Source of the DNA: a virus
Length of the DNA stretch: 54,732 bases
Reading direction: 5' to 3' (one strand)
IMG/VR virus record: IMGVR_UViG_3300010885_044183
Location: 1 to 54,732 of that record
Part shown: in pieces, positions 1-54,732 of the stretch
Layout of the letters: the number at the start of each line of letters is the position of its first letter
Numbering within the stretch: the first letter of the stretch is position 1
Made by a program: the position numbers and the translations under genes
The notes under the pieces: model-generated
The model's database searches: none
What the model saw: only the letters and a program-made list of their open reading frames with translations
What the model was told of the DNA's origin: nothing

Positions 1-123
1 TTCTGCCGCATCAGATCAAGCGCCGTGGCAATAGCAGCAAGCTCATCATCGTTGCACCGATATTCAAATGTCTGCTGTTTAATCATGGCATCACGTAGTA
101 TTGTTTTACCATCTGCGAGGAAA
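1..123. repeat. Terminal direct repeat, left copy
   Basis: The first 123 bases are identical to 54610-54732. The minus-strand gene at 54510-54695 would begin at base 86 of this copy, where its ATG overlaps the TGA of the 83-1576 gene. Reading frames are therefore continuous across the junction. The repeat shows that the molecule is circular or circularly permuted. Its short length looks like an assembly overlap rather than a biological terminal repeat, but sequence alone cannot settle this. Confidence 0.95.
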
Positions 124-1576
124 TTATTGGGCCACCAGAAGCGGCTTGTTTTACAGCAAACGCCATGCAACCATAGGGTTCTGTTGAGTATGTCCAGTTA
201 TCTACCCATGTCATTGTAAAACTGGAGGAACCGGTTATGTGTGACACAGTGACGCTGTTGCCACTTCCTGCCGGGTCGTCACAGATAGCATCATCGGTCG
301 CGCCGCAGTTAGTTACTAGAGTGGATGCAGCGGCACTCACATAACACGCGCCAACTATCACCTCATCAGCCGATGACGATATTGCTGAACCTGTCGAGAT
401 TGTCTGAGGCGTGGGATTCCCCGGTGTAGTTCCAGTAGCTGTAACTACTGTGCCAAATGGCGTAGTTTGATGCACGCCGCTGAATAACTGAATGCCGCCA
501 GACGCAACGTTGAAACCTGTCCATGTTATCAGCCTGATAGTATAAGTTCCCGCCGGGGGCGACAGCAAATAGTAGTAATTGAGCTTCTTGCCTCCACTGT
601 CGGTAGTTGACGCTCCGGAAACAAGTGTTAGGGATGTATTCAACCCTGCGGGGTCGAGTATCGGAGCGACCGGTGTGGCAGGTGATGCAACCGCAACCAG
701 CAGAAGTCCGTTAGTCATGGACGGGATAACGACTCCCGTCACATCAGCTGAAATGGACGTCCCTACCGCAAACGGGTCAGACCCCGCAACGGCTGAGTTA
801 AATGAAACGGCTGAGTTAAATGCTACAGCCCTAGACCGGTATTGTCTTGGCTTGTAAATCCCGGCGAATGGCTCACTGTAGAGACGCCTAATCTCTGTTT
901 CCAATAATGGTCGCGCCCAGTAAGCTCCATGCGCGATTCGCCCGGTAAACAATCGACCGCTGAGATTGTCTCTGCCAAACTCCATATGGAAAAAATCGCC
1001 TGCTGCGGGACTATAGGCTGTAGAAACCTTATTATAGCTACCGGGATAAATTAAATAGATATTGGATGTTGCAGGGTCTACACTGCACGCACACAATGCC
1101 CAAGTATTTAGCGGTATAGTCAAACCTGTATCAAAAGTATATTGAATGCTGTTCGTCCATGTATAACGAAGATCAGTCCCTAATGGCCCCACTATAATTC
1201 CGCTATTATTGCTCCCGCCGGTACGAGTGCTTAGAAGTCCCGCCCAAGCAGTGCAAGTTGCGGTTCGATAAACCCACGCCACCATAGTGCCGACATTGGT
1301 ATTTGTGTCTTTTATATCTCCAAACACATATGCGGAAGTGCCATCATATGATAACGCCCCGCCAAACTTACTAACATCCCAAGTAGGATACGAAGCCTGT
1401 TCTGCGGACATTTTGCCTTTATAGCTTGGGTTCGCCGCGTTACTGACGTATAGACCCCCTCCCGAGTTCGGCAACCAGTATCCATACAAATCTTTAGTTA
1501 TAGGATCGCCCCAATCAACAACCGCGCCAACTGGCGGCATTTGCTGACCCCATCCTCTAGGATATCCGTAAGCCAT
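83..1576 (-). CDS. LamG-domain virion-associated protein
   Basis: This 497-residue protein has a concanavalin/LamG-like jellyroll in about residues 45-230: a block starting near YDGTSAYVFG, a MVAWVYR strand, and an ending of the form ARPLLETEIRRLYSEPF. That is the usual layout of phage LamG proteins. A beta-rich, Ser/Thr-rich second half follows and resembles Ig-like phage surface modules. It probably sits on the virion surface and may bind carbohydrate; this is inferred from the fold family. Its start follows the TAA of the 1579-2106 gene by 2 bp and lacks a strong Shine-Dalgarno sequence, so translational coupling is likely. Its TGA overlaps the ATG of the gene that crosses the genome junction. 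Confidence 0.7.
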   Translation of the reverse strand: MAYGYPRGWGQQMPPVGAVVDWGDPITKDLYGYWLPNSGGGLYVSNAANPSYKGKMSAEQASYPTWDVSKFGGALSYDGTSAYVFGDIKDTNTNVGTMVAWVYRTATCTAWAGLLSTRTGGSNNSGIIVGPLGTDLRYTWTNSIQYTFDTGLTIPLNTWALCACSVDPATSNIYLIYPGSYNKVSTAYSPAAGDFFHMEFGRDNLSGRLFTGRIAHGAYWARPLLETEIRRLYSEPFAGIYKPRQYRSRAVAFNSAVSFNSAVAGSDPFAVGTSISADVTGVVIPSMTNGLLLVAVASPATPVAPILDPAGLNTSLTLVSGASTTDSGGKKLNYYYLLSPPAGTYTIRLITWTGFNVASGGIQLFSGVHQTTPFGTVVTATGTTPGNPTPQTISTGSAISSSADEVIVGACYVSAAASTLVTNCGATDDAICDDPAGSGNSVTVSHITGSSSFTMTWVDNWTYSTEPYGCMAFAVKQAASGGPIISSQMVKQYYVMP

Positions 1577-1578
1577 GC

Positions 1579-2106
1579 TTATGCGTTCGTGTAGGTTATT
1601 GCGCGGTAAGCGATAACCAGTTCAGTCCCCGGCGAATCATCGAGCAAAGCAGCGCCGGTGCAATTGCGAACTGCCAGCGACCACCCATCTGGGACAACGC
1701 CGCCGCACATAGACGCTATATTGAAGTAGCCATCTAATATTTGTGAGGTAACAAAATAAGGAATAACAAATGGCCCTTTCATGCTATTAGGGTCAGACAT
1801 ACTAGCGGTGCCTTCTGAGCCTGTTGGTAGGGTCGTAGTGCCAAAGTTAGCCGCAGCATTCCAAGCGCTCCCGTCATACACCCAAGGCACCACATACACA
1901 TACAACGCTTTGTCGTTAGCTGGCGCTGACGGCGCTGTCGATAGATGCACCATCACTTCGTAATCAACCGCCTTTACGCTGGTCTGGTTATCCACGCGCA
2001 CGGACTGCCATCCTGCAAAGGGGTCTGTAGCGTCGTTAGCAAGTGAGGCTAAGTTGGTCAGGGTAAATTCTGTCCACGTTCCGTAGCTAATATTGTCAGT
2101 TGTCAT
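1579..2106 (-). CDS. Hypothetical virion protein, 175 aa
   Basis: I do not recognise the family. The protein is rich in Thr, Ser, Asp and aromatic residues with alternating beta-strand patterns and no signal peptide or membrane segment, as in phage structural or decoration proteins. GGAGG precedes the ATG by about six bases, and the start overlaps the stop of the 2103-2447 gene as ATGA. Its place between the coat gene and the LamG protein suggests a capsid or head-tail role. That is inference from position only. Confidence 0.6.
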   Translation of the reverse strand: MTTDNISYGTWTEFTLTNLASLANDATDPFAGWQSVRVDNQTSVKAVDYEVMVHLSTAPSAPANDKALYVYVVPWVYDGSAWNAAANFGTTTLPTGSEGTASMSDPNSMKGPFVIPYFVTSQILDGYFNIASMCGGVVPDGWSLAVRNCTGAALLDDSPGTELVIAYRAITYTNA

Positions 2107-2447
2107 GCCACACCTCCCGCAGTCCAGCTTGCACCGTCATAGAAACTTCCGTAACGGTTCCACTGATTAAAATTAGTGATCGCCGATTGCCGAGCAGCAA
2201 ACTCTGTAACGAGTTGCGCTTGGCATTGCCCGATAGTCGCGGCTGAAAGGAAGGATATGTCCTGCGTTTGTTCGACAAACACGCCCGCCCGCAAGTCAGA
2301 TAACTCCGGTGCGCTAATGCCGATATAGTGGCTTGTCGCAGCAGCATTGGCGTAGAACGCTTGCCGAGCTACTGGAACCTGTAACCAATACGCGACAGAG
2401 AAACGGTTTACGTCTGGTCGCTCTAAGATGATTATTTGCTTTGCCAT
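2103..2447 (-). CDS. Conserved hypothetical phage protein, 114 aa
   Basis: The sequence begins MAKQIIILERPD and contains FSVAYWLQVP, then APELSDLRAGVFVEQ and a C-terminal block around FNQWNRYGSFYDGASW. This composition is typical of small head-region phage proteins of unknown function. I see no catalytic motif. The start has only a weak upstream purine stretch. The stop overlaps the next ATG (ATGA), so it is translated in series with the 175-residue protein. Confidence 0.6.
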   Translation of the reverse strand: MAKQIIILERPDVNRFSVAYWLQVPVARQAFYANAAATSHYIGISAPELSDLRAGVFVEQTQDISFLSAATIGQCQAQLVTEFAARQSAITNFNQWNRYGSFYDGASWTAGGVA

Positions 2448-2521
2448 TTTGCGCTTATCAATGCCAATTTTTAGTTAGAGGCGGAGGCGGAAGCGGGGAA
2501 ACCCTCGCCCCATGCCTCTGC

Positions 2522-2746
2522 CTACGGGAGCAAACTCAGCAATTCCGCTTTTGTCGCGTCAGGCGGATAGTCGATGTCGAGGCGATCCAGCTCCGCCTTC
2601 AGCTGCGCTTTGGTTGCACCGCTTTTGTCGAAGTCCGAATCGGCAGAGCCAACGGCATCCGACTTATTCATCACCACGCCATCAACGATCACCGTATCGC
2701 GAGTCCCGTGTTCGCCCTTCAACTGCCCTTCTGTTACTTTTCCCAT
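2522..2746 (-). CDS. HeH/LEM-type helix-extended-loop-helix protein
   Basis: This 74-residue protein ends in a HeH-like motif (TKAQLKAELDRLDIDYPPDATKAELL read in parts: two short helices separated by a loop with YPPDATK). Such domains are common in small phage proteins encoded just after the coat gene and may bind DNA or other head proteins. The N-terminal half is short, acidic and probably flexible. An AGGAG site lies seven bases before the ATG. The gene is separated from the coat gene by a perfect 9-bp stem-loop. Confidence 0.65.
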   Translation of the reverse strand: MGKVTEGQLKGEHGTRDTVIVDGVVMNKSDAVGSADSDFDKSGATKAQLKAELDRLDIDYPPDATKAELLSLLP

Positions 2747-2774
2747 TTGGTTCTCCTGGTTGATTTGGTAAGGT

Positions 2775-2800
2775 GACTGGGGCGATGCGCTGCCCCAGTC
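2775..2800 (-). terminator. Perfect stem-loop after the coat gene
   Basis: GACTGGGGC and GCCCCAGTC form a 9-bp perfect stem with an 8-base loop. It sits 12 bp beyond the coat stop and upstream of the HeH gene. No U-run follows on the minus strand, so it is not a standard intrinsic terminator. It could attenuate transcription or protect the coat mRNA 3' end, allowing more coat than downstream message. Confidence 0.5.
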
Positions 2801-2812
2801 GGTCTGCTCAGT

Positions 2813-4078
2813 TTAGCCGAGCAGAATTGCTGCGTGACGCGGTGCCACCAGCTTCTGGCCCCACGCAATCGCCAACTCATACTTCACTTGGCGGTATTGC
2901 AGGTACATCGACACCTCGAACATCAGACCGCTGATCGGGTCGGTGATCGTCACGCGGTCTTCCGCGATGTCACGAGCAACGCCGTTGACAATCGGCAGGG
3001 CAGGCGCGCGGGTCGCCAATTGAATGGCTGAGCGCGAGAATGCCATGTTACGAGTGCCGCCGGTGCCGATCGTCATCGCAGTTGCAGCGGCTGGAATCGC
3101 CACACGCAGACCCGGCTCCGCCAGCACGATAGTGCCCGCAGCGGCGACACCCGTAGTCACCACATAGATGTTGGTGTCGCCGGCAAACGTCACATTATCG
3201 CCAGCAACGACAGTGCCAGTGCCAGTGATGAGCGGGATGCTTGTGACGCCGACCGCAAGAAGCGTGCCGCTGGTGGTGTAAGAAGCACCCGTGCCCTTCG
3301 TTACGGTTTTCACCGTTGAGGAGTTGCGGATGTCATAGCCTTCAACACGACCGAGGATACCTTCGCGGAGCAGCTGATCGGTGCCAGCCTCGTTCGCCTT
3401 GAACAGCAACGATTGCTTACCTCGGACGTTGGAGATGGCGGCAGAGCCCAGCACAAGTTGACGATCGCCAGTAGGTGCGCCGTTATCATCAAGGATACGC
3501 AGCGTGCCTGCGAAGTCCGAGAAGTCGCCAGAAGTGCCAAAGGGCGCAGTGCCTGCGGTGCCGTAGGCGCGTGAGCAGCCGGTGTACAGCGCCGACAAGT
3601 CCGTTTCGATTTCATTCACGGCAGCGCGGAGAGCTTGCGAGAACTGATCGCGAGCCACGTTGCTTTGCACGCCGCTTCCGGAGATGGACAGCATCTCCTC
3701 GCCAGTCCAACGGATCGGCCAGTAGCGCGACTTGCTGATAGTCATCGTGGTGTTGCCCATCACTTGGTCGCCATCAGAAGGCGGATTTGCGCCCGGAGTG
3801 ATATCAGCGCCAACGATCGCCGGAACGATGGGGATATTCACGGTTTGGTTCACCGCGACGCGCTCAACGTTGGAGTTGCGCGCGACTGCAGGGATGAAAC
3901 CGACCATCTCCCGTGAGACGACATCCAGCGCTTCATACATCGTCGGGATAAGGTTGGTCAGGGTGTTAGCGCCGAGAACCATCCCGACTCGCGCCATGTA
4001 GCGTTCAACATGGCATTTGGCGATAAACAGCGCTGCTAGGACGTGCAACTTAATGGACTGTGCAATGCGTGCAAACAT
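2813..4078 (-). CDS. Major capsid (coat) protein, P22 gp5-like
   Basis: The 421-residue product resembles the P22-type coat family. Its core opens with ANTLTNLIPTMYEALDVVSRE. It has the typical GRVEGYDI/RNSSTV region, then an inserted beta domain (around TGTVVAGDNVTFAGDT, like the P22 I-domain), and ends with YLQYRQVKYELAIAWG. The start at 4078 is chosen because AAGGAG lies seven bases upstream. A longer open frame continues to 4198 but without a comparable site. The chosen start adds about 32 residues (MFARIAQSIKLHVLAALF... ending RYMARVGMVLG) ahead of the family's usual N-terminus. The scaffold gene carries a similar extension. It assembles the procapsid with the scaffold encoded just upstream. 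Confidence 0.9.
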   Translation of the reverse strand: MFARIAQSIKLHVLAALFIAKCHVERYMARVGMVLGANTLTNLIPTMYEALDVVSREMVGFIPAVARNSNVERVAVNQTVNIPIVPAIVGADITPGANPPSDGDQVMGNTTMTISKSRYWPIRWTGEEMLSISGSGVQSNVARDQFSQALRAAVNEIETDLSALYTGCSRAYGTAGTAPFGTSGDFSDFAGTLRILDDNGAPTGDRQLVLGSAAISNVRGKQSLLFKANEAGTDQLLREGILGRVEGYDIRNSSTVKTVTKGTGASYTTSGTLLAVGVTSIPLITGTGTVVAGDNVTFAGDTNIYVVTTGVAAAGTIVLAEPGLRVAIPAAATAMTIGTGGTRNMAFSRSAIQLATRAPALPIVNGVARDIAEDRVTITDPISGLMFEVSMYLQYRQVKYELAIAWGQKLVAPRHAAILLG

Positions 4079-4251
4079 GAAAGGCTCCTTGATAGATGAA
4101 TGGGAAATTACAATTTCGAGCATCCCGCTCGCCGCACAAAGAGCCGTCACGTCCCGCAACAGCCCAAACAAACTGAAGGGTGATTCACCCAGAACCACCC
4201 TTGACTTACGCGCTTATACTCCCTCGAAAATCGGAAGTAAATAGATTTGAC
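4079..4251 (-). promoter_or_regulatory. Structured spacer upstream of the coat gene
   Basis: This 173-bp spacer between scaffold and coat holds three inverted repeats. They are GGGTGATTCACCC at 4178-4190; CGAGC-ATCCC-GCTCG at 4117-4131 (loop GGGAT on the message strand); and AAATTACAATTT at 4105-4116. The last two lie side by side just before the AAGGAG site. A similar hairpin with the same GGGAT loop precedes the scaffold gene. They may act as a translational operator or processing site. I see no good sigma-70 promoter here. Confidence 0.4.
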
Positions 4252-5145
4252 TCATCCGTCTGTAAGGGTTGTCTTTTCGCGCATTGCCGCTATTCTGGCA
4301 TTGGAGTCGAGAGCTTCGAATGCTGCACGCGTCATTGTCTTGCCCGAGCCGCCGCTGTTCTTCCCGCCGCCCGCGCCGCCGCCTGATGCTGATGCCGGGA
4401 ACCAGTGAGGTGATTTCTTCTTCATCTCTGTCACCCACTCGTCAACAGAGTATGGAGTTTTGCCGTCGGCGCCAAGCACCACAGTTTCCTCATCGTCCTC
4501 ACCTTCAAAGGAAACCGCATTGCCCTCATCGTCAACAGAGAAGATACCACGCGCCCGCAGCAGTGCGTCCTCCACCGCACCCGCATGCATACCTGCCTTT
4601 GCCGCCGCCGCGCGAACATGGTTGTCGAGCACACGCCCCATAAAAGCGGACGCCACCTCGAGAGCACCAGAGCCCTGCGCGCGCGCCTCGGCCAGCTGAG
4701 CGTCAACCGCCGACATTTTCTTCGCCATGCGCCGATCGATGACTTCATCGATTTTGCCAGCAGCGATGAGTGCTGCTTCGTCCTGGCCATCGAACTTAGC
4801 GAGCAGCTCGCGCGTCTTCACTGGGTCGATACCCTCGAACTGCTTGGCGAAATCAGCCAGCGCCCGCTCACCCGCCTTTTTCGCCTCAGCTGCTTCCCTG
4901 CGCGTGGCGACAACGGTATTCTTCAACCCCGTCACATCTTCGACATCCACCTTGCTTGGGTCGAGTTTGAATTTCTTGGTGGTGGCGTCTTGCGCATACC
5001 AGCCGCGCTGAAACTCCGGCACCGTTTCAATCGCATCCACCTCCAGCGAGATAGCCGACAACACCATCCCTGTGCGCGCCATGTATCGAAATGCCATACC
5101 ATTTAGTGCCGAACCAACTGCCAGTGCTAGTTTTTTAATACGCAT
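4252..5145 (-). CDS. Capsid scaffolding protein
   Basis: The 297-residue protein sits immediately before the coat gene. From residue 30 it has the layout of phage scaffolds: SLEVDAIETVPEFQRGWY, a Lys-rich segment, DVTGLKNTVVATRREA, a long Ala/Glu/Lys helix likely to form a coiled coil, and a Gly-rich linker (ASGGGAGGGKNSGG). A short C-terminal helix, TRAAFEALDSNARIAAM, would contact the coat. The chosen start has GAGAGG upstream. It adds about 28 residues that look like a basic plus hydrophobic leader and end RYMARTGMVLSA, very close to the coat leader. The scaffold is expected to direct procapsid assembly and then leave. Confidence 0.82.
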   Translation of the reverse strand: MRIKKLALAVGSALNGMAFRYMARTGMVLSAISLEVDAIETVPEFQRGWYAQDATTKKFKLDPSKVDVEDVTGLKNTVVATRREAAEAKKAGERALADFAKQFEGIDPVKTRELLAKFDGQDEAALIAAGKIDEVIDRRMAKKMSAVDAQLAEARAQGSGALEVASAFMGRVLDNHVRAAAAKAGMHAGAVEDALLRARGIFSVDDEGNAVSFEGEDDEETVVLGADGKTPYSVDEWVTEMKKKSPHWFPASASGGGAGGGKNSGGSGKTMTRAAFEALDSNARIAAMREKTTLTDG

Positions 5146-5168
5146 AAATGCCTCTCTTCGGTAATGCT

Positions 5169-5185
5169 CTGTGCATCCCGCACAG
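5169..5185 (-). promoter_or_regulatory. GGGAT-loop hairpin upstream of the scaffold gene
   Basis: CTGTGC and GCACAG form a 6-bp stem around the loop ATCCC (GGGAT on the message strand), 24 bp before the scaffold ATG. The coat-gene spacer has the same loop on a different stem (4117-4131). The pattern suggests conserved RNA structure rather than a simple sequence repeat. A role in translation control is inference. Confidence 0.4.
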
Positions 5186-5213
5186 TTGGGTTGCCCGCGT
5201 CCTGCGAGCCTTG

Positions 5214-5441
5214 CTATCGAACTCTTTTGTAGCGGTCATTATGCTTCGGCTGCATGATCAACCGAGCATCATCCTTGCCGCGCCTATAGGCGATCCCATT
5301 GCCGTAAACCTTGCCGGAGAAATATCGCTTTGCGTTCACGGCAATGGTGAAGTGCCAATGCTTCTTGCCGAATGCCCGCGCATACCGGTGCTGCCTCCGA
5401 ACCTCAGCTGCAGCCTCTCTTGCCGCATCGCTCCATGCCAT
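5214..5441 (-). CDS. Small basic protein with MAWS N-terminal motif (copy 1)
   Basis: This 75-residue basic protein begins MAWSDAAREAAAEVRRQ. The same 16-residue pattern opens three proteins in the connector region (48917-49282, 49689-49925, 50752-51099), yet the remaining sequences are unrelated. The body is rich in Lys, Arg, His and aromatics (KHWHFTIAVNAKRYFSG, AYRRGKDDARLIM). A GAGG site lies eight bases upstream. The start codon overlaps the stop of the MuF gene (TAATG). Its position between minor head protein and scaffold suggests an internal or minor head protein. No known domain is visible. Confidence 0.65.
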   Translation of the reverse strand: MAWSDAAREAAAEVRRQHRYARAFGKKHWHFTIAVNAKRYFSGKVYGNGIAYRRGKDDARLIMQPKHNDRYKRVR

Positions 5442-6517
5442 TATGAATACCTCGCCTTGAGTTGTGCCACTGTTAATGGATTGCCGCGTAGATCGAGCAG
5501 CTGGTTGAGCGTTATCTTTTTGCTGCGCCAGAGTTCCGCCCGCCCCTTGCCCAATGTGGCGTTCTGATACGCCTCACCCTTGCGTTCTAGGAAGGCTGCG
5601 AACGTAGTGTCCGCCGCTATCTGCCCAGAGTTGGAGGCGCGCGTGCCAGTGGGGAATTCTGGCATATCCAGCCCCAGCTCCTTGAAGGTTTTCGTTATCG
5701 GCACAAGCACCGAGCGACAGCCCCAGTGACGCGGCACCCCATTCGGCGACCCACCATCGCTGACGAATGGCAGGTAAGAGCCCTTCAGCGGCTTCTCCGT
5801 GATCAAGTCCCACTCCTGATTCGAATAGCCGATGCAAATCTCAGTTGTGTGGGAGTCAAAGGTGCTAACCTGCCGCACGCCCTTGATGACGTCAGAGTTC
5901 TTGCGGAAGGTTTCCATACGCGCATCATTGGCGACCGACTGTATCGCCGCGTGGACTAATGAGCGCGCATTAGCGCGGGAAGCCTGCATGATGCCCTCAG
6001 TGCCCGCCTTCGGGGAGCCTAGCACGCGCCTCACAATCTGGTCATTGGTTTCGCCTGCCGTTGCCCCCAGCCGCACTGCGTTAGCGAATCGAAAGGCAGT
6101 GTCAGCGCTCTGGCGCGACCACCAATTGGCGGAAGGCGACCCGAAAACAAGCGTATTAGCCGATACGCGCTTGAGATAGGCCTCGGTTGGGAGATAGGCA
6201 CCAAGTTCCACCGAAAACACGCCTTGGATTGATTTATGCACATCCTTGGCGATATATTCAGCAGTTCCTAGAAGAGCTTTATCCGCCTCAGCCGCCATCC
6301 GCTCGTAATAATCATCGATTACCGAACTCGTTTGCCGCAAAAGCGTGCTCAGCCGCGATTTCCCCATGTCAGTCAGCGTGTCAGAACTGAGCTTTGACCG
6401 GAGCTCGCGCTCAAGCTGATCCAGCAGCCGTAGCACCCGGACGCGGGTGGACGCCTCGAGCCGGAGCAAGTCGAGCTGCCCGCTCAGGAACTCATCCAGC
6501 AGCGCCGCGTCGATCAT
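5441..6517 (-). CDS. MuF/SPP1 gp7-type minor head (head morphogenesis) protein
   Basis: This 358-residue protein has a long helical N-terminus of about 130 residues, followed by the MuF-like core. The core includes NAVRLGATAGETNDQIVRRVLG, ARANARSLVHAAIQSVANDAR and the conserved metal/cysteine-type block STFDSHTTEICIGY...PNGVPRHWGCRS. Family members are minor capsid proteins that bind the portal and are thought to enter the procapsid and help genome packaging or ejection. The frame overlaps its upstream neighbour by 4 bp. Gene order portal - metallopeptidase - MuF - scaffold - coat fits. Confidence 0.85.
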   Translation of the reverse strand: MIDAALLDEFLSGQLDLLRLEASTRVRVLRLLDQLERELRSKLSSDTLTDMGKSRLSTLLRQTSSVIDDYYERMAAEADKALLGTAEYIAKDVHKSIQGVFSVELGAYLPTEAYLKRVSANTLVFGSPSANWWSRQSADTAFRFANAVRLGATAGETNDQIVRRVLGSPKAGTEGIMQASRANARSLVHAAIQSVANDARMETFRKNSDVIKGVRQVSTFDSHTTEICIGYSNQEWDLITEKPLKGSYLPFVSDGGSPNGVPRHWGCRSVLVPITKTFKELGLDMPEFPTGTRASNSGQIAADTTFAAFLERKGEAYQNATLGKGRAELWRSKKITLNQLLDLRGNPLTVAQLKARYS

Positions 6518-6732
6518 TGGTATTTTGCCTTGTTGTGGTGGTGCGCGCGAGAGGCCACCTTTACCTTTGCCCCGATAGCGCCATAAGTGCGCAGTATGAC
6601 GTCGCCCGCCGCGCTGTATTTGGTGATCTCTGCATACGTGGCGCGCGCCTTGGGTGCTGGAGAACCATCCTCAGCGTGGAAGTCCACGAGCATGTAGGTT
6701 CCGTCAGCATCATCGATACGTTCAGTTGTCAT
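6514..6732 (-). CDS. Hypothetical protein, 72 aa
   Basis: The start MTTERIDDADGTY at 6732 is chosen over the longer frame because its ATG overlaps the TGA of the metallopeptidase gene (ATATGA). The product has alternating beta patterns (TYMLVDFHAE, VILRTYGAIGAKVKVA) and a His-rich basic tail (RAHHHNKAKYQ). I do not recognise a family. Its place in a tightly overlapping head operon suggests a small structural or assembly protein. Confidence 0.55.
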   Translation of the reverse strand: MTTERIDDADGTYMLVDFHAEDGSPAPKARATYAEITKYSAAGDVILRTYGAIGAKVKVASRAHHHNKAKYQ

Positions 6733-7820
6733 ATTTTCTTTAGCTCCGCATATTTGAGTTCCGCATTCGCCGCTTCTTGCCACGAAGGCGACAGCCGGTA
6801 TGCGCCACGATATTCTAGACCTCCCCTCACCATGTAGTGAGTGGTGATCGCCTCAGCATACGCCTCCGCAACGTTGGTTCTGCCGTATACGGTTGGCGGT
6901 GCGGCCATATTTGGGTCTTTGCTCCAAAGTGAGTACACTTTGTCGATCGGCGAGCCAGACCTCAGACTCGGGCTCCCATACGTCCGGGTGGCCATGTTGT
7001 GCGCCATTTCATGGATGTAGTTGGCGTGGTTCATCTTATCACCAACCGACAGCCCTGCCATGTAGAACACAACGTGACCGTCGCCGCCCGTTGCCGCACT
7101 GGTGAATGAGTGGCCGAGCTTGCGTGTGAGCACTTCGTCTTGGCGATTGGACTGGGTCGAGATGAAGACGCGCTGTGTGGCGTCAGTCAAATACGAGGGC
7201 AGATCACCACGCGCCATAGTGACGAACAGCCCCGCTGCCGAGCGCCGCGCCAGCCGATCACCCTTTGCATAATGCACCCTCTGCCGCTCGAGTGGGATCT
7301 CAATCATCAGTTCGCCGGAGCGCATGCCGTGACGCTGGTGAATGCCTTGGGTCAGGTTATGCTCACTATTCTTCAGCCTGTGCTCCGCGATCGACGCCAA
7401 TGTGGAGCGGTCAGTCTCTTTAGAGGCTCTGAGGTCTTCAATGAGCTTACGCGAGATTTCATGCGGGCTCGTCAGCACTTCGAGGTGGCTGCCCCGCTTC
7501 AGCAGTGGCTTCTGCTCTTCAGGCTTGAGCGCACCTTTCTTTTTCAGGTTGTTCAGCCGCCTCCACTCGTTGTATTGCGCCAGAGGCTTGGGGATACCGG
7601 CGAGCCGCGCCTCTTCCACCATTTCTTTCCAAGTGCGCTTGCGCCCATCCTTCGACAGCCGGTCGAACAGCGCCTCAGATTCTGGACCGACAGTGGTCGC
7701 GGCAAACTGCCCACTCGGGTCACCGCTCCCCGCCGCCACGCGCGGGTGCTTTGACTCGTCCCACGCCCGCCCCGCGCCTATTTTGCGCAGAGCCGCCTTG
7801 CCTGCTTTGCTGAATGTCAT
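6729..7820 (-). CDS. Head-region metallopeptidase-like protein (HExxH)
   Basis: The 363-residue protein contains YIHEMAHNMATR, with HEMAH at about residues 270-274. A glutamate-rich helix (NVAEAYAEAITTHY, residues 316-329) follows that could supply the third zinc ligand, as in gluzincin-type zincins. The N-terminus AWDESKHPRVAAG...GQFA matches the W-x-E-x-x-HPR-x-x-G-x-FA header often seen on phage polyvalent and MuF-linked proteins. The middle is Lys/Arg-rich. Being coupled to head genes, it could be an ejected effector or a prohead-processing protease. The zincin motif is seen; the role is inferred. Confidence 0.65.
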   Translation of the reverse strand: MTFSKAGKAALRKIGAGRAWDESKHPRVAAGSGDPSGQFAATTVGPESEALFDRLSKDGRKRTWKEMVEEARLAGIPKPLAQYNEWRRLNNLKKKGALKPEEQKPLLKRGSHLEVLTSPHEISRKLIEDLRASKETDRSTLASIAEHRLKNSEHNLTQGIHQRHGMRSGELMIEIPLERQRVHYAKGDRLARRSAAGLFVTMARGDLPSYLTDATQRVFISTQSNRQDEVLTRKLGHSFTSAATGGDGHVVFYMAGLSVGDKMNHANYIHEMAHNMATRTYGSPSLRSGSPIDKVYSLWSKDPNMAAPPTVYGRTNVAEAYAEAITTHYMVRGGLEYRGAYRLSPSWQEAANAELKYAELKKI

Positions 7821-8056
7821 GCGTCCACCCTGCGCTTGAGGATAAATCCGTGAGCCTTCGCCAGCTCCGTGAGGTGCTCTTCGCTGACCGTAGCGTGACC
7901 AACCACATCCACCAAAGGCAGCGTAAAGCCCAGCGTCACCACAGTAGGTTGCCCAGCGCCGATGAATACGTGAGCGTGGGTCACGCCTTTGAGCGGAGTG
8001 CCATCCTCAAGAGTGACCTCCCCATCGACGCCGTTGCTCTTGACTTGGACTTTCAT
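7817..8056 (-). CDS. Hypothetical protein, 79 aa
   Basis: This small beta-rich protein contains VTHAHVFIGAGQPTVVTLGF and a C-terminal helix with EEHLTELAKAHGFILKR. Such small proteins are frequent between portal and head genes in phages, without assigned function. Both ends overlap neighbours by 1-4 bp, so it is part of one translational unit from portal to scaffold. I see no catalytic or metal site. Confidence 0.55.
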   Translation of the reverse strand: MKVQVKSNGVDGEVTLEDGTPLKGVTHAHVFIGAGQPTVVTLGFTLPLVDVVGHATVSEEHLTELAKAHGFILKRRVDA

Positions 8057-8349
8057 CAGCCCGCTCCCTCTGTGGTGCGCATCAGGTCGTGATGGTCTCG
8101 CTGTTCTTGAGTCCAGCTGTCGCGCGGACCATCCAGCGCATCAACTATTCGCTCAAGCGTCCTGTGCTCACTTACGCACTTATCAGCTATGCTCCAAGTC
8201 AAAACCATCAGGATCACTATCGCCGCCGCGAGTTGCACAGGGCGCGCCTCGAGCACCAACCCCTGATTCGCCATCGCCCCTCCAAAAACAGCGAGCGCCG
8301 TGCGAACTGCACCCCTTATCGCGTTGCCTCTGACGGTTCTCCAGCTCAT
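8056..8349 (-). CDS. Hypothetical single-pass membrane protein, 97 aa
   Basis: A hydrophobic segment at about residues 39-55 (VQLAAAIVILMVLTWSI) is preceded by Arg-rich sequence and a small-residue helix (GAVRTALAVFGGAMAN). It is followed by a soluble charged tail (RTLERIVDALDGPRDSW). One transmembrane helix is the simplest model. The gene lies inside the head operon and overlaps the portal stop by 4 bp. I do not recognise the family. Confidence 0.5.
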   Translation of the reverse strand: MSWRTVRGNAIRGAVRTALAVFGGAMANQGLVLEARPVQLAAAIVILMVLTWSIADKCVSEHRTLERIVDALDGPRDSWTQEQRDHHDLMRTTEGAG

Positions 8350-9800
8350 TGCGCCGCCGCTTGGTTGCCAAGCCCTGCCGCATCAACCGTCGCTTGCTGC
8401 TCTAGCTGACGAGCGAACTGCTCATCCTGCTTGTCCTGGATCGCCCCCTGCTCTTCCTCAAGCGTGGTATCAGCTGCGATGATCTCGCCTTGGCGCAGGT
8501 TCTCGAACAGCGTCACATCACTAATCGCCCCTTGCTGCCACGCCATCACCAGCGCACTCAGCTCAGCCGGAGCCATACGTGCAGGATAGAAGTCGCGATT
8601 GAGCTCGAACTTTACTTTATCATCCGGCAACGCAGCGAACTGCGCCAGCCAACGCAGGGCTTGCGTCATGCCCAAGCTAATGGTCTGCGAGATAGAGCTG
8701 AGCATCGACTCCTCACCCTTGCGCCGTATGCTGGCGCTGTCCGCCGCCTCTACCGCCTTCTTCTGCGCCTCGAGCATACGCGCGCCAACAATCGCCATCA
8801 GTTGCTCCTCGCGCTGCAACTTGTTCTCCAGCGTCTTGAGTCCCGTGCCGCTGAACTCGATGAACTCAGCTTTGGCGTCAGGGTTCTTGGTGACGATGGC
8901 GCGTTCACTGCCCAAGTAGATGGGGTCGTTATTTTCACTCTGGAAACCCGCTAGGAACAGCGTAGGCAGCGCCGTGAAGTGGCAACCGTGGGCGTAGTCC
9001 GCGCTTGTGCGGTAGTGCGACAGATTCAGATCCACTAGGTCGATGAGCGGAGGCTCATCCACCTCTGAAGACGCATCATCGGTGCCGATGAACTGAAACG
9101 GAATGTAGTTGATTGGCGAAGAGTTGATGGTCGGGAATATGTCCGCCCCAATTTGAATGTCGGCATCATCCTTGCGCTCATAGAGCCGCTGACGATAGAC
9201 ATTATTCAGCAAATCGAGCACGCGCCACTGATCTACCGCCGTCACCTTGTATTCATCCTTGTCGTCCTTTTTATCCTCCACCTCGTGCAGCACCACCAGC
9301 GTCAATACCGTCTTGTTGTCGATGCGACCGGTGCGCCAGTTGATGATATTCTCCGCTGTGTAAAGCTGAAGCGTGGGACGCACGTTCTGAGCGATGGCAT
9401 CCGCCTGAGTAGCGCCCTTGGCCAGAGGCGGGCAGTCCACTAGCACGCCTACGCGTCCGACGGTCAGAGCATGCTCGCACACCTCTTGGGCGAACACCTG
9501 CAGTGGGTTGCCGGCAGAGTCTACATCCTCAAGCAGTTCAATCATCGCATCGGGAACTTCGACCACTGGTGGCTTCTGCAGCATCATGCCTTCTAGCCCA
9601 CTGATGGTGCGCCACGTAGCGTTGTAGAAGGTGGTGCGTATCTTGTACGATTTATAATCGGGATCAGTTTGCGCCTTCAGCTTGGGCAGATACGCCTCGC
9701 CGCCCGAGTGGACAGCGTCCTGACCGGCGGAGCAGTCGCGACAGCGCTTCCACTTGCTGCTGTATTTGCCATACTCTGAGTGCTGTGTGTTTACGGGCAT
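8346..9800 (-). CDS. Portal protein, DUF4055 family
   Basis: The 484-residue product has the DUF4055 pattern. Near the N-terminus are YKIRTTFYNATWRTISGLEGMM and VDSAGNPLQVFAQEVCEHALTVGRVGVLVD. In the core are NYIPFQFIG, HYRTSADYAHGCHFTALPTLFLAG and KAEFIEFSGTGLKTLENKL. The tail is Gln-rich. The protein forms the dodecameric DNA gate at the capsid vertex. The start at 9800 is preferred because GGAGG lies five bases upstream; the upstream in-frame starts would place the site inside the gene. It directly follows the terminase and a small lipoprotein gene. Confidence 0.85.
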   Translation of the reverse strand: MPVNTQHSEYGKYSSKWKRCRDCSAGQDAVHSGGEAYLPKLKAQTDPDYKSYKIRTTFYNATWRTISGLEGMMLQKPPVVEVPDAMIELLEDVDSAGNPLQVFAQEVCEHALTVGRVGVLVDCPPLAKGATQADAIAQNVRPTLQLYTAENIINWRTGRIDNKTVLTLVVLHEVEDKKDDKDEYKVTAVDQWRVLDLLNNVYRQRLYERKDDADIQIGADIFPTINSSPINYIPFQFIGTDDASSEVDEPPLIDLVDLNLSHYRTSADYAHGCHFTALPTLFLAGFQSENNDPIYLGSERAIVTKNPDAKAEFIEFSGTGLKTLENKLQREEQLMAIVGARMLEAQKKAVEAADSASIRRKGEESMLSSISQTISLGMTQALRWLAQFAALPDDKVKFELNRDFYPARMAPAELSALVMAWQQGAISDVTLFENLRQGEIIAADTTLEEEQGAIQDKQDEQFARQLEQQATVDAAGLGNQAAAQ

Positions 9801-10027
9801 CATTTCCTCCAGCCGTAGCGGTATTCCATGCATTGATCAAATTGGCTCTGCGCGAACTGTGAATTCATTATGTAGCTATTGGAGATATTCGATGACTGGA
9901 TGGCCAGCGTGGAGCACTCGAATTTGTCCCGCGCAAAGTCAGCCTCGCCCTTCGTGACGTGATAGTAGCGCATAGGTGCGCAAGCATCCAGGAACACCGC
10001 AAGAAACGCAATCAACAACCTCATCAC
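9800..10027 (-). CDS. Small lipoprotein
   Basis: The 75-residue protein starts MRLLIAFLAVFLDAC (after an extra possible GTG start), which is a short basic N-terminus, a hydrophobic stretch and a lipobox-like LDAC. A mature protein of about 60 residues, rich in Gln, Ser and aromatics, follows (FAQSQFDQCMEYRYGW). It would be a membrane-anchored lipoprotein. Its location between large terminase and portal is unusual for a lysis protein. A superinfection-exclusion role is possible but only inferred. It overlaps both neighbours by one to four bases. Confidence 0.55.
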   Translation of the reverse strand: MMRLLIAFLAVFLDACAPMRYYHVTKGEADFARDKFECSTLAIQSSNISNSYIMNSQFAQSQFDQCMEYRYGWRK

Positions 10028-11397
10028 ACACCTCCAACCTCTACACGCCTGACGAAATTATCAGCCGTCGGGAATTCATGCTCTACATAGTATCCAATTG
10101 CATCGGTCACGTGCGTTAGCTTTGGGGTGGCGTCCTTATCGATTTCACCGGAGCCGCCCTTCAGCAGCCGCACGCCCTCGAAGTCCAGCACGGTCTGAGG
10201 AGCCTTTGCCCCATCCACCATCAGCCGAATTATGCCTGCGCTGCTCTTGGTGCGTGAGTTCATAGCGTTGAGCCGCGCCCGCTCTTTGGGGTTCGCGGAT
10301 TTGACGTTGAAGCTCAGACGGTTGCCGAACTTGGGGCGCAAGTCACGCTCGATCAAGTCCCAGTCCGAGCCTTCCACCTTAGCAGTGCCACGCGAGCCGC
10401 CTGTAGCGTCGCCATAGCACACGACCCGCCCCTTGTGGCTCCCGTAGTCCTTAATGATGCGCTTGCAGACGGCCGGAGTGTTGCTATTGCGCGGTATATG
10501 CACCTCGCCGATGATGCCGGTTCCGGTGATTGGGTGGTCTAGCAGCTTCACGCCGTTCGCAGCCAGCTCATACTGACCAGGCAGCACCTGCTCTTGGATG
10601 TAGGCGCACACTCCGGGCTCAACGTTGAAGTCGAAGCACAAGTTCAGCGTTGCATTTTCGTCATACACCAGCGGTGCGGTATTATCCGCCTCAAGGAAAG
10701 AGTAGTATGCACGCCCCTCGAAGTTGACGAAGCTGGCCTCATACTCCTGCGCAAACGTGAGCTCATCCAAGTCCTGCATAGCAGCCGCAATCTCAGAGGC
10801 TGGCAGAATGTCACGCGACGCCCAGCTATAGCTGCCCCAGTCACTAGCTGCCCCAGACGCCTTCATGCGCGCCTTGGCGGAGCGGTCGAGCTGATAATAG
10901 TGGTTCCGCCCCTCTGGCACGCCTATCAAGTCGCACCAGCCGAGCCGGTCAGAAAGAGAGGGGCGCACGTTCTCTGGCCAAGCACTCTCTTTGGTGTCGG
11001 CTATTTCATCGATGATGCCGCCGTCCCACGGTTGACCCTCCATACGCTGGGGCTTGTCGAGACCGATCACCCATAGCTGAGCGCCATTCAGATACTGGAT
11101 CATCAGGTCTGATTCAGAGGGCGTTTGCGCTATAAGGTGGCGCGGAGACAGAGCCTTCAAGTCATTCCAGAAAATACGCTTTGCTTGGTCGCGCGTGGGT
11201 GCTGCGCAGAAGAAACGCGGAGTCCACTTAGTGGCCGCAGCTAGAGCACGGCGCACAACCTTGCGCTTGGCGAGTTCAGTTTTGCCACTCCGACGCCCCG
11301 CTGGCACGGTGTTGAAGCGGTGTGGAGAGTTGATGTAGGCGTGCTGCGTAGGGTGGAAGCGCAGCTTTGTCCAGCGTGGGGGCAGCTCTATGCTCAC
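10024..11397 (-). CDS. terL: Terminase large subunit
   Basis: The 457-residue ATPase-nuclease motor protein shows a Walker A motif PAGRRSGKTE at residues 32-41 and a Walker B GGIIDEIAD with DE at 130-131. Its nuclease half has acidic residues in LCFDFNVEPG (about residue 256) and VCYGDATG (about residue 330). It pumps DNA through the portal and cuts concatemers. The start is GTG overlapping the TGA of the small subunit (GTGA). The order TerS - TerL - portal is standard. Confidence 0.93.
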   Translation of the reverse strand: MSIELPPRWTKLRFHPTQHAYINSPHRFNTVPAGRRSGKTELAKRKVVRRALAAATKWTPRFFCAAPTRDQAKRIFWNDLKALSPRHLIAQTPSESDLMIQYLNGAQLWVIGLDKPQRMEGQPWDGGIIDEIADTKESAWPENVRPSLSDRLGWCDLIGVPEGRNHYYQLDRSAKARMKASGAASDWGSYSWASRDILPASEIAAAMQDLDELTFAQEYEASFVNFEGRAYYSFLEADNTAPLVYDENATLNLCFDFNVEPGVCAYIQEQVLPGQYELAANGVKLLDHPITGTGIIGEVHIPRNSNTPAVCKRIIKDYGSHKGRVVCYGDATGGSRGTAKVEGSDWDLIERDLRPKFGNRLSFNVKSANPKERARLNAMNSRTKSSAGIIRLMVDGAKAPQTVLDFEGVRLLKGGSGEIDKDATPKLTHVTDAIGYYVEHEFPTADNFVRRVEVGGV

Positions 11398-11978
11398 TCA
11401 GGCTTCTCCACGTCATCAGTCATAGCTGCAAGAGTTTCACGTATAACGCGCGCTGCATCATCAGGCTGCGCCCCCACTGGAGCGAGCTGTGAGTCGGGAC
11501 GGTAGTCTTGCGGACGCCGGTTCTTCAACCAGAATATGGCAGAGGTGGCATCGGGAGGATACTGCTTTGTCACTTGCACGCGCTCCACGTACGTGGAACC
11601 GCCCTTGCCCTCTGAAAGTATGACGATTTCTTCTGATGGGTGACTGTAGCCTTTTGCGCGGTGTATGAGTGAGCGCTCTACTTCATCATCTGTACGCGCC
11701 TTGCCGCGCTTTACGGAGCTTTGAAAGCTGGGGTGAGCCCTCATCCATGCTTCAACAGTAGAGACGTCAACGCCAAACATATCAGCAAGCCCCGGACTGT
11801 CCGCATTGATGATGCACGCCTGCTCCGCAATATGATCGAACCCAATGTGGTAGCTGGTTGGTCTGCCGTGCTTGCGCTCCTCTCTGTTCTCAGCGATCAC
11901 CTCGGCTGCACCTTTGACTTTGGCGTTGACCCCTTTTCGGTCTTTCATTCGCGTCGAATCAAGCTTTCTTCGTGCCAC
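11394..11978 (-). CDS. terS: Terminase small subunit
   Basis: This 194-residue protein has a basic N-terminus and a helix-turn-helix-like block (SPGLADMFGVDVSTVEAWMRAHPSF). The family C-terminal pattern follows: RAKGYSHPSEEIV, then KQYPPDATSAIFWLKNRRPQDYR. It recognises the packaging site and delivers DNA to TerL. It starts with GTG preceded by AAGGGAG. A likely promoter lies 32-60 bp upstream, consistent with this being the first late gene. Confidence 0.88.
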   Translation of the reverse strand: MARRKLDSTRMKDRKGVNAKVKGAAEVIAENREERKHGRPTSYHIGFDHIAEQACIINADSPGLADMFGVDVSTVEAWMRAHPSFQSSVKRGKARTDDEVERSLIHRAKGYSHPSEEIVILSEGKGGSTYVERVQVTKQYPPDATSAIFWLKNRRPQDYRPDSQLAPVGAQPDDAARVIRETLAAMTDDVEKPE

Positions 11979-12009
11979 TGTTCACTCCCTTGATCAATTG
12001 ATGCCGCCG

Positions 12010-12038
12010 CTTATAACTTATGCTCAAATTCAAGTAAA
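12010..12038 (-). promoter_or_regulatory. Candidate sigma-70 promoter for the late (head) genes
   Basis: On the minus strand TTTACT (12038-12033) and TATAAG (12015-12010) are separated by exactly 17 bases, matching four of six -35 and five of six -10 consensus positions. Transcription would start about 25 bp before the GTG of the small terminase. The site lies downstream of the nested inverted repeats that follow the primase gene. Confidence 0.5.
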
Positions 12039-12072
12039 CACATTTGACGCCCGCACCCCATCATTCAATACC

Positions 12073-12198
12073 CTCACCGGGAGTTCCGGGGGTCGTTTAG
12101 CACCCCTGCCACTTTTAGACGATTTAATATGCTTTTTTAGAGGATTAATCGTCTAAAAAAAGTTCGGGTGGCTAGCTATCTCCGTAACTCCCGGTGAG
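12073..12198. repeat. Nested inverted repeats between replication and packaging genes
   Basis: The outer arms CTCACCGGGAGTT (12073-12085) and AACTCCCGGTGAG (12186-12198) are a perfect 13-bp inverted repeat. The inner arms TTTTAGACGATT (12113-12124) and AATCGTCTAAAA (12147-12158) are a perfect 12-bp repeat. A further TTTTAGAGGATT copy lies at 12135-12146. TTTTTAGACA and TTTTTAGCC also occur at about 12330-12350 inside the primase 3' end. The cluster could be a protein-binding region (replication origin, operator or packaging site) or a strong RNA structure ending the early transcript. The rest of the 300-bp spacer holds only the promoter candidate. Confidence 0.6.
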
Positions 12199-12278
12199 AG
12201 GTTATCGCCGTTAAAGGCGGCGATTAACGTGCTGAAGCCAGCTTTGGTCGAAAATTTCACCCTGAAAACCACCCGGTT

Positions 12279-14774
12279 TCACCCTTTCATTGGTGCTAAG
12301 TCGGAGAGAATTGATCGCCAAAAAACGACATTTTTAGACATGTTTTTAGCCTTTTTCAGTGAAAAGCCACGATTCAATTCGGCCGAAAAATAAATTTTAT
12401 TTTCGAGCCTTTTGAGCAGCCCGCCCACGTTTATGTGGTTTGGATCATGATCTCGACCCATACAACCGTTGAACGCAGAGCGCAGATCAGCGTTCGTTCC
12501 AATGGCTTTCACGACCGCCATAACCGCCATACCAGAATCGTCTGGGGGCATTATGCGCCTCAGCTCTTCAGCGAACACCTCCTCACCCTCATTAGCGGAG
12601 TCCTCCTCTTGCGCGTTGTTGATCGCGTCACATAGATCGCCCGCCCCCATCCATAGTAGCAGCGGTCGCATAAACGCATACCACTCCGTGAAGGAACCAT
12701 ATTCCGAGGGCGGTGCCTCAGGAGTGGGTTTTCCTGAGGCAATCCAAGAGGCTGCGATACTCAGCGCATCACTCATGAGCGCTGGCCGATGCTCCGCGAC
12801 GTGGGCTGGTAAGTTGCTGATCGAGAAGCTGCGCGCTGAGGGCGATGCCACCTTGGCGTCTATATAGCACAATAGCGCTCGCCTCGAAATATCGCCGCTC
12901 AGCTGTAGTTGATTCCCGGTGGCGAACCACGTTGCCTCATTGTTGAGCTCGAGCCGCTCCGTCTTCCCGAGCAGCCGGAATGTATTCCGCCGCGAGGTGA
13001 GCACCTTGTTCAGAGTGGTGTCCTCGAGCCGCTGCCCTTCCGCCACGTTGTCGAGGCACACAATACGGTCACCCGCCAGCAGGAATGAGGCAATGCGCTT
13101 TTCCATTTCTTCCTGATTCGATGTCCACGTCGCCTTGCTCAGCAGCGTGCCATACCACAGCCGCGAGATACAGTCGGCCAGTTGCGTTTTGCCCGAGCCG
13201 TGCTTAGGTGAAGAAAAGGCGAACAGCGGTGTTATGTCGAATAAGTGGCGGAAGCCCACAGTAAACAGCGCAGCGATAAACACAGTGCGCGCCGCAGGGC
13301 TCGCCCAAGGGTATTCCGAGAACGGTTCCATCAGCCGCCCGAGCGCCGCCTTAGCCGCGTTGCGTTTCAACCCCGCATCCACTCGCAGCCCCTCCACCTC
13401 TGAGGTGAGGTAGAGCTTAGATTCCGCGTCATACCCCACAGCCGACAGTAGCGACCCATCCGCCCGCAGACACGGGTGCGGCACGAAGGCGATGAGCTGC
13501 TTAGTGCCATCAAACTTACGGCACGCCATGAATGTGACCACGCTTGGACGGTTGAACTTAGTGCGTCGGAATTCCCCCTTATCGGTCAGCGCCCAGTATG
13601 CTGCAATATCGCCGAGCTCTACCGCAATGGTGTTCGCGTCATGATCGATAACGACATAGCTCATCGGGTCACGATCCACCATAACATCCAGCACCCCCGC
13701 TGTTCCATACCGCACTATATGCACCAGCCGCATCCCCATAGAGAACACACCCGGAGCCGCAGCCGCAGCCGCAGCCATTTCCTTCACCATTTCTGATTCG
13801 CGATACGGATTCTCATACACGTGGAGTTTACGCTCTGCATGCTCTTCCGCATTCTGCGCCCCAGTCCAGCCGCCCTCCGTTGCCCATGCCAGTATCGATG
13901 CCACTGTCCTCAACTCTGAGCCGCGCACCGCCTTGGAGCCTTCATAGTAGTGCTTGCGAGTGGCGCGCGCATCATACTTGCGCGACCGCCCTGCCCACGC
14001 CGCATACAGCGCGAAGCCCACGTCGGACTGAGCCCACGCCCGCCCCATTATCCAGCCGACACCCGCCCACTTCTCCTCATCATCGCAGTCCACATGCTCC
14101 AACGCATCGACCAACCCCTGCACCTGCGCAGGATTCGCTGGATTGAAGGTTTCTTTGGCCGGACGCCCGCGCTTCTTGCCTGCAGCCGCCGCGCCGCCGC
14201 CTTTCTTCAGGAATTCCGGCCACGGTGCTACCGGAACCTTCTCCGGTGCTTGTAGCCACGTGTATAACCCACCTGTAGCGTGTCGCGAGGGAGGGGCGAC
14301 TACGTATCCCCCATCCCCGCGCGTGTCGAGCTTCTCTCCCAGCTTATTAGCCTGAGACTTTACGCCCTTCTCATACGCAAAATAGTAGTGATAGCGCCCC
14401 GCACGCGACTGCACGCATGGGGTGACTGGCATACCCACGCCCGCTGCTAGTTTACCCAGAGACTCAACGCCGAGCTCCCCATCCACATCGAGCACGGTCA
14501 GGCCGGATTCCTCACCGGTGGCGATGCCGATGCCCTGCCGCACGCCCGCGCCGCTCCACCACTCCCGTATCACCTCCGCATCCGTGGACGCCTCAGTAGG
14601 CCAGCCGAGTAGCGCCGGATGCTTACCTGCGCGCTCGCATTCTCCACCCAAAGGGCAGCCGCACGCCCCATCCGCGCCTACGGGGTGCAGCGGGAACACC
14701 CGCCAGCCCAGCGCCGCATAGCGCCACGCCGCCTCTAGCGTGCCGGTCTCTGCCGCCCTATTTGCCTTTGCCAT
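12279..14774 (-). CDS. Bifunctional primase-polymerase / helicase replication protein
   Basis: The 831-residue protein begins with a prim-pol domain: AAWRYAALGWRVFPLHP, Cys-containing GKHPALLGWPTEAS, GIGIATGEESGLTVLDVD and a later HYYFAYE. A PriCT-like region follows (ALEHVDCDDEEKWAGVGWIMG). The C-terminal ATPase has a Walker A in FSSPKHGSGKTQL near residue 525 and a Walker B-like IVCLDNVAEG. It should prime and unwind DNA at the phage origin. A run of Ala codons (GCAGCC-type repeats at 13756-13778) gives a poly-Ala linker between the halves. GAGAGG precedes the start. It is the last replication gene before the late promoter. Confidence 0.85.
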   Translation of the reverse strand: MAKANRAAETGTLEAAWRYAALGWRVFPLHPVGADGACGCPLGGECERAGKHPALLGWPTEASTDAEVIREWWSGAGVRQGIGIATGEESGLTVLDVDGELGVESLGKLAAGVGMPVTPCVQSRAGRYHYYFAYEKGVKSQANKLGEKLDTRGDGGYVVAPPSRHATGGLYTWLQAPEKVPVAPWPEFLKKGGGAAAAGKKRGRPAKETFNPANPAQVQGLVDALEHVDCDDEEKWAGVGWIMGRAWAQSDVGFALYAAWAGRSRKYDARATRKHYYEGSKAVRGSELRTVASILAWATEGGWTGAQNAEEHAERKLHVYENPYRESEMVKEMAAAAAAAPGVFSMGMRLVHIVRYGTAGVLDVMVDRDPMSYVVIDHDANTIAVELGDIAAYWALTDKGEFRRTKFNRPSVVTFMACRKFDGTKQLIAFVPHPCLRADGSLLSAVGYDAESKLYLTSEVEGLRVDAGLKRNAAKAALGRLMEPFSEYPWASPAARTVFIAALFTVGFRHLFDITPLFAFSSPKHGSGKTQLADCISRLWYGTLLSKATWTSNQEEMEKRIASFLLAGDRIVCLDNVAEGQRLEDTTLNKVLTSRRNTFRLLGKTERLELNNEATWFATGNQLQLSGDISRRALLCYIDAKVASPSARSFSISNLPAHVAEHRPALMSDALSIAASWIASGKPTPEAPPSEYGSFTEWYAFMRPLLLWMGAGDLCDAINNAQEEDSANEGEEVFAEELRRIMPPDDSGMAVMAVVKAIGTNADLRSAFNGCMGRDHDPNHINVGGLLKRLENKIYFSAELNRGFSLKKAKNMSKNVVFWRSILSDLAPMKG

Positions 14775-14833
14775 TGGGCGTCCTCTCGCAGTCAGCCACG
14801 GCCAACTCTACTGGTGGATTCAGAACTTCAGAT

Positions 14834-15118
14834 TCAAGTTGTTGCATTTCGTGATCCCTTTTGCATTTCACGCACTAGGAACAGCGTGTATTTATCTTTG
14901 TTGCGCGATACTGAGCAAAGCAGCCATCCCGCCGCACCCCGCTCTGTGAGCTCGCTCCCAAGTAGATACTCAGGCACGTCCTTTCTGATCATGTAGTCAA
15001 GGCGTGCTGGCGGTAGTGGCGAGATTTGCGCCGCCACCTTCTGGAACAGCGCCGCTTCCAAGTCTGCAATGCGCGCTCTTAGTCGCGCCTCCTCACCATC
15101 CGGCTGATCATCACACAT
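14834..15118 (-). CDS. Hypothetical protein, 94 aa
   Basis: The start MCDDQPDGEEARLRARIADL at 15118 is chosen because GGGAGG lies five bases upstream; the longer frame lacks a site. The N-terminal 35 residues form a charged heptad-like helix, and the rest is a small mixed domain (YMIRKDVPEYLLGSELTERG, GWLLCSVSRNKDKYTLF). I do not recognise it. Its place next to the primase suggests a replication accessory factor. Confidence 0.5.
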   Translation of the reverse strand: MCDDQPDGEEARLRARIADLEAALFQKVAAQISPLPPARLDYMIRKDVPEYLLGSELTERGAAGWLLCSVSRNKDKYTLFLVREMQKGSRNATT

Positions 15119-15194
15119 ATAGCCTCCCAAGGTAAAAAAAGAGGGAGAGCCAATGCCGCGCTCTCCCCAAGTAGCCACAGCAGCGAACTGCGGA

Positions 15195-15947
15195 TTAGTC
15201 TTCAGCGTCTTCCATTTTTACCTTCACCTTGCCGGCGGACACGGACTCGTAGAACGATGATGCTTCGGCCAGCTCCTCAGACTCAGTCGCGCGCCCAAGC
15301 TCAATGACCCAGCCCTTCCACTTGCCCTTCTCGTTTTCTTCGTCCTTCGCCTTGCACTCGTACACGGTCTTGAACATGTCGCCGCCCTGCTGCTGCATCA
15401 GCGTCATCCAGTTCTTGGACTTTTTCATTTGAGTGCGCGAGAGGGAAACCAACACGCCGGTGCGGTCACCGTTGGGCAGCACGTGCAGGCAATAGTGCAT
15501 GCGGGTGTCAGTGAGGATGTCGCATTTCTTTTCGTTCACCGAGCCATCCGGCAACGCAAAATACCACCGCCCCTCGTCCGACTGCGCCAGCACGCCCGAC
15601 GCCTCCATACCGGCGATGGCCGAGGGCAGGAACTGCCCCTTGAACCCACCGCCCGAATCAGCGGGAGCCCAGCGGTTGAAACGGCGCTGGTATGCGCAAG
15701 GGATAATCTCTACGCTCTCGAACACTTCGCGCGTGACGGTGTTGAAGAACATGCCCGCCTTTGCGCCCTTGACGTATTCGTCGGAATCGGCGTCAGCCGC
15801 TGGACTCATCTTCTGCAGCATGGCGAGAAACGGTATCGCGAATGATTCCGCGTCCGCCTCTTCGAACCCACGCCCCATCGGTTTGCCCTTCACTGCGGGG
15901 AGTTGTTTCTTGACTTCTGCGACTTTGGTAGTTTTCTTTACAGCCAT
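15195..15947 (-). CDS. Conserved phage DNA-metabolism protein (possible ssDNA-binding type)
   Basis: The 250-residue protein starts MAVKKTTKVAEVKKQL at the conserved AAAGGAAC ribosome site. It contains a block common in phage replication modules: AIPFLAMLQKMSP, GAKAGMFFNTVTREVFESVEIIPCAYQRRFNRW and GGGFKGQF. An acidic C-terminal tail (KVKMEDAED) follows, and such tails are typical of single-strand binding proteins. It sits between primase and helicase genes. The ssDNA-binding role is an inference from composition and neighbours; the family is known mainly as uncharacterised. Confidence 0.6.
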   Translation of the reverse strand: MAVKKTTKVAEVKKQLPAVKGKPMGRGFEEADAESFAIPFLAMLQKMSPAADADSDEYVKGAKAGMFFNTVTREVFESVEIIPCAYQRRFNRWAPADSGGGFKGQFLPSAIAGMEASGVLAQSDEGRWYFALPDGSVNEKKCDILTDTRMHYCLHVLPNGDRTGVLVSLSRTQMKKSKNWMTLMQQQGGDMFKTVYECKAKDEENEKGKWKGWVIELGRATESEELAEASSFYESVSAGKVKVKMEDAED

Positions 15948-15987
15948 GATAGTTCCTTTCGTTTGTTTAATTAAATAACACCTTGCC

Positions 15988-16509
15988 CTACACCTTCGCC
16001 TTCTTCGGTAGCTGCACCACGGACTTGGTGGTGTCGTGAGCACCAAACATGTCCATTGGCAACTTGACTTTCGCCTTCACGCGCTCAACCACAAACGCCT
16101 TGAGCGTCTGCCAGTGCACCGCTCGCTCCAACTCGCACTCGAACTTCTTCTCGGTCAGCTCCGCCGCCAGCTTTGCCGCTTTGTCATACTCGCCTTTGCC
16201 GAAACTGATCGACAACTCTGTCTTCACAATTCCACCATACCCATTTGTATTCAGCCAGTCGAACGCCTCCTCACGCCGCTGCGCCGGTATTCCGACGGTG
16301 AAGTCCGGCCTCACCAGCACCTTTTCCCCGGAGTCCAGCGTGAACTCTTTGAGTTTTGCTTCGGCCATAGCTGCCGGCAAATCTTCCATGCACAGCTTCC
16401 GCAGCATCTCATTTAGGTCGGCCAGCGTTTGCGCGGTTTGCGCAATCTGCAGCTCAATATCCACCTGTCGCTTGGCCAGCGTTACGATCTCATCAAGTGC
16501 GCTTTGCAT
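15988..16509 (-). CDS. Conserved hypothetical replication-region protein, 173 aa
   Basis: The N-terminal 50 residues form a predicted coiled coil (IVTLAKRQVDIELQIAQTAQTLADLNEML). A compact domain follows: EFTLDSGEKVLVRPDFTVGIP, then REEAFDWLNTNGYGGIVKT. The Lys-rich end includes VERVKAKVKLP. Proteins of this design are common beside phage SSB-like genes, with unknown function. The start carries the exact AGAAAGGAACTAAAATG leader used by many early genes here. Confidence 0.55.
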   Translation of the reverse strand: MQSALDEIVTLAKRQVDIELQIAQTAQTLADLNEMLRKLCMEDLPAAMAEAKLKEFTLDSGEKVLVRPDFTVGIPAQRREEAFDWLNTNGYGGIVKTELSISFGKGEYDKAAKLAAELTEKKFECELERAVHWQTLKAFVVERVKAKVKLPMDMFGAHDTTKSVVQLPKKAKV

Positions 16510-16533
16510 TTTAGTTCCTTTCTGTAGTGGTGA

Positions 16534-16884
16534 TTAAACTTTATCAGCGCGCTCTTGCGCGCCGTATCGCTTTGTGAGCTTGGCCATGTTGTACTCTATG
16601 GTCTCTTCCCGCGTGATGAGCAGCGCTTGGCGCAGCACTTCCATGTAGAACTCGAGGTCGCCCAACTCTTCAACCACATTCTCGCGGTCAATGGGCTTGT
16701 TGTAGATCGCCGCCTTCTTCACCGCTTCCAGCAGTTCGCCCGCCTCACTGGAGATGCCCATCGCCATGTGCAGCTGATGCGCTTCGCTCGGAGTCAGCTC
16801 CCGTGCTATTGCCGCGCCATCCTTCGCCAACGCAAGCACGAAGTCCGAGTGCTCGGATGGTGGTATGCTTTGCCCTTCTTGCAT
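16534..16884 (-). CDS. MazG-like nucleotide pyrophosphohydrolase
   Basis: The 116-residue protein shows the all-alpha NTP-PPase pattern: SSEAGELLEAVKKAAIYNK followed by NVVEELGDLEFYMEVLRQ. These supply the EAGELLE and EELGD metal-binding helices of MazG-like enzymes. Such phage enzymes hydrolyse (d)NTPs or host alarmone-type nucleotides. The start at 16884 (MQEGQSIPP) has AAAGGAACTATC upstream; the frame continues to 16986 without a site. It fits with the other nucleotide-pool genes in this region. Confidence 0.75.
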   Translation of the reverse strand: MQEGQSIPPSEHSDFVLALAKDGAAIARELTPSEAHQLHMAMGISSEAGELLEAVKKAAIYNKPIDRENVVEELGDLEFYMEVLRQALLITREETIEYNMAKLTKRYGAQERADKV

Positions 16885-16898
16885 GATAGTTCCTTTCT

Positions 16899-17234
16899 TT
16901 ATTTTGAAATGGTTGAATAGTAACGTTTGTTCCGCGTATCCCATTCCAGCATACGCAGCCGCTTCCCTCTGTTGCCAATTGCCCACGCCAGCACCGCAAT
17001 CAGCGTAGGCGAACCCAGCGCCACAACGTAGTCCAGTTGCTCGTCATATGCGCTCGCCGCTATTGCGGCAACCTCTGCGGTAGTCTCGGCACCGATGATC
17101 GCCGCGCCCGGAGGCCACACAATTCGTATGTCTCCGAATTCCGCCGTAGCTGCCAAGTCCAGCCCTTTGCTCACCCAGCGCCCGAGAGGGTCTTTGCGCA
17201 TGGGTTCTTGAGGGATGTATACTGTTGGTCTCAT
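16899..17234 (-). CDS. Hypothetical protein, 111 aa
   Basis: The sequence begins MRPTVYIPQEPMRKDPLGRW and later has the acidic/aliphatic block AIIGAETTAEVAAIAASAYDEQLDYVVALGSPTLIAVLAWAIGNRG. This could be a small alpha/beta domain. It ends with a basic Tyr-rich tail. The N-terminus resembles other phage proteins that begin with a VYVPQEP-like strand. No function can be given. It has the AGAAAGGAAA early ribosome site. Confidence 0.5.
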   Translation of the reverse strand: MRPTVYIPQEPMRKDPLGRWVSKGLDLAATAEFGDIRIVWPPGAAIIGAETTAEVAAIAASAYDEQLDYVVALGSPTLIAVLAWAIGNRGKRLRMLEWDTRNKRYYSTISK

Positions 17235-17287
17235 TAGATTTCCTTTCTAAAATTTAGGGTAGCGCGCTCACCCTTGAAAGTAAACTG

Positions 17288-17506
17288 CTATGCCGTGCGC
17301 ACAAATAAAACGCCGCCCTCTACGCCAAGAATTTTGACCCTCTTTCCGGATTCGAGAACGGTCTGCACCGCTTGCCCCAACAGATGCTTGGTGCGGGCGG
17401 TGCCGTCTGTTGCGACGAACCATGTCTCGTACAGCTCCAGCCCCATCACCTCGCGCCGAATCTTATCATAGCGACTCTCGAATTGCGGCATTGTGTTCCG
17501 GTACAT
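17288..17506 (-). CDS. Hypothetical protein, 72 aa
   Basis: This small protein has an amphipathic N-terminal half (RYDKIRREVMGLELYETWF) and a beta-rich second half (VKILGVEGGVLFVRTA). AGGAGG lies seven bases before the ATG and overlaps the helicase stop codon, so it is co-translated with the helicase. No family is recognised. Confidence 0.5.
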   Translation of the reverse strand: MYRNTMPQFESRYDKIRREVMGLELYETWFVATDGTARTKHLLGQAVQTVLESGKRVKILGVEGGVLFVRTA

Positions 17507-17507
17507 T

Positions 17508-19193
17508 TCAGCCTCCTATCCATGGGCGCGCCGCGTCGCCGTTGATAACGTCGGCAACTTCTTTCTTAGAGCGCAATGCGTTGATGATGGTGGTGTCGAT
17601 AGTTTCCTCAGCCTCAAAGTCCACATACCCAACCGTGCCGACAGAGCCTATGCGGTGACAGCGGTCTTCAGACTGTAGCCGATCAATGAGCGCGAACGTG
17701 TTCGAGTAATACAGCGCGCTGTTGGAAACCGTCCAAGTTTGCGCCACACCGCCCGCCCGCTGCTGAGCGAGCATGAAGCGAGCCGCTCCTGAGCGGAAAT
17801 CTGCCACCGCCGCCGCCCGCCCCTTGTCGTTGATAGCGCCGTAGAACTGCACCACGCTCTTAGCGCCATACGCCTCACGCAACACCTCACTTATCCGCCG
17901 TATGTCCTCTGTGAATCGGCACCAAATGATCGCCGCCTCATCCCGCCCCTCTAAATACTCCATCAGCGACACAATGCGCGGATTCTCTTTCCAGCTCGGG
18001 AACAGCTCCACCTGCACGCCCTCTGCATTGGGGACATAGCCGCATATGATCTGTTGAAGGCGGAGATAGACGGTGAGCTTGTTGAAGGTGCTGATGCTGC
18101 CGTTTTCCCACTCTATGCGGCACTCCGCCTTCACCTTCTCGTAAAGTTCGCGCTGCCGCCCGCTCAGCTCCGTGTAGTATCGGCTGTAGGTCTTCTCCGG
18201 CAGGTCTAGGCAGTCCGCCTTCAGCACGCGGTAGCTGTGGGGCTCGATTAGCGCGCGGAGCCGCTCTAGGTTCTTGTAGCGAGGTTTGCCGTCCTTGTCC
18301 TTGGCCACTATGGTCGGCAGATATGCGGGTTCCATGTATTTGTCGAAGGTGGTGATGATGCTGCGGGCATTTTTCGCCAACAGCGCATGCACCTCATCGG
18401 TGAGTTCCTCGGTGCAAATTTCCTTGGGCTTGAGCGGCACCCCATCCTCATCCATCGATCGCCAGCTGACCACATACCGCCCTTTCCACTTTTTCGGCAC
18501 GCGCATCGCTATGTGGCGCATGATGCCGCTGCTCTGTGGCATCAGCTCGGCATACTCTGATTTGAACGCGGTGTATGAGTCGGTCTCCAGTATCGTCGGG
18601 TCGAGGAACTCAAACTGTGAGAACAGATCGAATGGATTCTCTCCCACCGTGCCGGTCAGTATGCGTCGGTATGAGCTGTGGTTGCGCAGCTTGACGATGC
18701 GCTTGGTAGTGGATGCAGTGGGTGTTTTTATGCGGTGACTTTCATCCACGACTACCATCGCACTCTCACCAGAGTCCAGAAAGTCAATCGCGAAGTCCAG
18801 CGCGTTAGCACTCGCGCCGAACGCCTCTGAATTCATAACGACGATGCGCAGCACGTCTGTCGGCTTGAGTATGCGTTGGATCTCGAGCGCCCTTATGCGC
18901 GATATGCCGCTGGGCGACCGCCACCTCAGCATGACGTAGGGAATTTCATCCGGCAGGTGCGTTGGGATTTGCTCATTCAGCCACACAGGCACAGCGCCCT
19001 TCGGCGCGATGATCAGCACGATGTCGATTTTGCGGCTGCGCCATAGGTGCGCAATGTTGTCGATCAGCAGCTTGCTCTTGCCGGTGCCCTGCTCCATGAG
19101 TAGTGCATAGACCTTTTCATCTTTTGACTTTTTTAGACCGGTCAGTTGGTGCTTGAACGGCTTTGTCTTGAACTGCCTCGTCTTTATCATCAC
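17508..19193 (-). CDS. SNF2-type DNA helicase/ATPase
   Basis: The 561-residue superfamily-2 protein has motif I MEQGTGKSKLL (residues 33-43), motif Ia IIAPKGAVPVW, motif II VVVDESHRIK (DESH at 150-153) and motif III RRILTGTVGEN. Its C-terminal lobe contains AAIIWCRFTEDI, QFYGAINDKGRA and the diagnostic RLQSEDRCHRIG motif VI. It is a dsDNA translocase rather than a classical strand-separating helicase. A PD-(D/E)XK nuclease gene lies just upstream, a common phage pair. The start is a GTG or the adjacent ATG after AAAGGAACTGA. Confidence 0.88.
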   Translation of the reverse strand: MMIKTRQFKTKPFKHQLTGLKKSKDEKVYALLMEQGTGKSKLLIDNIAHLWRSRKIDIVLIIAPKGAVPVWLNEQIPTHLPDEIPYVMLRWRSPSGISRIRALEIQRILKPTDVLRIVVMNSEAFGASANALDFAIDFLDSGESAMVVVDESHRIKTPTASTTKRIVKLRNHSSYRRILTGTVGENPFDLFSQFEFLDPTILETDSYTAFKSEYAELMPQSSGIMRHIAMRVPKKWKGRYVVSWRSMDEDGVPLKPKEICTEELTDEVHALLAKNARSIITTFDKYMEPAYLPTIVAKDKDGKPRYKNLERLRALIEPHSYRVLKADCLDLPEKTYSRYYTELSGRQRELYEKVKAECRIEWENGSISTFNKLTVYLRLQQIICGYVPNAEGVQVELFPSWKENPRIVSLMEYLEGRDEAAIIWCRFTEDIRRISEVLREAYGAKSVVQFYGAINDKGRAAAVADFRSGAARFMLAQQRAGGVAQTWTVSNSALYYSNTFALIDRLQSEDRCHRIGSVGTVGYVDFEAEETIDTTIINALRSKKEVADVINGDAARPWIGG

Positions 19194-19335
19194 TCAGTTC
19201 CTTTATTTTGGCATCATATGCAACGACCGCCGCACGCGGAACCGCTACGTCAAATGCGGGTTCATAATCGTCAAACGCGCGCCGCAGCTTTGTCGCTGCC
19301 CGCAGCGCCTCTTCCAACTTCTGGAGTCGATTCAT
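19117..19335 (-). CDS. Hypothetical charged protein, 72 aa
   Basis: The protein has an N-terminal amphipathic helix (MNRLQKLEEALRAATKLRRAF) and a Lys/Asp-rich, probably disordered tail. Its 3' end overlaps the helicase gene by 77 bp, which is unusually long here. The start overlaps the acetyltransferase stop, suggesting coupling. Coding is likely but the function is unknown. Confidence 0.45.
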   Translation of the reverse strand: MNRLQKLEEALRAATKLRRAFDDYEPAFDVAVPRAAVVAYDAKIKELSDDKDEAVQDKAVQAPTDRSKKVKR

Positions 19336-19700
19336 CCGTTCGCCCAGCTACGGTAATGCTGGTGGGTGCCTTCGATTTGATGGAAGCCACGCGCGGAATA
19401 AAAGTCATGCAGCTGCTGCCCTTTGAGTCCTGGACGGCTGGCGTAGGGTGCAGCTCTGAATGTAACATTCGATGAAGTTTCCCAGCACCAGTCGGCCAGC
19501 TCCTTCAGCAGACGGCTGCCGAACCCTGCGCGCCGGAGTTTTGGCGCAACGTAGAAGTTCGTCATCCTCGCGCAGCTCTTTGGGTTGGGCAGTCGCAGGA
19601 TGAGGTGCTCTCTCTTGGTTAGCGCGCGCAGCACAAAGTGCACATCAACGCCATGCTCTGGGTGCATCCAGCAATAGTAGAAGCCTTTTGGTATCATCAT
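19332..19700 (-). CDS. GNAT-family N-acetyltransferase
   Basis: The 122-residue protein shows the GNAT core. Strand beta4 and the acetyl-CoA loop are MTNFYVAPKLRRAGFGSRLLKELADW read in parts (RRAGFG = R-x-x-G-x-G). The C-terminal signature is FYSARGFHQIEG. It would transfer an acetyl group from acetyl-CoA to a small molecule, protein or modified base. Acetyltransferases are known in phage thymidine-hypermodification pathways, and a candidate cluster lies about 5 kb away, but a link is speculative. The start at 19700 has the AGAAAGGAACTGC early site. Confidence 0.75.
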   Translation of the reverse strand: MMIPKGFYYCWMHPEHGVDVHFVLRALTKREHLILRLPNPKSCARMTNFYVAPKLRRAGFGSRLLKELADWCWETSSNVTFRAAPYASRPGLKGQQLHDFYSARGFHQIEGTHQHYRSWANG

Positions 19701-19738
19701 TGCAGTTCCTTTCTATGGGTTGGGAATAATACCGTCTT

Positions 19739-20173
19739 TCAGCTCGTCAGAGCGTTAATGAGCCGCCTCCAGCAAGAAGCGTCCCATTTATCATCATACC
19801 AATACCGCGCCTTCATGCACAGCTCGTCTCGCGTCCACTGATTGACAGTGCGCGCATGCACCCCATCAACCAACCAGCGATACGGCGCTGCAGATATGAA
19901 TGTAAACACGCGTCCATTGACAGAGACGCGCTTGAGCGCCCAGTTGATCTGATCGATGTTCAGCCCCTCTGCACCGAGCACCGCCGTGCTGTCTCGCGCG
20001 GGGAGCGGCACCGCCTTCAGCTCGATCCACCCCTCAACCCCGCGAATGACGTAGTTGACGTCAGGCATGCCCACCACCACCCCATTCTCCACCCGCTCCA
20101 ACAGAGAGAACGCGGGCAGTGTTTTCTGCACGCCATCGCGCAACCAGCTCCAGCTCGTCGCCTCAAGTCCCAT
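19739..20173 (-). CDS. PD-(D/E)XK nuclease (VRR-NUC-like)
   Basis: In this 144-residue protein, GMPDVNYVI (D38) and GWIELKAV (E51-x-K53) form the PD...ExK metal site of restriction-like nucleases. The N-terminus GLEATSWSWLRDGV resembles phage VRR-NUC proteins. It likely cuts branched or recombining DNA together with the SNF2 protein encoded next. The ATG at 20173 lacks a good ribosome site, while a short upstream frame with a strong one overlaps it (20163-20222). Translational coupling or a frameshifted start is therefore likely. Confidence 0.7.
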   Translation of the reverse strand: MGLEATSWSWLRDGVQKTLPAFSLLERVENGVVVGMPDVNYVIRGVEGWIELKAVPLPARDSTAVLGAEGLNIDQINWALKRVSVNGRVFTFISAAPYRWLVDGVHARTVNQWTRDELCMKARYWYDDKWDASCWRRLINALTS

Positions 20174-20222
20174 GCTTCACCCATCGATGCCCAAGCTCCA
20201 CTCTCTGATTCTGATCATTCAT
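20163..20222 (-). CDS. 19-codon upstream reading frame with strong ribosome site
   Basis: AGGAGC lies just before an ATG at 20222 that opens MNDQNQRVELGHRWVKHGT and stops at 20163, 11 bases inside the nuclease gene. The nuclease ATG itself has no clear site. This looks like a leader that couples translation. A single-base frameshift would instead fuse it to the nuclease as an N-terminal extension. Confidence 0.4.
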   Translation of the reverse strand: MNDQNQRVELGHRWVKHGT

Positions 20223-20300
20223 AAAAGCTCCTATTTTAGGGTATACAAGGGCATCAGCCGCCCTCTGAAAAGCGTGTAGCGCGTGATCTACAAGCCTGAT

Positions 20301-23114
20301 TTACTGCTCCGGCCATGATTCAGCCGTGACATCCTTCGCCCAAGTAACATTTATGTGGCGGATCTTATTGAAGCGTCCGCGCATCACATACCAACTTTTA
20401 TCCACCACGCCGGTCTCCGTTATGCCGCGTCCGACCTCCGCGTAGACCCCCGCCGACACCGTCATCCCGCGCCGCCCCGTATCGTCCTCGATGACCATAT
20501 TGAGGTATGCGGTATCGTGCGTCATCATCTTTGGACGCCCATCCTGCACCCGCTTGACTTGGAACACATACTCATTCAGGTCACGCGGCACCTTACTCAC
20601 CAACCGCCCAAGGAAGTAGAAATCTGATGGATTCTCCCCAGCAGTCAGTGCTGCGTCGATGTCGCGCATAGTCCACAGCTTACGCACGCCCGGAAAGCCG
20701 CACTTGGCTGGGTTGGCGTATAGCGCGGCATACCGCTCGTGCGCTGGGTATATGTTCGAATAGAGCACTTCCGCCGCCTCTATTTTCGCCTCGTCCTTAT
20801 CAGTCCATTTGCCGCGCGACTCTACGAACTTTTTGGCGGTGGTCTCGCCGAACCCCTTCAAGTTGAGGAATCCGCCGGTGAGCTTGCCGTTGATCACCTC
20901 CCAGTTCTCGCGCGAGGTGCGCACGTCAAACGCCACGAACTTGATCTTCTCCGCGTGCAGCTCACGTAGCAGGTTGATCGTTTGGGCTTCACCCTTGGTG
21001 TGACGTAACGTAGCGCAAGCAAACTCGAGCGGGTGATGCGCCTTCAGCCAGCCGCACCAGTAACTGATCAGCCCATAGGCCACCGCGTGCGACTTGTTAA
21101 ACGCCCAAGCACCCATAGTGGTAAGGTGACCCCACACTTTAGACGCCGCCGCCTCAGGCACGCCCTGCTTCTTTGCGCCTGCAATGAACTTGACGCGATA
21201 GGTGTTGAAGTATTCCTCACCCTTGCTCTTGCTCATGGTCTTGCGGATGTCGGTCACGTCCTCCCACGACAGCTGCCCAACCTTGCGCGCGATCTGCATC
21301 ACCTGCTCCTGGTACACGATGATGCCATAGGTGCCGCTGGTAAACTCGTCACATAGCTGGTGCAGGTTCTCGAGCCGCCCTTCACGCCCCATGCGCCGGT
21401 CGCACCACTCTTGCCCGCCGCCGGAGTTGAGTGGTCCTGGCCGACCTAGTGCGCCGATAGCCACAATGTCCGCAAACTCCGACACCACGATCATCTTCTG
21501 CAGCATCTGCAGCGCGTCACCCTCGAACTGGAAGATGCCCGCCCAGCGCTGCTCGTTGAACAAATTGAATACCGCCGCATCATCCAGCGGCAGCTTAGTC
21601 AGGTCGATGCGCTTTCCGGGCAGCTGCTCGATCGTATGCTCTAGCACCGCCAGTGTGCGCAGCCCCAGCATGTCGATCTTGAGTAGATTCAACGCCTCTG
21701 CGCTCACCTTGTCCACCTGCGCAGTAGAGCTCTCCGCGTTGACGGTGCAGAAATGGTTCACGGGCTCTGCACAAACCACAATGCCCGCCGCGTGGGTGCC
21801 GGAGGTTTGCGCGTGCCCCTCGAATGCAGTGGCTGTGCGCACTTGAGGGAATCGAGCGAGCACCGCCTTGCCCGCGTCCATACCTTCGAGCGTGTCCAGT
21901 AGGCAAAGCTCGCCTCGAGAGTCGCCCGACGCCCGCTCCACCATCACATCGAGCAGCGGCTGGAATTCCCAAGGCTTGATGTCGAGCCGCTTGCCCACCA
22001 GCTTCAGAATGGACTTGGGCTGCAGCGTCAGCACTGTGCCGATATGCACCACGTGGTCGTCGCCATACTTCTCGCGCAGATACTGAATCACCATCTCCCG
22101 CTTCGGGTCTGGCGGGAAATCCAAGTCAATGTCCGGGAGATCCGCTCTTGTAACATCAATAAACCGTTCAAACAGCAGGCCGTGATGGATAGGATCGATA
22201 TCAGTAATATACAGCAGAAAACAAACAAGTGAACCGGCACTTGAGCCGCGCGCCGGACCAACCACCATATGCTTTTTGGCATAGACCACCATATCCGATA
22301 TGATTAGGAAATAACTCTCGAACTTCTTCTCGTGGATCATCTTCAGCTCATGCAGCAGCCGCTCCTCATACCGTTTTGTCCAGCGCCCGAGCCGCGCCTT
22401 TATGTTCGCCCGACAGAGCTTTTCAATATCACCCTTAATTGTCATGTTTACGGCGACTGGCAGATTTACCGAACAGGTTTCGGCTATTTCGTCGCTCAAA
22501 GTCAACGCGGATGGGGGCAAGGATTTGACGTATGCACGCACCTCACGTTCGGAAAGGATGTGTTGGGGATAGTTCTCCGGCGAGCCGCCAAATAGCGCGT
22601 ATGCCCCTTTATCCGTGATATTTGGGTATCGGTTTTCTGAAACCGCAACCAAAGGCAAGCCACTCGCCTTTTTCTGCGTCAGCAATTCTTGAGGCGTAGA
22701 GGGCGATACGTCCGCATACCAATGCGCAAGCTTGGACTTCTTCAGCTTCTTGGGCGGAGCGAGTGAGCCGTTTAGCTTTATCACATTTGGGCTAGAGTCG
22801 TACAGCGCCTGCACCGAAAGGGCACCGCTGACTGCCGCAGACGAGAGGCCGTAAAGTTCCTTCAGCCCCGCGTTGTTGCGTGCAATAAGAGTGAGGCGTG
22901 CGGTGTCGCAGCGCACCTCAGCGCCGAGCAGAGGCTTGATGCCCGCAGCCTTGCACGCCGCGAACCAAGAGACGTGCCCAAAGGTGGTGGCGTCAGTTAA
23001 GCACGCCGCCTTCTGGCCGAGCTCTTTTACGCGGTTGACGATCGAAGCGATGCGGCCATAGCCGCGATCACTAAAATCGAAATGGAACTCAGAGTGGATT
23101 CGTAGGTTGATCAT
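20301..23114 (-). CDS. DNA polymerase III alpha-type (DnaE-like) polymerase
   Basis: The 937-residue replicative polymerase of family C has an N-terminal PHP domain (LRIHSEFHFDF, CLTDATTFGHVSW). The palm has GPARGSSAGSLV (286-297) and the catalytic PDIDLDF (327-333), then a fingers region with GIIVYQEQVMQIAR and WAFNKSHAVAYG. A helix-hairpin-helix-like region (GGFLNLKGFGETTAKKFVE) and a short C-terminus follow. It is about 200 residues shorter than bacterial DnaE and seems to lack most of the tau-binding tail. The His of the first PHP motif is kept, but the motif is altered (HSEFHF). A proofreading-type exonuclease is encoded just upstream. Confidence 0.9.
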   Translation of the reverse strand: MINLRIHSEFHFDFSDRGYGRIASIVNRVKELGQKAACLTDATTFGHVSWFAACKAAGIKPLLGAEVRCDTARLTLIARNNAGLKELYGLSSAAVSGALSVQALYDSSPNVIKLNGSLAPPKKLKKSKLAHWYADVSPSTPQELLTQKKASGLPLVAVSENRYPNITDKGAYALFGGSPENYPQHILSEREVRAYVKSLPPSALTLSDEIAETCSVNLPVAVNMTIKGDIEKLCRANIKARLGRWTKRYEERLLHELKMIHEKKFESYFLIISDMVVYAKKHMVVGPARGSSAGSLVCFLLYITDIDPIHHGLLFERFIDVTRADLPDIDLDFPPDPKREMVIQYLREKYGDDHVVHIGTVLTLQPKSILKLVGKRLDIKPWEFQPLLDVMVERASGDSRGELCLLDTLEGMDAGKAVLARFPQVRTATAFEGHAQTSGTHAAGIVVCAEPVNHFCTVNAESSTAQVDKVSAEALNLLKIDMLGLRTLAVLEHTIEQLPGKRIDLTKLPLDDAAVFNLFNEQRWAGIFQFEGDALQMLQKMIVVSEFADIVAIGALGRPGPLNSGGGQEWCDRRMGREGRLENLHQLCDEFTSGTYGIIVYQEQVMQIARKVGQLSWEDVTDIRKTMSKSKGEEYFNTYRVKFIAGAKKQGVPEAAASKVWGHLTTMGAWAFNKSHAVAYGLISYWCGWLKAHHPLEFACATLRHTKGEAQTINLLRELHAEKIKFVAFDVRTSRENWEVINGKLTGGFLNLKGFGETTAKKFVESRGKWTDKDEAKIEAAEVLYSNIYPAHERYAALYANPAKCGFPGVRKLWTMRDIDAALTAGENPSDFYFLGRLVSKVPRDLNEYVFQVKRVQDGRPKMMTHDTAYLNMVIEDDTGRRGMTVSAGVYAEVGRGITETGVVDKSWYVMRGRFNKIRHINVTWAKDVTAESWPEQ

Positions 23115-23443
23115 ATCGCCTCGATGTTATTGACGCCATAGCCGATGATGCGCGGGTCGCAGTCCCAGTGATGATCGAGTTCATCGCCGCCGAACCGCTC
23201 CACCGCCTCTTGCGCAAGCACGGTGGAATGCGCGTGCTCGCACCACTTACTGCCACGGCGGTGCGTAAAGTGATACCCTTCGCAGCGGCAAACTGCGAGG
23301 GCGTTGCGCCGTTCTTGGTTCAGGTCGTGGTTGTATCGCCGATTCCCGCAAGCAGCACACGCCGGTGGGCGAATGTAATCCTTCATCAATCGCTTCAGCG
23401 CACGCCGCTTACCGCACCGGGAACAGCGGTGCAGATAGGCCAT
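23111..23443 (-). CDS. Zinc-finger-like protein, 110 aa
   Basis: The protein has two Cys pairs near the N-terminus (CSRCGKRRALKR and PPACAACGNRRY) and a later Cys/His block (CRCEGYHFTHRRGSKWCEH), suggesting two zinc sites. It ends with an acidic tail (GGDELDHHWDCDPRI). Similar Cys-rich proteins are frequent in phage replication modules. The start at 23443 follows GAAGGGG and overlaps the upstream stop (TAATG). It overlaps the polymerase start by 4 bp. Confidence 0.6.
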   Translation of the reverse strand: MAYLHRCSRCGKRRALKRLMKDYIRPPACAACGNRRYNHDLNQERRNALAVCRCEGYHFTHRRGSKWCEHAHSTVLAQEAVERFGGDELDHHWDCDPRIIGYGVNNIEAI

Positions 23444-23694
23444 TACAGGAACCCCTTCTCTCCGGCGATCCACTCCGTCATCTCGACATTGTAGTCACCT
23501 TCGACTTCCGTTTTGTTCATATGGATGATCTGCGACTTGGGCACCCACTTGGCATCGGTCTCCACCTTGCCGGTGCCTTCCCAGAGCAGCACCGCCTTGT
23601 CTGATTCGCGCACCTTGGTGAAATAGCCTTCCCAAGTTTTGCGTTCCTTCTGCGCATACTCGTGGTTGCGCACATACTCTCGTTTCTGGCTCAT
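23443..23694 (-). CDS. Hypothetical protein, 83 aa
   Basis: This small charged protein has a predicted Sm-like or beta-barrel pattern: YFTKVRESDKAVLLWEGTGKVETDAKWVPKSQI read in strands. Small phage proteins that end KWVPKSQI and sit near exonuclease or DNA-modification genes are common and unassigned. It overlaps both neighbours (ATGA and TAATG), so it belongs to one operon with the exonuclease and the polymerase. Confidence 0.55.
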   Translation of the reverse strand: MSQKREYVRNHEYAQKERKTWEGYFTKVRESDKAVLLWEGTGKVETDAKWVPKSQIIHMNKTEVEGDYNVEMTEWIAGEKGFL

Positions 23695-24215
23695 AGCTTC
23701 ATCTTCTTTATGATTGCGACCAGCGCCTTCACGTCGGCCATTGCTCGGTGCTCTTGTTTGAGCGGTTTGCCAATCTTCAGCTCATACAGGTCGGTCAGCT
23801 TCAGCCGGTGCCCCTTTATGTGCTTGGTGAGTTGCACGGTGCAGAGCTGCTCCGGAGGCCAAGGGAATGCATACTGCGCGCCGCAGCGCTCCAGCTCAAC
23901 CCGTAGCATGCCCATGTCGAACGGCGAGTTGTGGCAGACGATGCGCCGCTCGCCTAGCATGAACTCCGCGAGCTGCGGGAGTATCTCGAGAAACGTGGGC
24001 TTGCCCTCGAGGTCGGCATTGGTCAGCCCTGTTATGCGTTTGTGCACCTCTTCATCAATAGGCTCGCCCGGATAGAGGAGCATATCGAACCGCCCCAGCT
24101 CTTTGTATTTGTGGTCGAGCTTCACCATCCCTATCTCGATGATCTTGGGCTGTGCCGCTAAGTCCGCAATCTCCGGCTTAAGGAGACCCGTTGTTTCTGT
24201 GTCGAATACAAGCAT
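23691..24215 (-). CDS. DEDDh 3'-5' exonuclease (DnaQ/epsilon-like)
   Basis: The 174-residue protein has Exo I FDTETTG (D5, E7), Exo II CHNSPFDMGML and Exo III HRAMADV with the catalytic His. It also has the DnaQ-type ITGLTNADLEGKPTF. It likely proofreads for the DnaE-like polymerase encoded two genes downstream in the same operon, giving the phage its own alpha-epsilon pair. TAGGAACAC precedes the ATG. Confidence 0.88.
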   Translation of the reverse strand: MLVFDTETTGLLKPEIADLAAQPKIIEIGMVKLDHKYKELGRFDMLLYPGEPIDEEVHKRITGLTNADLEGKPTFLEILPQLAEFMLGERRIVCHNSPFDMGMLRVELERCGAQYAFPWPPEQLCTVQLTKHIKGHRLKLTDLYELKIGKPLKQEHRAMADVKALVAIIKKMKL

Positions 24216-24224
24216 AATGTGTTC

Positions 24225-25178
24225 CTAGAAAAATGAGGTTGGGCTCATGCGGTCAAGGTCGCCGCATATGCTGTTGATCTGAGACAGACGCTGAGCGCAG
24301 CACGTGCGGCAAATTGGCGGCAGCTCTTTGTAATTCAGCCTTGAATACTCGACCACTGCTGGCCAGATCTCGGAGTGCCAATTCGAATCCCAAAGGTTAC
24401 CAAGTGCATGCGCCTGAGGTTCCGCCTGAGCGTCGCCCGCCGTAATGCAGCAGGGGTATACATCGCCGCCCGCATCAATGTAGAGCTGGTAGAGCGCCGC
24501 GTGGCAGTTCTGAAAGGGCTCTATGCGCCGCTCCCACTTCTCCGGCACCCGCACCGCGCGCGCGCCGCTATCCGGCACAATGTGGTGGGTCTCGATGTCG
24601 GTGATGCCGCGCTCCTTCGCAAACGCCAGAACATTCGGCAGGTCATCCACGTTGTCCGCGTGCAGTGTTATGCCGAGCCCAACCTTCACGTTCGCCGCGA
24701 GCATTGCATCAATGCTCCTGATAACCTTGGCGACCGAAACCTTGCCGCGCACCTTCTCGTAGATTTCTGGCGTCACCGCGTCCAGCGACACCCGCACCCA
24801 TTCCGCTCTCGACAGAAGCTTGAGGTCGATTCCGGGTGGAACATAGCCGGTGATCGTCATGCCGAACTTCAGCAGCAGCATGGTGTGCCGCTCCATCACG
24901 GCATTGAAGTAAGAATACGCCATCGGGTCGCCGCCCGCATAGCACACAGACTCTACGCCCATGCTGCTGAACATGTCGAGCTTATCGCACCAGTCCGCCA
25001 CATGCATGTGCTTCATAACTTTGCGCGAGGGGTGGTCGCACATAATGCAGCGGTTGAAGCACGCGTCGCAGAGAGCTACGTGCAGGCTGATAGGCGCGCC
25101 GCGCCGCCCGCCCTTCACACCTTCATAGTAGCGCGAGATCTTAGCTGCGCGCGCGTGATCCATATCTTTGTAGGCCAT
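24225..25178 (-). CDS. Radical SAM enzyme with SPASM-like Cys-rich C-terminus
   Basis: In this 317-residue protein, CFNRCIMC gives the CX3CX2C iron-sulphur site (C40, C44, C47), followed by AGGDPMAY (SAM-binding GGxP-like). A TIM-barrel pattern with WVRVSLDAV follows. The C-terminus has Cys groups (PFQNCHA, VYPCCITAGD, PPICRTCC) suited to an auxiliary cluster. It would cleave SAM to make a radical on a peptide, amino-acid or nucleotide substrate. Neighbours are ThyA-fold, ThyX, HAD and FAD genes. Radical SAM isomerases are established in phage thymidine hypermodification, which makes that role a leading inference. The start at 25178 has AAGGATAATC upstream. Confidence 0.82.
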   Translation of the reverse strand: MAYKDMDHARAAKISRYYEGVKGGRRGAPISLHVALCDACFNRCIMCDHPSRKVMKHMHVADWCDKLDMFSSMGVESVCYAGGDPMAYSYFNAVMERHTMLLLKFGMTITGYVPPGIDLKLLSRAEWVRVSLDAVTPEIYEKVRGKVSVAKVIRSIDAMLAANVKVGLGITLHADNVDDLPNVLAFAKERGITDIETHHIVPDSGARAVRVPEKWERRIEPFQNCHAALYQLYIDAGGDVYPCCITAGDAQAEPQAHALGNLWDSNWHSEIWPAVVEYSRLNYKELPPICRTCCAQRLSQINSICGDLDRMSPTSFF

Positions 25179-25180
25179 GA

Positions 25181-25906
25181 TTATCCTTGCGAGTATTGTA
25201 AGTAATGCTTTGCGATTTTCGGTTCGTCCATAGTTGCAGAGTTCGCAAATACGGACACTTGCCCAACTTTGAGCTTTGCCTCTTTGCATACGGCGCGCAG
25301 AGCGGCATCAGCCCCGAACACATCACCCCATAGGTGCGACCAGTTGCAGTGGCGAACTATGACGGATATGCTCATAACCCCATCCAGCACGTGGAATCCA
25401 TAGTTCATAACACATGACACCGAGGTGCGGTTCGTCTTTGGCACGTCAGGGCGCTCGCTCAGCGGTGCGCAAACCCAAGCAGGACTCTCCACGTCAAAGT
25501 AATACAGCGGCATCGAGCCATACCTACCGGCAATGCGATCCAGCATGAAGCTGATATACCCCTCTGGCAACTCCGGTCTCGGCATGCATAAACGGCCAAA
25601 TGAATTGTTGTCGTTGCCAGAGAACCCCGCCAGCTGCCAAATGCGATCATCCTTGATCATCTTGCGTAAGTTTGAGCCGTGCTCGGCATATATCGCCTTG
25701 GGGAACAGAGACTCTACCAGCCAGTCGCCCCAGAATAGCTGCCGCCCGCCGCCCTTCGCCGCCCTCTTGAGCTTGAATGCCTCATTGAACGCATTATATT
25801 CGCGATCAGTCGGCGCAGAGGCCGGAGCCTGACCGAAGAAGCCGCTGATGCGCCGCTCCTTCAGCAGCCGCTCCGTCATCGCTGTGAACAGCCGCTCAGC
25901 GTTCAT
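25181..25906 (-). CDS. Divergent thymidylate synthase-fold protein (ThyA/dNMP hydroxymethylase-like)
   Basis: The C-terminal half of this 241-residue protein aligns by eye with the ThyA core. SVSCVMNYGFHVLDGVMSISVIVRH has Cys165 where ThyA has its catalytic Cys. Arg185 lies 20 residues later, like the phosphate-binding Arg166 (spacing 20 in E. coli ThyA). LWGDVFGADAAL replaces LGLPFN, and KVGQVSVFANSATMD resembles the family end. The N-terminal half has GDWLVESLFP and KDDRIWQLAGFSG. The usual RSxD and LPFN motifs are changed, so substrate or product may differ, for example a hydroxymethyl-dNMP. It overlaps its upstream neighbour by 11 bp. Confidence 0.6.
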   Translation of the reverse strand: MNAERLFTAMTERLLKERRISGFFGQAPASAPTDREYNAFNEAFKLKRAAKGGGRQLFWGDWLVESLFPKAIYAEHGSNLRKMIKDDRIWQLAGFSGNDNNSFGRLCMPRPELPEGYISFMLDRIAGRYGSMPLYYFDVESPAWVCAPLSERPDVPKTNRTSVSCVMNYGFHVLDGVMSISVIVRHCNWSHLWGDVFGADAALRAVCKEAKLKVGQVSVFANSATMDEPKIAKHYLQYSQG

Positions 25907-26345
25907 CGGTGAACTCTTCGAGCATCGCCGCATACACCTGCAGATCACGAGCGGAGTCCTGATGTCCGCCGCGACTGAAGTTGTGAGCATAGCGTTGCAG
26001 CTTGCCGAGGCACATGATGATGTAGTCGAGCCGCTGAGCGTCGTTGACGTCAGTGATAGGTGGGATACCGCCATCCGGGAACAGCGCCAGCAGGGCAGCG
26101 CCAAACCGCTGATAGTTGTTTCCGTATATCCCATTGCGCTCACGGAAGGTCTCTGCCGCCGCATCGAGCAGCTCCGGTGCGATAGGCTTGCGCGCAACTT
26201 CAACTTTTTTCTCTTTGCGGATGATAGGTGGTATCGCAGTGATTGTCCGCTGGCAGAGGCTCGTCTCATGCGCACCCCACGAAGCGCCGCACTCCATGCA
26301 GCTCCAGCGCCCGTTGACAAGTTTCTTGTTTTTGCAGCTATCCAT
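25896..26345 (-). CDS. DUF6378-like protein with Cys-rich N-terminus
   Basis: The 149-residue protein starts at 26345 (AGGAGC upstream). It opens with a short zinc-ribbon-like CMECGASWGAHETSLC. The all-alpha domain LLDAAAETFRERNGIYGNNYQRFGAAL, NDAQRLDYIIMCLGKLQRYAHNF and DSARDLQVYAAMLEE follows, which matches the phage DUF6378 pattern. The helical acidic layout recalls MazG-type nucleotide hydrolases, but I cannot confirm that. It overlaps the HAD gene by 8 bp. Confidence 0.6.
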   Translation of the reverse strand: MDSCKNKKLVNGRWSCMECGASWGAHETSLCQRTITAIPPIIRKEKKVEVARKPIAPELLDAAAETFRERNGIYGNNYQRFGAALLALFPDGGIPPITDVNDAQRLDYIIMCLGKLQRYAHNFSRGGHQDSARDLQVYAAMLEEFTDER

Positions 26346-26802
26346 TTGAATGCTCCTCATCGCCAATGCGCACGATGCGCGCTGGCAGGTTGAACTCCGA
26401 TTTGTACATCTCGACAATGTCCGCACGGTCATCGATGACGTCGAAAATTTCCGCGTGCGGGATGTTATACAGAAGGTTCGGTTCGAACAACCAACTCACC
26501 ATTATGCGCTTCAGCGCCACTCCAGGTATGTGATCCAAGTCCGGATTGCGCATAAGGATATGGTGCGGTGTGATGCTCGCCTTTCTGTACAGCCAGCGCA
26601 GCGTCTCCGCTTTGTGCCGCACCGGACGCCCCGTTATCACGATCACCCGCTCCGAACGGATCTCGTTGATATTCAAAACGTCATCCATCCCGCACAGTGA
26701 GTGATACTCGCGGAACCTGCCCTCAGCGTCTCCCGGCAGGATGCGCGACCTGCGCCACCGGTCATCGGCGATGCAACCGTCTAAATCAATTATCTGATAC
26801 AT
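26338..26802 (-). CDS. HAD-superfamily phosphatase
   Basis: This 154-residue protein has motif I DLDGCIAD (D6, D8), motif II VITGRP (55-60), a likely motif III Lys in LKRIM (K98) and motif IV DVIDDRADIV (DDR at 124-126). The layout is that of the small HAD enzymes related to polynucleotide-kinase 3'-phosphatases and 5'(3')-nucleotidases. The substrate is probably a nucleotide or DNA end. It lies between the ThyX and ThyA-fold genes and uses the AGAAAGGAAAACC early ribosome site. Confidence 0.75.
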   Translation of the reverse strand: MYQIIDLDGCIADDRWRRSRILPGDAEGRFREYHSLCGMDDVLNINEIRSERVIVITGRPVRHKAETLRWLYRKASITPHHILMRNPDLDHIPGVALKRIMVSWLFEPNLLYNIPHAEIFDVIDDRADIVEMYKSEFNLPARIVRIGDEEHSNG

Positions 26803-26822
26803 GGTTTTCCTTTCTGGGTTGA

Positions 26823-27608
26823 CTATGATGCTTTGCCGTCCTTGGCGATGGGGGAGGCTTCGTGGCGCACGGAGTCGAATCGCTCAGCTATCATCTTGCG
26901 CCGCGCCGCAACAAACTCATTCGGCAGCACAATTGGATACACTGGGCACTCTTTCTCGCCGTAACGTGGGAAGGCGCAGTGGCAGTGGTTGACGCAGAAC
27001 ACCTGAATGAACTGTTCCGCCCAAGGGTGTTGCTCCACCACGAGCCGCTTCATCTCGCGGAACACGTCCTGGTATTCACCCTGAGTCCGGGTGCAGAGCC
27101 GCAGTTCGCCGGTGTTGGCCAGAGTGCGCAAGTTCATATCCACGATGATGCTGGTGGTGATGTTCGTCGGCAGAATACCGCGCGCATCCTGCGGCGGGAC
27201 GCCGGAATCGACCAAATAGCCGTATGCCTCCATCATACGCTCCATCGCCTCGTCCCACTCATCCGTCGGAATGTCAAAGCGCTCTGCAGGCTTCACCCCG
27301 ACGACAGAGGCTGGTTTCAGCACTTCATGCTCGCGCGCATCGACCACACGCATCGCCTCCTGCGCAAAGCTCGCCGTGCGCGTCCGCACCAGCTGGTGGG
27401 TGAATGCACGCGTCACGCCGCTGATCTTGAACACGTAGTGCACAAACTCCCACGACGACTTGATCGTGTCGCGCATGTAATCCAGATGCTCTTGGCGCTT
27501 TGCATCGCTCCACGCCGAGGGGTCATCCGCATGGGACAGCCGCGTGCCCTTGGTTTGCAGGAGCAGCGTCAGCGCGTCTTGGGTATAGCTCAACAGTTCG
27601 ACTTTCAT
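26823..27608 (-). CDS. thyX: Flavin-dependent thymidylate synthase (ThyX), divergent
   Basis: The 261-residue protein shows ThyX features: helix SSWEFVHYVFKISGVTRAFTHQLVR read in parts, then the signature segment RTRTASFAQEAMR (residues 75-87). LPTNITTSIIVDMNLRTL and CTRTQGEYQDVFREM follow. Compared with the canonical RHRxxSxxExSxR, the His is Thr and the second Ser is Ala. The C-terminus has a Cys/His group (CVNHCHCAFPRYGEKECPVYP). It would methylate, or otherwise add a one-carbon unit to, dUMP using FAD and folate. Having ThyX beside a ThyA-fold gene suggests two different C5-modifying reactions. The start has AAAGGAACGAAA. Confidence 0.8.
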   Translation of the reverse strand: MKVELLSYTQDALTLLLQTKGTRLSHADDPSAWSDAKRQEHLDYMRDTIKSSWEFVHYVFKISGVTRAFTHQLVRTRTASFAQEAMRVVDAREHEVLKPASVVGVKPAERFDIPTDEWDEAMERMMEAYGYLVDSGVPPQDARGILPTNITTSIIVDMNLRTLANTGELRLCTRTQGEYQDVFREMKRLVVEQHPWAEQFIQVFCVNHCHCAFPRYGEKECPVYPIVLPNEFVAARRKMIAERFDSVRHEASPIAKDGKAS

Positions 27609-27618
27609 TTTCGTTCCT

Positions 27619-27792
27619 TTATGGTTGGTGGTATCTTGTGTAGATCTCTTTGTGCGACTCCATCTTGATGTCGCCCTTCTTCCTGCGGTGATACGGTAAT
27701 GCCAAATATTCCTTCTTGAGTCGCTTCAAGGTGCCTTCTGTGCGGAGGATTCGCGCCGCCACCCGTATGCGCCGCGCCGCCTTGCCGTTCAT
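27619..27792 (-). CDS. Small basic protein, 57 aa
   Basis: This short gene opens MNGKAARRIRVAARILRTEG, continues with a Lys/Arg-rich helix (LKRLKKEYLALPYHRRKKG) and stops at 27619. It fills the gap between the ThyX and FAD genes. Its ATG overlaps the stop of the FAD gene (ATGA). It is strongly basic and may bind nucleic acid. Similar very basic small proteins occur in many phages without assigned function. Confidence 0.55.
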   Translation of the reverse strand: MNGKAARRIRVAARILRTEGTLKRLKKEYLALPYHRRKKGDIKMESHKEIYTRYHQP

Positions 27793-28742
27793 GAGTTCAA
27801 GCTTTCGAGCTTTGCGTCATAACCCCCCAGCAGCATCATCCGGCGGATTGCAGTGATGTCATCCAGCACATCGTCGAGCAGGATATTGCGCCACGTAGCG
27901 AACCGCCCCAGCGAGTATATCCCGAACTGCTGCGTGAGCATATGCAGGATGTTCTTGCGCGGCTGGTCAGCTATCGGGGTGATCTTCCCGAATGCCTGCG
28001 CATGGTCGGCTTCGATCCGCTTAACGTGCAGAACGTTCTGCAGCCCGAACGCCGCGCAAACCTCTGACAGCACGGCAGACTCCGAGTCGGGCATACCCTT
28101 CCCGAGATCAGAGAATCCGGTATCGACGTGCTCGATCGTCAGCAGTGAGCCGGTGATCGACGCCCGATATACGCCAAATTCCATAGTCGGGAAATACACG
28201 GTCTGGTACACGTCGCAGTTGGGGATGGAGTAGCGCGACACGACAATTGGTTCCCGTTCAAACTTGATGTCTTTGATGCTGACCCCAAGCGTGTCGATCA
28301 GAAACGGCAGAGGAATGGTGCTGACGACCTTGAGGCCGTCGATACGGATTTGCCGAAGCATCTGATAGTTCACCGCGCGCTCCCACTGCACGCGCGCACC
28401 GCAGATATCGGCCAACTCCGCTTGCAAGCCATCAGGCGCAACCCAGCGGTGAGCCGACTCAAGATTCCAGATGCTGCTCTCGCCGACTATGCCACGCACC
28501 TTCTGCGAGTATAGGTTGGCCATGCGCAGAGAGGCCGGAACTTCCTTGCGATTGAACCAAATTGACTTACGCACGGTCACGCGCCGGAAGGGGATGCCAA
28601 GCGCTTTGCTCACGCGGTCGTCACGGAAGCGCAGCACGGCACGGTGGCCGACCACACTGCGCGGGTTCCGCTCATATATTTGCGCTTGTGCGTTTATTGC
28701 GCCGCAGATCAGCCCGCTCAGGCCAGCTCCAAGTATTATCAT
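27789..28742 (-). CDS. FAD-dependent oxidoreductase
   Basis: The 317-residue protein opens with a Rossmann motif MIILGAGLSGLICG followed by the acidic AQIYERN that binds FAD ribose. It ends with YSLGRFATWRNILLDDVLDDI, the GR-x-x-x-W-type FAD-contact block of amine-oxidase and UDP-galactopyranose-mutase-like flavoproteins. The middle (STIPLPFLIDTLG, VSRYSIPNCDVYQTVYFP) fits that fold. FAD-dependent lyases act on amino-acid-modified thymidine in some phages. Next to radical SAM, ThyX and ThyA-fold genes, a base-modification role is the best inference. The start uses AGAAAGGAAACG. Confidence 0.78.
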   Translation of the reverse strand: MIILGAGLSGLICGAINAQAQIYERNPRSVVGHRAVLRFRDDRVSKALGIPFRRVTVRKSIWFNRKEVPASLRMANLYSQKVRGIVGESSIWNLESAHRWVAPDGLQAELADICGARVQWERAVNYQMLRQIRIDGLKVVSTIPLPFLIDTLGVSIKDIKFEREPIVVSRYSIPNCDVYQTVYFPTMEFGVYRASITGSLLTIEHVDTGFSDLGKGMPDSESAVLSEVCAAFGLQNVLHVKRIEADHAQAFGKITPIADQPRKNILHMLTQQFGIYSLGRFATWRNILLDDVLDDITAIRRMMLLGGYDAKLESLNS

Positions 28743-28847
28743 CAGTCGTTTCCTTTCTGTTGGTGTGAATGAAATAGGCGCAGCGTCTTGTGTTCGCTGC
28801 GCCTATAATCGTGCGCCGTCCCAGCTGAGAAGTAAAGCTGGTTGAGC

Positions 28848-29678
28848 TTAGACCCCGACGATGAATTCGTAATTGGTCTTGGACATGCTCTTGATGGCGA
28901 TGGAGGTATCGTCACCCAGCAGCTCTTGCAGCTCGGCCAGCGGCACGCCCTTCGCGGTGCGCGCAGCCTTGGCTGTCAGCATATGCGCCATCAGCTTGTA
29001 GCGGGTGCTGCCCTCGTGGAGGCGGAGCTCTTCAGGCGTCTTGCACTTTTCGGACTTTTCCGTCAGCTTGTAGGCTGCGGCAAGAGCAGGGCGCTTGGTT
29101 GCGGCTTTTTCAGCAACAGGCTTGGCTGCGGGTTTCGCCGCCGCCTTCTCTGCGACAGGCTTGGCTGCGGGTTTTGCGGGTGCTGCTACTGCTGCTTCTT
29201 TCTTGGCCATGATTTCTACTTCCTTTTTGGTGGTTGATGATTTGAGTTGGAAAATTTCCTGGCGAATCGCGGTCAGGGCGGCAATCGCCTGTGCACGGTC
29301 GCCATACGTCTTTGGCACGTTGCGCAACACATGCCCCTTCGGAAGTTCTGCCGAGAGGCGCGCAACTTCATCCCGGATTGCAACACTGCTTTTGCCTCTG
29401 GTGTCCATTTTAATGATCCTTTCTATTTGCTCGATTGCTGCTGGAGAAATCTTGGGTAGCGCGAGCAGCTTGCGCGCTATCAATTGCGGATCAACGGGTG
29501 CGGTGCCGCAAACAACCAGAATATATTTCTTGTGAAAGTCGGAGTGCCCCATGCAGCCGAGCAGCCCCGTGTCGGCATCAATTACGGTATGGTTGCCATT
29601 CTGGTGATCATTGCTTATAAGAACGCGACGCTTGATGTTTTTGCGCTCTGCATACACGTCATAATCATTCGCCATCAT
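28848..29678 (-). CDS. Three-segment early protein with internal in-frame starts and a KPAAKP-type tail
   Basis: One uninterrupted frame of 276 codons contains three starts, each with a ribosome site: 29678 (AGAAAGGA, opening MMANDYDVYAERKN), 29408 (AGAAAGGA, opening MDTRGKSSVAIRDE) and 29210 (AAAAGGAAG, opening MAKKEAAVAAPAKP). Segment 1 is a mixed alpha/beta domain. Segment 2 is helical. Segment 3 has Ala/Lys/Pro repeats (AAKPVAEKAAAKP) like histone H1-type tails, then a compact domain ending SKTNYEFIVG. The products may be one fusion plus shorter forms of 186 and 120 residues. A histone-like DNA-binding role for the tail is inferred from composition. Confidence 0.65.
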   Translation of the reverse strand: MMANDYDVYAERKNIKRRVLISNDHQNGNHTVIDADTGLLGCMGHSDFHKKYILVVCGTAPVDPQLIARKLLALPKISPAAIEQIERIIKMDTRGKSSVAIRDEVARLSAELPKGHVLRNVPKTYGDRAQAIAALTAIRQEIFQLKSSTTKKEVEIMAKKEAAVAAPAKPAAKPVAEKAAAKPAAKPVAEKAATKRPALAAAYKLTEKSEKCKTPEELRLHEGSTRYKLMAHMLTAKAARTAKGVPLAELQELLGDDTSIAIKSMSKTNYEFIVGV

Positions 29679-29738
29679 AATTCCTTTCTGAGTTGTTTGA
29701 AGGTTATTTTGTTTTCCGCAAGAAGTAAAGTGAATTGA

Positions 29739-29933
29739 CTATGAAATCCATTCTAATTTTGCATTGCGCCCCAAAACAACGATGCGCGGCTTGCTGCGCC
29801 CGAACTGCTCAAAGCTCTTTACGCTCACCCGCTGCGTTCCATCACTGCGCGCCGGAGCCGCGTGAACAATGCGCACCCAGCGTAGCACGCCCGCCTCACT
29901 CAGGAGAACGGTTTCACCCGCTTGCGCCCTCAC
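29739..29933 (-). CDS. Hypothetical protein, 64 aa
   Basis: This small beta-rich protein (ETVLLSEAGVLRWVRIVHAAP, RVSVKSFEQFGRSKPRIVVLG) starts with GTG that overlaps the upstream TGA (GTGA). This implies translational coupling to the 62-residue gene before it. No family is recognised. Confidence 0.5.
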   Translation of the reverse strand: MRAQAGETVLLSEAGVLRWVRIVHAAPARSDGTQRVSVKSFEQFGRSKPRIVVLGRNAKLEWIS

Positions 29934-30118
29934 GCTTCACCGCCGTTCGCGGTTCCGTCTACATTGACTTCGACATAGCGGACGCGCTTGCTTCCGTGTC
30001 CGCTATACCTCATCAGGATCACCACCTCGCTTGCAGGGCACTCCGGTTCGCTCGCGCTAATCCAGCCCCGCTCCCACCCCTCGCCCCGCAGCTTTTTGAT
30101 CATTTCATCTTGAGTCAT
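29930..30118 (-). CDS. Hypothetical protein, 62 aa, behind the three-hairpin leader
   Basis: The start MTQDEMIKKLRGEGWERGW at 30118 is chosen because AGAAAGGATCG precedes it. The frame open further upstream would translate the structured leader. The N-terminus is a short helix often found in phage proteins beginning MTxDEMIxxLRxxGW. The rest contains ASEVVILMRYSG and VRYVEVNVDG strands. The function is unknown. It is one of two genes preceded by the conserved leader RNA. Confidence 0.55.
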   Translation of the reverse strand: MTQDEMIKKLRGEGWERGWISASEPECPASEVVILMRYSGHGSKRVRYVEVNVDGTANGGEA

Positions 30119-30195
30119 ATCGATCCTTTCTGTTGTTGGCTGACCATCGTCAGGTGGCGCAACACGCCACGACCGCAGCACTGCGGTTTCGGTCT
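30119..30195 (-). ncRNA. Three-hairpin leader RNA, copy A
   Basis: On the minus strand, stem 1 is CCGCAG/CTGCGG (30173-30186), stem 2 is GTGGCG/CGCCAC with a 5-base loop (30154-30170) and stem 3 is CTGAC/GTCAG with loop GATG (30140-30153). AACAACAGAAAGGA and the ATG follow. Copy B at 32653-32730 keeps the same spacing with compensatory changes in stem 2. An alternative GACCG/CGGTC pairing would compete with stem 1. It is a likely structured 5' leader or processed RNA. Confidence 0.6.
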
Positions 30196-30197
30196 GG

Positions 30198-30698
30198 TTA
30201 TCCATACATGCCGGGGAATTCAACGGCCTCCGCGTCATCGATCATCTGCTGGATCGCCTCCACCAGCTCATCACGCGCAGCAGCCTCTTCGTTGTCATCA
30301 TCAGACTCCTGCGCCTCACGCCCCTGCGCCTCCAGCGCCTCCAGCGCCTCGATCTCCTCATACTTCTGTGCCTCCAGTGCCTCGATCGCTTTGCCGAGCA
30401 GGAACGTAGCATCATCCCGCCGCGCCGCCCGCGACACCCCACGCGTCAGCGGCTTCTTCTCGAACCGCACCGCCACGCTGCCGAGAGCATCAGGGATGTC
30501 ATCGATCTCGGTGATCTGCTCCAGCTCATCAGCCGCTATGCCGCGCATCTCGCCCGCACCGGAGTTCTGAAGGCTCTCTGGCGTATTGTCATACGCCTCA
30601 CGCACCTCGTCCGCCAACTCCTGGATGAGCGCAAATCCGTAAGACACCGCCTCTGCTACTGTCCCTTCATACTTCACCATTTTTGCTTTGCCAGCCAT
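30198..30698 (-). CDS. Conserved hypothetical acidic protein, 166 aa
   Basis: The protein contains AVSYGFALIQELADEVREAYDNTPESLQNSGAGE and LEQITEIDDIPDAL, then a repetitive Glu/Ala segment (AIEALEAQKYEEIEALEALEAQ read in parts) that likely forms a coiled coil. A very acidic end follows. The DNA for the repetitive segment is a run of GCCTCCAGC-like units, which suggests slippage. The start at 30698 has a GAGAGGGAAC site. The function is unknown. Confidence 0.55.
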   Translation of the reverse strand: MAGKAKMVKYEGTVAEAVSYGFALIQELADEVREAYDNTPESLQNSGAGEMRGIAADELEQITEIDDIPDALGSVAVRFEKKPLTRGVSRAARRDDATFLLGKAIEALEAQKYEEIEALEALEAQGREAQESDDDNEEAAARDELVEAIQQMIDDAEAVEFPGMYG

Positions 30699-30795
30699 GA
30701 TAGTTCCCTCTCAGTTGGATGCGAAGGCGCATCAGCAGAGGTTTTCCTTTGAAAGCCTCTGAGTTGTGCCCTGATCTCCTACGTTACGCTATATC

Positions 30796-30868
30796 GTGCC
30801 ACTGCGCTCGCGCTGAACTTTTAGGCTGCCCGCGTATTAGCCTATCGTCGCCGCGCTTGCAGTGGCAC
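30796..30868 (-). repeat. Large inverted repeat in the 187-bp gap before the 166-residue gene
   Basis: The arms GTGCCACTGC (30796-30805) and GCAGTGGCAC (30859-30868) pair perfectly, extended by GCGC arms. TAGGCT/AGCCTA pair inside. The apical part includes TTTAGGCTGCCCGCGTAT (30820-30837), which recurs exactly at 47623-47640. The rest of the gap (30699-30885) holds two smaller hairpins (GATGCG/CGCATC and CAGAGG/CCTCTG) and no gene. It is probably a structured untranslated RNA. Confidence 0.5.
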
Positions 30869-30885
30869 CACGTACATGCCTGCTT

Positions 30886-31623
30886 TTACGTCAAAAGCTT
30901 GCTTTTCACGCCGGAACCGCCGATTTGGTTGTTTAGCGATACTTTCGAGCCATACGTCTCCCCTTCGCGCCGCGCGTGCGCATCGCCGAACTTTTCCCGG
31001 CTTCTACCGCTCCGCAACTTCAGACCCAACTGATCGTTTATGAACTTCAGGTTGGCCTCCCGCTCGGACTCATACAGCGACGCGAGCACGAGCGAGGTGC
31101 CGGTGCCCTTGACGTCTTGCTGCGGTTCTTTGCGTATGTCTTCACAGCGGAAATAGATACGGTCTGCCGCACCCTTGCAGAATGAACGCCAATAGGTGCC
31201 ACTCGAGTTGCCTGTCATTTCCCGCGCCTTGCGCTGCGCCTCTTTGTTGATCGAGGTCGCCACGTATTTGTACAACTCCTGCGCGGTGTAGACATTGCTG
31301 CCCTTGCCGACGAAGTAATGCTCGCAGCCGCCGCCCTTCCGCAGAATGTAGAAGTAGTGGCAGAAGAAGAGCTTGCCGATCGACTGCGCCACTCTACGCT
31401 CCCATGGGTGGGTGCTGCGGGAGAACAGCGGATCACCGGTGCGCTGCTCATCGGTGACGCTGCTCTCAGCCGCGTCGCTCATTTGAAGGTTATATTTGGC
31501 CAGCGTGGCATGCGCCGCGCGCAGCGCGTTATCACGCTCACCCTCGGTCGCCCCGCTATCTTCCGCCGCCAGCCGCAACATCTTACGCACCCGCTCAAGC
31601 ACCTTGTCTTTTTCGAAGTCCAT
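30886..31623 (-). CDS. DUF2786-domain protein
   Basis: The N-terminus of this 245-residue protein, DKVLERVRKMLRLAAEDSGATEGERDNALRAA followed by LAKYNLQM, matches the DUF2786 pattern. The remainder has a conserved phage-type region: WERRVAQSIGKLFFCHYFYI, HYFVGKGSNVYTAQELYKYV and SFCKGAADRI. It ends with a basic glycine-rich tail (LRSGRSREKFGDAHARREG). The family is common in phages and conjugative elements; its biochemical role is unknown. The start carries AGAAAGGAACTC. Confidence 0.7.
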   Translation of the reverse strand: MDFEKDKVLERVRKMLRLAAEDSGATEGERDNALRAAHATLAKYNLQMSDAAESSVTDEQRTGDPLFSRSTHPWERRVAQSIGKLFFCHYFYILRKGGGCEHYFVGKGSNVYTAQELYKYVATSINKEAQRKAREMTGNSSGTYWRSFCKGAADRIYFRCEDIRKEPQQDVKGTGTSLVLASLYESEREANLKFINDQLGLKLRSGRSREKFGDAHARREGETYGSKVSLNNQIGGSGVKSKLLT

Positions 31624-31640
31624 TTTGAGTTCCTTTCTGA

Positions 31641-32042
31641 TTAATAATCGTTAACATCATAAGCCCACCCATCCCGCTCGCACTCTTCCCGACCGTAATT
31701 CTTTATCACCTGCTGCCCGCTGCTGTTGTAGCAGTTGTCGCACCCCGTGCAGTCATTCGACATCGCGTCATGCAGGTGGAGAACCGTGCCGCAGCGGGTG
31801 CACTCCATCGACGCCGGCTCCCAGTAGCTGTGGCTGCGACGCCGCACCTCGCCCGCGTAGTACGCATCACTCTGCGCATCAGCATAGCTTTCTTTCTGCA
31901 TGGCAGTCATATCACCCAACCTACCATGCTCATCGCAATCGAATTCATACCCACCGCTATAGCTCACATTCTTGCGCTGGAAGAACAGCCCATACTCAAC
32001 AACCGTGACGCGCTTGCCGTGCGTTAAAAGTTTGGCCATCAT
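31641..32042 (-). CDS. Zinc-ribbon-containing conserved phage protein
   Basis: The last half of this 133-residue protein holds MECTRCGTVLHLHDAMSNDC, TGCDNCYNSSGQQV and YGREECERDGWA, that is, CxxC pairs followed by a YNSSGQ signature. This is seen in phage proteins of unknown function that begin with a short beta domain. The first half has YDFDCDEHG-like acidic residues and an Arg-rich link. The start is ATGATG after AGGAG. Confidence 0.6.
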   Translation of the reverse strand: MMAKLLTHGKRVTVVEYGLFFQRKNVSYSGGYEFDCDEHGRLGDMTAMQKESYADAQSDAYYAGEVRRRSHSYWEPASMECTRCGTVLHLHDAMSNDCTGCDNCYNSSGQQVIKNYGREECERDGWAYDVNDY

Positions 32043-32048
32043 AATCTC

Positions 32049-32444
32049 CTAGAGTGCCTCAACCGCAGCGCGAGCCGCTGCGAGCTGTTCTTCGAGTTCC
32101 CGCACCTTTTCCTGCATGACGCCTTTGTTGTAGGTCGGCCGGCAGTCAACGCGCACTGCGGTGATCGCGTTTGACGCTTTGATGTGCCGCTCCAAATCCG
32201 CACGCGCCGCCTGAACCTGCTCCGGGCTCTTGTCGCTGATGTAGGTTGGCGAATAGTCATTTGCGTGGCCAACCTCTTTGCCGCCTATCATGAAGGAGCG
32301 GGACAGACCTGTTTCGTTCGTTACGGTGATGCGCGTCGCGCTCACTTTTGTTACGGTGTAGCCGACGGTGAGGTGCTCCTGATGCGAGCCATATCTTGCG
32401 AGCACTACTTTTTGACCGAGCACTAAGTTCGATGGGGTGTGCAT
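32049..32444 (-). CDS. Hypothetical protein, 131 aa
   Basis: The start MHTPSNLVLGQKVVLARYG at 32444 uses the exact AGAAAGGAACTAAA site. The first 60 residues look like a small beta barrel (QKVVLARYG, TVGYTVTKVSATRITVTNETG). The C-terminus is a coiled-coil helix (EKVRELEEQLAAARAAVEAL). Such barrel-plus-helix proteins are common among phage early genes. No function is known. Confidence 0.55.
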   Translation of the reverse strand: MHTPSNLVLGQKVVLARYGSHQEHLTVGYTVTKVSATRITVTNETGLSRSFMIGGKEVGHANDYSPTYISDKSPEQVQAARADLERHIKASNAITAVRVDCRPTYNKGVMQEKVRELEEQLAAARAAVEAL

Positions 32445-32445
32445 T

Positions 32446-32652
32446 TTAGTTCCTTTCTGTTGTGGTTGGAATACCGCACGGCTGACGCTGAGCCTCGACG
32501 AACTGCACGCCATCCCGCCACTCATACAGCACGACGCTCTTGTTCAACTCAGTATGCTCGAGCACGAACTTGAATTCCGCCCACGCCCTGCGGTGCGAGC
32601 TGTTGAAACTGTTTTGGTGCTCGCCACCTATGAAGATTTGCCATGATTTCAT
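32446..32652 (-). CDS. Hypothetical protein, 68 aa, behind the three-hairpin leader
   Basis: The protein opens MKSWQIFIGGEHQNSF and contains SSHRRAWAEFKFVLEH and VVLYEWRDG. Its last 12 codons lie inside a DNA segment (32442-32482) that is repeated before the gene at 33306. Its stop falls in the ribosome site of the next gene. The start has AGAAAGGAACTAAA preceded by leader copy B. The function is unknown. Confidence 0.5.
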   Translation of the reverse strand: MKSWQIFIGGEHQNSFNSSHRRAWAEFKFVLEHTELNKSVVLYEWRDGVQFVEAQRQPCGIPTTTERN

Positions 32653-32730
32653 TTTAGTTCCTTTCTGTTGTTAGCTGACCATCGTCAGGCACCGCGCAAC
32701 GGTGCGACCGCATCACTGCGGTTTCGGTCT
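32653..32730 (-). ncRNA. Three-hairpin leader RNA, copy B
   Basis: Stem 1 is CCGCA/TGCGG (32708-32721), stem 2 is GCACCG/CGGTGC with a 5-base loop (32689-32705) and stem 3 is CTGAC/GTCAG (32675-32688). The order, gaps and lengths match copy A exactly. In stem 2, three base pairs differ from copy A with both partners changed. An AACAACAGAAAGGAAC ribosome site follows. Confidence 0.6.
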
Positions 32731-32731
32731 T

Positions 32732-32905
32732 TTACTCCTCGTCGCCGTAATCCTCTTCCTCAGGGTGACGCTGCGGTGGTCCTTGGTAAAAAGGATTCGC
32801 ATGCCAAACGTCACGGTCGGTCAGAATCCAAGCACGCTCTGGTCGCTCAGCGCCAAGCTCAAGCGCCGCCGCGTTGTCCCACTCTTGATCGGTTGAATAG
32901 TGCAT
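32732..32905 (-). CDS. Small acidic protein, 57 aa
   Basis: The frame opens MHYSTDQEWDNAAALELGAE, continues RAWILTDRDVWHANPFYQG and ends EEEDYGDEE before TAA. A GGGGGA site lies eight bases upstream, and the ATG overlaps the HNH-gene stop (TAATG). It fills an otherwise empty 170-bp gap. The family is unknown. The WxLTDRDVWxxNP stretch looks like a short conserved beta-hairpin. Confidence 0.55.
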   Translation of the reverse strand: MHYSTDQEWDNAAALELGAERPERAWILTDRDVWHANPFYQGPPQRHPEEEDYGDEE

Positions 32906-33309
32906 TACGATTTCCCCCTGTTGATTACGTTTGCCGCTGAGCCGCGAATCTCAATCAGATTCTGAGCGTTGGCGATGAACGGACGCAGCACGCGCCGTGC
33001 GTTATTGCGAACGCGGTTGCGGATGAACTTTGCGTCGGTTTCATCAGCAAGGTATTCCGCCACGCCATCCGCAAAGCTCGCCAAACTGCGCTTGCCTCGC
33101 GAATCGTTACAGTGCTTGCACGCGGTGACTAGGTTGCATTCGTGATTGTCGCCGCCTTTGCTGCGCGGCTTGAGGTGGTCGAGGGACAGCACTGCGCCGC
33201 CCTCCAACGTAAAGCCGCACCAGCTGCACGCCAGCCCGTCCCGCAGATAAATCGCCAGCCGCTTCTTCTGGGTGATCCAATTCATACCCTGCCATTCTTT
33301 GGTTTTCAT
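32905..33309 (-). CDS. HNH endonuclease
   Basis: The 134-residue protein contains the HNH core. CSWCGFTL is the first zinc pair. LSLDHLKPRSKGGDN carries the catalytic His, and NLVTACKHCNDSRGKRS carries the second Cys pair with Asn. The N-terminus RLAIYLRDGLACSWC is typical of McrA-type phage HNH proteins. It could be a free-standing homing endonuclease or a packaging or host-DNA nuclease. It is not next to terminase here, so a homing or early host-takeover role is more likely. GGAGG precedes the ATG, which overlaps the previous stop. Confidence 0.85.
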   Translation of the reverse strand: MKTKEWQGMNWITQKKRLAIYLRDGLACSWCGFTLEGGAVLSLDHLKPRSKGGDNHECNLVTACKHCNDSRGKRSLASFADGVAEYLADETDAKFIRNRVRNNARRVLRPFIANAQNLIEIRGSAANVINRGKS

Positions 33310-33512
33310 TTTGCGCCTCCGGTGAGCAGCACGTTGAATGTGAAGTGAATTCCTTCGCGAATCGATTCCTGATCGGTGAACACCGGGAAGAACCTGCCGT
33401 CCTCGGTGATCATCATGAAATGGCGAAAGGCTTGGAAGCCCGCAGCCGCCACCGCCTTGTCCGCGTTGACTTCCGTTTTGTAGGTCTTGCTCGCTACGAT
33501 CTTGACTTTCAT
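33306..33512 (-). CDS. First early gene: hypothetical protein, 68 aa
   Basis: The start MKVKIVASKTYKTEVNADKAV at 33512 has the AGAAAGGAACTAAA site. The protein is a small alpha/beta domain (AGFQAFRHFMMITEDGRFFPVF) of a kind frequent among phage early genes. It is the first gene after the 340-bp control region and terminator, so it is probably transcribed earliest. The function is unknown. Confidence 0.6.
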   Translation of the reverse strand: MKVKIVASKTYKTEVNADKAVAAAGFQAFRHFMMITEDGRFFPVFTDQESIREGIHFTFNVLLTGGAK

Positions 33513-33551
33513 TTTAGTTCCTTTCTGTTGTTGGTTGGAATACCGCACGGC
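33510..33551 (-). repeat. Leader repeat, copy at the first early gene
   Basis: The start-codon, ribosome-site and upstream sequence are shared with 32442-32482, apart from one short indel; the common part ends in GGTTGGAATACCGCACGGC on the plus strand. Here GTTGG/CCAAC can pair around it. In the other copy the segment codes for the end of the 68-residue protein. Confidence 0.55.
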
Positions 33552-33564
33552 CAACTCTCGCTGG

Positions 33565-33732
33565 GGCGTAGTGCGTACGCTCGATGTTTTAGAGTGTGGC
33601 CGTATGTTATTTCAACTTTGGCACGGCAATGGCTCCCGCCTTTCCGTTCCCTTGAGTATTAGTATCTTTTACTTGGCCTCGGTAGATTTTCTACGGTCGA
33701 AGTCGTTTGAGTCGTGGCGTAGTGCTTACGCT
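33565..33732 (-). promoter_or_regulatory. Control region with duplicated 17-bp hairpin element
   Basis: GGCGTAGTGCGTACGCT (33565-33581) and GGCGTAGTGCTTACGCT (33716-33732) differ at one loop base. Each can form a GCGTA/TACGC stem. They flank the untranslated start of the early transcript. The whole 33513-33894 gap holds these repeats, a weak promoter candidate and the terminator; I see no gene in it. Confidence 0.45.
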
Positions 33733-33737
33733 GCTTA

Positions 33738-33767
33738 ACTGTAAAAGGCTATGTACTACGTCATCAA
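33738..33767 (-). promoter_or_regulatory. Weak candidate early promoter
   Basis: On the minus strand TTGATG (33767-33762) and TACAGT (33743-33738) are 18 bases apart. It is the best sigma-70-like pair I found between the terminator and the first early gene. The match is moderate, and a phage- or host-specific promoter elsewhere in the gap is equally possible. Confidence 0.25.
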
Positions 33768-33847
33768 TTCTGTTCCATTTGAGCGGCAAAGTAAATCCCC
33801 CTTTTGAAACTATTTTGATACTCAATTGATCTGATTGATAAAAATCA

Positions 33848-33874
33848 CAATAAAAAGCCCACCAAAAGTGGGCT
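33848..33874 (-). terminator. Intrinsic terminator after the lysis genes
   Basis: On the minus strand AGCCCAC-TTTTG-GTGGGCT forms a 7-bp stem followed directly by TTTTTATT. It lies about 20 bp beyond the endolysin stop, at the end of the late transcript and before the early control region. It is the only convincing Rho-independent terminator in the genome. Confidence 0.85.
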
Positions 33875-33894
33875 GAAAGGCAAAGCAAGTGCGG

Positions 33895-34374
33895 CTATGA
33901 GTCTTCCGCTCCGTAGCGTAAACACTGAGCAGCACGCCCAGCCCAGCCGTTGCCGAATGTAGGCCAAGTGCTGAGTGAGCGCCAGAAATCCAGCCTCTGG
34001 GCGACGAAGCGCATTATCACGTCAGACTCGCTCATCGCAGCCACCGCTGCTTTGGTAGCTGGTCCCCACCACCCATCTGCCGGCACGCCCACCGCCTTCT
34101 GAAGCTCACGGATGGAGGTGCGGATGCCGCTGTTGATTGCGAACTCCAGCGCCTGGAATGCAACGCCGTCATACATCTGGTCACCGTTGATTGCCTCCCA
34201 AAAGTCACGCTTGTAGATCGCCTTCGCCGCCTCGCGAGTCAGCGCGCGAATATCCACGTTTGGGTATGACCGTTTGCTGATGCCCCAGTTGGTTTCGCCG
34301 CCCGGATCATTGGGGTGATTGACGTATCCACCCTCCGCCTTCATCAACCGATCAAACGCAGTGGTGAAGTCCAT
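33895..34374 (-). CDS. Endolysin, GH108-type muramidase
   Basis: The 159-residue lysozyme has the GH108 signature EGGYVNHPNDPGGETNWGISK with the catalytic Glu at about residue 14. A C-terminal peptidoglycan-binding-3-like region follows: ELQKAVGVPADGWWGPATKAAV, then VIMRFVAQRLDFWRSL. It cleaves the glycan strand of peptidoglycan to lyse the host. There is no signal peptide, so it needs a holin; membrane proteins are encoded just upstream. It ends the late operon. Confidence 0.9.
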   Translation of the reverse strand: MDFTTAFDRLMKAEGGYVNHPNDPGGETNWGISKRSYPNVDIRALTREAAKAIYKRDFWEAINGDQMYDGVAFQALEFAINSGIRTSIRELQKAVGVPADGWWGPATKAAVAAMSESDVIMRFVAQRLDFWRSLSTWPTFGNGWAGRAAQCLRYGAEDS

Positions 34375-34638
34375 CTATGCACCCGCTGACTTGGAGGCGA
34401 TAAGTGCGTCGAGCGAGCTGAGCGCCGCGTCCTTGCCCGCCAGTGCAGCGCGCACGTCAGCTGGGGTGATCTCTTCGCCAGCGCCGAACTGCTGCACAAG
34501 AGGAGTGAGCGCACTCACAACGCCAAGGGCGTCTTGCACCGCCGCGTTGCCCTTCGCCAGCTTTGCACCGCCGTTGAACATCCCGATGACTTGGGTGGCG
34601 GTTTGTAGCATGGATACGACTTGCAGGATGCCGATCAT
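34375..34638 (-). CDS. Hypothetical lysis-cassette protein, 87 aa
   Basis: The N-terminal 22 residues (MIGILQVVSMLQTATQVIGMF) are hydrophobic to amphipathic and could associate with membrane. The rest is Ala-rich and helical (DALGVVSALTPLVQQFGAGE, ADVRAALAGKDAALSSLDALIA). CGGAGAACC precedes the ATG. Position suggests a lysis accessory or virion protein. I do not recognise the family. Confidence 0.5.
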   Translation of the reverse strand: MIGILQVVSMLQTATQVIGMFNGGAKLAKGNAAVQDALGVVSALTPLVQQFGAGEEITPADVRAALAGKDAALSSLDALIASKSAGA

Positions 34639-34656
34639 TTTTGGTTCTCCGGTTGG

Positions 34657-35028
34657 TTATTTAGAATCGAGTGCGGATTTGACGCCGATGATGCCGTTGA
34701 TCGCGAGGCTGACTAGGTCGGACACCTTCGGCCAACAAGGATCATTCGCCACGCCCGCCACGGTGGCGGTTTCCTTACGGCACGCCACCAGCGCCCCATT
34801 AGCTTCGTCGAGCGCCGTGCTAGAGGCACCTAGCAGCACGCGGAAGCCTTTCGCCTGAGGAACGGTGAGCTTGTCGTTGCGCAGCAACACTGTGGCCAGC
34901 GTAGTTGCTGCCGCGAGGGCATTCGCCCCTTCCGCTATCTGCGCTTCTGGGGTCTTGCCGATAGAGCCGGACGCGCAGCCAATCAGGATTGCGATTGACG
35001 TTGCGACCACTACAATAAGACTTTTCAT
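34657..35028 (-). CDS. Predicted lipoprotein of the lysis cassette
   Basis: The 123-residue protein starts MKSLIVVVATSIAILIGCAS, a clear lipoprotein signal with lipobox (L/I)-I-G-C and cleavage before Cys18. The mature part is Ala/Thr-rich and helical, with a later Cys pair (ALVACRKE, DPCWPK). A spanin-like role in outer-membrane disruption is possible given the neighbours, but it is longer than typical Rz1. The start overlaps the previous stop (TAATG) with AAAGGAACC upstream. Confidence 0.65.
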   Translation of the reverse strand: MKSLIVVVATSIAILIGCASGSIGKTPEAQIAEGANALAAATTLATVLLRNDKLTVPQAKGFRVLLGASSTALDEANGALVACRKETATVAGVANDPCWPKVSDLVSLAINGIIGVKSALDSK

Positions 35029-35408
35029 TATGGTTCCTTTTTCAGTGGGTCGGTTGATGGGTCTACGGCGGGTGCCGTAGTTGCGCCCGCAGCGGCAAGA
35101 GCAGCCGCAGCGGGAACGGTTTTGGCAATCTCTTGCAGCGCGCCATCGGTTCTGGCAGCTCGAGCGATATTCGCGGTGGTCGCGGTCTCGCTGCCCTTGC
35201 TGCCGTCAAAGTAGAATTTTATGATCGCTAGCTGCGCCCCGCTCATGATACCGGCGAGCGTGTAAAGCAACTTCTCATTGGCCTCTGGCACGGTGAAGAA
35301 CATCAGCGCCGCCATCATCGCCAGATACCCCAACGTGTACATCATCGCCAGCCCATCCCGCAGGCCAGCACCCGGAATGCCCACCTCAACTGCGCGCCTA
35401 TCTTCCAT
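35028..35408 (-). CDS. Putative holin (two membrane helices)
   Basis: The roughly 126-residue protein has two hydrophobic helices (MMYTLGYLAMMAALMFF and LLYTLAGIMSGAQLAIIKFYF) joined by a short charged turn (TVPEANE). A soluble Ala/Pro-rich tail ending KKEP follows. Two helices followed by a charged tail, next to the endolysin, is a common holin or antiholin layout. The ATG at 35408 has GGGAGG upstream. Assignment rests on topology and position. Confidence 0.55.
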   Translation of the reverse strand: MEDRRAVEVGIPGAGLRDGLAMMYTLGYLAMMAALMFFTVPEANEKLLYTLAGIMSGAQLAIIKFYFDGSKGSETATTANIARAARTDGALQEIAKTVPAAAALAAAGATTAPAVDPSTDPLKKEP

Positions 35409-35760
35409 CACGCCCTCCCTTTCGGTTGACTCCTGTGTTGATCATAAAGTTGCGCCGCACGGCAAGCCACATCAGCGTCACCGCATCCTCGGCGAATATC
35501 GACAGCAAGCCGGTGAGGATGAAGCTCAGTTGCAGATTCCCATTCCACGCCGTGTGCGCGTGGAACACCACCATGCTGATGAAGGCTGCGTAGCACAGCT
35601 TGACTCCAAAGGTGTATAGGTGCCACCCGGTGGTCTGCCGTTCGTCCTTGGCCTCATACGCCTTGATGTAGGCGACGCACGCCCCAACGAAAGCCATCGT
35701 GATAAAGCTGCTGTTCGTTTGCAGCCAGAGTAGGATTGTCAGCACGTCACGCTCCGTCAT
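35398..35760 (-). CDS. Putative holin/membrane protein (three helices)
   Basis: The 120-residue protein has hydrophobic segments at about residues 16-34 (TNSSFITMAFVGACVAYI), 48-66 (FGVKLCYAAFISMVVF) and 74-96 (LQLSFILTGLLSIFAEDAVTLMW), with a basic C-terminus (RKGGRDGR). This resembles LydA-like and other class I phage holins. The start at 35760 overlaps the upstream TGA (ATGA), so it is coupled. Confidence 0.6.
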   Translation of the reverse strand: MTERDVLTILLWLQTNSSFITMAFVGACVAYIKAYEAKDERQTTGWHLYTFGVKLCYAAFISMVVFHAHTAWNGNLQLSFILTGLLSIFAEDAVTLMWLAVRRNFMINTGVNRKGGRDGR

Positions 35761-36137
35761 TGTTGTTTTTCGCAGCGAGGCTTCCGCCAGACATCGATCT
35801 TGTAAGTCCAAAGTCCCATTATCGTCAAGTTAACAAACAGTATGCCTGCTGTGTAGGAAAATGAAGTTCCGTAAGCCACTGACCGGTACAGCGCTTCGGA
35901 AGCATATGAAGCCCAGAAGAACGTGGCCAAAATAAGACCCGCTTGACGGCACTTGGCATTCGGCCTCGTCGCTCCAATCAGCAGCAGAATCGCCGTGAAT
36001 GTAAGATATGGAAACCAAATGTGAGATGAGCGCGCCAGATCTGCTATCGCCCCGCTCGGATTCGGCAGAACGTGGAGTGCGGCGAAGGTTCCGCAGAACA
36101 GCACCTGATGCCAAGTGCCCGTATTCTTATAGATCAT
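35757..36137 (-). CDS. Putative membrane protein, 126 aa
   Basis: Several hydrophobic segments are visible (WFPYLTFTAILLLIGA, AGLILATFFWASYASEAL, GILFVNLTIMGLWTY) plus a weaker one near the start, giving three or four helices. The C-terminus is basic. The start MIYKNTGTWHQ at 36137 has GGAAGGGAACG. It lies at the head of the lysis cassette, so a holin-related role is possible. Confidence 0.5.
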   Translation of the reverse strand: MIYKNTGTWHQVLFCGTFAALHVLPNPSGAIADLARSSHIWFPYLTFTAILLLIGATRPNAKCRQAGLILATFFWASYASEALYRSVAYGTSFSYTAGILFVNLTIMGLWTYKIDVWRKPRCEKQQ

Positions 36138-36183
36138 AATCGTTCCCTTCCGATTAGCCAATTTTCAAAGCACCATCGTTTTC

Positions 36184-38427
36184 TTAGGGGTGGGTTAAAA
36201 CATAAGCATCGAATTTGGCGTTTAATTCTTGCAGCGCGTTGACCAATACCGCTATCATGGATTGGTCGTTAAAGCGGAGCTTGTCTGGGTCTTCAGCATC
36301 TACAATTACGGGGTTACTGCCCTCAAGCGCGAGAACATCCTGAGCCTTGAAACCATAGCGCACGGGGCCATGACCCTCTGTCGCTTCACGATCTGGCTTG
36401 TAGCGATATGCCGTTGGCTGCAGTTGGCAAACGAAGTCCAGACCATGCGGCACAGGCGCAAAGTCAATCTTGTCTCTTGCGTCCGAAACGACTGTCCACG
36501 CCACTTGAATGTAAGCATTAGTTACACTCGTAGACCCCATGCAAAAACGGTCGTTTTGAGTTGTCGGATCGTATACTGGGGAGAATGTCCCTCCAGAAGT
36601 TATCGGGCCTATGCCTGTATTGCCCGAACCTGAAGTGTTGTTGTAGAGTGCGGCATGTCCAACGGCTGTGTTATACGAGCCTCCAAGGTTGGCAACCAGA
36701 GAACTCAACCCAACGGCTATGTTATAGGAACCTCCAAGGTTGGCCATCAGAGCATTCACCCCAACGGCTGTGTTCTGGCCGCCACCAAGGTTGGCGATGA
36801 GTGCGTTCGAGCCAACCGCTACGTTTAAGCTGCCTGTGGTGACGGCAGTCAGTGCGCTGTACCCAACGGCTGTGTTGTGGGTGCCGGTGGCGCTTGATGC
36901 TATTGCTCCGTCGCCAAGCGCAAGGCTATTGGTAACTCCGCCGCCGCCATGCGACCCGCGCAAGGCAGATGAGCCAGCGATCGTTAGATTGCCAGCTATT
37001 GATGTACCAGTCGAGGCAATCGACATCCACTGCGCTGTGTAAGAAGCGCCAATCCAAAAGTTTGTAATAATGTCAGCAGAACCTAAAGCGCCGAAGCCGC
37101 CACGGTCAGTTCCACCACTCCCCAAGAATCCAAAAAGCGTAGACCAGCCGCCAGCATCGCCACGTATCCGGACAGCGCCATCAGTTGTGTTAACTGAGAG
37201 GGGGCGATTTCCGGTGGCTGAGAGGTTGCCAGTTATTGATGTACCAGTTGTGTGGCTTAGTCGCAACAGCTCTGATGCACCGCCACCCGCATTCACAACG
37301 AGGAACGTCATATACCCAGAATAGTCCGCTGCCGCTGCGCTCTCTTTCTTGCCACCGATAAATGCAAATGGATATGGGTCTACGCTGTTGCCGCTCTTTC
37401 CGGCTAATGCTATTGCTGCGCCTTTGCCAACAGCTGCTGCGTCTGACGATTCGAGAGTCGCTAATGTGTCGACAGCCAGACCGAATGAATTGCCAAGCGC
37501 ACCTTTCACATTGAGCTGGTTCGCTGCAGTAGAGTTGCCGACATTAACAGTGCCCACGATGAGCGTGTTGCCAGTTGACTCCGCCACCTTGAATCGCTCT
37601 AATGTCTGCGCGACATTCAGCACTCGAAAACTCCTGCCTGCACTCGGGACAAGATCAAGCCCAGCGGCATTCTGGTATATGCCGCCCTCCGCACCGATCA
37701 CGAAACTGCCGCCGCCCTGAGTGATCGAGCCGTTTATCGTGAGCGCGCCAGCCACATACGTCAGCTGATTAACCACATTCGTGCCGTCGGAAGCGAGCAT
37801 CGCCCGCCCGCCCTGCCCAATGGCCAGCCCCGAACCCGCAGACGTCTTCACCGTCAGAGTAAATGCGCCGGTGGTAGAGTTGAGGTGCTTCATCCCGCGC
37901 GCCGTTGTCGGCACGATGATGTTGATGTTGCCTGTGAGCACGCCGGTGTATTCGATGAACTCGTATGCCGCCTCAGTCGCAGAGAGCGTGACGTCGCTGC
38001 TTCCGGCAACTGATTTCGAGAGCCGCCCCGCTCCGACGTCTGCAGCGGTGAGCGCCAGAATATTGGTGCGCGCGTTACCTTGCTGCGTAGTGTTGAGCCC
38101 CTGTGCTGCGGTATCGGTGCGCACCGTTGCGCTGACCACGGCAGTTGCAGCATCCAGCGCCACCTTCGCTCGCAGCGCGACAGCCGCCGGAGTCAGCCCG
38201 AGCATCACAACCGCATAGGCTTGCGCAGAGGCAGTCGACCCAAGGTAATTCGTCGCCAGAGTGATGCCGATATTGCTGCCGACACTAAGCACCTCATAGT
38301 CTTTGCCGTCGGGAGCTTTGAAGACGTCGCCGACAGTCACGCCGTTGTCGACCCATGCCGTTCCAGAACCAACAATAGCTGCGCTGCCATTCGTAAGGCT
38401 GCAAGTTCCTGTGCGATACCATCCCAT
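36184..38427 (-). CDS. Tail fibre/spike with S74 intramolecular chaperone
   Basis: The 747-residue protein ends with a peptidase_S74/endosialidase chaperone domain: VVSDARDKIDFAPV, GLDFVCQLQPTAYRYKPD, RYGFKAQDVLAL, and a helical end. This domain trimerises the fibre and cleaves itself off. Residues of about 520-620 hold repeated NTAVGxxALxxN units like YadA-head repeats. The N-terminus MGWYRTGTCSLTNGSAAIVG is a tail-attachment type domain. It is the likely receptor-binding protein. AGGAGC precedes the start. Confidence 0.88.
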   Translation of the reverse strand: MGWYRTGTCSLTNGSAAIVGSGTAWVDNGVTVGDVFKAPDGKDYEVLSVGSNIGITLATNYLGSTASAQAYAVVMLGLTPAAVALRAKVALDAATAVVSATVRTDTAAQGLNTTQQGNARTNILALTAADVGAGRLSKSVAGSSDVTLSATEAAYEFIEYTGVLTGNINIIVPTTARGMKHLNSTTGAFTLTVKTSAGSGLAIGQGGRAMLASDGTNVVNQLTYVAGALTINGSITQGGGSFVIGAEGGIYQNAAGLDLVPSAGRSFRVLNVAQTLERFKVAESTGNTLIVGTVNVGNSTAANQLNVKGALGNSFGLAVDTLATLESSDAAAVGKGAAIALAGKSGNSVDPYPFAFIGGKKESAAAADYSGYMTFLVVNAGGGASELLRLSHTTGTSITGNLSATGNRPLSVNTTDGAVRIRGDAGGWSTLFGFLGSGGTDRGGFGALGSADIITNFWIGASYTAQWMSIASTGTSIAGNLTIAGSSALRGSHGGGGVTNSLALGDGAIASSATGTHNTAVGYSALTAVTTGSLNVAVGSNALIANLGGGQNTAVGVNALMANLGGSYNIAVGLSSLVANLGGSYNTAVGHAALYNNTSGSGNTGIGPITSGGTFSPVYDPTTQNDRFCMGSTSVTNAYIQVAWTVVSDARDKIDFAPVPHGLDFVCQLQPTAYRYKPDREATEGHGPVRYGFKAQDVLALEGSNPVIVDAEDPDKLRFNDQSMIAVLVNALQELNAKFDAYVLTHP

Positions 38428-38438
38428 GATTATTGCTC

Positions 38439-38615
38439 CTAAAATTTATCGTTCAAAACAGCCCAAGTGAATGCCACTTGGAAATCAGCATCGAATGCAG
38501 ACACCTGAATTTGCGACATCGTCATCCCCGACACACATGAGAGCTTCAGCACTCCGGGCTCGTACATTGCAGCATTGCAATCCTCATCGAGATCAACACC
38601 TTTTATAATCGTCAT
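38439..38615 (-). CDS. Small tail-tip protein, 58 aa
   Basis: The frame opens MTIIKGVDLDEDCNAAMYEPG and ends AFTWAVLNDKF before TAG. Its ATG overlaps the J-like gene stop (TAATG), and its end contains the ribosome site of the fibre gene. It therefore links the two genes translationally. No family is recognised; a small tail accessory role is likely from position. Confidence 0.55.
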   Translation of the reverse strand: MTIIKGVDLDEDCNAAMYEPGVLKLSCVSGMTMSQIQVSAFDADFQVAFTWAVLNDKF

Positions 38616-41600
38616 TATGTTACCTTAAAAAGAGACCAAGAAGCGTTCGGAAAGGCTATGCTGTAACTGTCGCCATCCACCTCTGCGTACAGCTCTAGCT
38701 CCAGCATAATTGTTGCGGTCGACACCCAGCGCGACTTCGGGTATATGCGCTTCACGACTACCGCCCAGTTCGCGACGAAGGTGCCAAAGCCGCCCGTTGA
38801 GGTGACGGTTATGCTTCCATTCGCAATCCCAGCCGCCGCACTGTAGGTTCTGTCTGTCGCCGCCCACCACGCTCCTACGGCATGCCCTGTATCGATTGTG
38901 AATGTCGTCAGCAGCTTCCAACCCTCGCCCGCAGTTATGGAGTAGCTGCCTGCCGTGTAGGTGGTGAGATTTGTGGCGACCGTCAGCTGACGCTCAACTA
39001 TGATGTTGTTGAAGTATGCTGCGCCATTCGCCTGCACATACGCACTGGAGCCGACTTGGAAAAAGTTCTGCGTGCCGGTAGCATTCAGGTCAACCTTGTT
39101 GGTGTTCGCCGCATTCCGCAGCACGCCCGCCACAACGACGCCCGCGTTGTCCGTTATCTCATCAAGCGTCGCCACGTTGATTTTTGACGCGAGGACAGAG
39201 TCTGCCGCGAGGTGGCGAGTGGTGATGCTGCCGTCGATGAATAGATTGCCGTTGACGCCGAGGGTATTGACTCCATTAATCAAACCGAGAGTGACCACTT
39301 GGATCGGAGCGCCGGTGCCATCCGGTTTGTAGATCAGGAACTTGTCCGCCAGTATTGCAACCACTGACTGGCTATCCGTGCCAGCGAGCAACTGGAGTCC
39401 GGCCATGGTGCGCACGCCATCCGCCACCGTCTGCACTTGCACGCCCCACTTCGCCGTCACCCCGCCAACCGTGCTGGCGGTCGCATCGCCAAGGATCTTC
39501 ACCGCCGCATAATCCCCGCTATCAAGCCGAGCCGATATGGCATCGATCAGCGTCGCCTGAGCCGAGTTCAGCGTCACAACGGTCGCGGCTGTGGATGTGA
39601 TAGAAGCAGTGTTTCCAGCCACCTGCGCAACCAGCGCCTGTCGCGCCAGCACTTCTGCAGCGAAGGCTGTGGCGGACGTTTGCAGGTCGGACAGCGCAAA
39701 GGCTACACTGCCTTGAAGAGTGCGGACGTTATTCTGCGCCTCATAGTTGTCCAGCGCCATGCGCAACTCAGCCTCGGCCAGATCATGAAGGTCTTTCGCC
39801 GTCGTGCCTTGCACGCGCCCAAGCGCATCATCCACATAAACAGTAGAGGCGAGCGCTACGATCTGCCCCGCCAACAGCGTCACTTGCGCCTGAGTTGTGG
39901 TGAGGTTGCCATTGGTGGTCGAGAGCGTGCTCACTGTAGAGCTGAGGGTGGCCGCAGTCGCATTGAGCAGAACCTCTACGACCGTCAGCCGCGCCGTGAT
40001 ATCAGTGGTGACGTTCGCGGTGGCGAGCAGGCTTATCCGACCCGTCACAGGATCAACCGTTATCACGGCGGAGGTGAGCGCCTCGAGCCACGCCGTGCGG
40101 TTCGTCAGGTCATAAGTATCGAGCACCGTCTTCAACTGCGTATTCGCGAGGCCGTTATGCACGCCAGCCATGGTGTCTATCGGTGCGGCTAGTTGCGCCA
40201 CCAGCTCCGGTTCGCCTATGCTGCGCAGCAAATATTTCACCAGCTTGGGCTGCACGGTTGCCGCAGCATATAGCGTGTAAGTTGTGGAGCCGGTCGAAAG
40301 TGGCCCTGTGAGTCCGCGTCGATTAAATGCAGTAACGGAAACCGACAACTCGCCAGTAGATGGCACTGCAAAAGTCACACTATTGGTCGTTGTGTACATC
40401 GGCGTGAGCGGCGTGCCGTCAATATCGCCCGTCACCTGCGCGCCGCCGTAGTCACCGGTGGTTTCCCAAGTGACGTTGACTTCTGTGGCCACATCTACCT
40501 GACCGTAGAGAAGATTCTCTGTGACTGCAATGTCGGTGATGTGTGGAAGCGTAGCGCCCGCTCCAACTCCTGGCTCATCATACGTGCCGCTCTCTTGGGT
40601 ATAGTAGGCGGGATTCTCATCCACAAGAACCACTCGCACGTCAGTCGCGCTGATCGGCGAGCACTCGTGGACTTTGAACTTCTTTGCGCCAGCAGTTGCG
40701 TTCAGCCCAAACAACCAAATGTAGTCTATCGGCGAGTTCAAGCTGTCGCTGTCCGGCGAGCTCGGCAACGCGGTTGCCAAGGTTATGGTCGATACAGCTC
40801 CTCCAGCATACGTCACTGGCACGCAGTGAACCGTCCCATCTGGGAATCGCACGCCGACATAGTTGGTGACGCTCGCACTCATTGTGACCGTGCGATCTAG
40901 TAAGAGTTGGGTTGTCGTTCCCGAGATCAGCCGCCCGCTATAGCCCCATGAGTTGATGCTGCCCGCCTCGAACAGATAGTGACTCAGCGCGACCACATCT
41001 CCACGCGTCACCACCTGCCCCTCGAAGTCAGTCTCGAACGTCACAAACCTGCGCCGATAGTATTGCGCCGCCGCAACGAGATTCACCTCACGTCCAGCTT
41101 GGTCGGCCGTAACGCAGCCGAACAGCTCGATCGTTACGGGATTGGTCGGAGAGGTGACGCCGGGCACACGCGCGCGAACCGTATCCTGCTGCCAGTCTTT
41201 GTCTTTGTTCCAGAAATTTAGAACAACCTCATCACCAAGCTTTTCAGAGATCCACTTCACAGAGAAGGTGCCAGACTTGATATTTCCGAGCCCGAACATC
41301 TGAACGACAGGCTGACTCGGCGCGTCGAACACCACGCCATACTTCCCGCTGGCCAACGATGTAGACCCGCGTCCGCAGCGCGCGATTGCATTCAGCACGT
41401 CGAGGCAGTTCATCTTCTGGTCGATGATCGCGTCGAACTTCAGCGTCTTTGCGTCGCACCACGCCCCGAACTCGATCAGATTGGTAAGGTTGATGCGCGC
41501 GTCAATCAGGCTGCAGCCCCAAGCCCTGCGAGTATCTCGAGTGCCGCCACGCGCGAATGCCAAATACAGCCAAGCTGGGTTGCTCGTCGAAGCGACCACC

Positions 41601-42895
41601 CAAGCGGAACCATTCCACGTCAGACATTGACTGGTCGCGAGAGCATTAAACTGTTCAATTGTGCCCTGCAGTTGGCCGGACGCCTTTATCCGCACGGCCA
41701 CGCGCCGCTGCTTCTCGTAATTGGCGGTGTCCGGTTGGTATGTTCGCAATTGCGACCAGGAGATGTCCGAGATGCGCTGCGCATCAACAGAGTCTGCTGT
41801 AAGGCGTCGCATTCGGCATTCATACTGCCCAGAAGCAACCTCTAGCCGATAGCTTTTGCGCAGAGGTTTGCGCGTCTTAGAGGTGAGGGTGTCTTGCGTT
41901 GCACCGCCAGTGAAGATGCCGAGCCACGTTCCAGAGCCGACCAGTCGATACTGCCCTTCGATGGTCACGCTCTCATCGACTAGCGCGCCGTTCGATTGCG
42001 CGAATAGCTGCCCCTGAATGTCGAACGCCAGCGCGGTAGCGCCAACGCTGGATGTCTTATTGACCCAGCTGGTCGCATACGTAAGAGCTCCGCCCTGAAT
42101 CGTATCCACGTTGGAGGGGAACAGCGTCAGGGCTCCGGTGTTGTCGGACGTCTGGGTCGTAACGTCCGCAAAATCACCGAGAGGCGTATTGCCGATACGG
42201 AAATCGCTCAACACGAGATTCATCGTGTCGTCAGAGATGCCGAAATGGAACACCTGATAAAGGTATTGGTCGTCACCGGCGAACTCTGTGTAGAACTTTG
42301 CGCCATAGTCAGCGAACATACGGTGCGAGCCTAGCACCAGCGGCAGAGGATCATATGGGCGTGCGCGGTTGCTGCCGCCACTCAGCGAGTAGGTTGGGCT
42401 CGCGGCCTCGCTCGACGTGCCGTTCTGCGCATTGGAGAGAGTCGGTCGTGGAGGTGGGAACAGCGCATTGATCAGCATGTGGCCTGCGATACTCACCACG
42501 CCGCCGATGATTGTTGATGCGCTGATTCCGAAGAAGGTTGCTGACGCAAGCCCCAACTCGCCAGCAATCGCAACGCCAATCATCGGCGCAACTATCATAA
42601 GTCCAATCGCCAGGATGGTCGCCAGCGGATTCTTGCCGCCGCCCTTGGCCACGCGCGCCTTCACAACTATTAGATCGCCCGCACGCGGCAGAATCTCATA
42701 CCACGCATCGCGCCGCACCTCATTGCCATTGACGAACAGATATACCGGCTGCGCCCCAAATGTGAAACCTAGTCGCTCGAGATACGCGCCAACAGACTCT
42801 CCACTCAAGAACTCCTCAAAGTATTGCTGACGCCCCGCCGTTGCGAGCAGCGGGTGCGGGCACCAGATCAGGTTCGGTTGCGAAATCATATCCAT
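38615..42895 (-). CDS. Central tail-tip protein, lambda J-like
   Basis: The 1,426-residue protein is the largest in the genome. The N-terminus has a ubiquitin-like start and a membrane-like hairpin (IGLMIVAPMIGVAIAGELGL, TFFGISASTIIGGVVSIAGHML). The hub region has RPYDPLPLVLGSHRMFADYG and SSVGATALAFDIQGQLF. The baseplate-type segment KVHECSPISATDVRVVLVDENP comes before a fibronectin-like domain (HITDIAVTENLLYG...). A long DUF1983-like coiled region and a beta-rich tip follow. It forms the tail tip that contacts the host and releases the tape measure. It follows tip genes in the lambda K/L/I order. Confidence 0.88.
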   Translation of the reverse strand: MDMISQPNLIWCPHPLLATAGRQQYFEEFLSGESVGAYLERLGFTFGAQPVYLFVNGNEVRRDAWYEILPRAGDLIVVKARVAKGGGKNPLATILAIGLMIVAPMIGVAIAGELGLASATFFGISASTIIGGVVSIAGHMLINALFPPPRPTLSNAQNGTSSEAASPTYSLSGGSNRARPYDPLPLVLGSHRMFADYGAKFYTEFAGDDQYLYQVFHFGISDDTMNLVLSDFRIGNTPLGDFADVTTQTSDNTGALTLFPSNVDTIQGGALTYATSWVNKTSSVGATALAFDIQGQLFAQSNGALVDESVTIEGQYRLVGSGTWLGIFTGGATQDTLTSKTRKPLRKSYRLEVASGQYECRMRRLTADSVDAQRISDISWSQLRTYQPDTANYEKQRRVAVRIKASGQLQGTIEQFNALATSQCLTWNGSAWVVASTSNPAWLYLAFARGGTRDTRRAWGCSLIDARINLTNLIEFGAWCDAKTLKFDAIIDQKMNCLDVLNAIARCGRGSTSLASGKYGVVFDAPSQPVVQMFGLGNIKSGTFSVKWISEKLGDEVVLNFWNKDKDWQQDTVRARVPGVTSPTNPVTIELFGCVTADQAGREVNLVAAAQYYRRRFVTFETDFEGQVVTRGDVVALSHYLFEAGSINSWGYSGRLISGTTTQLLLDRTVTMSASVTNYVGVRFPDGTVHCVPVTYAGGAVSTITLATALPSSPDSDSLNSPIDYIWLFGLNATAGAKKFKVHECSPISATDVRVVLVDENPAYYTQESGTYDEPGVGAGATLPHITDIAVTENLLYGQVDVATEVNVTWETTGDYGGAQVTGDIDGTPLTPMYTTTNSVTFAVPSTGELSVSVTAFNRRGLTGPLSTGSTTYTLYAAATVQPKLVKYLLRSIGEPELVAQLAAPIDTMAGVHNGLANTQLKTVLDTYDLTNRTAWLEALTSAVITVDPVTGRISLLATANVTTDITARLTVVEVLLNATAATLSSTVSTLSTTNGNLTTTQAQVTLLAGQIVALASTVYVDDALGRVQGTTAKDLHDLAEAELRMALDNYEAQNNVRTLQGSVAFALSDLQTSATAFAAEVLARQALVAQVAGNTASITSTAATVVTLNSAQATLIDAISARLDSGDYAAVKILGDATASTVGGVTAKWGVQVQTVADGVRTMAGLQLLAGTDSQSVVAILADKFLIYKPDGTGAPIQVVTLGLINGVNTLGVNGNLFIDGSITTRHLAADSVLASKINVATLDEITDNAGVVVAGVLRNAANTNKVDLNATGTQNFFQVGSSAYVQANGAAYFNNIIVERQLTVATNLTTYTAGSYSITAGEGWKLLTTFTIDTGHAVGAWWAATDRTYSAAAGIANGSITVTSTGGFGTFVANWAVVVKRIYPKSRWVSTATIMLELELYAEVDGDSYSIAFPNASWSLFKVT

Positions 42896-43317
42896 GAGTA
42901 GAACCCTTCAATGCGTAGACCAAAACGGGACAGATCACTCACTCTCGCGAGCACCACCTGCCGCTGCGCGCTGGCGTTATGCAGGACATAGGTTATGTCA
43001 TTGATTATTGCGCACACGCCAACATGGTTCATACGTGCACGCCCGATGAGTATTGCGCAATCTCCGTCTTGCGGTGCGCGCCCTTCGAGCGGTCGCACGG
43101 TATCGGTCATGCAGCGCTTCACTTGGTCGCTCATGGCGACAACTTTGTTGGCAGCGGACATATTGCTATAGTCGCGCTCAAAGGGTATGTTTATTTCCTG
43201 CCCGAAAACCTCGCGCAGAACGAGCCGCGCCAAGTCAGCGCAGTCGAAACCAGGAGCGTCCTTTGTATGCTCTGCATAGGGCATCCCGACATAAGGCACT
43301 GTCCAGTGACCGAACAT
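42886..43317 (-). CDS. NlpC/P60-type tail peptidoglycan hydrolase
   Basis: In this 143-residue protein, APGFDCADLARLV holds the catalytic Cys26, and RMNHVGVCAI holds the His (about residue 98). The motif layout matches lambda gpK-type NlpC/P60 tail proteins. It should cut peptidoglycan peptide cross-links during DNA entry. It overlaps the J-like gene by 10 bp and the upstream tip gene by 1 bp. Confidence 0.88.
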   Translation of the reverse strand: MFGHWTVPYVGMPYAEHTKDAPGFDCADLARLVLREVFGQEINIPFERDYSNMSAANKVVAMSDQVKRCMTDTVRPLEGRAPQDGDCAILIGRARMNHVGVCAIINDITYVLHNASAQRQVVLARVSDLSRFGLRIEGFYSWI

Positions 43318-43793
43318 CAGAACAGCCCCGGAGCGGTAAATGTATCATAGCGAACTGCCACTGCTGGGCGATTCAATATATCCTCATAACTCAGCTCTGC
43401 ATTTACCTTCAAGTTGGTCATACTGACGTTGCGCATATCGAGCAGAGCCTCCCACTCAATCACATTCGGAGCGCTGCGCAGCACCTGCATTACTCGCACG
43501 GTTGCGCCCTCACCGCCGTTGCTGTCCTCGAGCGGCTGAGTAAGTTCGCGACCAATATTGTCCATCGACAGCTGAGCGCGCGGTATCTGCCCCTCCATAT
43601 CATCCGGCAAGGTGATCTCAAATGTCAGCGCCGTATACACATCACCGTTTGAAGTTATGTCCTGATTATCATTCACCACGCGCGCCGGCACGGAGAACAA
43701 AGGGTGGTCGATCTCGAGCAGGATGATCGGTGCCTCGGCCGAGCTTACGGCATTGACTTTACGGTGCCAGCTAGCTGAACGGGATATTGGCAT
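43317..43793 (-). CDS. Tail-tip protein, DUF1833 family
   Basis: The 158-residue protein shows the DUF1833 pattern: LLEIDHPLFSVPARVVNDNQDITSNGDVYTALTFEITLPDD read in parts, then PRAQLSMDNIGRELTQPLE and LRSAPNVIEWEALLDM. This family corresponds to lambda gpL-like distal tail proteins. It links the tail end to the J-like hub. Single-base overlaps with both neighbours show tight coupling. Confidence 0.8.
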   Translation of the reverse strand: MPISRSASWHRKVNAVSSAEAPIILLEIDHPLFSVPARVVNDNQDITSNGDVYTALTFEITLPDDMEGQIPRAQLSMDNIGRELTQPLEDSNGGEGATVRVMQVLRSAPNVIEWEALLDMRNVSMTNLKVNAELSYEDILNRPAVAVRYDTFTAPGLF

Positions 43794-44161
43794 TAGCTAT
43801 CCCAGTATTCGATTTGCATAGGCACGCTCCAGTGCTCTAGGTCTGGGTTCGAGGGAGTTGCCTGCCCCAACTTCCCACCTACGATTCGCGACAACACTGT
43901 GGCACCTGTAATGGGATTTGTTCTGTTGAACCAGAGCGAACCGTAAGACAGATCGACGCGGTGCCAAGTGAGGAAGTTTGTGTATGCGGTTTTCGTCAGG
44001 AGCAGCGCGACAACAGACTGCGTCGCCAGCACGCGTGACTTGCGCCGAGTCTGCTTCGGAGGACCATCCTCCATTTCGGTGCGGCTGACGGCCTCGCCGA
44101 TTTGCTCGTTAAATCCGCCGAGCATAAGCTGAGCATAACTTGGCCAAGTTGGGGTCGGCAT
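43793..44161 (-). CDS. Minor tail protein (gpM-like), 122 aa
   Basis: Located between tape measure and the DUF1833 gene, the protein has WHRVDLSYGSLWFNRTNPITG and a C-terminal strand pair ending SVPMQIEYWDS. This is characteristic of distal tail proteins that follow the tape measure in siphoviruses. The N-terminus carries a basic linker (KQTRRKSRVLATQSVV). Function as a tail-end adaptor is inferred from family and order. Confidence 0.72.
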   Translation of the reverse strand: MPTPTWPSYAQLMLGGFNEQIGEAVSRTEMEDGPPKQTRRKSRVLATQSVVALLLTKTAYTNFLTWHRVDLSYGSLWFNRTNPITGATVLSRIVGGKLGQATPSNPDLEHWSVPMQIEYWDS

Positions 44162-44164
44162 TCC

Positions 44165-46780
44165 TTATCTCCGAAGGTTGAAGGTGTTTGCGATGCCCTG
44201 AGTGATCGGGCCATTCTTAGACTGGTCAGCCATCACCACCCGAATTATCATACCCTCAACGTCGACGCGTGGAGTGGCGGACTGCACTTGCTTAGGATTA
44301 CCCTCATTCGCGATCTCGACTCGCACGTTCTGCGCGCCGCCCGAACCGCTGGCCACCTGCTGCGGAGTGCGCACGGTAATGAGCTCGCCCGGACTGACGC
44401 GGAAGTTCGCAAGCTTAGAGTCGGTTCCGCCCGAGCCGCCAACTGTCCACTCGTTGCCGCCCGCCGCCGTTTCAAGTGAGTTCAGTATCGAGAACGCATC
44501 ACCAGCCTCAGACCCAAGCCCCTCGATTCCGCCACCTGCGTTCTTCGGTTCGCTTCCGCCAAAGCCGAACAGCCCTGCTATGCCGCCCGCAATACCGCCC
44601 AGCGCACCGTTCGCCTTGGAGAAGTTCGGGCCGAACAGCGCCAACTGCACCTGCGCAGCGTAGTAATCTGCGATCATACGGTTGATCATCTTCTTGAAGC
44701 TCTGGCCGAGAGTAGACACGTTGCCCTCGAGCACGTCGAAGAAGAATGAGGACATCCCGCGCTGCATGTCCTTGGCTGCGTTACGCCACACGGCGACGTC
44801 CGCTTCTGCCGCCTCTTTCACCGCCTTGTTGTGCTCCTTGAGAGCCTTGTCGGACGCCTCTGCAATTTGGTTGTCCTCAAGCGCCAGCCGCATGCGGTCG
44901 CGATAATAGCCTTTGCCTTCATCACTCATGCCCTCGAGCATTGCCTCGAGTTTGCGCGCATCGACCGCCCGCTTGCGCGCATCGGTATTGAGTCCGACGA
45001 TTGAGGTCTCGAATTGCACATCTTCGATCAGCTTGCTCAGGTTCTTCTGCTTTCGCAGTATTGCGTCCGCCTCAGCTTGGATAAGCTTCTCATTCTTGCG
45101 CTCCTCCGCCGCGATCAGTTTAGAGGCGGCGAGTTCGGATTTGCTGATCTCCTGCTCCAGCTTCTTGACATCCAGCAGCGCCGCCATCGCCTTCACCTCT
45201 TCCAGCCGCGAAGGTGTAAACGATTCCCGCTGCTTCGCGCTCATCGCATCCAGCTGCAGCTGCAGCTTCTCGACCTCAGTGAGTTGTTTGTCGACATCGA
45301 GCTTCTGCGTGAGCGTCTTGATCAGATTGCGATACGTTGAGTCAGGATCACCGCCACCGCCACCGCCGCGCTCCCGAGCATCTGGCATGCCTTTGATCGC
45401 TCTGGAGTCTGTGCCTGTCGCGTTGGTGTTTCCGGTCGCCTTCTCGATATGCTCGATCTGTATGCGCGCCAGAGCTAAATTCTCCGTGGCTTTTTGCAGT
45501 TGGAAGTCCAGTGGAGTTATCCGGTTCTGGATATCCGAATTCACCTGCGCCATAAACTTTTCCACTCCAGTAGAGTTCTTGATCTTCTCCCGCAGTGCAT
45601 TGATGCTCGCGATCTGCTCTTCAGCCCTCTTCAGATCACCCCATGGATTCCCGCTGCCGAGTATTGCGTTCTCAACCATCGCTCCGATAGAGTTGGCGTT
45701 GCTGAATCCCTGATTGCGCATCTGAATGAGCTGGTCTAGAAACTTCACCATCGGGCCAACGACAAAGGCTCCAACAGAGCGGGAAAGCTCTCCAAACATC
45801 AGCTCTAGCGTCACGATCTGGTCTTTAAATTCTTTCGCGCTCATCGCCCCTTCGCTGCTAGTTCGGTTCCACTTCTGCCCCTCAGCTTCTAGCTTGGCGA
45901 GGCCATCTGCGCCTTGGTTGAAGAACGGAATGAGCTCATCGCCGCTGCGCTTCAGGATCATCTGCAACGCGGCTTGCTTCGCCATGGGGTCTTCAACGCG
46001 CTTGATGGCGTCAGCCATAAGGCTGATTGCCTCCTCTTTCGATTTTATGTCCGCAGGGTTGATCCCAAGGAATGCGAACCCACGCCCCGCCTCGCTGTTG
46101 GAGTTGCCCTGCGCCTCCAGTATTGCACGCGGCAACTTAGAGAGTGAGCGCGCAACTGCCTCGATGCTGGTGTCGCTGACGTCTGCCGCATACTTGAGAC
46201 CGACCAACTGTTCAGTGGCGATACCGGTCTTCTCAGAGAGGGTGCTGAGTGCTGCGGCTGCGTTAATCGAAGCGCCCACCTTATACGCAAATCCGCCCGC
46301 CAGCGCCGCCACCGCGAAGCCCGCCTTCAGCATACCAGCGGACAGCGCCGCAAGAGCAGTCTCTTGCTTCTGGTGCGCGTCGATCGCCTTCAGACTTTCC
46401 GCGACAGAGAGCGCCTGAGCGTCGGTCAGCTTGTGCTTGGCAGCTTCGAGCGCCATGACTTCGATCTTGGTCTTACCCAGCGCCTCAACTTGCCGCGCGA
46501 GACTCTCGACATACTTCTCCGCAGCCTGTTCCGCCTTGCCTGTGCTTTCCGTTGAGCTGTTCTGCGCAATCGCCTTCGCCACGGCGCTCTGCGTATAGGC
46601 TGCAGAAGCCTCCGCTGCGCGCTTGTCAGACTCAGCCGCTTGCCGTTGCGCCCGCTCTAGGAACTCCGCCCGCTTGGCAACGTTGTCCATTGATGCCGCC
46701 GCCTTATCACCCGCAACGGCGAGCTTCTCCAGCGGGGAGGCATCAACAGGAATCACCAGTGCATTAACGATATCAGTCAT
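44165..46780 (-). CDS. Tape measure protein
   Basis: The 871-residue protein is mostly helical. The N-terminal 150 residues form a coiled coil (DKAAASMDNVAKRAEFLERAQ, KYVESLARQVEALGK). Hydrophobic helices follow (MLKAGFAVAALAGGFAYKVG). Long Glu/Lys helices fill the middle, and a C-terminal domain contains IAGGIAGLFGFGGSEP and VSPGELITVRTPQQVASG, typical of phage tail tape measures. Its length would set a tail of roughly 130 nm if the usual 1.5 angstrom per residue holds. The start overlaps the tail-chaperone stop (ATGA). Confidence 0.9.
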   Translation of the reverse strand: MTDIVNALVIPVDASPLEKLAVAGDKAAASMDNVAKRAEFLERAQRQAAESDKRAAEASAAYTQSAVAKAIAQNSSTESTGKAEQAAEKYVESLARQVEALGKTKIEVMALEAAKHKLTDAQALSVAESLKAIDAHQKQETALAALSAGMLKAGFAVAALAGGFAYKVGASINAAAALSTLSEKTGIATEQLVGLKYAADVSDTSIEAVARSLSKLPRAILEAQGNSNSEAGRGFAFLGINPADIKSKEEAISLMADAIKRVEDPMAKQAALQMILKRSGDELIPFFNQGADGLAKLEAEGQKWNRTSSEGAMSAKEFKDQIVTLELMFGELSRSVGAFVVGPMVKFLDQLIQMRNQGFSNANSIGAMVENAILGSGNPWGDLKRAEEQIASINALREKIKNSTGVEKFMAQVNSDIQNRITPLDFQLQKATENLALARIQIEHIEKATGNTNATGTDSRAIKGMPDARERGGGGGGDPDSTYRNLIKTLTQKLDVDKQLTEVEKLQLQLDAMSAKQRESFTPSRLEEVKAMAALLDVKKLEQEISKSELAASKLIAAEERKNEKLIQAEADAILRKQKNLSKLIEDVQFETSIVGLNTDARKRAVDARKLEAMLEGMSDEGKGYYRDRMRLALEDNQIAEASDKALKEHNKAVKEAAEADVAVWRNAAKDMQRGMSSFFFDVLEGNVSTLGQSFKKMINRMIADYYAAQVQLALFGPNFSKANGALGGIAGGIAGLFGFGGSEPKNAGGGIEGLGSEAGDAFSILNSLETAAGGNEWTVGGSGGTDSKLANFRVSPGELITVRTPQQVASGSGGAQNVRVEIANEGNPKQVQSATPRVDVEGMIIRVVMADQSKNGPITQGIANTFNLRR

Positions 46781-47019
46781 GATCTATCCCGCTTCGAATC
46801 GCATTGCAGGAACAGCTGCTCCATCGCGTCGATGGCCGCACCCTCGAATGGCTCCAGGACAATCCCGCGCCGCGCCGCCCAAGCAGCTAGGTCGGTTTCC
46901 GTGATGGGATTCGACCCATAGCCGTTATTGGTGCGGCGAGCATTCATGCTGACGAAATACTCCCAGAGGTATTCCGCTTCCGCTGGGCACGCAATGGGCT
47001 CGCACCCCGGAAGGTGCAT
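46777..47019 (-). CDS. Tail assembly chaperone C-terminal frame (probable frameshift product, gpT-like)
   Basis: The 80-codon ATG frame opens MHLPGCEPIACPAEAEYLWEYF and has LAAWAARRGIVLEPFEGAAIDAM, which looks like the second half of lambda-type tail chaperones. Its ATG has no ribosome site. The same frame is open upstream to 47181, overlapping the end of the 152-residue chaperone gene in the -1 frame. Most likely it is made as a gpG-gpT-type fusion by programmed -1 frameshifting. It sits directly before the tape measure, as expected. Confidence 0.65.
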   Translation of the reverse strand: MHLPGCEPIACPAEAEYLWEYFVSMNARRTNNGYGSNPITETDLAAWAARRGIVLEPFEGAAIDAMEQLFLQCDSKRDRS

Positions 47020-47111
47020 TTTGGTTTGGCGGAAATAGCTCTTGTCGTGATCACGCTGCGTGCCCCCATCCTTTAACGGTGCGCTTAAATCAAATTGCTG
47101 CTTCGCGTAGG

Positions 47112-47570
47112 CTAAGAGACTGCCTTCAGTTGGTTGCCCGTCATCGCCGATTCGCCCGATGAGGGCTGCGTAAAAACATTTTCAGTCTCGATCGCCGCCA
47201 TCACCTTTGTGAGCCAGACCGGACGCGCCGCAAATATCAGAGCGAGGTTTTCTGGCGTTGGTTTGAGCGGTTGCCCCTTGTCGGTGAATCCGAACAGCTC
47301 CGTAATGCACGCGTTGCTGATGGCGACTTCGCGTCGGTCGATTTGCGCAACCAGCTCTTTCGCTCCGTCATCCGTGGTCGTGTCGATAGCGCGCCCGCGT
47401 TGGGCTGCGCGTTTGATGGCGCGAAGGCGGAATTGGCGGTCGGCCTCTTGGTATTGTGGCGAGTTTATGCCCGCCACGAGGAAGCCATCCGTTGGGTTGC
47501 CGTCAACGTCGTACAGCACTGCCACCCGTATCGGGTCGGTGATATTCGCTTTTAGGTTGGAGAGTTCCAT
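47112..47570 (-). CDS. Tail assembly chaperone (gpG-like), 152 aa
   Basis: The protein begins ELSNLKANITDPIRVAVLYDVDGNPTDGFLVAG read in parts. It contains QYQEADRQFRLRAIKRAAQRGRAID and CITELFGFTDKGQPLKPTPENLALIFAARPVWLTKV, the usual pattern of chaperones that coat the tape measure before tube assembly. It lies between the tail tube and tape measure genes. AGAGGC precedes the ATG. Its last 23 codons overlap the downstream frame where a -1 shift could occur. Confidence 0.75.
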   Translation of the reverse strand: MELSNLKANITDPIRVAVLYDVDGNPTDGFLVAGINSPQYQEADRQFRLRAIKRAAQRGRAIDTTTDDGAKELVAQIDRREVAISNACITELFGFTDKGQPLKPTPENLALIFAARPVWLTKVMAAIETENVFTQPSSGESAMTGNQLKAVS

Positions 47571-47589
47571 TAAAATGCCTCTAAGGTTT

Positions 47590-47672
47590 TGGTTTAAGGT
47601 GTCACTGCGAGCTTTTATCGGGTTTAGGCTGCCCGCGTATGGGCGGAAGCCCGCCGCGAGCGCTATGCCATG
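47590..47672 (-). repeat. Structured spacer between tail tube and chaperone genes
   Basis: The spacer includes TTTAGGCTGCCCGCGTAT (47623-47640), identical to 30820-30837, preceded in both places by a CACTGCG segment. Local pairings include GGCT/AGCC enclosing GCCC/GGGC. It may be a conserved RNA element that tunes expression or stability of the very abundant tail tube message. Confidence 0.45.
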
Positions 47673-48884
47673 TTAAAGTTGCGAATCTTGCACGGTCATT
47701 ATCGTTGAATCCCAGTTCAGAGCCGCGCCGCCCGCATCGTTGTATTCCGCAACCCATGTATACGTGCGGGAGATACCGCGACCGGGATCATCTGGCGCGT
47801 CACCCGTCAGCGTTATTTTGCCGAAAGTAAATGCCATGAATGCGGAGTTGTTTGTGGTGTCCTCCGCAACCGCAACGATCAACGAGATGCGTGTTTGGGC
47901 GTCGAACAGAGCTTGCAGCGTCACGGAGTCGAAGAAGGCTGTGAAGGTGCCGGACACCTTGGTGCTGTTACGAGATATGTCCGGTGCGCTATTGCTTGCG
48001 ATCACAGGACCGGTATGCTGCCCGCCGCTGTCGATCGTAAAATTCACGCCAGTGGCGATGGCTTGCGCAGCCCCATTCACATACAGCTTGCCGTTGACTG
48101 CGGTCATCTCGCGGAAGGTCGGTTCCGTTGGCGTCGTCAGCACGCGAGCGCCGGTGGCTGTGCGCGAGATCTGAAGGAAGTCCGCCTTGAATGTAGCGTT
48201 GCCGGTTGCAGGCAGAGCCACATCGATCTTGTTGATGCGCGCATCGGCGAAGACCTCTGAGCGAGACAGGTCGGAATACCACTCTTCGATCGTGAAGTAG
48301 TCGTTCGTCTGGCTGGAGACCGGAGCAATGGACTTTTTGCCGAACACAGTCACCGTCGATGAGGCGATCGGACCCTCAGCCACAGCCGTGGTGCCATTCA
48401 GCGTAACAAAGGTGATCACCGTTGCGGTGACCGCAGTGGCCAGGAAGTTGTTGTCGCGATTCACCGCGTTGACGTAGGTGCCTGCCGTTATCCGGAACAC
48501 ATCGCCAACCTTGATGCCACCAGCAAGGAAGTCACCCGCTGAGCGCGTGAGGGTGTATGGTCCTGTGCCTGCGATCGTGAGCGACAGAGTTGTGAGAGCT
48601 GTGGTGGCGGTGAAGTCTTTGCGCAAAATACCCGCGAACAGCAGAGCGAAGGTTTCATTCGAGAGCAAAGAGTCAACCATACCGGTCGGACGCTTCATCC
48701 CCAACCCGACGCCGGTCGACTGCTGATGCGCGGTGATGACGTTAGATTCGAAGGTATCACGCGGTGAGCTGAATACAGAAGAATTCCGCGTCAGCACTGA
48801 GCCACCGGAGCCGCTCGCTGCCGCGCCGAGAGCGGTTTGCTTTTTGATGCTGGTGATCTTATTTATGGTATTTGCAATCGTCAT
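47673..48884 (-). CDS. Major tail tube protein
   Basis: The 403-residue protein starts MTIANTINKITSIKKQTALG and contains SPRDTFESNVITAHQQSTGVG, DYFTIEEWYSDLSRSEVFADARINKID and TFTAFFDSVTLQALFDAQTRISLI. It ends GISRTYTWVAEYND, the pattern of a large siphovirus tail tube protein family. It carries inserted beta domains (about residues 100-190). Hexameric rings of it form the tail tube around the tape measure. AGGAGC precedes the start. It should be one of the most highly expressed late genes. Confidence 0.85.
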   Translation of the reverse strand: MTIANTINKITSIKKQTALGAAASGSGGSVLTRNSSVFSSPRDTFESNVITAHQQSTGVGLGMKRPTGMVDSLLSNETFALLFAGILRKDFTATTALTTLSLTIAGTGPYTLTRSAGDFLAGGIKVGDVFRITAGTYVNAVNRDNNFLATAVTATVITFVTLNGTTAVAEGPIASSTVTVFGKKSIAPVSSQTNDYFTIEEWYSDLSRSEVFADARINKIDVALPATGNATFKADFLQISRTATGARVLTTPTEPTFREMTAVNGKLYVNGAAQAIATGVNFTIDSGGQHTGPVIASNSAPDISRNSTKVSGTFTAFFDSVTLQALFDAQTRISLIVAVAEDTTNNSAFMAFTFGKITLTGDAPDDPGRGISRTYTWVAEYNDAGGAALNWDSTIMTVQDSQL

Positions 48885-48916
48885 GATTTATGCTCCTGTT
48901 AAAATGGTTGCGCTTA

Positions 48917-49282
48917 TCAGTATCTCTTGCGGTCATACTTTGGCTTGTATCCCCGCTCGTACATCCGCGACGGGTATCTCCTTACGTGCTCTTCCATCGA
49001 TTCCTGCGTGCTGCGCCTCACTCTCCCATTCAAGTCTAGAGTGGATCCCTTCGCAGCCTTGCGATAATTATTGAGCGACGCCGTATTCTGCAGGTCAGAG
49101 AGGGCGCTGCTTTGCCCACTTCTGATTCTGTGGCGAAGACTCTTCATGGCTGCTGCCGCATGAAGCCGAGTCATAACGCGATCGCGCCCGCCCAATGGAT
49201 TCCCTACATACACGTATGCGCCACCTGAACGCTTCCGCCTCGCATCAACCGCCGCTGCTCTTGCTGCGTCTGACCATGCCAT
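48917..49282 (-). CDS. Small basic protein with MAWS N-terminal motif (copy 2)
   Basis: This 121-residue basic protein begins MAWSDAARAAAVDARRKR, the motif shared with 5214-5441, 49689-49925 and 50752-51099. The remainder has RVMTRLHAAAAMKSLRHRIRSG and a very basic end (YERGYKPKYDRKRY). The site AGGAGC lies upstream. It sits between tail terminator and tail tube genes. It could be a minor virion protein or a DNA-binding passenger. No known domain is visible. Confidence 0.6.
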   Translation of the reverse strand: MAWSDAARAAAVDARRKRSGGAYVYVGNPLGGRDRVMTRLHAAAAMKSLRHRIRSGQSSALSDLQNTASLNNYRKAAKGSTLDLNGRVRRSTQESMEEHVRRYPSRMYERGYKPKYDRKRY

Positions 49283-49284
49283 GA

Positions 49285-49689
49285 TTATGCTCCTATATTT
49301 GAAAAGTAATTGATGCGGACTGGCACGTGCCAGCGGTCGATGTCTTGCTGGCCGGACATTATGTAAGGCTCTCGGTCGATCATCAGCGTCACGCCCGACG
49401 CCGTCAGCGACAAGCCGCGAGGGAAGTGCTCAGCCAACAGCTTCGCCCGCGCTTCTGCTGCGCCCGCCCCTGCGTTCGGTGGATAGAACAGCGACACTTG
49501 GAATACGCCTGTCAGCCGGTGGAAGCTCCCGAACACAGGATTCTCCGGCTGCGCCCGAAGCAAGTAGCACCGCTGGAACGGGGTGCCCGCCACAGGCGTG
49601 TAGGCTGCATTCTCGTGTGCAGTAGCCATTGCCGGCGACAGCAGAGCGAGACGCGTCTCAAGTGCAGCGCGGATAGCGGATTCGCTCAT
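49285..49689 (-). CDS. Tail terminator/completion protein, DUF4128 family
   Basis: The 134-residue protein fits the DUF4128 pattern: IRAALETRLALLSPAMATAHEN, FQRCYLLRAQPENPVFGS, GVFQVSLFYPPNAGAGAAEARAKLLAEHF and DRWHVPVRINYFS. Members resemble lambda gpU-like tail terminators. It would cap the tail tube for joining to the head. The start overlaps the upstream stop (TAATG). Confidence 0.82.
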   Translation of the reverse strand: MSESAIRAALETRLALLSPAMATAHENAAYTPVAGTPFQRCYLLRAQPENPVFGSFHRLTGVFQVSLFYPPNAGAGAAEARAKLLAEHFPRGLSLTASGVTLMIDREPYIMSGQQDIDRWHVPVRINYFSNIGA

Positions 49690-49925
49690 TACGCAAAATT
49701 CCCGAACTTATTGAAGCTGCCGAAACCCTTGCGCCCATACTTTGGAGTCTGCCTCGGAATCACGACTTTGCCGTAATGGTCTATGTACCCATGCTTCTGC
49801 TTGATCGCCTTCAGCGTCTGCTGAAATGCATTCTGCGCCCGTTCCGGAGGATTCACACCCCATTTGGCGTAATGCGCTTTTCTTGCGATTGCCGCCGCCG
49901 CTCTTGCCGCCTCAGACCACGCCAT
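49689..49925 (-). CDS. Small basic protein with MAWS N-terminal motif (copy 3)
   Basis: This 78-residue protein begins MAWSEAARAAAAIARKAHYAKWG. It continues with AFQQTLKAIKQKHGYIDHYGK and a Gly/Phe/Lys-rich end (YGRKGFGSFNKFGNFA). GGAGG lies six bases before the ATG. Its start region overlaps the HK97-gp10-like gene by 14 bp. The function is unknown; the shared N-terminus links it to the three other MAWS proteins. Confidence 0.6.
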   Translation of the reverse strand: MAWSEAARAAAAIARKAHYAKWGVNPPERAQNAFQQTLKAIKQKHGYIDHYGKVVIPRQTPKYGRKGFGSFNKFGNFA

Positions 49926-50379
49926 TTTTGACCTCCGTCGCCGCTTTGTCTATGATCGGCTGAAACTCAGCCACCGTTATCGCCACCATTCCGGCTGGTG
50001 CCTGTTTGCTCCACCCAGTCTCCAAGCGGATCGCATAGGGCAGATTGTTGACGAGGTAATGCTTCGTCGCCATTCGAGCCGCACCCGCCACGCCCGCCGC
50101 GAGACGCTCCGTGGATGCCCGCCCCGTTGCATCGATGTCGGGCAGCTCTCCCGAGGGCAGTCCTGCGCCCGCTAAGTTGCCGTATTGCCAGTTGGCGCGG
50201 AACCGCCCGCCCACATAGCCTTTGGGCGGAGGGCGTTTCCAGAGAGTGCCATCACCCACCGGCGACCGCTCCACGAGGCGCGTGCCGAAATCCAGTATCA
50301 CCTTGCGCACCACGGCGTCCGAATTCGCGATGCCGCCATTGATCCATTTGCGCATGTCGAGCGAGAAGCGAGAGCTCAT
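49912..50379 (-). CDS. HK97 gp10-like tail component
   Basis: The 155-residue protein has the family layout: VRKVILDFGTRLVERSPVGDGTLWKRPPPKGYVGGRFRANWQYG read in parts, LVNNLPYAIRLETGWSKQAPAGMVAITVAEF, and a C-terminal helix. The conserved SPVxTGxxRANW-type block and NxxPYAxxLExGxSxQAP-type block are both present. It acts at the head-tail joint or as a tail completion factor. Confidence 0.85.
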   Translation of the reverse strand: MSSRFSLDMRKWINGGIANSDAVVRKVILDFGTRLVERSPVGDGTLWKRPPPKGYVGGRFRANWQYGNLAGAGLPSGELPDIDATGRASTERLAAGVAGAARMATKHYLVNNLPYAIRLETGWSKQAPAGMVAITVAEFQPIIDKAATEVKNGVV

Positions 50380-50750
50380 CAGACGCCCCTCAGTTGCAAG
50401 TCATACAGGACAGGCGTGCCCGCTGGCGCGACCTTCACCACCCGCTTCACGGAATACGTCACAGTTCCGACCACCACATCATCACTCGTAGTCGGCGCAA
50501 CTGCTACGGATGGCGACATCAGACACCGCTGATCACCCTGCTGCACAAGGGTGCCATCAATATCGCGCTGCGCATAGTCCAACAGCACCGCCGCCGCTGC
50601 GTAAGTCGCCGGAGTGTCCGGAGTGCTGATGCCAGTTGCGGGGTCGTAAGTTGGCGCGCTGGTGGATGGGCGCGAGAGCGTGACTGTTCGCCCGAACTGC
50701 CCGAGCAGTCGGTTCGCAGTGGCAGCGGTCTTGGGGTAGTCGAATGCCAT
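50379..50750 (-). CDS. Head closure/stopper-type connector protein
   Basis: This 123-residue beta-rich protein has GQFGRTVTLSRPSTSAP, ATYAAAAVLLDYAQRDIDGTLVQQGDQRCLMSP and VVVGTVTYSVKRVVKVAPAGTPVLYDLQLR. The segment IDGTLVQQGD is characteristic of phage stopper (head-tail joining) proteins that plug the connector after packaging. Gene order adaptor - MAWS protein - stopper - gp10-like - terminator fits. AAGGGGCGC precedes the ATG. Confidence 0.75.
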   Translation of the reverse strand: MAFDYPKTAATANRLLGQFGRTVTLSRPSTSAPTYDPATGISTPDTPATYAAAAVLLDYAQRDIDGTLVQQGDQRCLMSPSVAVAPTTSDDVVVGTVTYSVKRVVKVAPAGTPVLYDLQLRGV

Positions 50751-50751
50751 C

Positions 50752-51099
50752 TCAGCGCCCCTTCACCTTGAATCTTTGTATTGCATCCATGCGCGCGCGG
50801 CTATCCAGGACGCGGAAGCCTTTGCCTCCAACTTTGACAGACGCCCCATAATCATTCATATGATATGGCGATTTCTTGAGTTTGATGTGAGTAGCGGCAA
50901 CCTTTGCCCCAAGGAAAGGGTGCGCCCCTTTATGCCCCATCCCATGCTTGCCCTTCACCATCTCCCAGCCGGAGACCTGCCCAAAGCGCATTCCAGAAAT
51001 TGGTCGATTGAGCTTGACCAGATCTCCAATTCCCGCTCCGAGTCTGCGCTGCCGCCGCACCTCAACTGCCGCCGCCCGCGCTGCATCAGACCAAGCCAT
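50752..51099 (-). CDS. Small basic protein with MAWS N-terminal motif (copy 4)
   Basis: The 115-residue protein begins MAWSDAARAAAVEVRRQRRLG. It then has RPISGMRFGQVSGWEMVKGKHGMGHKGAHPFLG and GGKGFRVLDSRARMDAIQRF. It is strongly basic and His/Gly-rich. Between adaptor and stopper genes, it could be a minor virion protein. The N-terminal 16 residues match three other proteins in the genome, but codon choices differ between copies, so selection acts on the peptide. Confidence 0.6.
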   Translation of the reverse strand: MAWSDAARAAAVEVRRQRRLGAGIGDLVKLNRPISGMRFGQVSGWEMVKGKHGMGHKGAHPFLGAKVAATHIKLKKSPYHMNDYGASVKVGGKGFRVLDSRARMDAIQRFKVKGR

Positions 51100-51101
51100 A
51101 A

Positions 51102-51611
51102 TTATCCCCTCATCACTCTTGCGTTAAATGCACCACCAGTAAGATACCGCCGCAGCAACGCATCCTGTGCGCGGTATTGCGTGACCTGCGAAGCATTTGA
51201 ATCATACGTCACGGAAATCGGACCCACCGACTCGGACAGCTTTGCGCGCTCGACATCCGGCGAGAGATCGCCCGCCGCCGCCTTCAGCGCATACTGGATG
51301 CAAGCTGCCACTACCTCGGCTGGAACAGTCGTTATCGCCACCACAGAGCCGTAGGGATCATCCTCGACCTGAACGCCTTGCCTAGGCCAGTCTAGCGTCT
51401 GCGTAGACGACACCCGGAACCCCTTCCAGCGCCCGCGATACGTCTGCTGCATGTAATCGGTTGCGCGCCGCAGCGCCTCTTCCATCTCAGCATTAGACAT
51501 GGTCGCCCAGCGCTCATCCCCGCGCAACGCGATATAGGTGGTGGCATCGGCGACACTCGCATAACTCTCAGCGCCCGCCACGTTTGCCCCAGTCTCAACT
51601 ATCAAGCTCAT
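51102..51611 (-). CDS. Head-tail adaptor protein, DnaT-like (gp6-type) fold
   Basis: The protein (169 aa) has the pattern ETGANVAGAESYASVADATTYIALRGDERWATM read in parts and EEALRRATDYMQQTYRGRWKG. LDWPRQGV, VPAEVVAACIQYALKAAAGDLSPD and a C-terminal helix follow. This is the family annotated as DnaT-like ssDNA-binding in Pfam, though in phages it is the portal adaptor. It attaches the tail connector to the portal. GGGAGAGACG precedes the ATG. Confidence 0.8.
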   Translation of the reverse strand: MSLIVETGANVAGAESYASVADATTYIALRGDERWATMSNAEMEEALRRATDYMQQTYRGRWKGFRVSSTQTLDWPRQGVQVEDDPYGSVVAITTVPAEVVAACIQYALKAAAGDLSPDVERAKLSESVGPISVTYDSNASQVTQYRAQDALLRRYLTGGAFNARVMRG

Positions 51612-51622
51612 CGTCTCTCCCT

Positions 51623-52921
51623 CTATGCCAGCGGATAAGTGCGACCCACTCCGGCCAATGAATAAGTGCGATCCACTCCGGCCAATGAATGAGTCACATC
51701 AATCCCCGCCAGCGGATACTGATCATGCGCAGCCGCCGCACCGGCAACCTGCGACTTCCACACGAACGAATATTGCCTATTCTCGTTCTGCGGAAGCGTA
51801 GCAAAGAATGCTGCGATCGGGGTGATGGCTGCTGGCGGCGCAACAGCAACCTGCGACTTCCACACGACCGAATATTGTCGGTTTTCGTTCTGCGGAAGCG
51901 TAGCAAAGAATGCTGCGATCGGGGTGATGGCTGCTGGCGGCGCTTTAAATACCTGTGCGGCAATCTGCGCAGGATCAGCCTGCGGGGAACCTTTAACAAA
52001 GGGTATTACAGGTGGTGTCTGCCCCGCCGTTTGCGACTTCCATACGACCGAATATTGTCGGTTCTCGTTCTGCGGCGATGCCTGCGTAAATGGCGGGACT
52101 GCACTGGCAACCGTTGGCGGCGTGGAAGCGGGGGGGAAAATTGCAGCAGGCAGAATATCGCTGTAAATCTGCTGTAGCCCGATAACAGGCGGCGGAACCC
52201 ACTGAGCCGATACCGCAGGGGCGGATTGCGATGCCTTGATAACCTGCGCCGCTATTTGCGATGTATCGTCCTGCGATACGCTTCGTGTGAACGAGATTAC
52301 AGGCGGTTTCTGTCCCGCAGTTTGCGACTCCCAAATAGTAGAGTATTGCCGGTTCTCATCCTGCGGAAGCGTGGCGAAAAACGCAGCAATCGGATTTGGA
52401 ACTATTGCTGTCGGCGCTAATGGTTCAAATATCTGCGCGCCAATCTGCGTAGGGTCGCTCTGGGGCGGTGCTAACGTAGTAGCCGGGACTGCGCCCTGAC
52501 CGATAATTACCGGCTCAAATAAAGCGGGTTTTACATCATCGTATGTTTGCTGCTGAACCGAGATAAACGGCGGGACTGCTGTTACAGCAGCGGGCGGCGC
52601 AACCTGCGCCTGAAATATCGTGCTTTTTAAACCTTCAGCAGTCTGGATGGATGCAGCGTGGGTGCCATGCCTGTATTCCTGTGCATTAGCGCCGGGAACC
52701 TGCCCACTGACTAAGGAAGCTAAGAAAAAGCCGATACCCGCTATCAGATTGTAATTAGCAATCTGCGGGCTTGAAGAAAGCGTATTAACAAACGAACCCA
52801 ACGGCCCAGAATTATCTGGAACCAATAGTTTCTGTGTTACAAACTTGGTTTGACGATTGGGCGCAATGCCTCCCGGCACTCCTGCGCCGCGCCCAATTCC
52901 CCGATTTTGACCTCGTGCCAC
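51623..52921 (-). CDS. Tandem-repeat virion protein (PPxI/ENRQYS repeats)
   Basis: The 432-residue Pro/Ala/Gln-rich protein has an N-terminal unique region with one hydrophobic helix (LIAGIGFFLASLVSG). It is followed by repeats built around ENRQYSxVWKSQxAGQxPPVI and ATLPQNENRQYS. The last two full units are 34 residues (102 bp at DNA level) and nearly identical. The C-terminus has three short units of the type LAGVxRTYSLAG. It starts with GTG overlapping the upstream TAG. Similar repeat-rich proteins lie between coat and connector genes in other phages; the role is unknown. Confidence 0.65.
   Translation of the reverse strand: MARGQNRGIGRGAGVPGGIAPNRQTKFVTQKLLVPDNSGPLGSFVNTLSSSPQIANYNLIAGIGFFLASLVSGQVPGANAQEYRHGTHAASIQTAEGLKSTIFQAQVAPPAAVTAVPPFISVQQQTYDDVKPALFEPVIIGQGAVPATTLAPPQSDPTQIGAQIFEPLAPTAIVPNPIAAFFATLPQDENRQYSTIWESQTAGQKPPVISFTRSVSQDDTSQIAAQVIKASQSAPAVSAQWVPPPVIGLQQIYSDILPAAIFPPASTPPTVASAVPPFTQASPQNENRQYSVVWKSQTAGQTPPVIPFVKGSPQADPAQIAAQVFKAPPAAITPIAAFFATLPQNENRQYSVVWKSQVAVAPPAAITPIAAFFATLPQNENRQYSFVWKSQVAGAAAAHDQYPLAGIDVTHSLAGVDRTYSLAGVGRTYPLA
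51746..51949. repeat. Two tandem 102-bp units inside the repeat-protein gene
   Basis: 51746-51847 and 51848-51949 are near-identical direct repeats; differences include ACGAACG/ACGACCG and TTGCCTA/TTGTCGG. More divergent units continue to about 52380. The high similarity suggests recent duplication, so copy number may vary between isolates. Confidence 0.75.
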
Positions 52922-53457
52922 TAGTTAAGAGCTTCCCACGTTGACCAAAGCGGAATTACCGATGGCGCAACCGAAAAAGTAACGCCTATCCACAGACCAG
53001 TTGCAACCGTAGTATCAACCGATACGCTGGCTGTGCTGGTATGCGTCACCACCGTTTGACTTGCCGCAGTAGCCACAGCGCCACCGGACACCCACCGTCC
53101 AGTGCAAACCACAGAAGAGCTAGCGCCAGCAGCAACACCGATAACCCGATGGACCACGTAACACTCATACAAAAATGGCGCAGTCGTAATCGAAGGAACA
53201 TAGTTCTGCGCCCCCGATGCGGTCAACGATGTGCCGCCGATCACCAGCCCGTAACGCGGCGTGATGGTCAGCGTCCCCGCCGCGCCAGTAGTGCATGTTC
53301 CGCCCACCGTCAGTTTGTAAGCCTGACCGACACGCGTAGACATTGCGGGAATTGGCGTGAAAATAGTAGGGACTAATACCGTTTCCGTAATCGCGGTGAT
53401 AGTTGGAAAAGCCGCTGTCGATGCGTCTAACAGCGTCCCTCGGAAGTTTTGGAACAT
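52921..53457 (-). CDS. Hypothetical beta-rich virion protein, 178 aa
   Basis: The product is rich in Thr, Val, Ser and Ala with regular strand patterns (VTHTSTASVSVDTTVATGLWIGVTFSVAP read in parts) and no membrane segment. This is typical of phage decoration or surface proteins that begin MFQNFRGTLLDASTA. GGAGG precedes the ATG. It is followed by the repeat protein and preceded by two more small virion-like genes. Confidence 0.6.
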   Translation of the reverse strand: MFQNFRGTLLDASTAAFPTITAITETVLVPTIFTPIPAMSTRVGQAYKLTVGGTCTTGAAGTLTITPRYGLVIGGTSLTASGAQNYVPSITTAPFLYECYVVHRVIGVAAGASSSVVCTGRWVSGGAVATAASQTVVTHTSTASVSVDTTVATGLWIGVTFSVAPSVIPLWSTWEALN

Positions 53458-53460
53458 GGG

Positions 53461-53685
53461 TTATCCTCCAAAGGTATTATTAATCCAAGTTGCAAACGCC
53501 AAAGCGCCTGCACCAGAGATTGTGAAGTCACCGCTTGTGGTTTGTATCAAATGCAATTGACCATCAATGGTAACTTCTGCCGTGCCATTAGGCTCGCTAA
53601 ACGATGCGGGCTTTTCGGCAACAATACTAGCCTTTGCCTCTTCTGCGGCAGCATAGGCGGTTGAGTAATCGCTTGCAAGGCTCAA
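53461..53685 (-). CDS. Hypothetical protein, about 74 aa
   Basis: The frame is open from 53733 but has no ATG. The most likely start is TTG at 53685, just after the upstream stop and behind GGGAAG; TTG at 53733 would overlap the neighbour by 47 bp. The product has an Ala/Glu helix (TAYAAAEEAKASIVAEKP) and a beta end (GQLHLIQTTSGDFTISGAGALAFATWINN). Its role is unknown and its position suggests a virion protein. Confidence 0.5.
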   Translation of the reverse strand: MSLASDYSTAYAAAEEAKASIVAEKPASFSEPNGTAEVTIDGQLHLIQTTSGDFTISGAGALAFATWINNTFGG

Positions 53686-53686
53686 G

Positions 53687-54154
53687 TTATTCTTCCCAAA
53701 CCATTCCGAACGAGGTATTGGAAGATGCACCAACCACGTTACCGCAACCTATCTGGTTGTAAGTCGTGCCAAGCGCACCCCCAGACACAAACCATTCGCC
53801 ACCAATCGGCAATACAACAACGCCGCCACCGCCTTGTGTGTTCCAGTCTTGCTGATGCAGGCCGGAAGGGGATGCCGCCGAAGTCGGAGTGGTTGTGTAG
53901 GTGTTATACGTAGCAACCGGAGTGATACCGGGACTTGTTGCTACAATGGTTAGAGCGGCTGGCGTTGCGGGCGTATTTGTCACACGCGCCCAACGAGTAG
54001 AATATGAAATCAGGGAGGTATCAGAACCGCCCCATGAAATCATCTTCACTTTTGCAATATTGCCAACCGTCAACATTGTCAAAGTGCCATTATTCAACTG
54101 CGTCGAACTTGCAGTTCCAGCCACACCACGTTGTGCTACAGAAAATTGTGCCAT
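53687..54154 (-). CDS. Hypothetical virion protein, 155 aa
   Basis: The protein begins MAQFSVAQRGVAGTASSTQL and is beta-rich with Gly/Thr-rich loops (DWNTQGGGGVVVLPIGGEWFVSGGA). AAGGAGAAC lies upstream of the ATG. It resembles small capsid-decoration or tail-surface proteins in style, but I do not recognise the family. Confidence 0.55.
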   Translation of the reverse strand: MAQFSVAQRGVAGTASSTQLNNGTLTMLTVGNIAKVKMISWGGSDTSLISYSTRWARVTNTPATPAALTIVATSPGITPVATYNTYTTTPTSAASPSGLHQQDWNTQGGGGVVVLPIGGEWFVSGGALGTTYNQIGCGNVVGASSNTSFGMVWEE

Positions 54155-54168
54155 GATTTAGTTCTCCT

Positions 54169-54513
54169 TTAGGTAGCGCCGGTATAAATGGGAGTTTGGG
54201 GAACCGGCGCTGCCATCCCCGCTTCCATCAACAACTTATGAAAACGCATCTGCTGTTCTGCAAAGCGTTCAATCTTTTGCATGAACGGTTCGCATCCATG
54301 CGTCAACATTCTGGGGCCACACGCCTTGCAAATAGGAGCCATACACTTGTTACACCACGCACCTGATGACTTCCATACCTGCAACTCAATAACACTCTGA
54401 CAATGCGTACATGTGCGAATGTCCGCCTCATGCCGCTTGCTGGCGTTCAAATTCTTGCCATCCATAAGGTAGCCTGCGCCCTTGGTATATGGCGTACCGA
54501 TAACAATGCTCAT
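54169..54513 (-). CDS. Zinc-finger-like protein, 114 aa
   Basis: CTHCQSVIELQVWKSSGAWCNKCMAPICKACG contains four cysteine groups (given here in parts: CTHC, WCNKC, ICKAC), followed by a His/Cys in LTHGCEPF. It probably binds one or two zinc ions. A helical C-terminal part follows (IERFAEQQMRFHKLLMEAGM). Such proteins are common downstream of the coat gene in phages related by gene order. The start overlaps the previous stop (ATGA). Confidence 0.6.
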   Translation of the reverse strand: MSIVIGTPYTKGAGYLMDGKNLNASKRHEADIRTCTHCQSVIELQVWKSSGAWCNKCMAPICKACGPRMLTHGCEPFMQKIERFAEQQMRFHKLLMEAGMAAPVPQTPIYTGAT

Positions 54514-54695
54514 GCTCGCGCCTCATGCTGGTTGTATTGCTTCAATAGCGGCTTTGCAGTAAGCAGGTCGTGCCGAGCAATCAACACGGCCTGCGCCTCG
54601 ATGTAGCGTTTCTGCCGCATCAGATCAAGCGCCGTGGCAATAGCAGCAAGCTCATCATCGTTGCACCGATATTCAAATGTCTGCTGTTTAATCAT
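54510..54695 (-). CDS. Hypothetical protein, 61 aa, spanning the genome junction
   Basis: The protein begins MIKQQTFEYRCNDDELAAIA and forms three short helices (LAAIATALDLMRQKRYIEAQAVLIARH read in parts). Its ATG equals bases 84-86 of the left end and overlaps the LamG-gene stop as ATGA. This shows that translation continues across the ends of the window. The function is unknown. Confidence 0.55.
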   Translation of the reverse strand: MIKQQTFEYRCNDDELAAIATALDLMRQKRYIEAQAVLIARHDLLTAKPLLKQYNQHEARA

Positions 54696-54732
54696 GGCAT
54701 CACGTAGTATTGTTTTACCATCTGCGAGGAAA
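54610..54732. repeat. Terminal direct repeat, right copy
   Basis: This is the exact copy of bases 1-123. It contains the 5' part of the 61-residue gene at 54510-54695 and, at its end, the last bases of the LamG-protein gene. Removing one copy gives a unique genome of 54,609 bp. Confidence 0.95.

Follow-up and report, generated by a model that had tools for sequence, protein, structure and literature searches.

The closest described counterparts of the leader reported here are prohead propeptides, Sec signal peptides and SecM-type arrest peptides. In HK97, the head protease removes the N-terminal region of the major capsid protein. Such prohead propeptides (delta domains), which occur on the HK97 major capsid protein and on gp23 and the cleaved scaffold proteins of T4, are similar to the leader as N-terminal extensions on the coat protein, and in T4 also on scaffold proteins, with a shared processing signal; like them, the leader is probably removed. 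However, prohead propeptides are tied to a single capsid family and a single protease, whereas the leader is common to unrelated families, a tail tube protein among them, and in HK97-type members it precedes the delta-like region. Sec signal peptides share the basic start, the hydrophobic core and the small residue at the junction. They differ in that their hydrophobic region lies directly before a (-3,-1) small-residue site; the leader instead has R at -5, a hydrophobic stretch more than 20 residues upstream of the junction and, between the two, a conserved segment of about 20 residues comprising a helix and an R-x-G-[ML]-[IV]-L motif, so that the junction is not a classical signal peptidase site. 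Furthermore, the leaders on scaffold proteins are barely hydrophobic, virion proteins are not exported, and passenger export is implausible for capsid proteins. SecM-type arrest peptides combine a hydrophobic segment with a C-terminal R-x-G motif as the leader does, but they are normally encoded by a separate upstream ORF or within a secreted protein and are not fused to many virion proteins. Only a possible parallel is provided by the Rigallicvirus Rhizobium phages vB_RglS_P106B and RHph_X2_24, whose coat protein carries a hydrophobic extension directly before ANTLT (MRKNLILPSLAAPFILSGAYAS-ANTLT) and whose scaffold carries another, both lacking the R-x-G-[ML]-[IV]-L motif. Signal-peptide-like extensions are annotated on coat and scaffold of phages of this genus (L087, 3950 and 2304; L084, 3971 and 2383). 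We know of no phage element that is common, in frame, to major capsid proteins from several families and to scaffolds, cement proteins and tail tube proteins. The earlier note knew of no such leader in P22-type systems, and our search of open-access papers likewise found neither a report for these systems nor a shared leader of this kind.

The stretch of DNA analyzed (the window), an IMG/VR virus record of 54.7 kb, carries genes for a portal, a MuF-like head protein, a scaffold and a coat protein that follow one another on the minus strand, the scaffold gene standing directly before the coat gene (Table 1). The coat ORF opens at ATG 4078 (minus strand) after AAGGAG and begins MFARIAQSIKLHVLAALFIAKCHVERYMARVGMVLGANTLTNLIP; the scaffold ORF opens at ATG 5145 after AGAG and begins MRIKKLALAVGSALNGMAFRYMARTGMVLSAISLEVDA. 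Family matches start past the leader in both genes. The coat gene passenger is a P22-type coat, as judged from its match to Pfam PF11651 (33 bits, cut-off 24) and to phrog_283 (3e-97, residues 37-421), and the scaffold gene passenger is a phage scaffold by its match to phrog_206 (1.7e-41, residues 34-284). The earlier note had claimed a leader of 28-32 codons with the same 12-residue pattern in both genes. Both leaders, each with a ribosome site, and both 12-mers are real, and only the length range fails, as the coat leader is longer. Two further features of this gene neighborhood were observed. Small proteins between the portal and head genes (window 5214-5441, minus strand; L002 1498-2022 and 2019-2459) have a common N-terminus, MAWSDAARxAAxEVRR, followed by differing C-terminal parts; this N-terminus is perhaps another portable N-terminal tag. 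A 363-aa protein between the portal and MuF genes (window 6729-7820, minus strand) contains an HExxH-like stretch (YIHEMAHNMATRTYG), matches no Pfam family and has only a marginal PHROG match; it is possibly a metallopeptidase or toxin-like cargo.

Table 1. Leader-bearing genes of the window and their shared elements.
Feature	Position	Strand	Remarks
Major coat protein gene	2813..4078	-	P22_CoatProtein / phrog_283; 36-codon leader ahead of the canonical ANTLTNLIP N-terminus
Coat leader MFARIAQSIKLHVLAALFIAKCHVERYMARVGMVLG	3971..4078	-	SD AAGGAG; kept in L002; leader HMM 38 bits; predicted helix 2-30
Motif RYMARVGMVLGA common to both genes, coat copy	3968..4003	-	
Scaffold protein gene with leader	4252..5145	-	phrog_206
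Scaffold leader MRIKKLALAVGSALNGMAFRYMARTGMVLSA	5053..5145	-	kept in L002; leader HMM 38 bits; pN 0.37, pS 0.74
Motif RYMARTGMVLSA common to both genes, scaffold copy	5053..5088	-	

Comparison with coat relatives revealed where the leader is attached. Among 80 relatives fetched from IMG/VR, the N-terminus could be read in 71, nearly all of which begin with M-[AS]-N-T-L-T or a similar short start and have no leader; the closest, L001 (78%), is leaderless. One relative, L002, carries the leader on its coat as well as on its scaffold, which is the matching pair that the earlier note had proposed to look for. More widely, the leader is absent from phages with 64-84% identical capsid proteins. Where relatives are comparable, it stands exactly in place of the initiator Met, as in ..VLG-ANTLT for M-ANTLT, ..ILC-AVPMRS for M-AVPMNS and ..VLA-ANAFN for M-PNAFS. 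Of the 36 leaders, 31 have a G, C, A or S residue in the Met position, as expected of a cut site, and a cut after this residue would give the normal Met-less N-terminus.

The leader has translation signals and is under selection. Of 35 leader ATGs, 26 follow a Shine-Dalgarno (SD) match of 4 nt or more, as against 2/33 and 1/23 internal ATGs. Between the window and L002, the scaffold leader has pN 0.37 and pS 0.74, close to the values of the protein body (0.32 and 0.68), which indicates purifying selection on the scaffold leader; constraint is weaker in the coat leader (0.44 and 0.62). The shared 12-mers differ at synonymous positions (pS 0.61, pN 0.20), bearing out the suggestion that the peptide is selected while its codons vary. 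An annotation artefact, in which the true start lies at an internal Met and the upstream frame is open by chance, might be suspected because most leaders contain internal ATGs. This explanation is highly improbable, since the SD signals are located at the leader ATG, the canonical start codons are gone where relatives are comparable, the GM of the motif is replaced by GL or GI in many members, the leader is homologous across passengers, and it is under purifying selection. Chance similarity and internal translation starts are thus rejected on the basis of the junction, selection and SD placement, together with the score gap and cross-passenger BLAST match described below; the occurrence of the same leader on both genes of L002 also excludes chance.

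A separate element was observed in the same region. Hairpins with a GGGAT loop lie at window positions 5179 and 4126 (minus strand), some 30-50 nt upstream of the scaffold and coat starts, with different stems (TGTGC/GCACA and CGAGC/GCTCG). They are the only two of this kind in the window, for which shuffled sequences give 0.08, and similar hairpins precede both genes in L002, the coat gene of L001 and the scaffold gene of L010. As the L001 coat and L010 scaffold are leaderless, the idea that the hairpins belong to the leader system was rejected. Their loop contains a GGA reminiscent of CsrA/RsmA sites. An Rfam search of the window and L002 led nowhere.

The search for leaders used DNA patterns encoding M-A-R-x-G-M-[VI]-L-G or relaxed versions of it, followed by an HMM. 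After removal of duplicates, 30 phages or prophages were found to carry 36 distinct leaders, each heading a virion protein. The passengers are 15 P22-type coats, six HK97-type major capsid proteins (five by PHROG and L317 by similarity), two Phage_capsid_2 proteins, one GP7-type, one SU10-type and one weakly Mu-gpT-like protein, one cement protein, one tail tube protein (PF08813), six scaffolds (phrog_206 matched in the window, L355 and L366; L002 assigned by alignment to the window scaffold; two podovirus-type ones by position) and two small proteins adjoining the major capsid gene without a family match. By these assignments, the passengers represent at least eight unrelated protein families, and a leader confined to P22-type phages was rejected. 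The passenger family match mostly starts past the leader, while a few HK97-type matches extend into it. In the 3.4 Mb of DNA searched, the 36 leaders score 30-60 bits with the HMM, the best other match scores 24, and every match of at least 30 bits heads a virion gene; as the HMM was trained on these same leaders, the independent evidence is the gene context and the score gap rather than E-values. Members that the patterns had missed and the HMM alone detected include scaffold leaders ending LFRYQARAGLILC and LFRYQVRTGIILC and, in a bacterial genome from the order to which a Delftia genome belongs, a prophage leader with the ending LFRHMKRSGLVLC. Among about 770 bacterial genomes sampled with the Delftia genome as centre, real matches occurred in only one, of the same order, with two prophage copies. 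BLAST joins leaders on non-homologous passengers, as for the L101 major capsid protein and the L356 small protein (56% over 43 aa, E 8e-11). No leader was found in INPHARED phages and PLSDB plasmids, a search in which short hydrophobic queries may be missed, and comparison with Pfam, PHROGs, NCBIfam and PDB sequences gave no consistent match. The leader is therefore a portable, translated N-terminal domain on abundant virion proteins, homologous across unrelated passengers, furnished with translation signals and selected, and it looks like an undescribed swappable protein tag.

The distribution of the leader within genomes bears on whether it acts as a structural part of the virion. Each record scanned has one leader, many contigs being partial, except that scaffold and coat both carry it in six (the window, L002, L232, L255, L355 and L366/L374). 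These six phages, and the prediction of leader residues 2-30 as one helix, favor a leader that stays on its protein and makes assembly contacts, for example between coat leader and scaffold leader. Nevertheless, we regard this as rather improbable, given that most phages have a single leader, that a cement protein and a tail tube protein are among the passengers, and that the leader of HK97-type passengers stands ahead of the region that, going by HK97, the head protease would remove. With several scaffolds leaderless in addition, the special coat-scaffold co-assembly or portal-nucleation signal that the earlier note had offered is not supported as a general explanation. The leader also shifts between neighboring genes. 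In L101 and L373, both of the Phage_capsid_2 group, the major capsid protein bears the leader and the next gene lacks it, while L357, of the same group, has the leader on the homolog of that next gene and not on the capsid protein, which aligns with that of L101 from residue 51, just past the leader. L356 has the leader on the same next-gene homolog, its capsid gene lying outside the sequence examined. Likewise, the cement protein of L102 and the tail tube protein of L376 bear leaders, and the capsid proteins of both phages are leaderless.

The conserved part of the leader is a C-terminal unit of about 24 residues, approximately G-[ED]-x-[LV]-H-x-x-L-F-x-[HY]-M-x-R-[STN]-G-[ML]-[IV]-L-[GCAS], which is usually preceded by a basic, hydrophobic, signal-peptide-like start. 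As the search patterns force H/M, R, G and L, conservation was judged at unforced positions, where G at -18 (14/24), L at -11 (17/24) and F at -10 (15/24) are conserved, as are [LV] at -15, H at -14, [ST] at -4, the small residue at +1 and A at +2. A net positive charge over the first six residues is shared by 35 of 36 leaders, and 33 of 36 have a 10-residue hydrophobic window. The basic n-region and hydrophobic h-region are present in most major capsid leaders and weak on scaffold leaders, whose best 19-residue Kyte-Doolittle values are 0.17-1.28; an N-terminal membrane helix is thus not a constant feature, which counts against a simple membrane anchor. An AlphaFold model of the coat predicts the leader as a single helix, broken at R-x-G, with moderate confidence (mean pLDDT 68 for the coat), and does not decide its function. 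The hydrophobic N-terminal part and the nearly invariant R-x-G-[ML]-[IV]-L motif, at a fixed distance ahead of the passenger, would suit a nascent chain that pauses or tunes translation of late structural genes from within the ribosome tunnel, by analogy to SecM-type arrest peptides. We consider such regulation slightly less probable again than a retained assembly tag, because regulation should depend on the passenger, and because the small residue in the place of the initiator Met resembles a protein junction.

On balance, we lean slightly toward a mobile leader domain that spreads between tailed phages, joins in frame to any abundant virion protein and acts independently of its passenger, by targeting late translation or by releasing a bioactive peptide. 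The release of a peptide would mean that the leader is cut from abundant late proteins and acts alone and in trans, as an amphipathic peptide, on a membrane, lysis timing or host defence, for example, with the passenger supplying only high expression. The amphipathic helix (combined z 4.1), the shifts between neighboring genes and the indifference to passenger identity, all assigned passengers being late virion or scaffold proteins, which should be abundant, are consistent with such an activity. It is still an unlikely reading, weakened by the finding that no stand-alone leader ORF occurs among the leader matches, although a free peptide is easy to encode alone. The same finding fits co-translational targeting, where a passenger must follow. 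Given also the basic start, the frequent hydrophobic window and the small residue in the Met position, we tentatively prefer, with a probability of about 0.4, an N-terminal targeting propeptide that is probably directed to the membrane during translation and then removed near [IV]-L-[GCAS]|A. This reading retains the cleaved propeptide and membrane tag that the earlier note had listed among its suggestions. Such a propeptide would place late virion proteins at the inner membrane while they are translated and assembled, and its cleavage would restore the normal Met-less mature N-terminus. Cleavage may fall to a host protease, or to the head protease in phages that have one; in HK97-type members, a portal-protease-major capsid protein order is read from sequence. 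An accessory gene or protease common to the leader phages was rejected as a candidate, none being found on these partly incomplete contigs, and no protease was recognized near the capsid genes of the window. As no shared protease was found, the window phage would probably need a host enzyme.

Under either of these last two readings, the leader provides a sequence signature. If it is a targeting propeptide, ordinary tailed phages would tether virion assembly to a cell site, and if it releases a peptide, it would represent a new way of coupling a host-directed factor to capsid output.

Follow-up and report, generated by a model that had tools for sequence, protein, structure and literature searches.

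An exchangeable enzyme slot in a ThyX-containing phage replication operon: a possible cassette for tailoring pyrimidine deoxynucleotides

Thymidine hypermodification of the M6/ViI type is a post-replicative process, which proceeds from 5-hmdU through a kinase and an amino-acid transferase to radical SAM, PLP and flavin steps. In phages M6 and Pam3 a ThyA-related protein, a radical SAM enzyme and a phosphatase lie near a DNA polymerase in one cluster, and a similar assembly is found in the viral genome analysed here, IMG/VR record IMGVR_UViG_3300010885_044183, the whole stretch of 54,732 nucleotides being called the window below. The likeness soon meets its limits: the phosphatase is of the HD type in M6 and Pam3 and of the HAD type here, and the window, lacking the kinase, aGPT-Pplase1/2, the PLP enzyme, the photolyase-type radical SAM enzyme and Nmad5 of those phages, has instead ThyX and a flavoprotein with the fold of UDP-galactopyranose mutase (UGM). 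The genes of the cluster are real and form a single operon on the minus strand, in the order flavoprotein, ThyX, HAD, DUF6378-like, ThyA-like, radical SAM/SPASM, DnaQ, DnaE:

27789..28742, minus strand: flavoprotein with modelled UGM fold, core gene (phrog_4828 5.5e-81; AF2 model; PDB fold matches)
27619..27792, minus strand: ORF of 57 aa between flavoprotein and ThyX, possibly no gene (ORF only; no homologue among related contigs)
26823..27608, minus strand: ThyX, flavin-dependent thymidylate synthase (PF02511 2.5e-36; phmmer to TM0449)
26338..26802, minus strand: HAD phosphatase-like protein, PNKP-phosphatase type (phrog_415 8e-12, phrog_4889 1e-10, PF25109 2.5e-4)
25896..26345, minus strand: DUF6378-like protein (phrog_4889 C-half 2e-11)
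25181..25906, minus strand: ThyA-like protein, 241 aa, slot gene (hhalign against the ThyA family; VSC165 catalytic-Cys motif)
24225..25178, minus strand: radical SAM/SPASM enzyme, slot gene (PF04055 1.2e-14, PF13186 4.7e-8)
23691..24215, minus strand: DnaQ-like 3'-5' exonuclease, downstream edge of the slot (PF00929 2.4e-25, phrog_192 1e-39)
20301..23114, minus strand: DNA polymerase III alpha, DnaE, with PHP and polymerase domains (PF07733 1.7e-65, PF17657, PF02811)
19332-19700: GNAT

A sequence-only reading of this region had proposed a candidate hypermodification cluster, seeing a ThyA-fold protein, a radical SAM enzyme and an FAD enzyme side by side in the manner of known pathways that a ThyA-fold dUMP hydroxymethylase opens, while noting that the 5-hmdU DNA kinase, the amino-acid transferase and the PLP enzyme could not be found. 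Queries from M6 and Pam3 agree with this last observation. Enzymes of their 5-hmdU pathway give no match better than E 0.09 in the whole genome, under conditions where the enzymes of the two phages retrieve each other; the kinases (M6 gp54, Pam3_49) reach 0.26-0.5 at best, which is the level of chance, against 8e-20 between themselves. The aGPT-Pplase amino-acid:DNA transferases, the PLP enzyme and the photolyase-type radical SAM enzyme have no detectable homologue in the window, although they retrieve each other between M6 and Pam3 at 3e-49 to 5e-240; the ThyA proteins of the two phages likewise find no match in the window. A terminal repeat of 123 bp suggests that the genome is apparently complete, and, none of these hallmark enzymes being detected in it, the specific pathway first envisaged is left without support. 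A ThyA-like protein, a radical SAM enzyme and a flavin enzyme do stand together as a superficial parts list, but the radical SAM enzyme is of the SPASM type rather than a photolyase-like isomerase, and the ThyA-like protein is not recognisable as a dUMP hydroxymethylase, PF00303 giving no match at E<=10, so that the canonical M6/ViI pathway is highly improbable here. The GNAT gene pointed out in the vicinity exists, yet it lies 4.5 kb off, beyond DnaE and unlinked; having no homologue among related contigs, it was rejected as a member of the pathway.

The flavoprotein, rightly taken for an FAD enzyme, belongs to a family of 359 phage records, many from Pbunavirus. Its AF2 model, built on an alignment of 34 sequences, has a pLDDT of 89.9, and its best match in the PDB is UGM (Z 21), aligned over the whole length (293-301 residues, rmsd 3.6), before protoporphyrinogen oxidase (Z 18) and MAO (Z 16); a UGM fold is thus confidently modelled. 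The protein differs from authentic UGM in its sequence, with about 16% identity and no sequence-profile match, and in its surroundings, which lack any sugar-nucleotide context. Flavin N5 adducts are the working mode of both ThyX and UGM. The assignment of ThyX was sound: TIGR02170 exceeds its cut-off, and the equivalents of the dUMP/FAD residues N163/R165/N169/R174 of TM0449 are retained in a phmmer alignment. At the RHRxxS position the protein carries RTRTASFAQEAMR, the motif survey finding RTRTAS here instead of the standard motif. RTR or RSR prevails across nearly the whole clade, and the altered motif was rejected as proof of new chemistry because RHR is retained in one close relative (L014). 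Flavoprotein and ThyX go together: against the 359 flavoprotein records there are 367 phage records with ThyX matches covering at least 80%, with equal counts for Pseudomonas (291) and Escherichia (27), and the two genes remain near each other in Rhizobium phage Y65. They constitute a widespread core, by no means peculiar to this phage.

The HAD protein, so named at first reading, is of the PNKP-phosphatase type, its PF25109 match falling under the curated cut-off. For its neighbour, named DUF6378, the Pfam match is 0.08 (13.6 bits against a curated cut-off of 27.1), while the match to phrog_4889 is clear, and the members of that family are fusions of the same HAD and DUF6378-like halves. Nmad1/DUF1599-DUF6378 profiles give no match above curated cut-off, relatives matching both models weakly (in the L012 homologue, DUF6378 0.019 and DUF1599 0.11), which hints at a distant relationship with DUF1599, 'nucleotide modification associated domain 1'.

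The ThyA-like protein matches nothing in PHROGs, NCBIfam, PDB sequences, phage records or bacterial genome scans, nor in Pfam with the threshold relaxed to E<=10. Its profile nevertheless aligns by hhalign with ThyA-family phage enzymes at a score of 29.2, over no more than 64 columns, with the catalytic-Cys motif in register; none of 201 decoys, made by shuffling columns or by reversal, reaches this score. The cysteine is followed by a strand hairpin, an arginine and a helix in ThyA register, C165 and R185 being invariant in all four orthologues; and in an hmmsearch among 889 proteins, its own orthologues aside, a Kuttervirus ThyA-family enzyme comes top, at E 0.085. We may take these features as a faint sign of the ThyA fold that had been proposed. 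They have to be set against a global hhalign P of 0.05 and an AF2 model (four sequences) with a pLDDT of 43, and a radical SAM enzyme paired with a partner that is not a ThyA-fold enzyme at all, though on the unlikely side, would fit both these values and the silence of the family libraries. The Cys segment and the following Arg are in register with T4 dCMP hydroxymethylase and the phage dUMP hydroxymethylases; unlike these, the protein has a short C-terminus and no evident His/Tyr sugar-binding residues, the columns of His207/Tyr209 (E. coli numbering) holding other residues in a part where the alignment is uncertain. At Asn177 or close by stands an acidic residue, and Asp occupies this position in dCMP hydroxymethylase; with the register ambiguous, this is a lead only.

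Its companion, the radical SAM enzyme correctly recognised at the outset, begins at ATG 25178 and not at 25289. An alignment of five relatives places CX3CX2C at residues 40-47, and the SPASM part reads Cx12Gx4C ... CX2C, within the pattern Cx9-15Gx4C. SPASM enzymes act mostly on peptides or cofactors, and among solved structures those of SkfB, PqqE, cytosylglucuronate decarboxylase and MoaA come nearest, while the closest NCBIfam models are maturases, every one far under its cut-off. A side pathway hitch-hiking in the replication operon towards a product other than DNA, be it a peptide, a cofactor, a signalling nucleotide or a host-takeover or anti-defence metabolite, would account for this kinship; it is distinctly unlikely, no precursor peptide being recognised beside the gene and the slot keeping its site, from ThyX/DUF6378 to DnaQ, despite changes of partner. 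Bacterial genome scans yield no relative, and in viral contigs all close relatives (49-73% identical) lie in the ThyX-DnaQ slot, the remaining matches being 21-26% identical or short. The ThyA-like protein is conserved in three viral contigs only (L004, L005, L008), where it and the radical SAM protein show 56-73% identity in identical gene order. With pN/pS of 0.28-0.42, resembling DnaE, both genes are under purifying selection.

The surroundings of this pair are far more general than the pair itself. The core (flavoprotein, ThyX, HAD, DUF6378, DnaQ, DnaE) is widespread, and the order flavoprotein-ThyX-HAD-DUF6378-slot-DnaQ-DnaE is kept in Pbunavirus, Carpasinavirus, Myosmarvirus, Wifcevirus and dozens of viral contigs, the slot being the interval from HAD/DUF6378 to DnaQ. 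In these four genera the flavoprotein is annotated as hypothetical and HAD+DUF6378 as 'polynucleotide kinase/phosphorylase'; unlike the window, none has the ThyA-like or radical SAM gene, the slot being empty in Pbunavirus and holding SDR+VOC in the others. A survey of about 95 related loci found SDR+VOC, small methyltransferases, a sulfotransferase, glycosyltransferase-like proteins, SDR+FkbM+radical SAM+VOC, the ThyA-like and radical SAM pair (the window and the three contigs), and many empty slots. The 77 complete loci contain SDR in 32 cases, VOC in 27, methyltransferases in ten, glycosyltransferase-like proteins in five (so labelled by sequence appearance, profile searches giving no support), radical SAM enzymes in four, ThyA-like proteins in three and a sulfotransferase in one. 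On a flavoprotein+ThyX tree these contents are scattered, radical SAM appearing at four separate places. DNA-repair, SSB or endonuclease genes occupy the same interval in some loci, hence the slot admits more than tailoring enzymes. Such swapping would be the expected look of processes that tailor a common nucleotide or base. The general idea of the first proposal finds support: the cluster lies in an operon running from ThyX to the DNA polymerase, with exchangeable enzymes, which fits nucleotide or base modification and also the caveat that came with the proposal, of a different chemistry or a nucleotide-level pathway.

Our preferred, tentative reading, to which we give a probability of roughly 0.42, is that of a pyrimidine-deoxynucleotide tailoring cassette within the replication operon, resulting in modified, restriction-escaping DNA; it suggests a phage that alters its DNA building blocks chemically by a route unlike the known ones. 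We infer the substrates, the order of the reactions and DNA as the end point as follows. Flavoprotein, ThyX, HAD phosphatase and DUF6378-like protein would serve the thymidylate side of the nucleotide pool. On a pyrimidine nucleotide the ThyA-like protein would act as a one-carbon transferase, its conserved cysteine attacking so that a one-carbon unit is added at C5, which the SPASM enzyme would then remodel by radical chemistry. The altered nucleotide would be used by the co-encoded DnaE, or else the base would be altered within DNA, and the cassette would probably end in modified phage DNA able to escape restriction. Conserved gene order, slot swapping, co-occurrence of flavoprotein and ThyX, purifying selection, the confinement of close radical SAM relatives to the slot and the use of flavin N5 adducts by ThyX and UGM alike argue for tailoring; against it count the weak ThyA relation outside the Cys motif, with His207/Tyr209 apparently lost, the glycosyltransferase-like slot proteins that find no profile match, the other kinds of gene seen in the slot, and the lack of any recognisable kinase, deaminase or dUTPase that would serve a modified dNTP.

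If the slot does decorate a nucleotide or base, it would offer a new entry route into phage DNA modification and a role for the hypothetical protein phrog_4828, which stands beside ThyX in hundreds of phages, among them many of the Pseudomonas phages under study as therapeutics. One might go further and see an unrecognised class of phage DNA modification, with a ThyX-based start and a UGM-fold flavoenzyme, spread over several hundred phages, Pbunaviruses included, and varied by exchange of tailoring enzymes (SDR/VOC, methyl-, sulfo-, glycosyltransferase-like, radical SAM, ThyA-like), a generalisation that we regard as doubtful. Cultured phages with filled slots exist, which makes the question directly testable by nucleoside mass spectrometry.

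Restriction data bear on the tailoring cassette from another side. The Pbunaviruses SCUT-S1/S2 yielded restriction maps with HindIII, EcoRI and XbaI (PMC6521218). In the Pbunavirus PS44 the core is present without a slot enzyme, and the cutting of DNA from phages of this kind by HindIII and EcoRI is partial counter-evidence to modified DNA. Digestibility by common enzymes in phages with the full core, the many empty slots and a MazG-like protein encoded in the same genome (unmatched in the related contigs, themselves fragments) would be explained at once if the operon managed the nucleotide pool and left the DNA unmodified: ThyX would make dTMP, the flavoprotein would aid it or treat side products, HAD and DUF6378 would remove unwanted nucleotides and the slot enzymes would divert nucleotides. 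This we find rather unlikely, as it leaves unexplained the recurrence of methyltransferase, sulfotransferase, FkbM and radical SAM in separate lineages. In a set of six phages, complete cutting by EcoRI and HindIII failed for a single one, a PB1-like phage (PMC3634792), which nicked DNA may explain. As a separate observation, the TerL relatives that come from Manatee Spring differ in their replication module.

The 54,732-base record carries a 123-bp direct terminal repeat (1-123 and 54610-54732) and so probably represents the whole genome of a phage, circularly closed. All named genes of the operon lie on its minus strand, with the flavoprotein first and DnaE last:

Genes of the operon, in order, with the basis of each assignment
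28742-27789, minus strand: flavoprotein (phrog_4828; no match in a Pfam search)
27608-26823, minus strand: ThyX (family models)
26802-26338, minus strand: HAD protein (phrog_4889)
26345-25896, minus strand: DUF6378-like protein (phrog_4889)
25906-25181, minus strand: ThyA-like protein (hhalign against ThyA-family phage enzymes; no match in the family libraries searched)
25178-24225, minus strand: radical SAM/SPASM enzyme (family models)
24215-23691, minus strand: DnaQ (family models)
between DnaQ and DnaE: two small ORFs
23114-20301, minus strand: DnaE (family models)

The genes for HAD through radical SAM are tightly packed, adjacent ones being joined by 8-11 bp overlaps or set apart by a 2-bp gap, and ATG is the predicted start throughout. 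As read from sequence, this operon is real, conserved and unusual, any specific function being only putative. The family matches make the identities of ThyX, the radical SAM/SPASM enzyme, DnaQ and DnaE certain, and those of the HAD and DUF6378-like proteins are clear from phrog_4889, where both halves form one fused protein in other phages, annotated as a polynucleotide kinase. The flavoprotein model is confident (pLDDT 89.9, 34-sequence alignment); among PDB structures, UDP-galactopyranose mutases match it best (Z 21 over 293-301 residues, rmsd 3.6), with protoporphyrinogen oxidases (Z 18) next and monoamine oxidases (Z 16) after them. In the window's ThyX (26823-27608) and its clade, RTR or RSR replaces the RHR motif, which is kept in the compared record L014, and the second Ser of the motif is often Ala or Thr.

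The flavoprotein is found in 359 phage records (291 of Pseudomonas, 27 of Escherichia, others of Serratia, Rhizobium, Xanthomonas and Vibrio) and matches 469 stretches of viral contigs, ThyX of the same type being distributed nearly alike. Nearly all loci keep the order flavoprotein, ThyX, HAD/DUF6378, exchangeable slot, DnaQ, DnaE. Among the 77 loci with both slot edges present, the slot holds an SDR in 32, a VOC protein in 27, a small class I methyltransferase in 10, glycosyltransferase-like proteins lacking profile support in five, a radical SAM enzyme in four, a ThyA-like gene in three and a sulfotransferase (Pfam above cut-off) in one; the remaining slots are empty or carry repair, SSB or endonuclease genes. 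On the flavoprotein and ThyX tree these contents are scattered over the branches: the methyltransferase appears at many places and radical SAM at four separate ones, with the ThyA-like gene in one and with SDR, FkbM and VOC in three. The position of the slot is constant and its tailoring enzyme variable. In many related viral contigs, the interval from ThyX to HAD also contains a pyrimidine dimer glycosylase resembling T4 DenV (L115, 9785-10147, Pfam 9e-14; similar in L025, L119, L124, L136, L142, L144, L151 and L152).

Beyond the window, the ThyA-like gene was found in only three viral contigs (L004, L005, L008), always followed by the radical SAM gene and at the same operon position; in L088, of the window's clade, the contig stops just past DUF6378, so that the slot content is not readable. 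Identity across these relatives is 56-64% for the ThyA-like and 70-73% for the radical SAM protein, and as their pN/pS (0.36-0.42 and 0.28-0.39) is near that of DnaE (0.32), both look functional. A search of bacterial genomes found relatives of neither. Although the residues before it vary, a terminal FF is conserved among the radical SAM proteins, as SFF in the majority. A second architecture for this family, 49-51% identical, is seen in the compared record L012, whose slot (6021-9369) carries consecutive genes for SDR, DUF6378-like, FkbM methyltransferase, radical SAM and VOC proteins.

The ThyA-like assignment is the least sure of the operon's parts. Its catalytic-Cys hairpin-Arg-helix segment aligns with nine ThyA-family phage enzymes at an hhalign score reached by 0 of 201 decoys, and, own orthologues aside, a Kuttervirus ThyA-family enzyme is the top match among 889 proteins (E 0.085). 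Where dCMP hydroxymethylase has Asp at the Asn177 position (E. coli numbering), the joint alignment places an acidic residue at or near that position, in an ambiguous register, so that cytosine specificity is only a lead.

The sequence-only reading had proposed thymidine hypermodification through 5-hmdU. Searched against the window, the kinase, aGPT-Pplase1 and 2, PLP enzyme, photolyase-type radical SAM, Nmad5, ThyA and HD nucleotidase of the phages M6 and Pam3 gave nothing above chance, whereas M6 and Pam3 proteins recover each other at 8e-20 to 5e-240 in the same search; that route is therefore not supported, and the accompanying caveat, another chemistry or a nucleotide-level pathway, gains support. 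The window shares with Pam3 a module at 15195-19193 (a helicase, 283 bits to Pam3_31, and homologues of gp32, gp33 and gp34), adjoining a MazG-like protein, but lacks its hypermodification genes. Pam3 itself (L060, 13677-22187), a cyanophage with the full M6-type set, is a useful positive control.

Because group-transfer and redox enzymes have repeatedly been exchanged at one site between ThyX and the DNA polymerase, the slot enzymes are best explained as acting on a core-pathway product, whether a pyrimidine nucleotide or the base within DNA; in the window, the ThyA-like protein would attach a one-carbon unit, which the radical SAM enzyme would then remodel. That the system manages the nucleotide pool only is a serious alternative, since HindIII, EcoRI or XbaI restriction maps have been obtained for DNA of Pbunaviruses that have the core without a slot enzyme (PMC6521218). 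Of six phages, however, the PB1-like P1-14pyo alone was incompletely digested by EcoRI and HindIII (PMC3634792), although nicks in PB1-like phage DNA may explain this.

In the structural region, 51623-52921 encodes a protein with repeated QNENRQYSVVWKSQ-type units.

Follow-up and report, generated by a model that had tools for sequence, protein, structure and literature searches.

A short N-terminal peptide shared by dissimilar basic proteins encoded among phage head genes, a candidate tag for cargo of the phage head

The window (the whole 54,732-nt stretch of viral DNA analysed here) carries a head and connector operon in which four small genes are lodged in gaps between the structural genes (Table 1). 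Their ORFs lie on the minus strand where an earlier note on this DNA had placed four proteins with a common MAWS[D/E]AAR start, and the interleaving with adaptor, stopper, terminator and head genes that it described is borne out by profile matches of the neighbors: Ad1, Hc1, Neck1, tail terminator, tail tube, MuF-type protein and scaffold. The head genes at the left end of the window run on into the connector genes at its right end, so the ends seem to join, which suggests a circular or circularly permuted record.

Table 1. Small genes with the shared N-terminal peptide (tag) and head/connector genes of the window.
Feature	Position	Strand	Remarks
Tagged cargo gene 1	50752..51099	-	115 aa, pI 11.4; tag 51052-51099; in the Ad1/Hc1 gap
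Tagged cargo gene 2	49689..49925	-	78 aa, pI 10.5; tag 49878-49925; in the Neck1/tail terminator gap
Tagged cargo gene 3	48917..49282	-	121 aa, pI 11.1; tag 49235-49282; in the tail terminator/tail tube gap
Tagged cargo gene 4	5214..5441	-	75 aa, pI 11.0; tag 5394-5441; in the MuF/scaffold gap
Head-tail adaptor Ad1	51102..51611	-	phrog_477
Head closure Hc1	50379..50750	-	phrog_161
Tail completion/Neck1	49912..50379	-	phrog_169
Tail terminator	49285..49689	-	phrog_179, PF13554
Tail tube protein	47673..48884	-	PF18906
MuF-type head morphogenesis protein	5441..6517	-	phrog_241; candidate docking partner
Head scaffolding protein	4252..5145	-	phrog_206; candidate docking partner
Major head protein	2813..4198	-	phrog_283
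Portal protein	8346..9833	-	phrog_145; candidate docking partner
Terminase large subunit (TerL)	10024..11397	-	in relatives flanked by tagged genes
TerS	11394-11978		named from PHROGs/Pfam

All four ORFs have an ATG start and a Shine-Dalgarno-like sequence, and they begin alike, with MAWS[DE]AARxAAxxxARR/K. Genes 1 to 4 read MAWSDAARAAAVEVRR, MAWSEAARAAAAIARK, MAWSDAARAAAVDARR and MAWSDAAREAAAEVRR over this stretch, which is only 16 residues long. Against the pattern first proposed, MAWSDAARAAAxxxRR, gene 2 has K in place of the last R. A scan of the whole window found the motif in none of its remaining frames. The four proteins are basic, as had been noticed, and past the tag they diverge fully: the remainders, compared with one another by BLAST, gave nothing significant. 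No Pfam domain was matched in any of the four, and PHROGs and Pfam give no recognized function for any of the four cargoes. The cargo of gene 1 has a relative in another phage contig (L033:3681-4079), and two of the window cargoes, used as full-length queries, returned no convincing relatives. A by-eye grouping had placed the gene 3 product in a recurrent “LRxIR” cargo family, and an HMM rejected it. None of the tagged ORFs of the window has a MuF match in Pfam or PHROGs; MuF is the separate gene adjoining gene 4.

The peptide rather than the DNA is what is conserved, as the earlier reading held. Serine in the four tags is encoded by AGC, TCA, TCT and TCT, and identical tag residues use the same codon in 36% of comparisons, against 29% expected from codon usage. 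The corresponding rates are 0.32 against 0.34 expected in a related phage (G003) and 0.37 to 0.46 against 0.25 to 0.39 in five other phages. Synonymous codons are thus mixed about as codon usage predicts, which indicates that the peptide was kept while the DNA drifted.

Pattern scans of IMG/VR, combined with a scoring matrix, turned up dozens more cases with the same extension past the residues searched. This extension, together with the absence of any match to a reversed control pattern in those IMG/VR records, argues that the tag match is not due to chance. About one-third of the raw MAW..AAR matches were false (antisense capsid frames and a terminase frame) and were discarded by requiring downstream residues. 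The resulting collection spans about 41 contigs and comprises 108 unique proteins with the tag at the N terminus, with the consensus [A]-W-[ST]-[DE]-x-A-R-x-A-[AS]-x-x-x-R-[RK]. Within W-[ST]-[DE]-x-A-R, no member departs from the W, A, and R, and the later A and R are conserved in more than 97%. The proteins are small (median length, 107 aa) and basic (median pI, 11.7; pI above 9 in 92%). In a comparison with untagged neighbors of equal size, the median pI was 11.8 for tagged proteins versus 6.3 (Mann-Whitney p ~8e-18). Past the tag, the cargoes of the 108 members fall into more than 80 BLAST clusters, singletons for the most part. In several phages there are between four and eleven copies, and one (L127) has five tagged genes in tandem upstream of TerL. 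Neither a family model in Pfam, PHROGs, or NCBIfam nor a description in the searchable open literature was found for the tag, which is in line with the suggestion that the system is undescribed; apparently it is.

Outside viruses the tag is exceedingly rare. In 257 Gb of genome sequence from bacteria and archaea, its pattern occurred in only 8 stretches, and the true members among those 8 belong to two metagenome-assembled contig sets with phage head genes. Betaproteobacteria contig JAHFRL010000015.1 contains a phage with tagged genes. A position-free version of the pattern matched 1 of 369 genomes of one bacterial class, there on a phage contig. The tag is essentially phage specific, and the random occurrence in unrelated contexts that the earlier note named as counterevidence was not seen; where neighbors could be identified, the tagged genes are in head operons. 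Among cultured phages, a tblastn search with a 22-mer returned nothing, a match to the consensus being too short to pass the E-value limit, and the tag was absent from seven isolate regions.

Genomic context ties the tagged genes to head assembly. Homologues of the window terminase, portal, MuF, scaffold, Ad1, Hc1, Neck1, terminator, or tube adjoin 63 of the 108 members, the other 45 lying at loci without a recognizable window-type neighbor, and all tagged genes with identifiable neighbors are within the terminase-to-tail-tube operon. In five contigs of 30 to 72 kb, every tagged gene is inside this segment. We discarded a random-placement value for this, as it entered seven genes for one contig (G008) in which six were seen, the segment had been delimited after the data were viewed, and tandem genes are not independent. 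The same gap between head genes holds differing cargo in different phages, and conversely a cargo family of about 13 members is spread over several slots. Caulobacter phage DMCA (PQ480021) has an equal gene order without tagged genes, which implies that the tagged genes are accessory and the slots dispensable. Tags also occur in phages built from other parts. In one 101-kb phage (L132), the scaffold, major head protein, Neck1, and tail sheath come from families other than those of the window. It has seven tagged genes in near-tandem; tandem copies lie upstream of its scaffold gene, and a tagged gene directly follows Neck1. Another phage (L020) has five between the portal and a head protease/morphogenesis gene. 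The tag is found in unrelated siphovirus- and myovirus-like phages. Taken together, this gene context strongly suggests that the tagged proteins associate with the head.

Some cargoes of related phages resemble enzymes. For one ART cargo, AlphaFold2 gave a pLDDT of 35 from the single sequence and a usable core from a six-sequence alignment, in which the tag and ART region of a portal fusion (L145, described below) were aligned with five free cargoes (pTM 0.50). The top structural matches of this model are ART-fold proteins, led by Tpt1/KptA (Z 9.2 over 88 residues), so that by the predicted structure L145 and the aligned free cargoes have the ART fold; matches of the model to cholera- and pertussis-type chains reflect this common fold only. 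Another tagged ART (L179) matches PF01129 above the Pfam cut-off. Two free cargoes match ParB-like phrog_1033, and two others share a GVEVKT motif, which we read by eye as suggestive of a PD-(D/E)XK nuclease.

The tag is not confined to N termini. A scan without a start-codon requirement recovered 56 distinct internal copies. Among 42 proteins with such copies, 8 carry DUF2213 (a head maturation protease in PHROGs), 2 are portals, and 1 is a Mu-like protease. The single ORF of L145 joins a portal (4.7e-93), a tag, an ART-like domain, and Acb1 (anti-CBASS; 1.3e-30). Six loci have at least three tags in one reading frame (L149, L177, L144, L155, L157, and L106). Elsewhere (L112), the tag in each of two neighboring genes is preceded by a common prefix of 40 residues, which ends in ..GTP[LI]NE, and this phage encodes a head maturation protease.

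Several minor observations accompany these loci. Within L145:8-2314, the portal protein carries its Acb1 anti-CBASS domain at the C terminus, and tag-less portal-Acb1-like fusions are found in the isolates phiPSA1 and Synechococcus phage Yong-M2-251. The 974-aa ORF at L112:9817-12738 has terminase, HNH endonuclease, and portal family matches in series and may represent a fusion or an insertion of intein type. The contig behind L106 and L135 (3300032001_000052) is a phage contig with planctomycete-like-looking genes (LKLEPLEERNLLS start) and encodes proteins of 303 and 815 aa that bear tags. A MuF assignment made by eye around the L179 and L150 tags was not confirmed by PF04233 or a MuF-protein HMM.

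These results bear on the proposal that a common docking or targeting helix delivers different cargo into the virion. An N-terminal module, its restriction to phage head operons, its internal reuse, and its fusions to effector enzymes are all upheld, and the tag of the L145 model is predicted to be helical (residues 16 to 38). We dropped the idea of a docking helix with one conserved face, as the conservation moment of the tag positions was not significant (p ~0.46).

The closest functional parallel is the T4 CTS, about 10 N-terminal residues that lead to encapsidation of nearly any protein (PMC7697877). Like the tag, the CTS is a short N-terminal peptide that several proteins of a single phage, otherwise dissimilar, have in common (internal proteins and Alt), including an ADP-ribosyltransferase. 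The head protease cuts the CTS off once packaging is done, and a role in packaging, predicted here for the tag, is proven for the CTS. The tag, for its part, spans unrelated phages, occurs in internal copies as well, and shows no consistent cleavage context, a propeptide-like prefix being seen in L112-type copies only. Our best reading, by analogy, is that the two are functionally alike and otherwise unrelated. The predicted mechanism would be a variant of known head-cargo loading, with a sequence that fits no family found.

Three other systems invite comparison. ART, ParB-like, and 2H effectors encoded in portal-terminase phages have been predicted to be packaged and injected (PMC5512222, Iyer et al. 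2017). The cargoes found in relatives of the window phage recall these polyvalent proteins in having ART, ParB-like, and 2H/Acb1-type domains alongside portal-terminase head genes, and the tagged genes of the window are likewise encoded among such genes. Most tagged proteins differ from polyvalent proteins in being single small modules with one tag each: at least two domains per polypeptide, a polyvalent trait, are seen in relatives such as L145 but not in the four proteins of the window. MuF polymorphic toxins (Jamet et al. 2017, PMC5576092) also join a constant head-associated N terminus to a variable C-terminal effector and are encoded beside the portal gene; the constant part of the tagged proteins is instead a 16-residue helix, without a MuF domain, and there are many copies per phage. 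The Dar/Ddr system of P1 places several different anti-defense proteins in the head for coinjection, although through an internal platform of DarA and Hdf, and the part of that account available to us describes no short common tag (PMC12810830). The comparison with DarA, Hdf, and Ddr is drawn from the literature.

We consider it probable that the tag opens an effector module that travels in the phage head and is delivered along with the DNA. Given the T4 CTS precedent and the predicted head-borne effectors of the ART, ParB, and 2H types, a head-cargo tag is the simplest account of the observations. A free-standing tagged protein would be a late product of the head/connector operon and would be held in the procapsid by its tag, most likely through the portal, MuF, or scaffold protein. 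The basic cargo could then lie alongside the packaged DNA, enter the next host together with it, and act there as an effector early on. Other phages may have this module inside head polypeptides such as the portal or head maturation protease, and some would string several tag-cargo units together as beads. Because tags linked to a portal or protease reach the head regardless, they could serve in ejection or processing rather than in packaging, and we regard such a role as a serious alternative.

The processing idea has a stronger form, in which the tag is a boundary element: a head protease would cut just ahead of the W and free cargo from polyproteins (portal, protease, or bead-like), with free proteins retaining the tag as their mature N terminus. 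Tags do stand at module junctions, several per polypeptide, and the propeptide-like prefix of the two tandem L112 genes, in a phage with its own head maturation protease, speaks for this form. It fits poorly with the weak conservation ahead of internal tags (at most 1.06 bits), when the 13 residues past the putative cut are strongly conserved, and with the 116 copies that sit at a start methionine already; PHROGs, moreover, recognized no protease among those head genes of the window that were scanned. We judge it rather unlikely. If the tag were a helix that binds nucleic acid, similar to the NUMOD-type modules of homing endonucleases or to histone-like tails, and the proteins acted on intracellular DNA rather than as virion cargo, this would agree with the strongly basic, in some cases histone-like, cargoes and with the three to four arginines per tag. 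That the tag is fused to portal and head protease, and that genes with identifiable neighbors are located in head operons, argues against such a role, and a search of 102 members at E<=0.1 gave no convincing NUMOD or DNA-binding Pfam match among the families listed (25 of 27), although a motif of this length is poorly captured by profiles. We hold this account to be quite improbable.

The shared N terminus might instead be a functionless by-product of recent gene duplication or a recombination hook. Arrays with as many as seven genes in tandem and a higher tag identity within one phage (0.65) than between phages (0.55) are the traces that duplication would leave. Yet in most phages the peptide has been kept while synonymous change has come close to saturation, and W, A, and R are invariant across unrelated phages, which leaves this explanation very little credence.

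If the head-cargo reading is extended across lineages, the tag could represent a kind of cargo code, in which one short helix, recognized by a conserved head component, loads and delivers exchangeable effectors. These would include ADP-ribosyltransferases, nuclease-like proteins, and anti-defense proteins, made as separate tagged proteins or as beads of head polypeptides. We put this extension forward tentatively, with somewhat less than even confidence. If the tag does mark virion cargo, it would offer a handle for injected phage effectors that are mostly invisible to homology, a use suggested by the portal-tag-ART-Acb1 protein, and a gene start resembling MAWSDAAR would flag a candidate early host-takeover or anti-defense protein. 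Capsid loading would then have a second signal next to that of T4, and a widely distributed one, and there would be a testable way of packaging chosen proteins into phage heads.

Two further proteins of the window, both encoded on the minus strand, deserve mention. The one at 51623-52921 (432 aa) contains repeats of the type PQNENRQYSVVWKSQ. The other, at 6729-7820 (363 aa), has a HEMAH zinc-peptidase motif and the N-terminal segment AWDESKHPRVAAGSGDPSGQFA; similar HPRD..G[RK][FW] N termini adjoin tagged genes in four other loci (L088, L053, L087, and L010), and this N terminus is perhaps a second head-associated tag.
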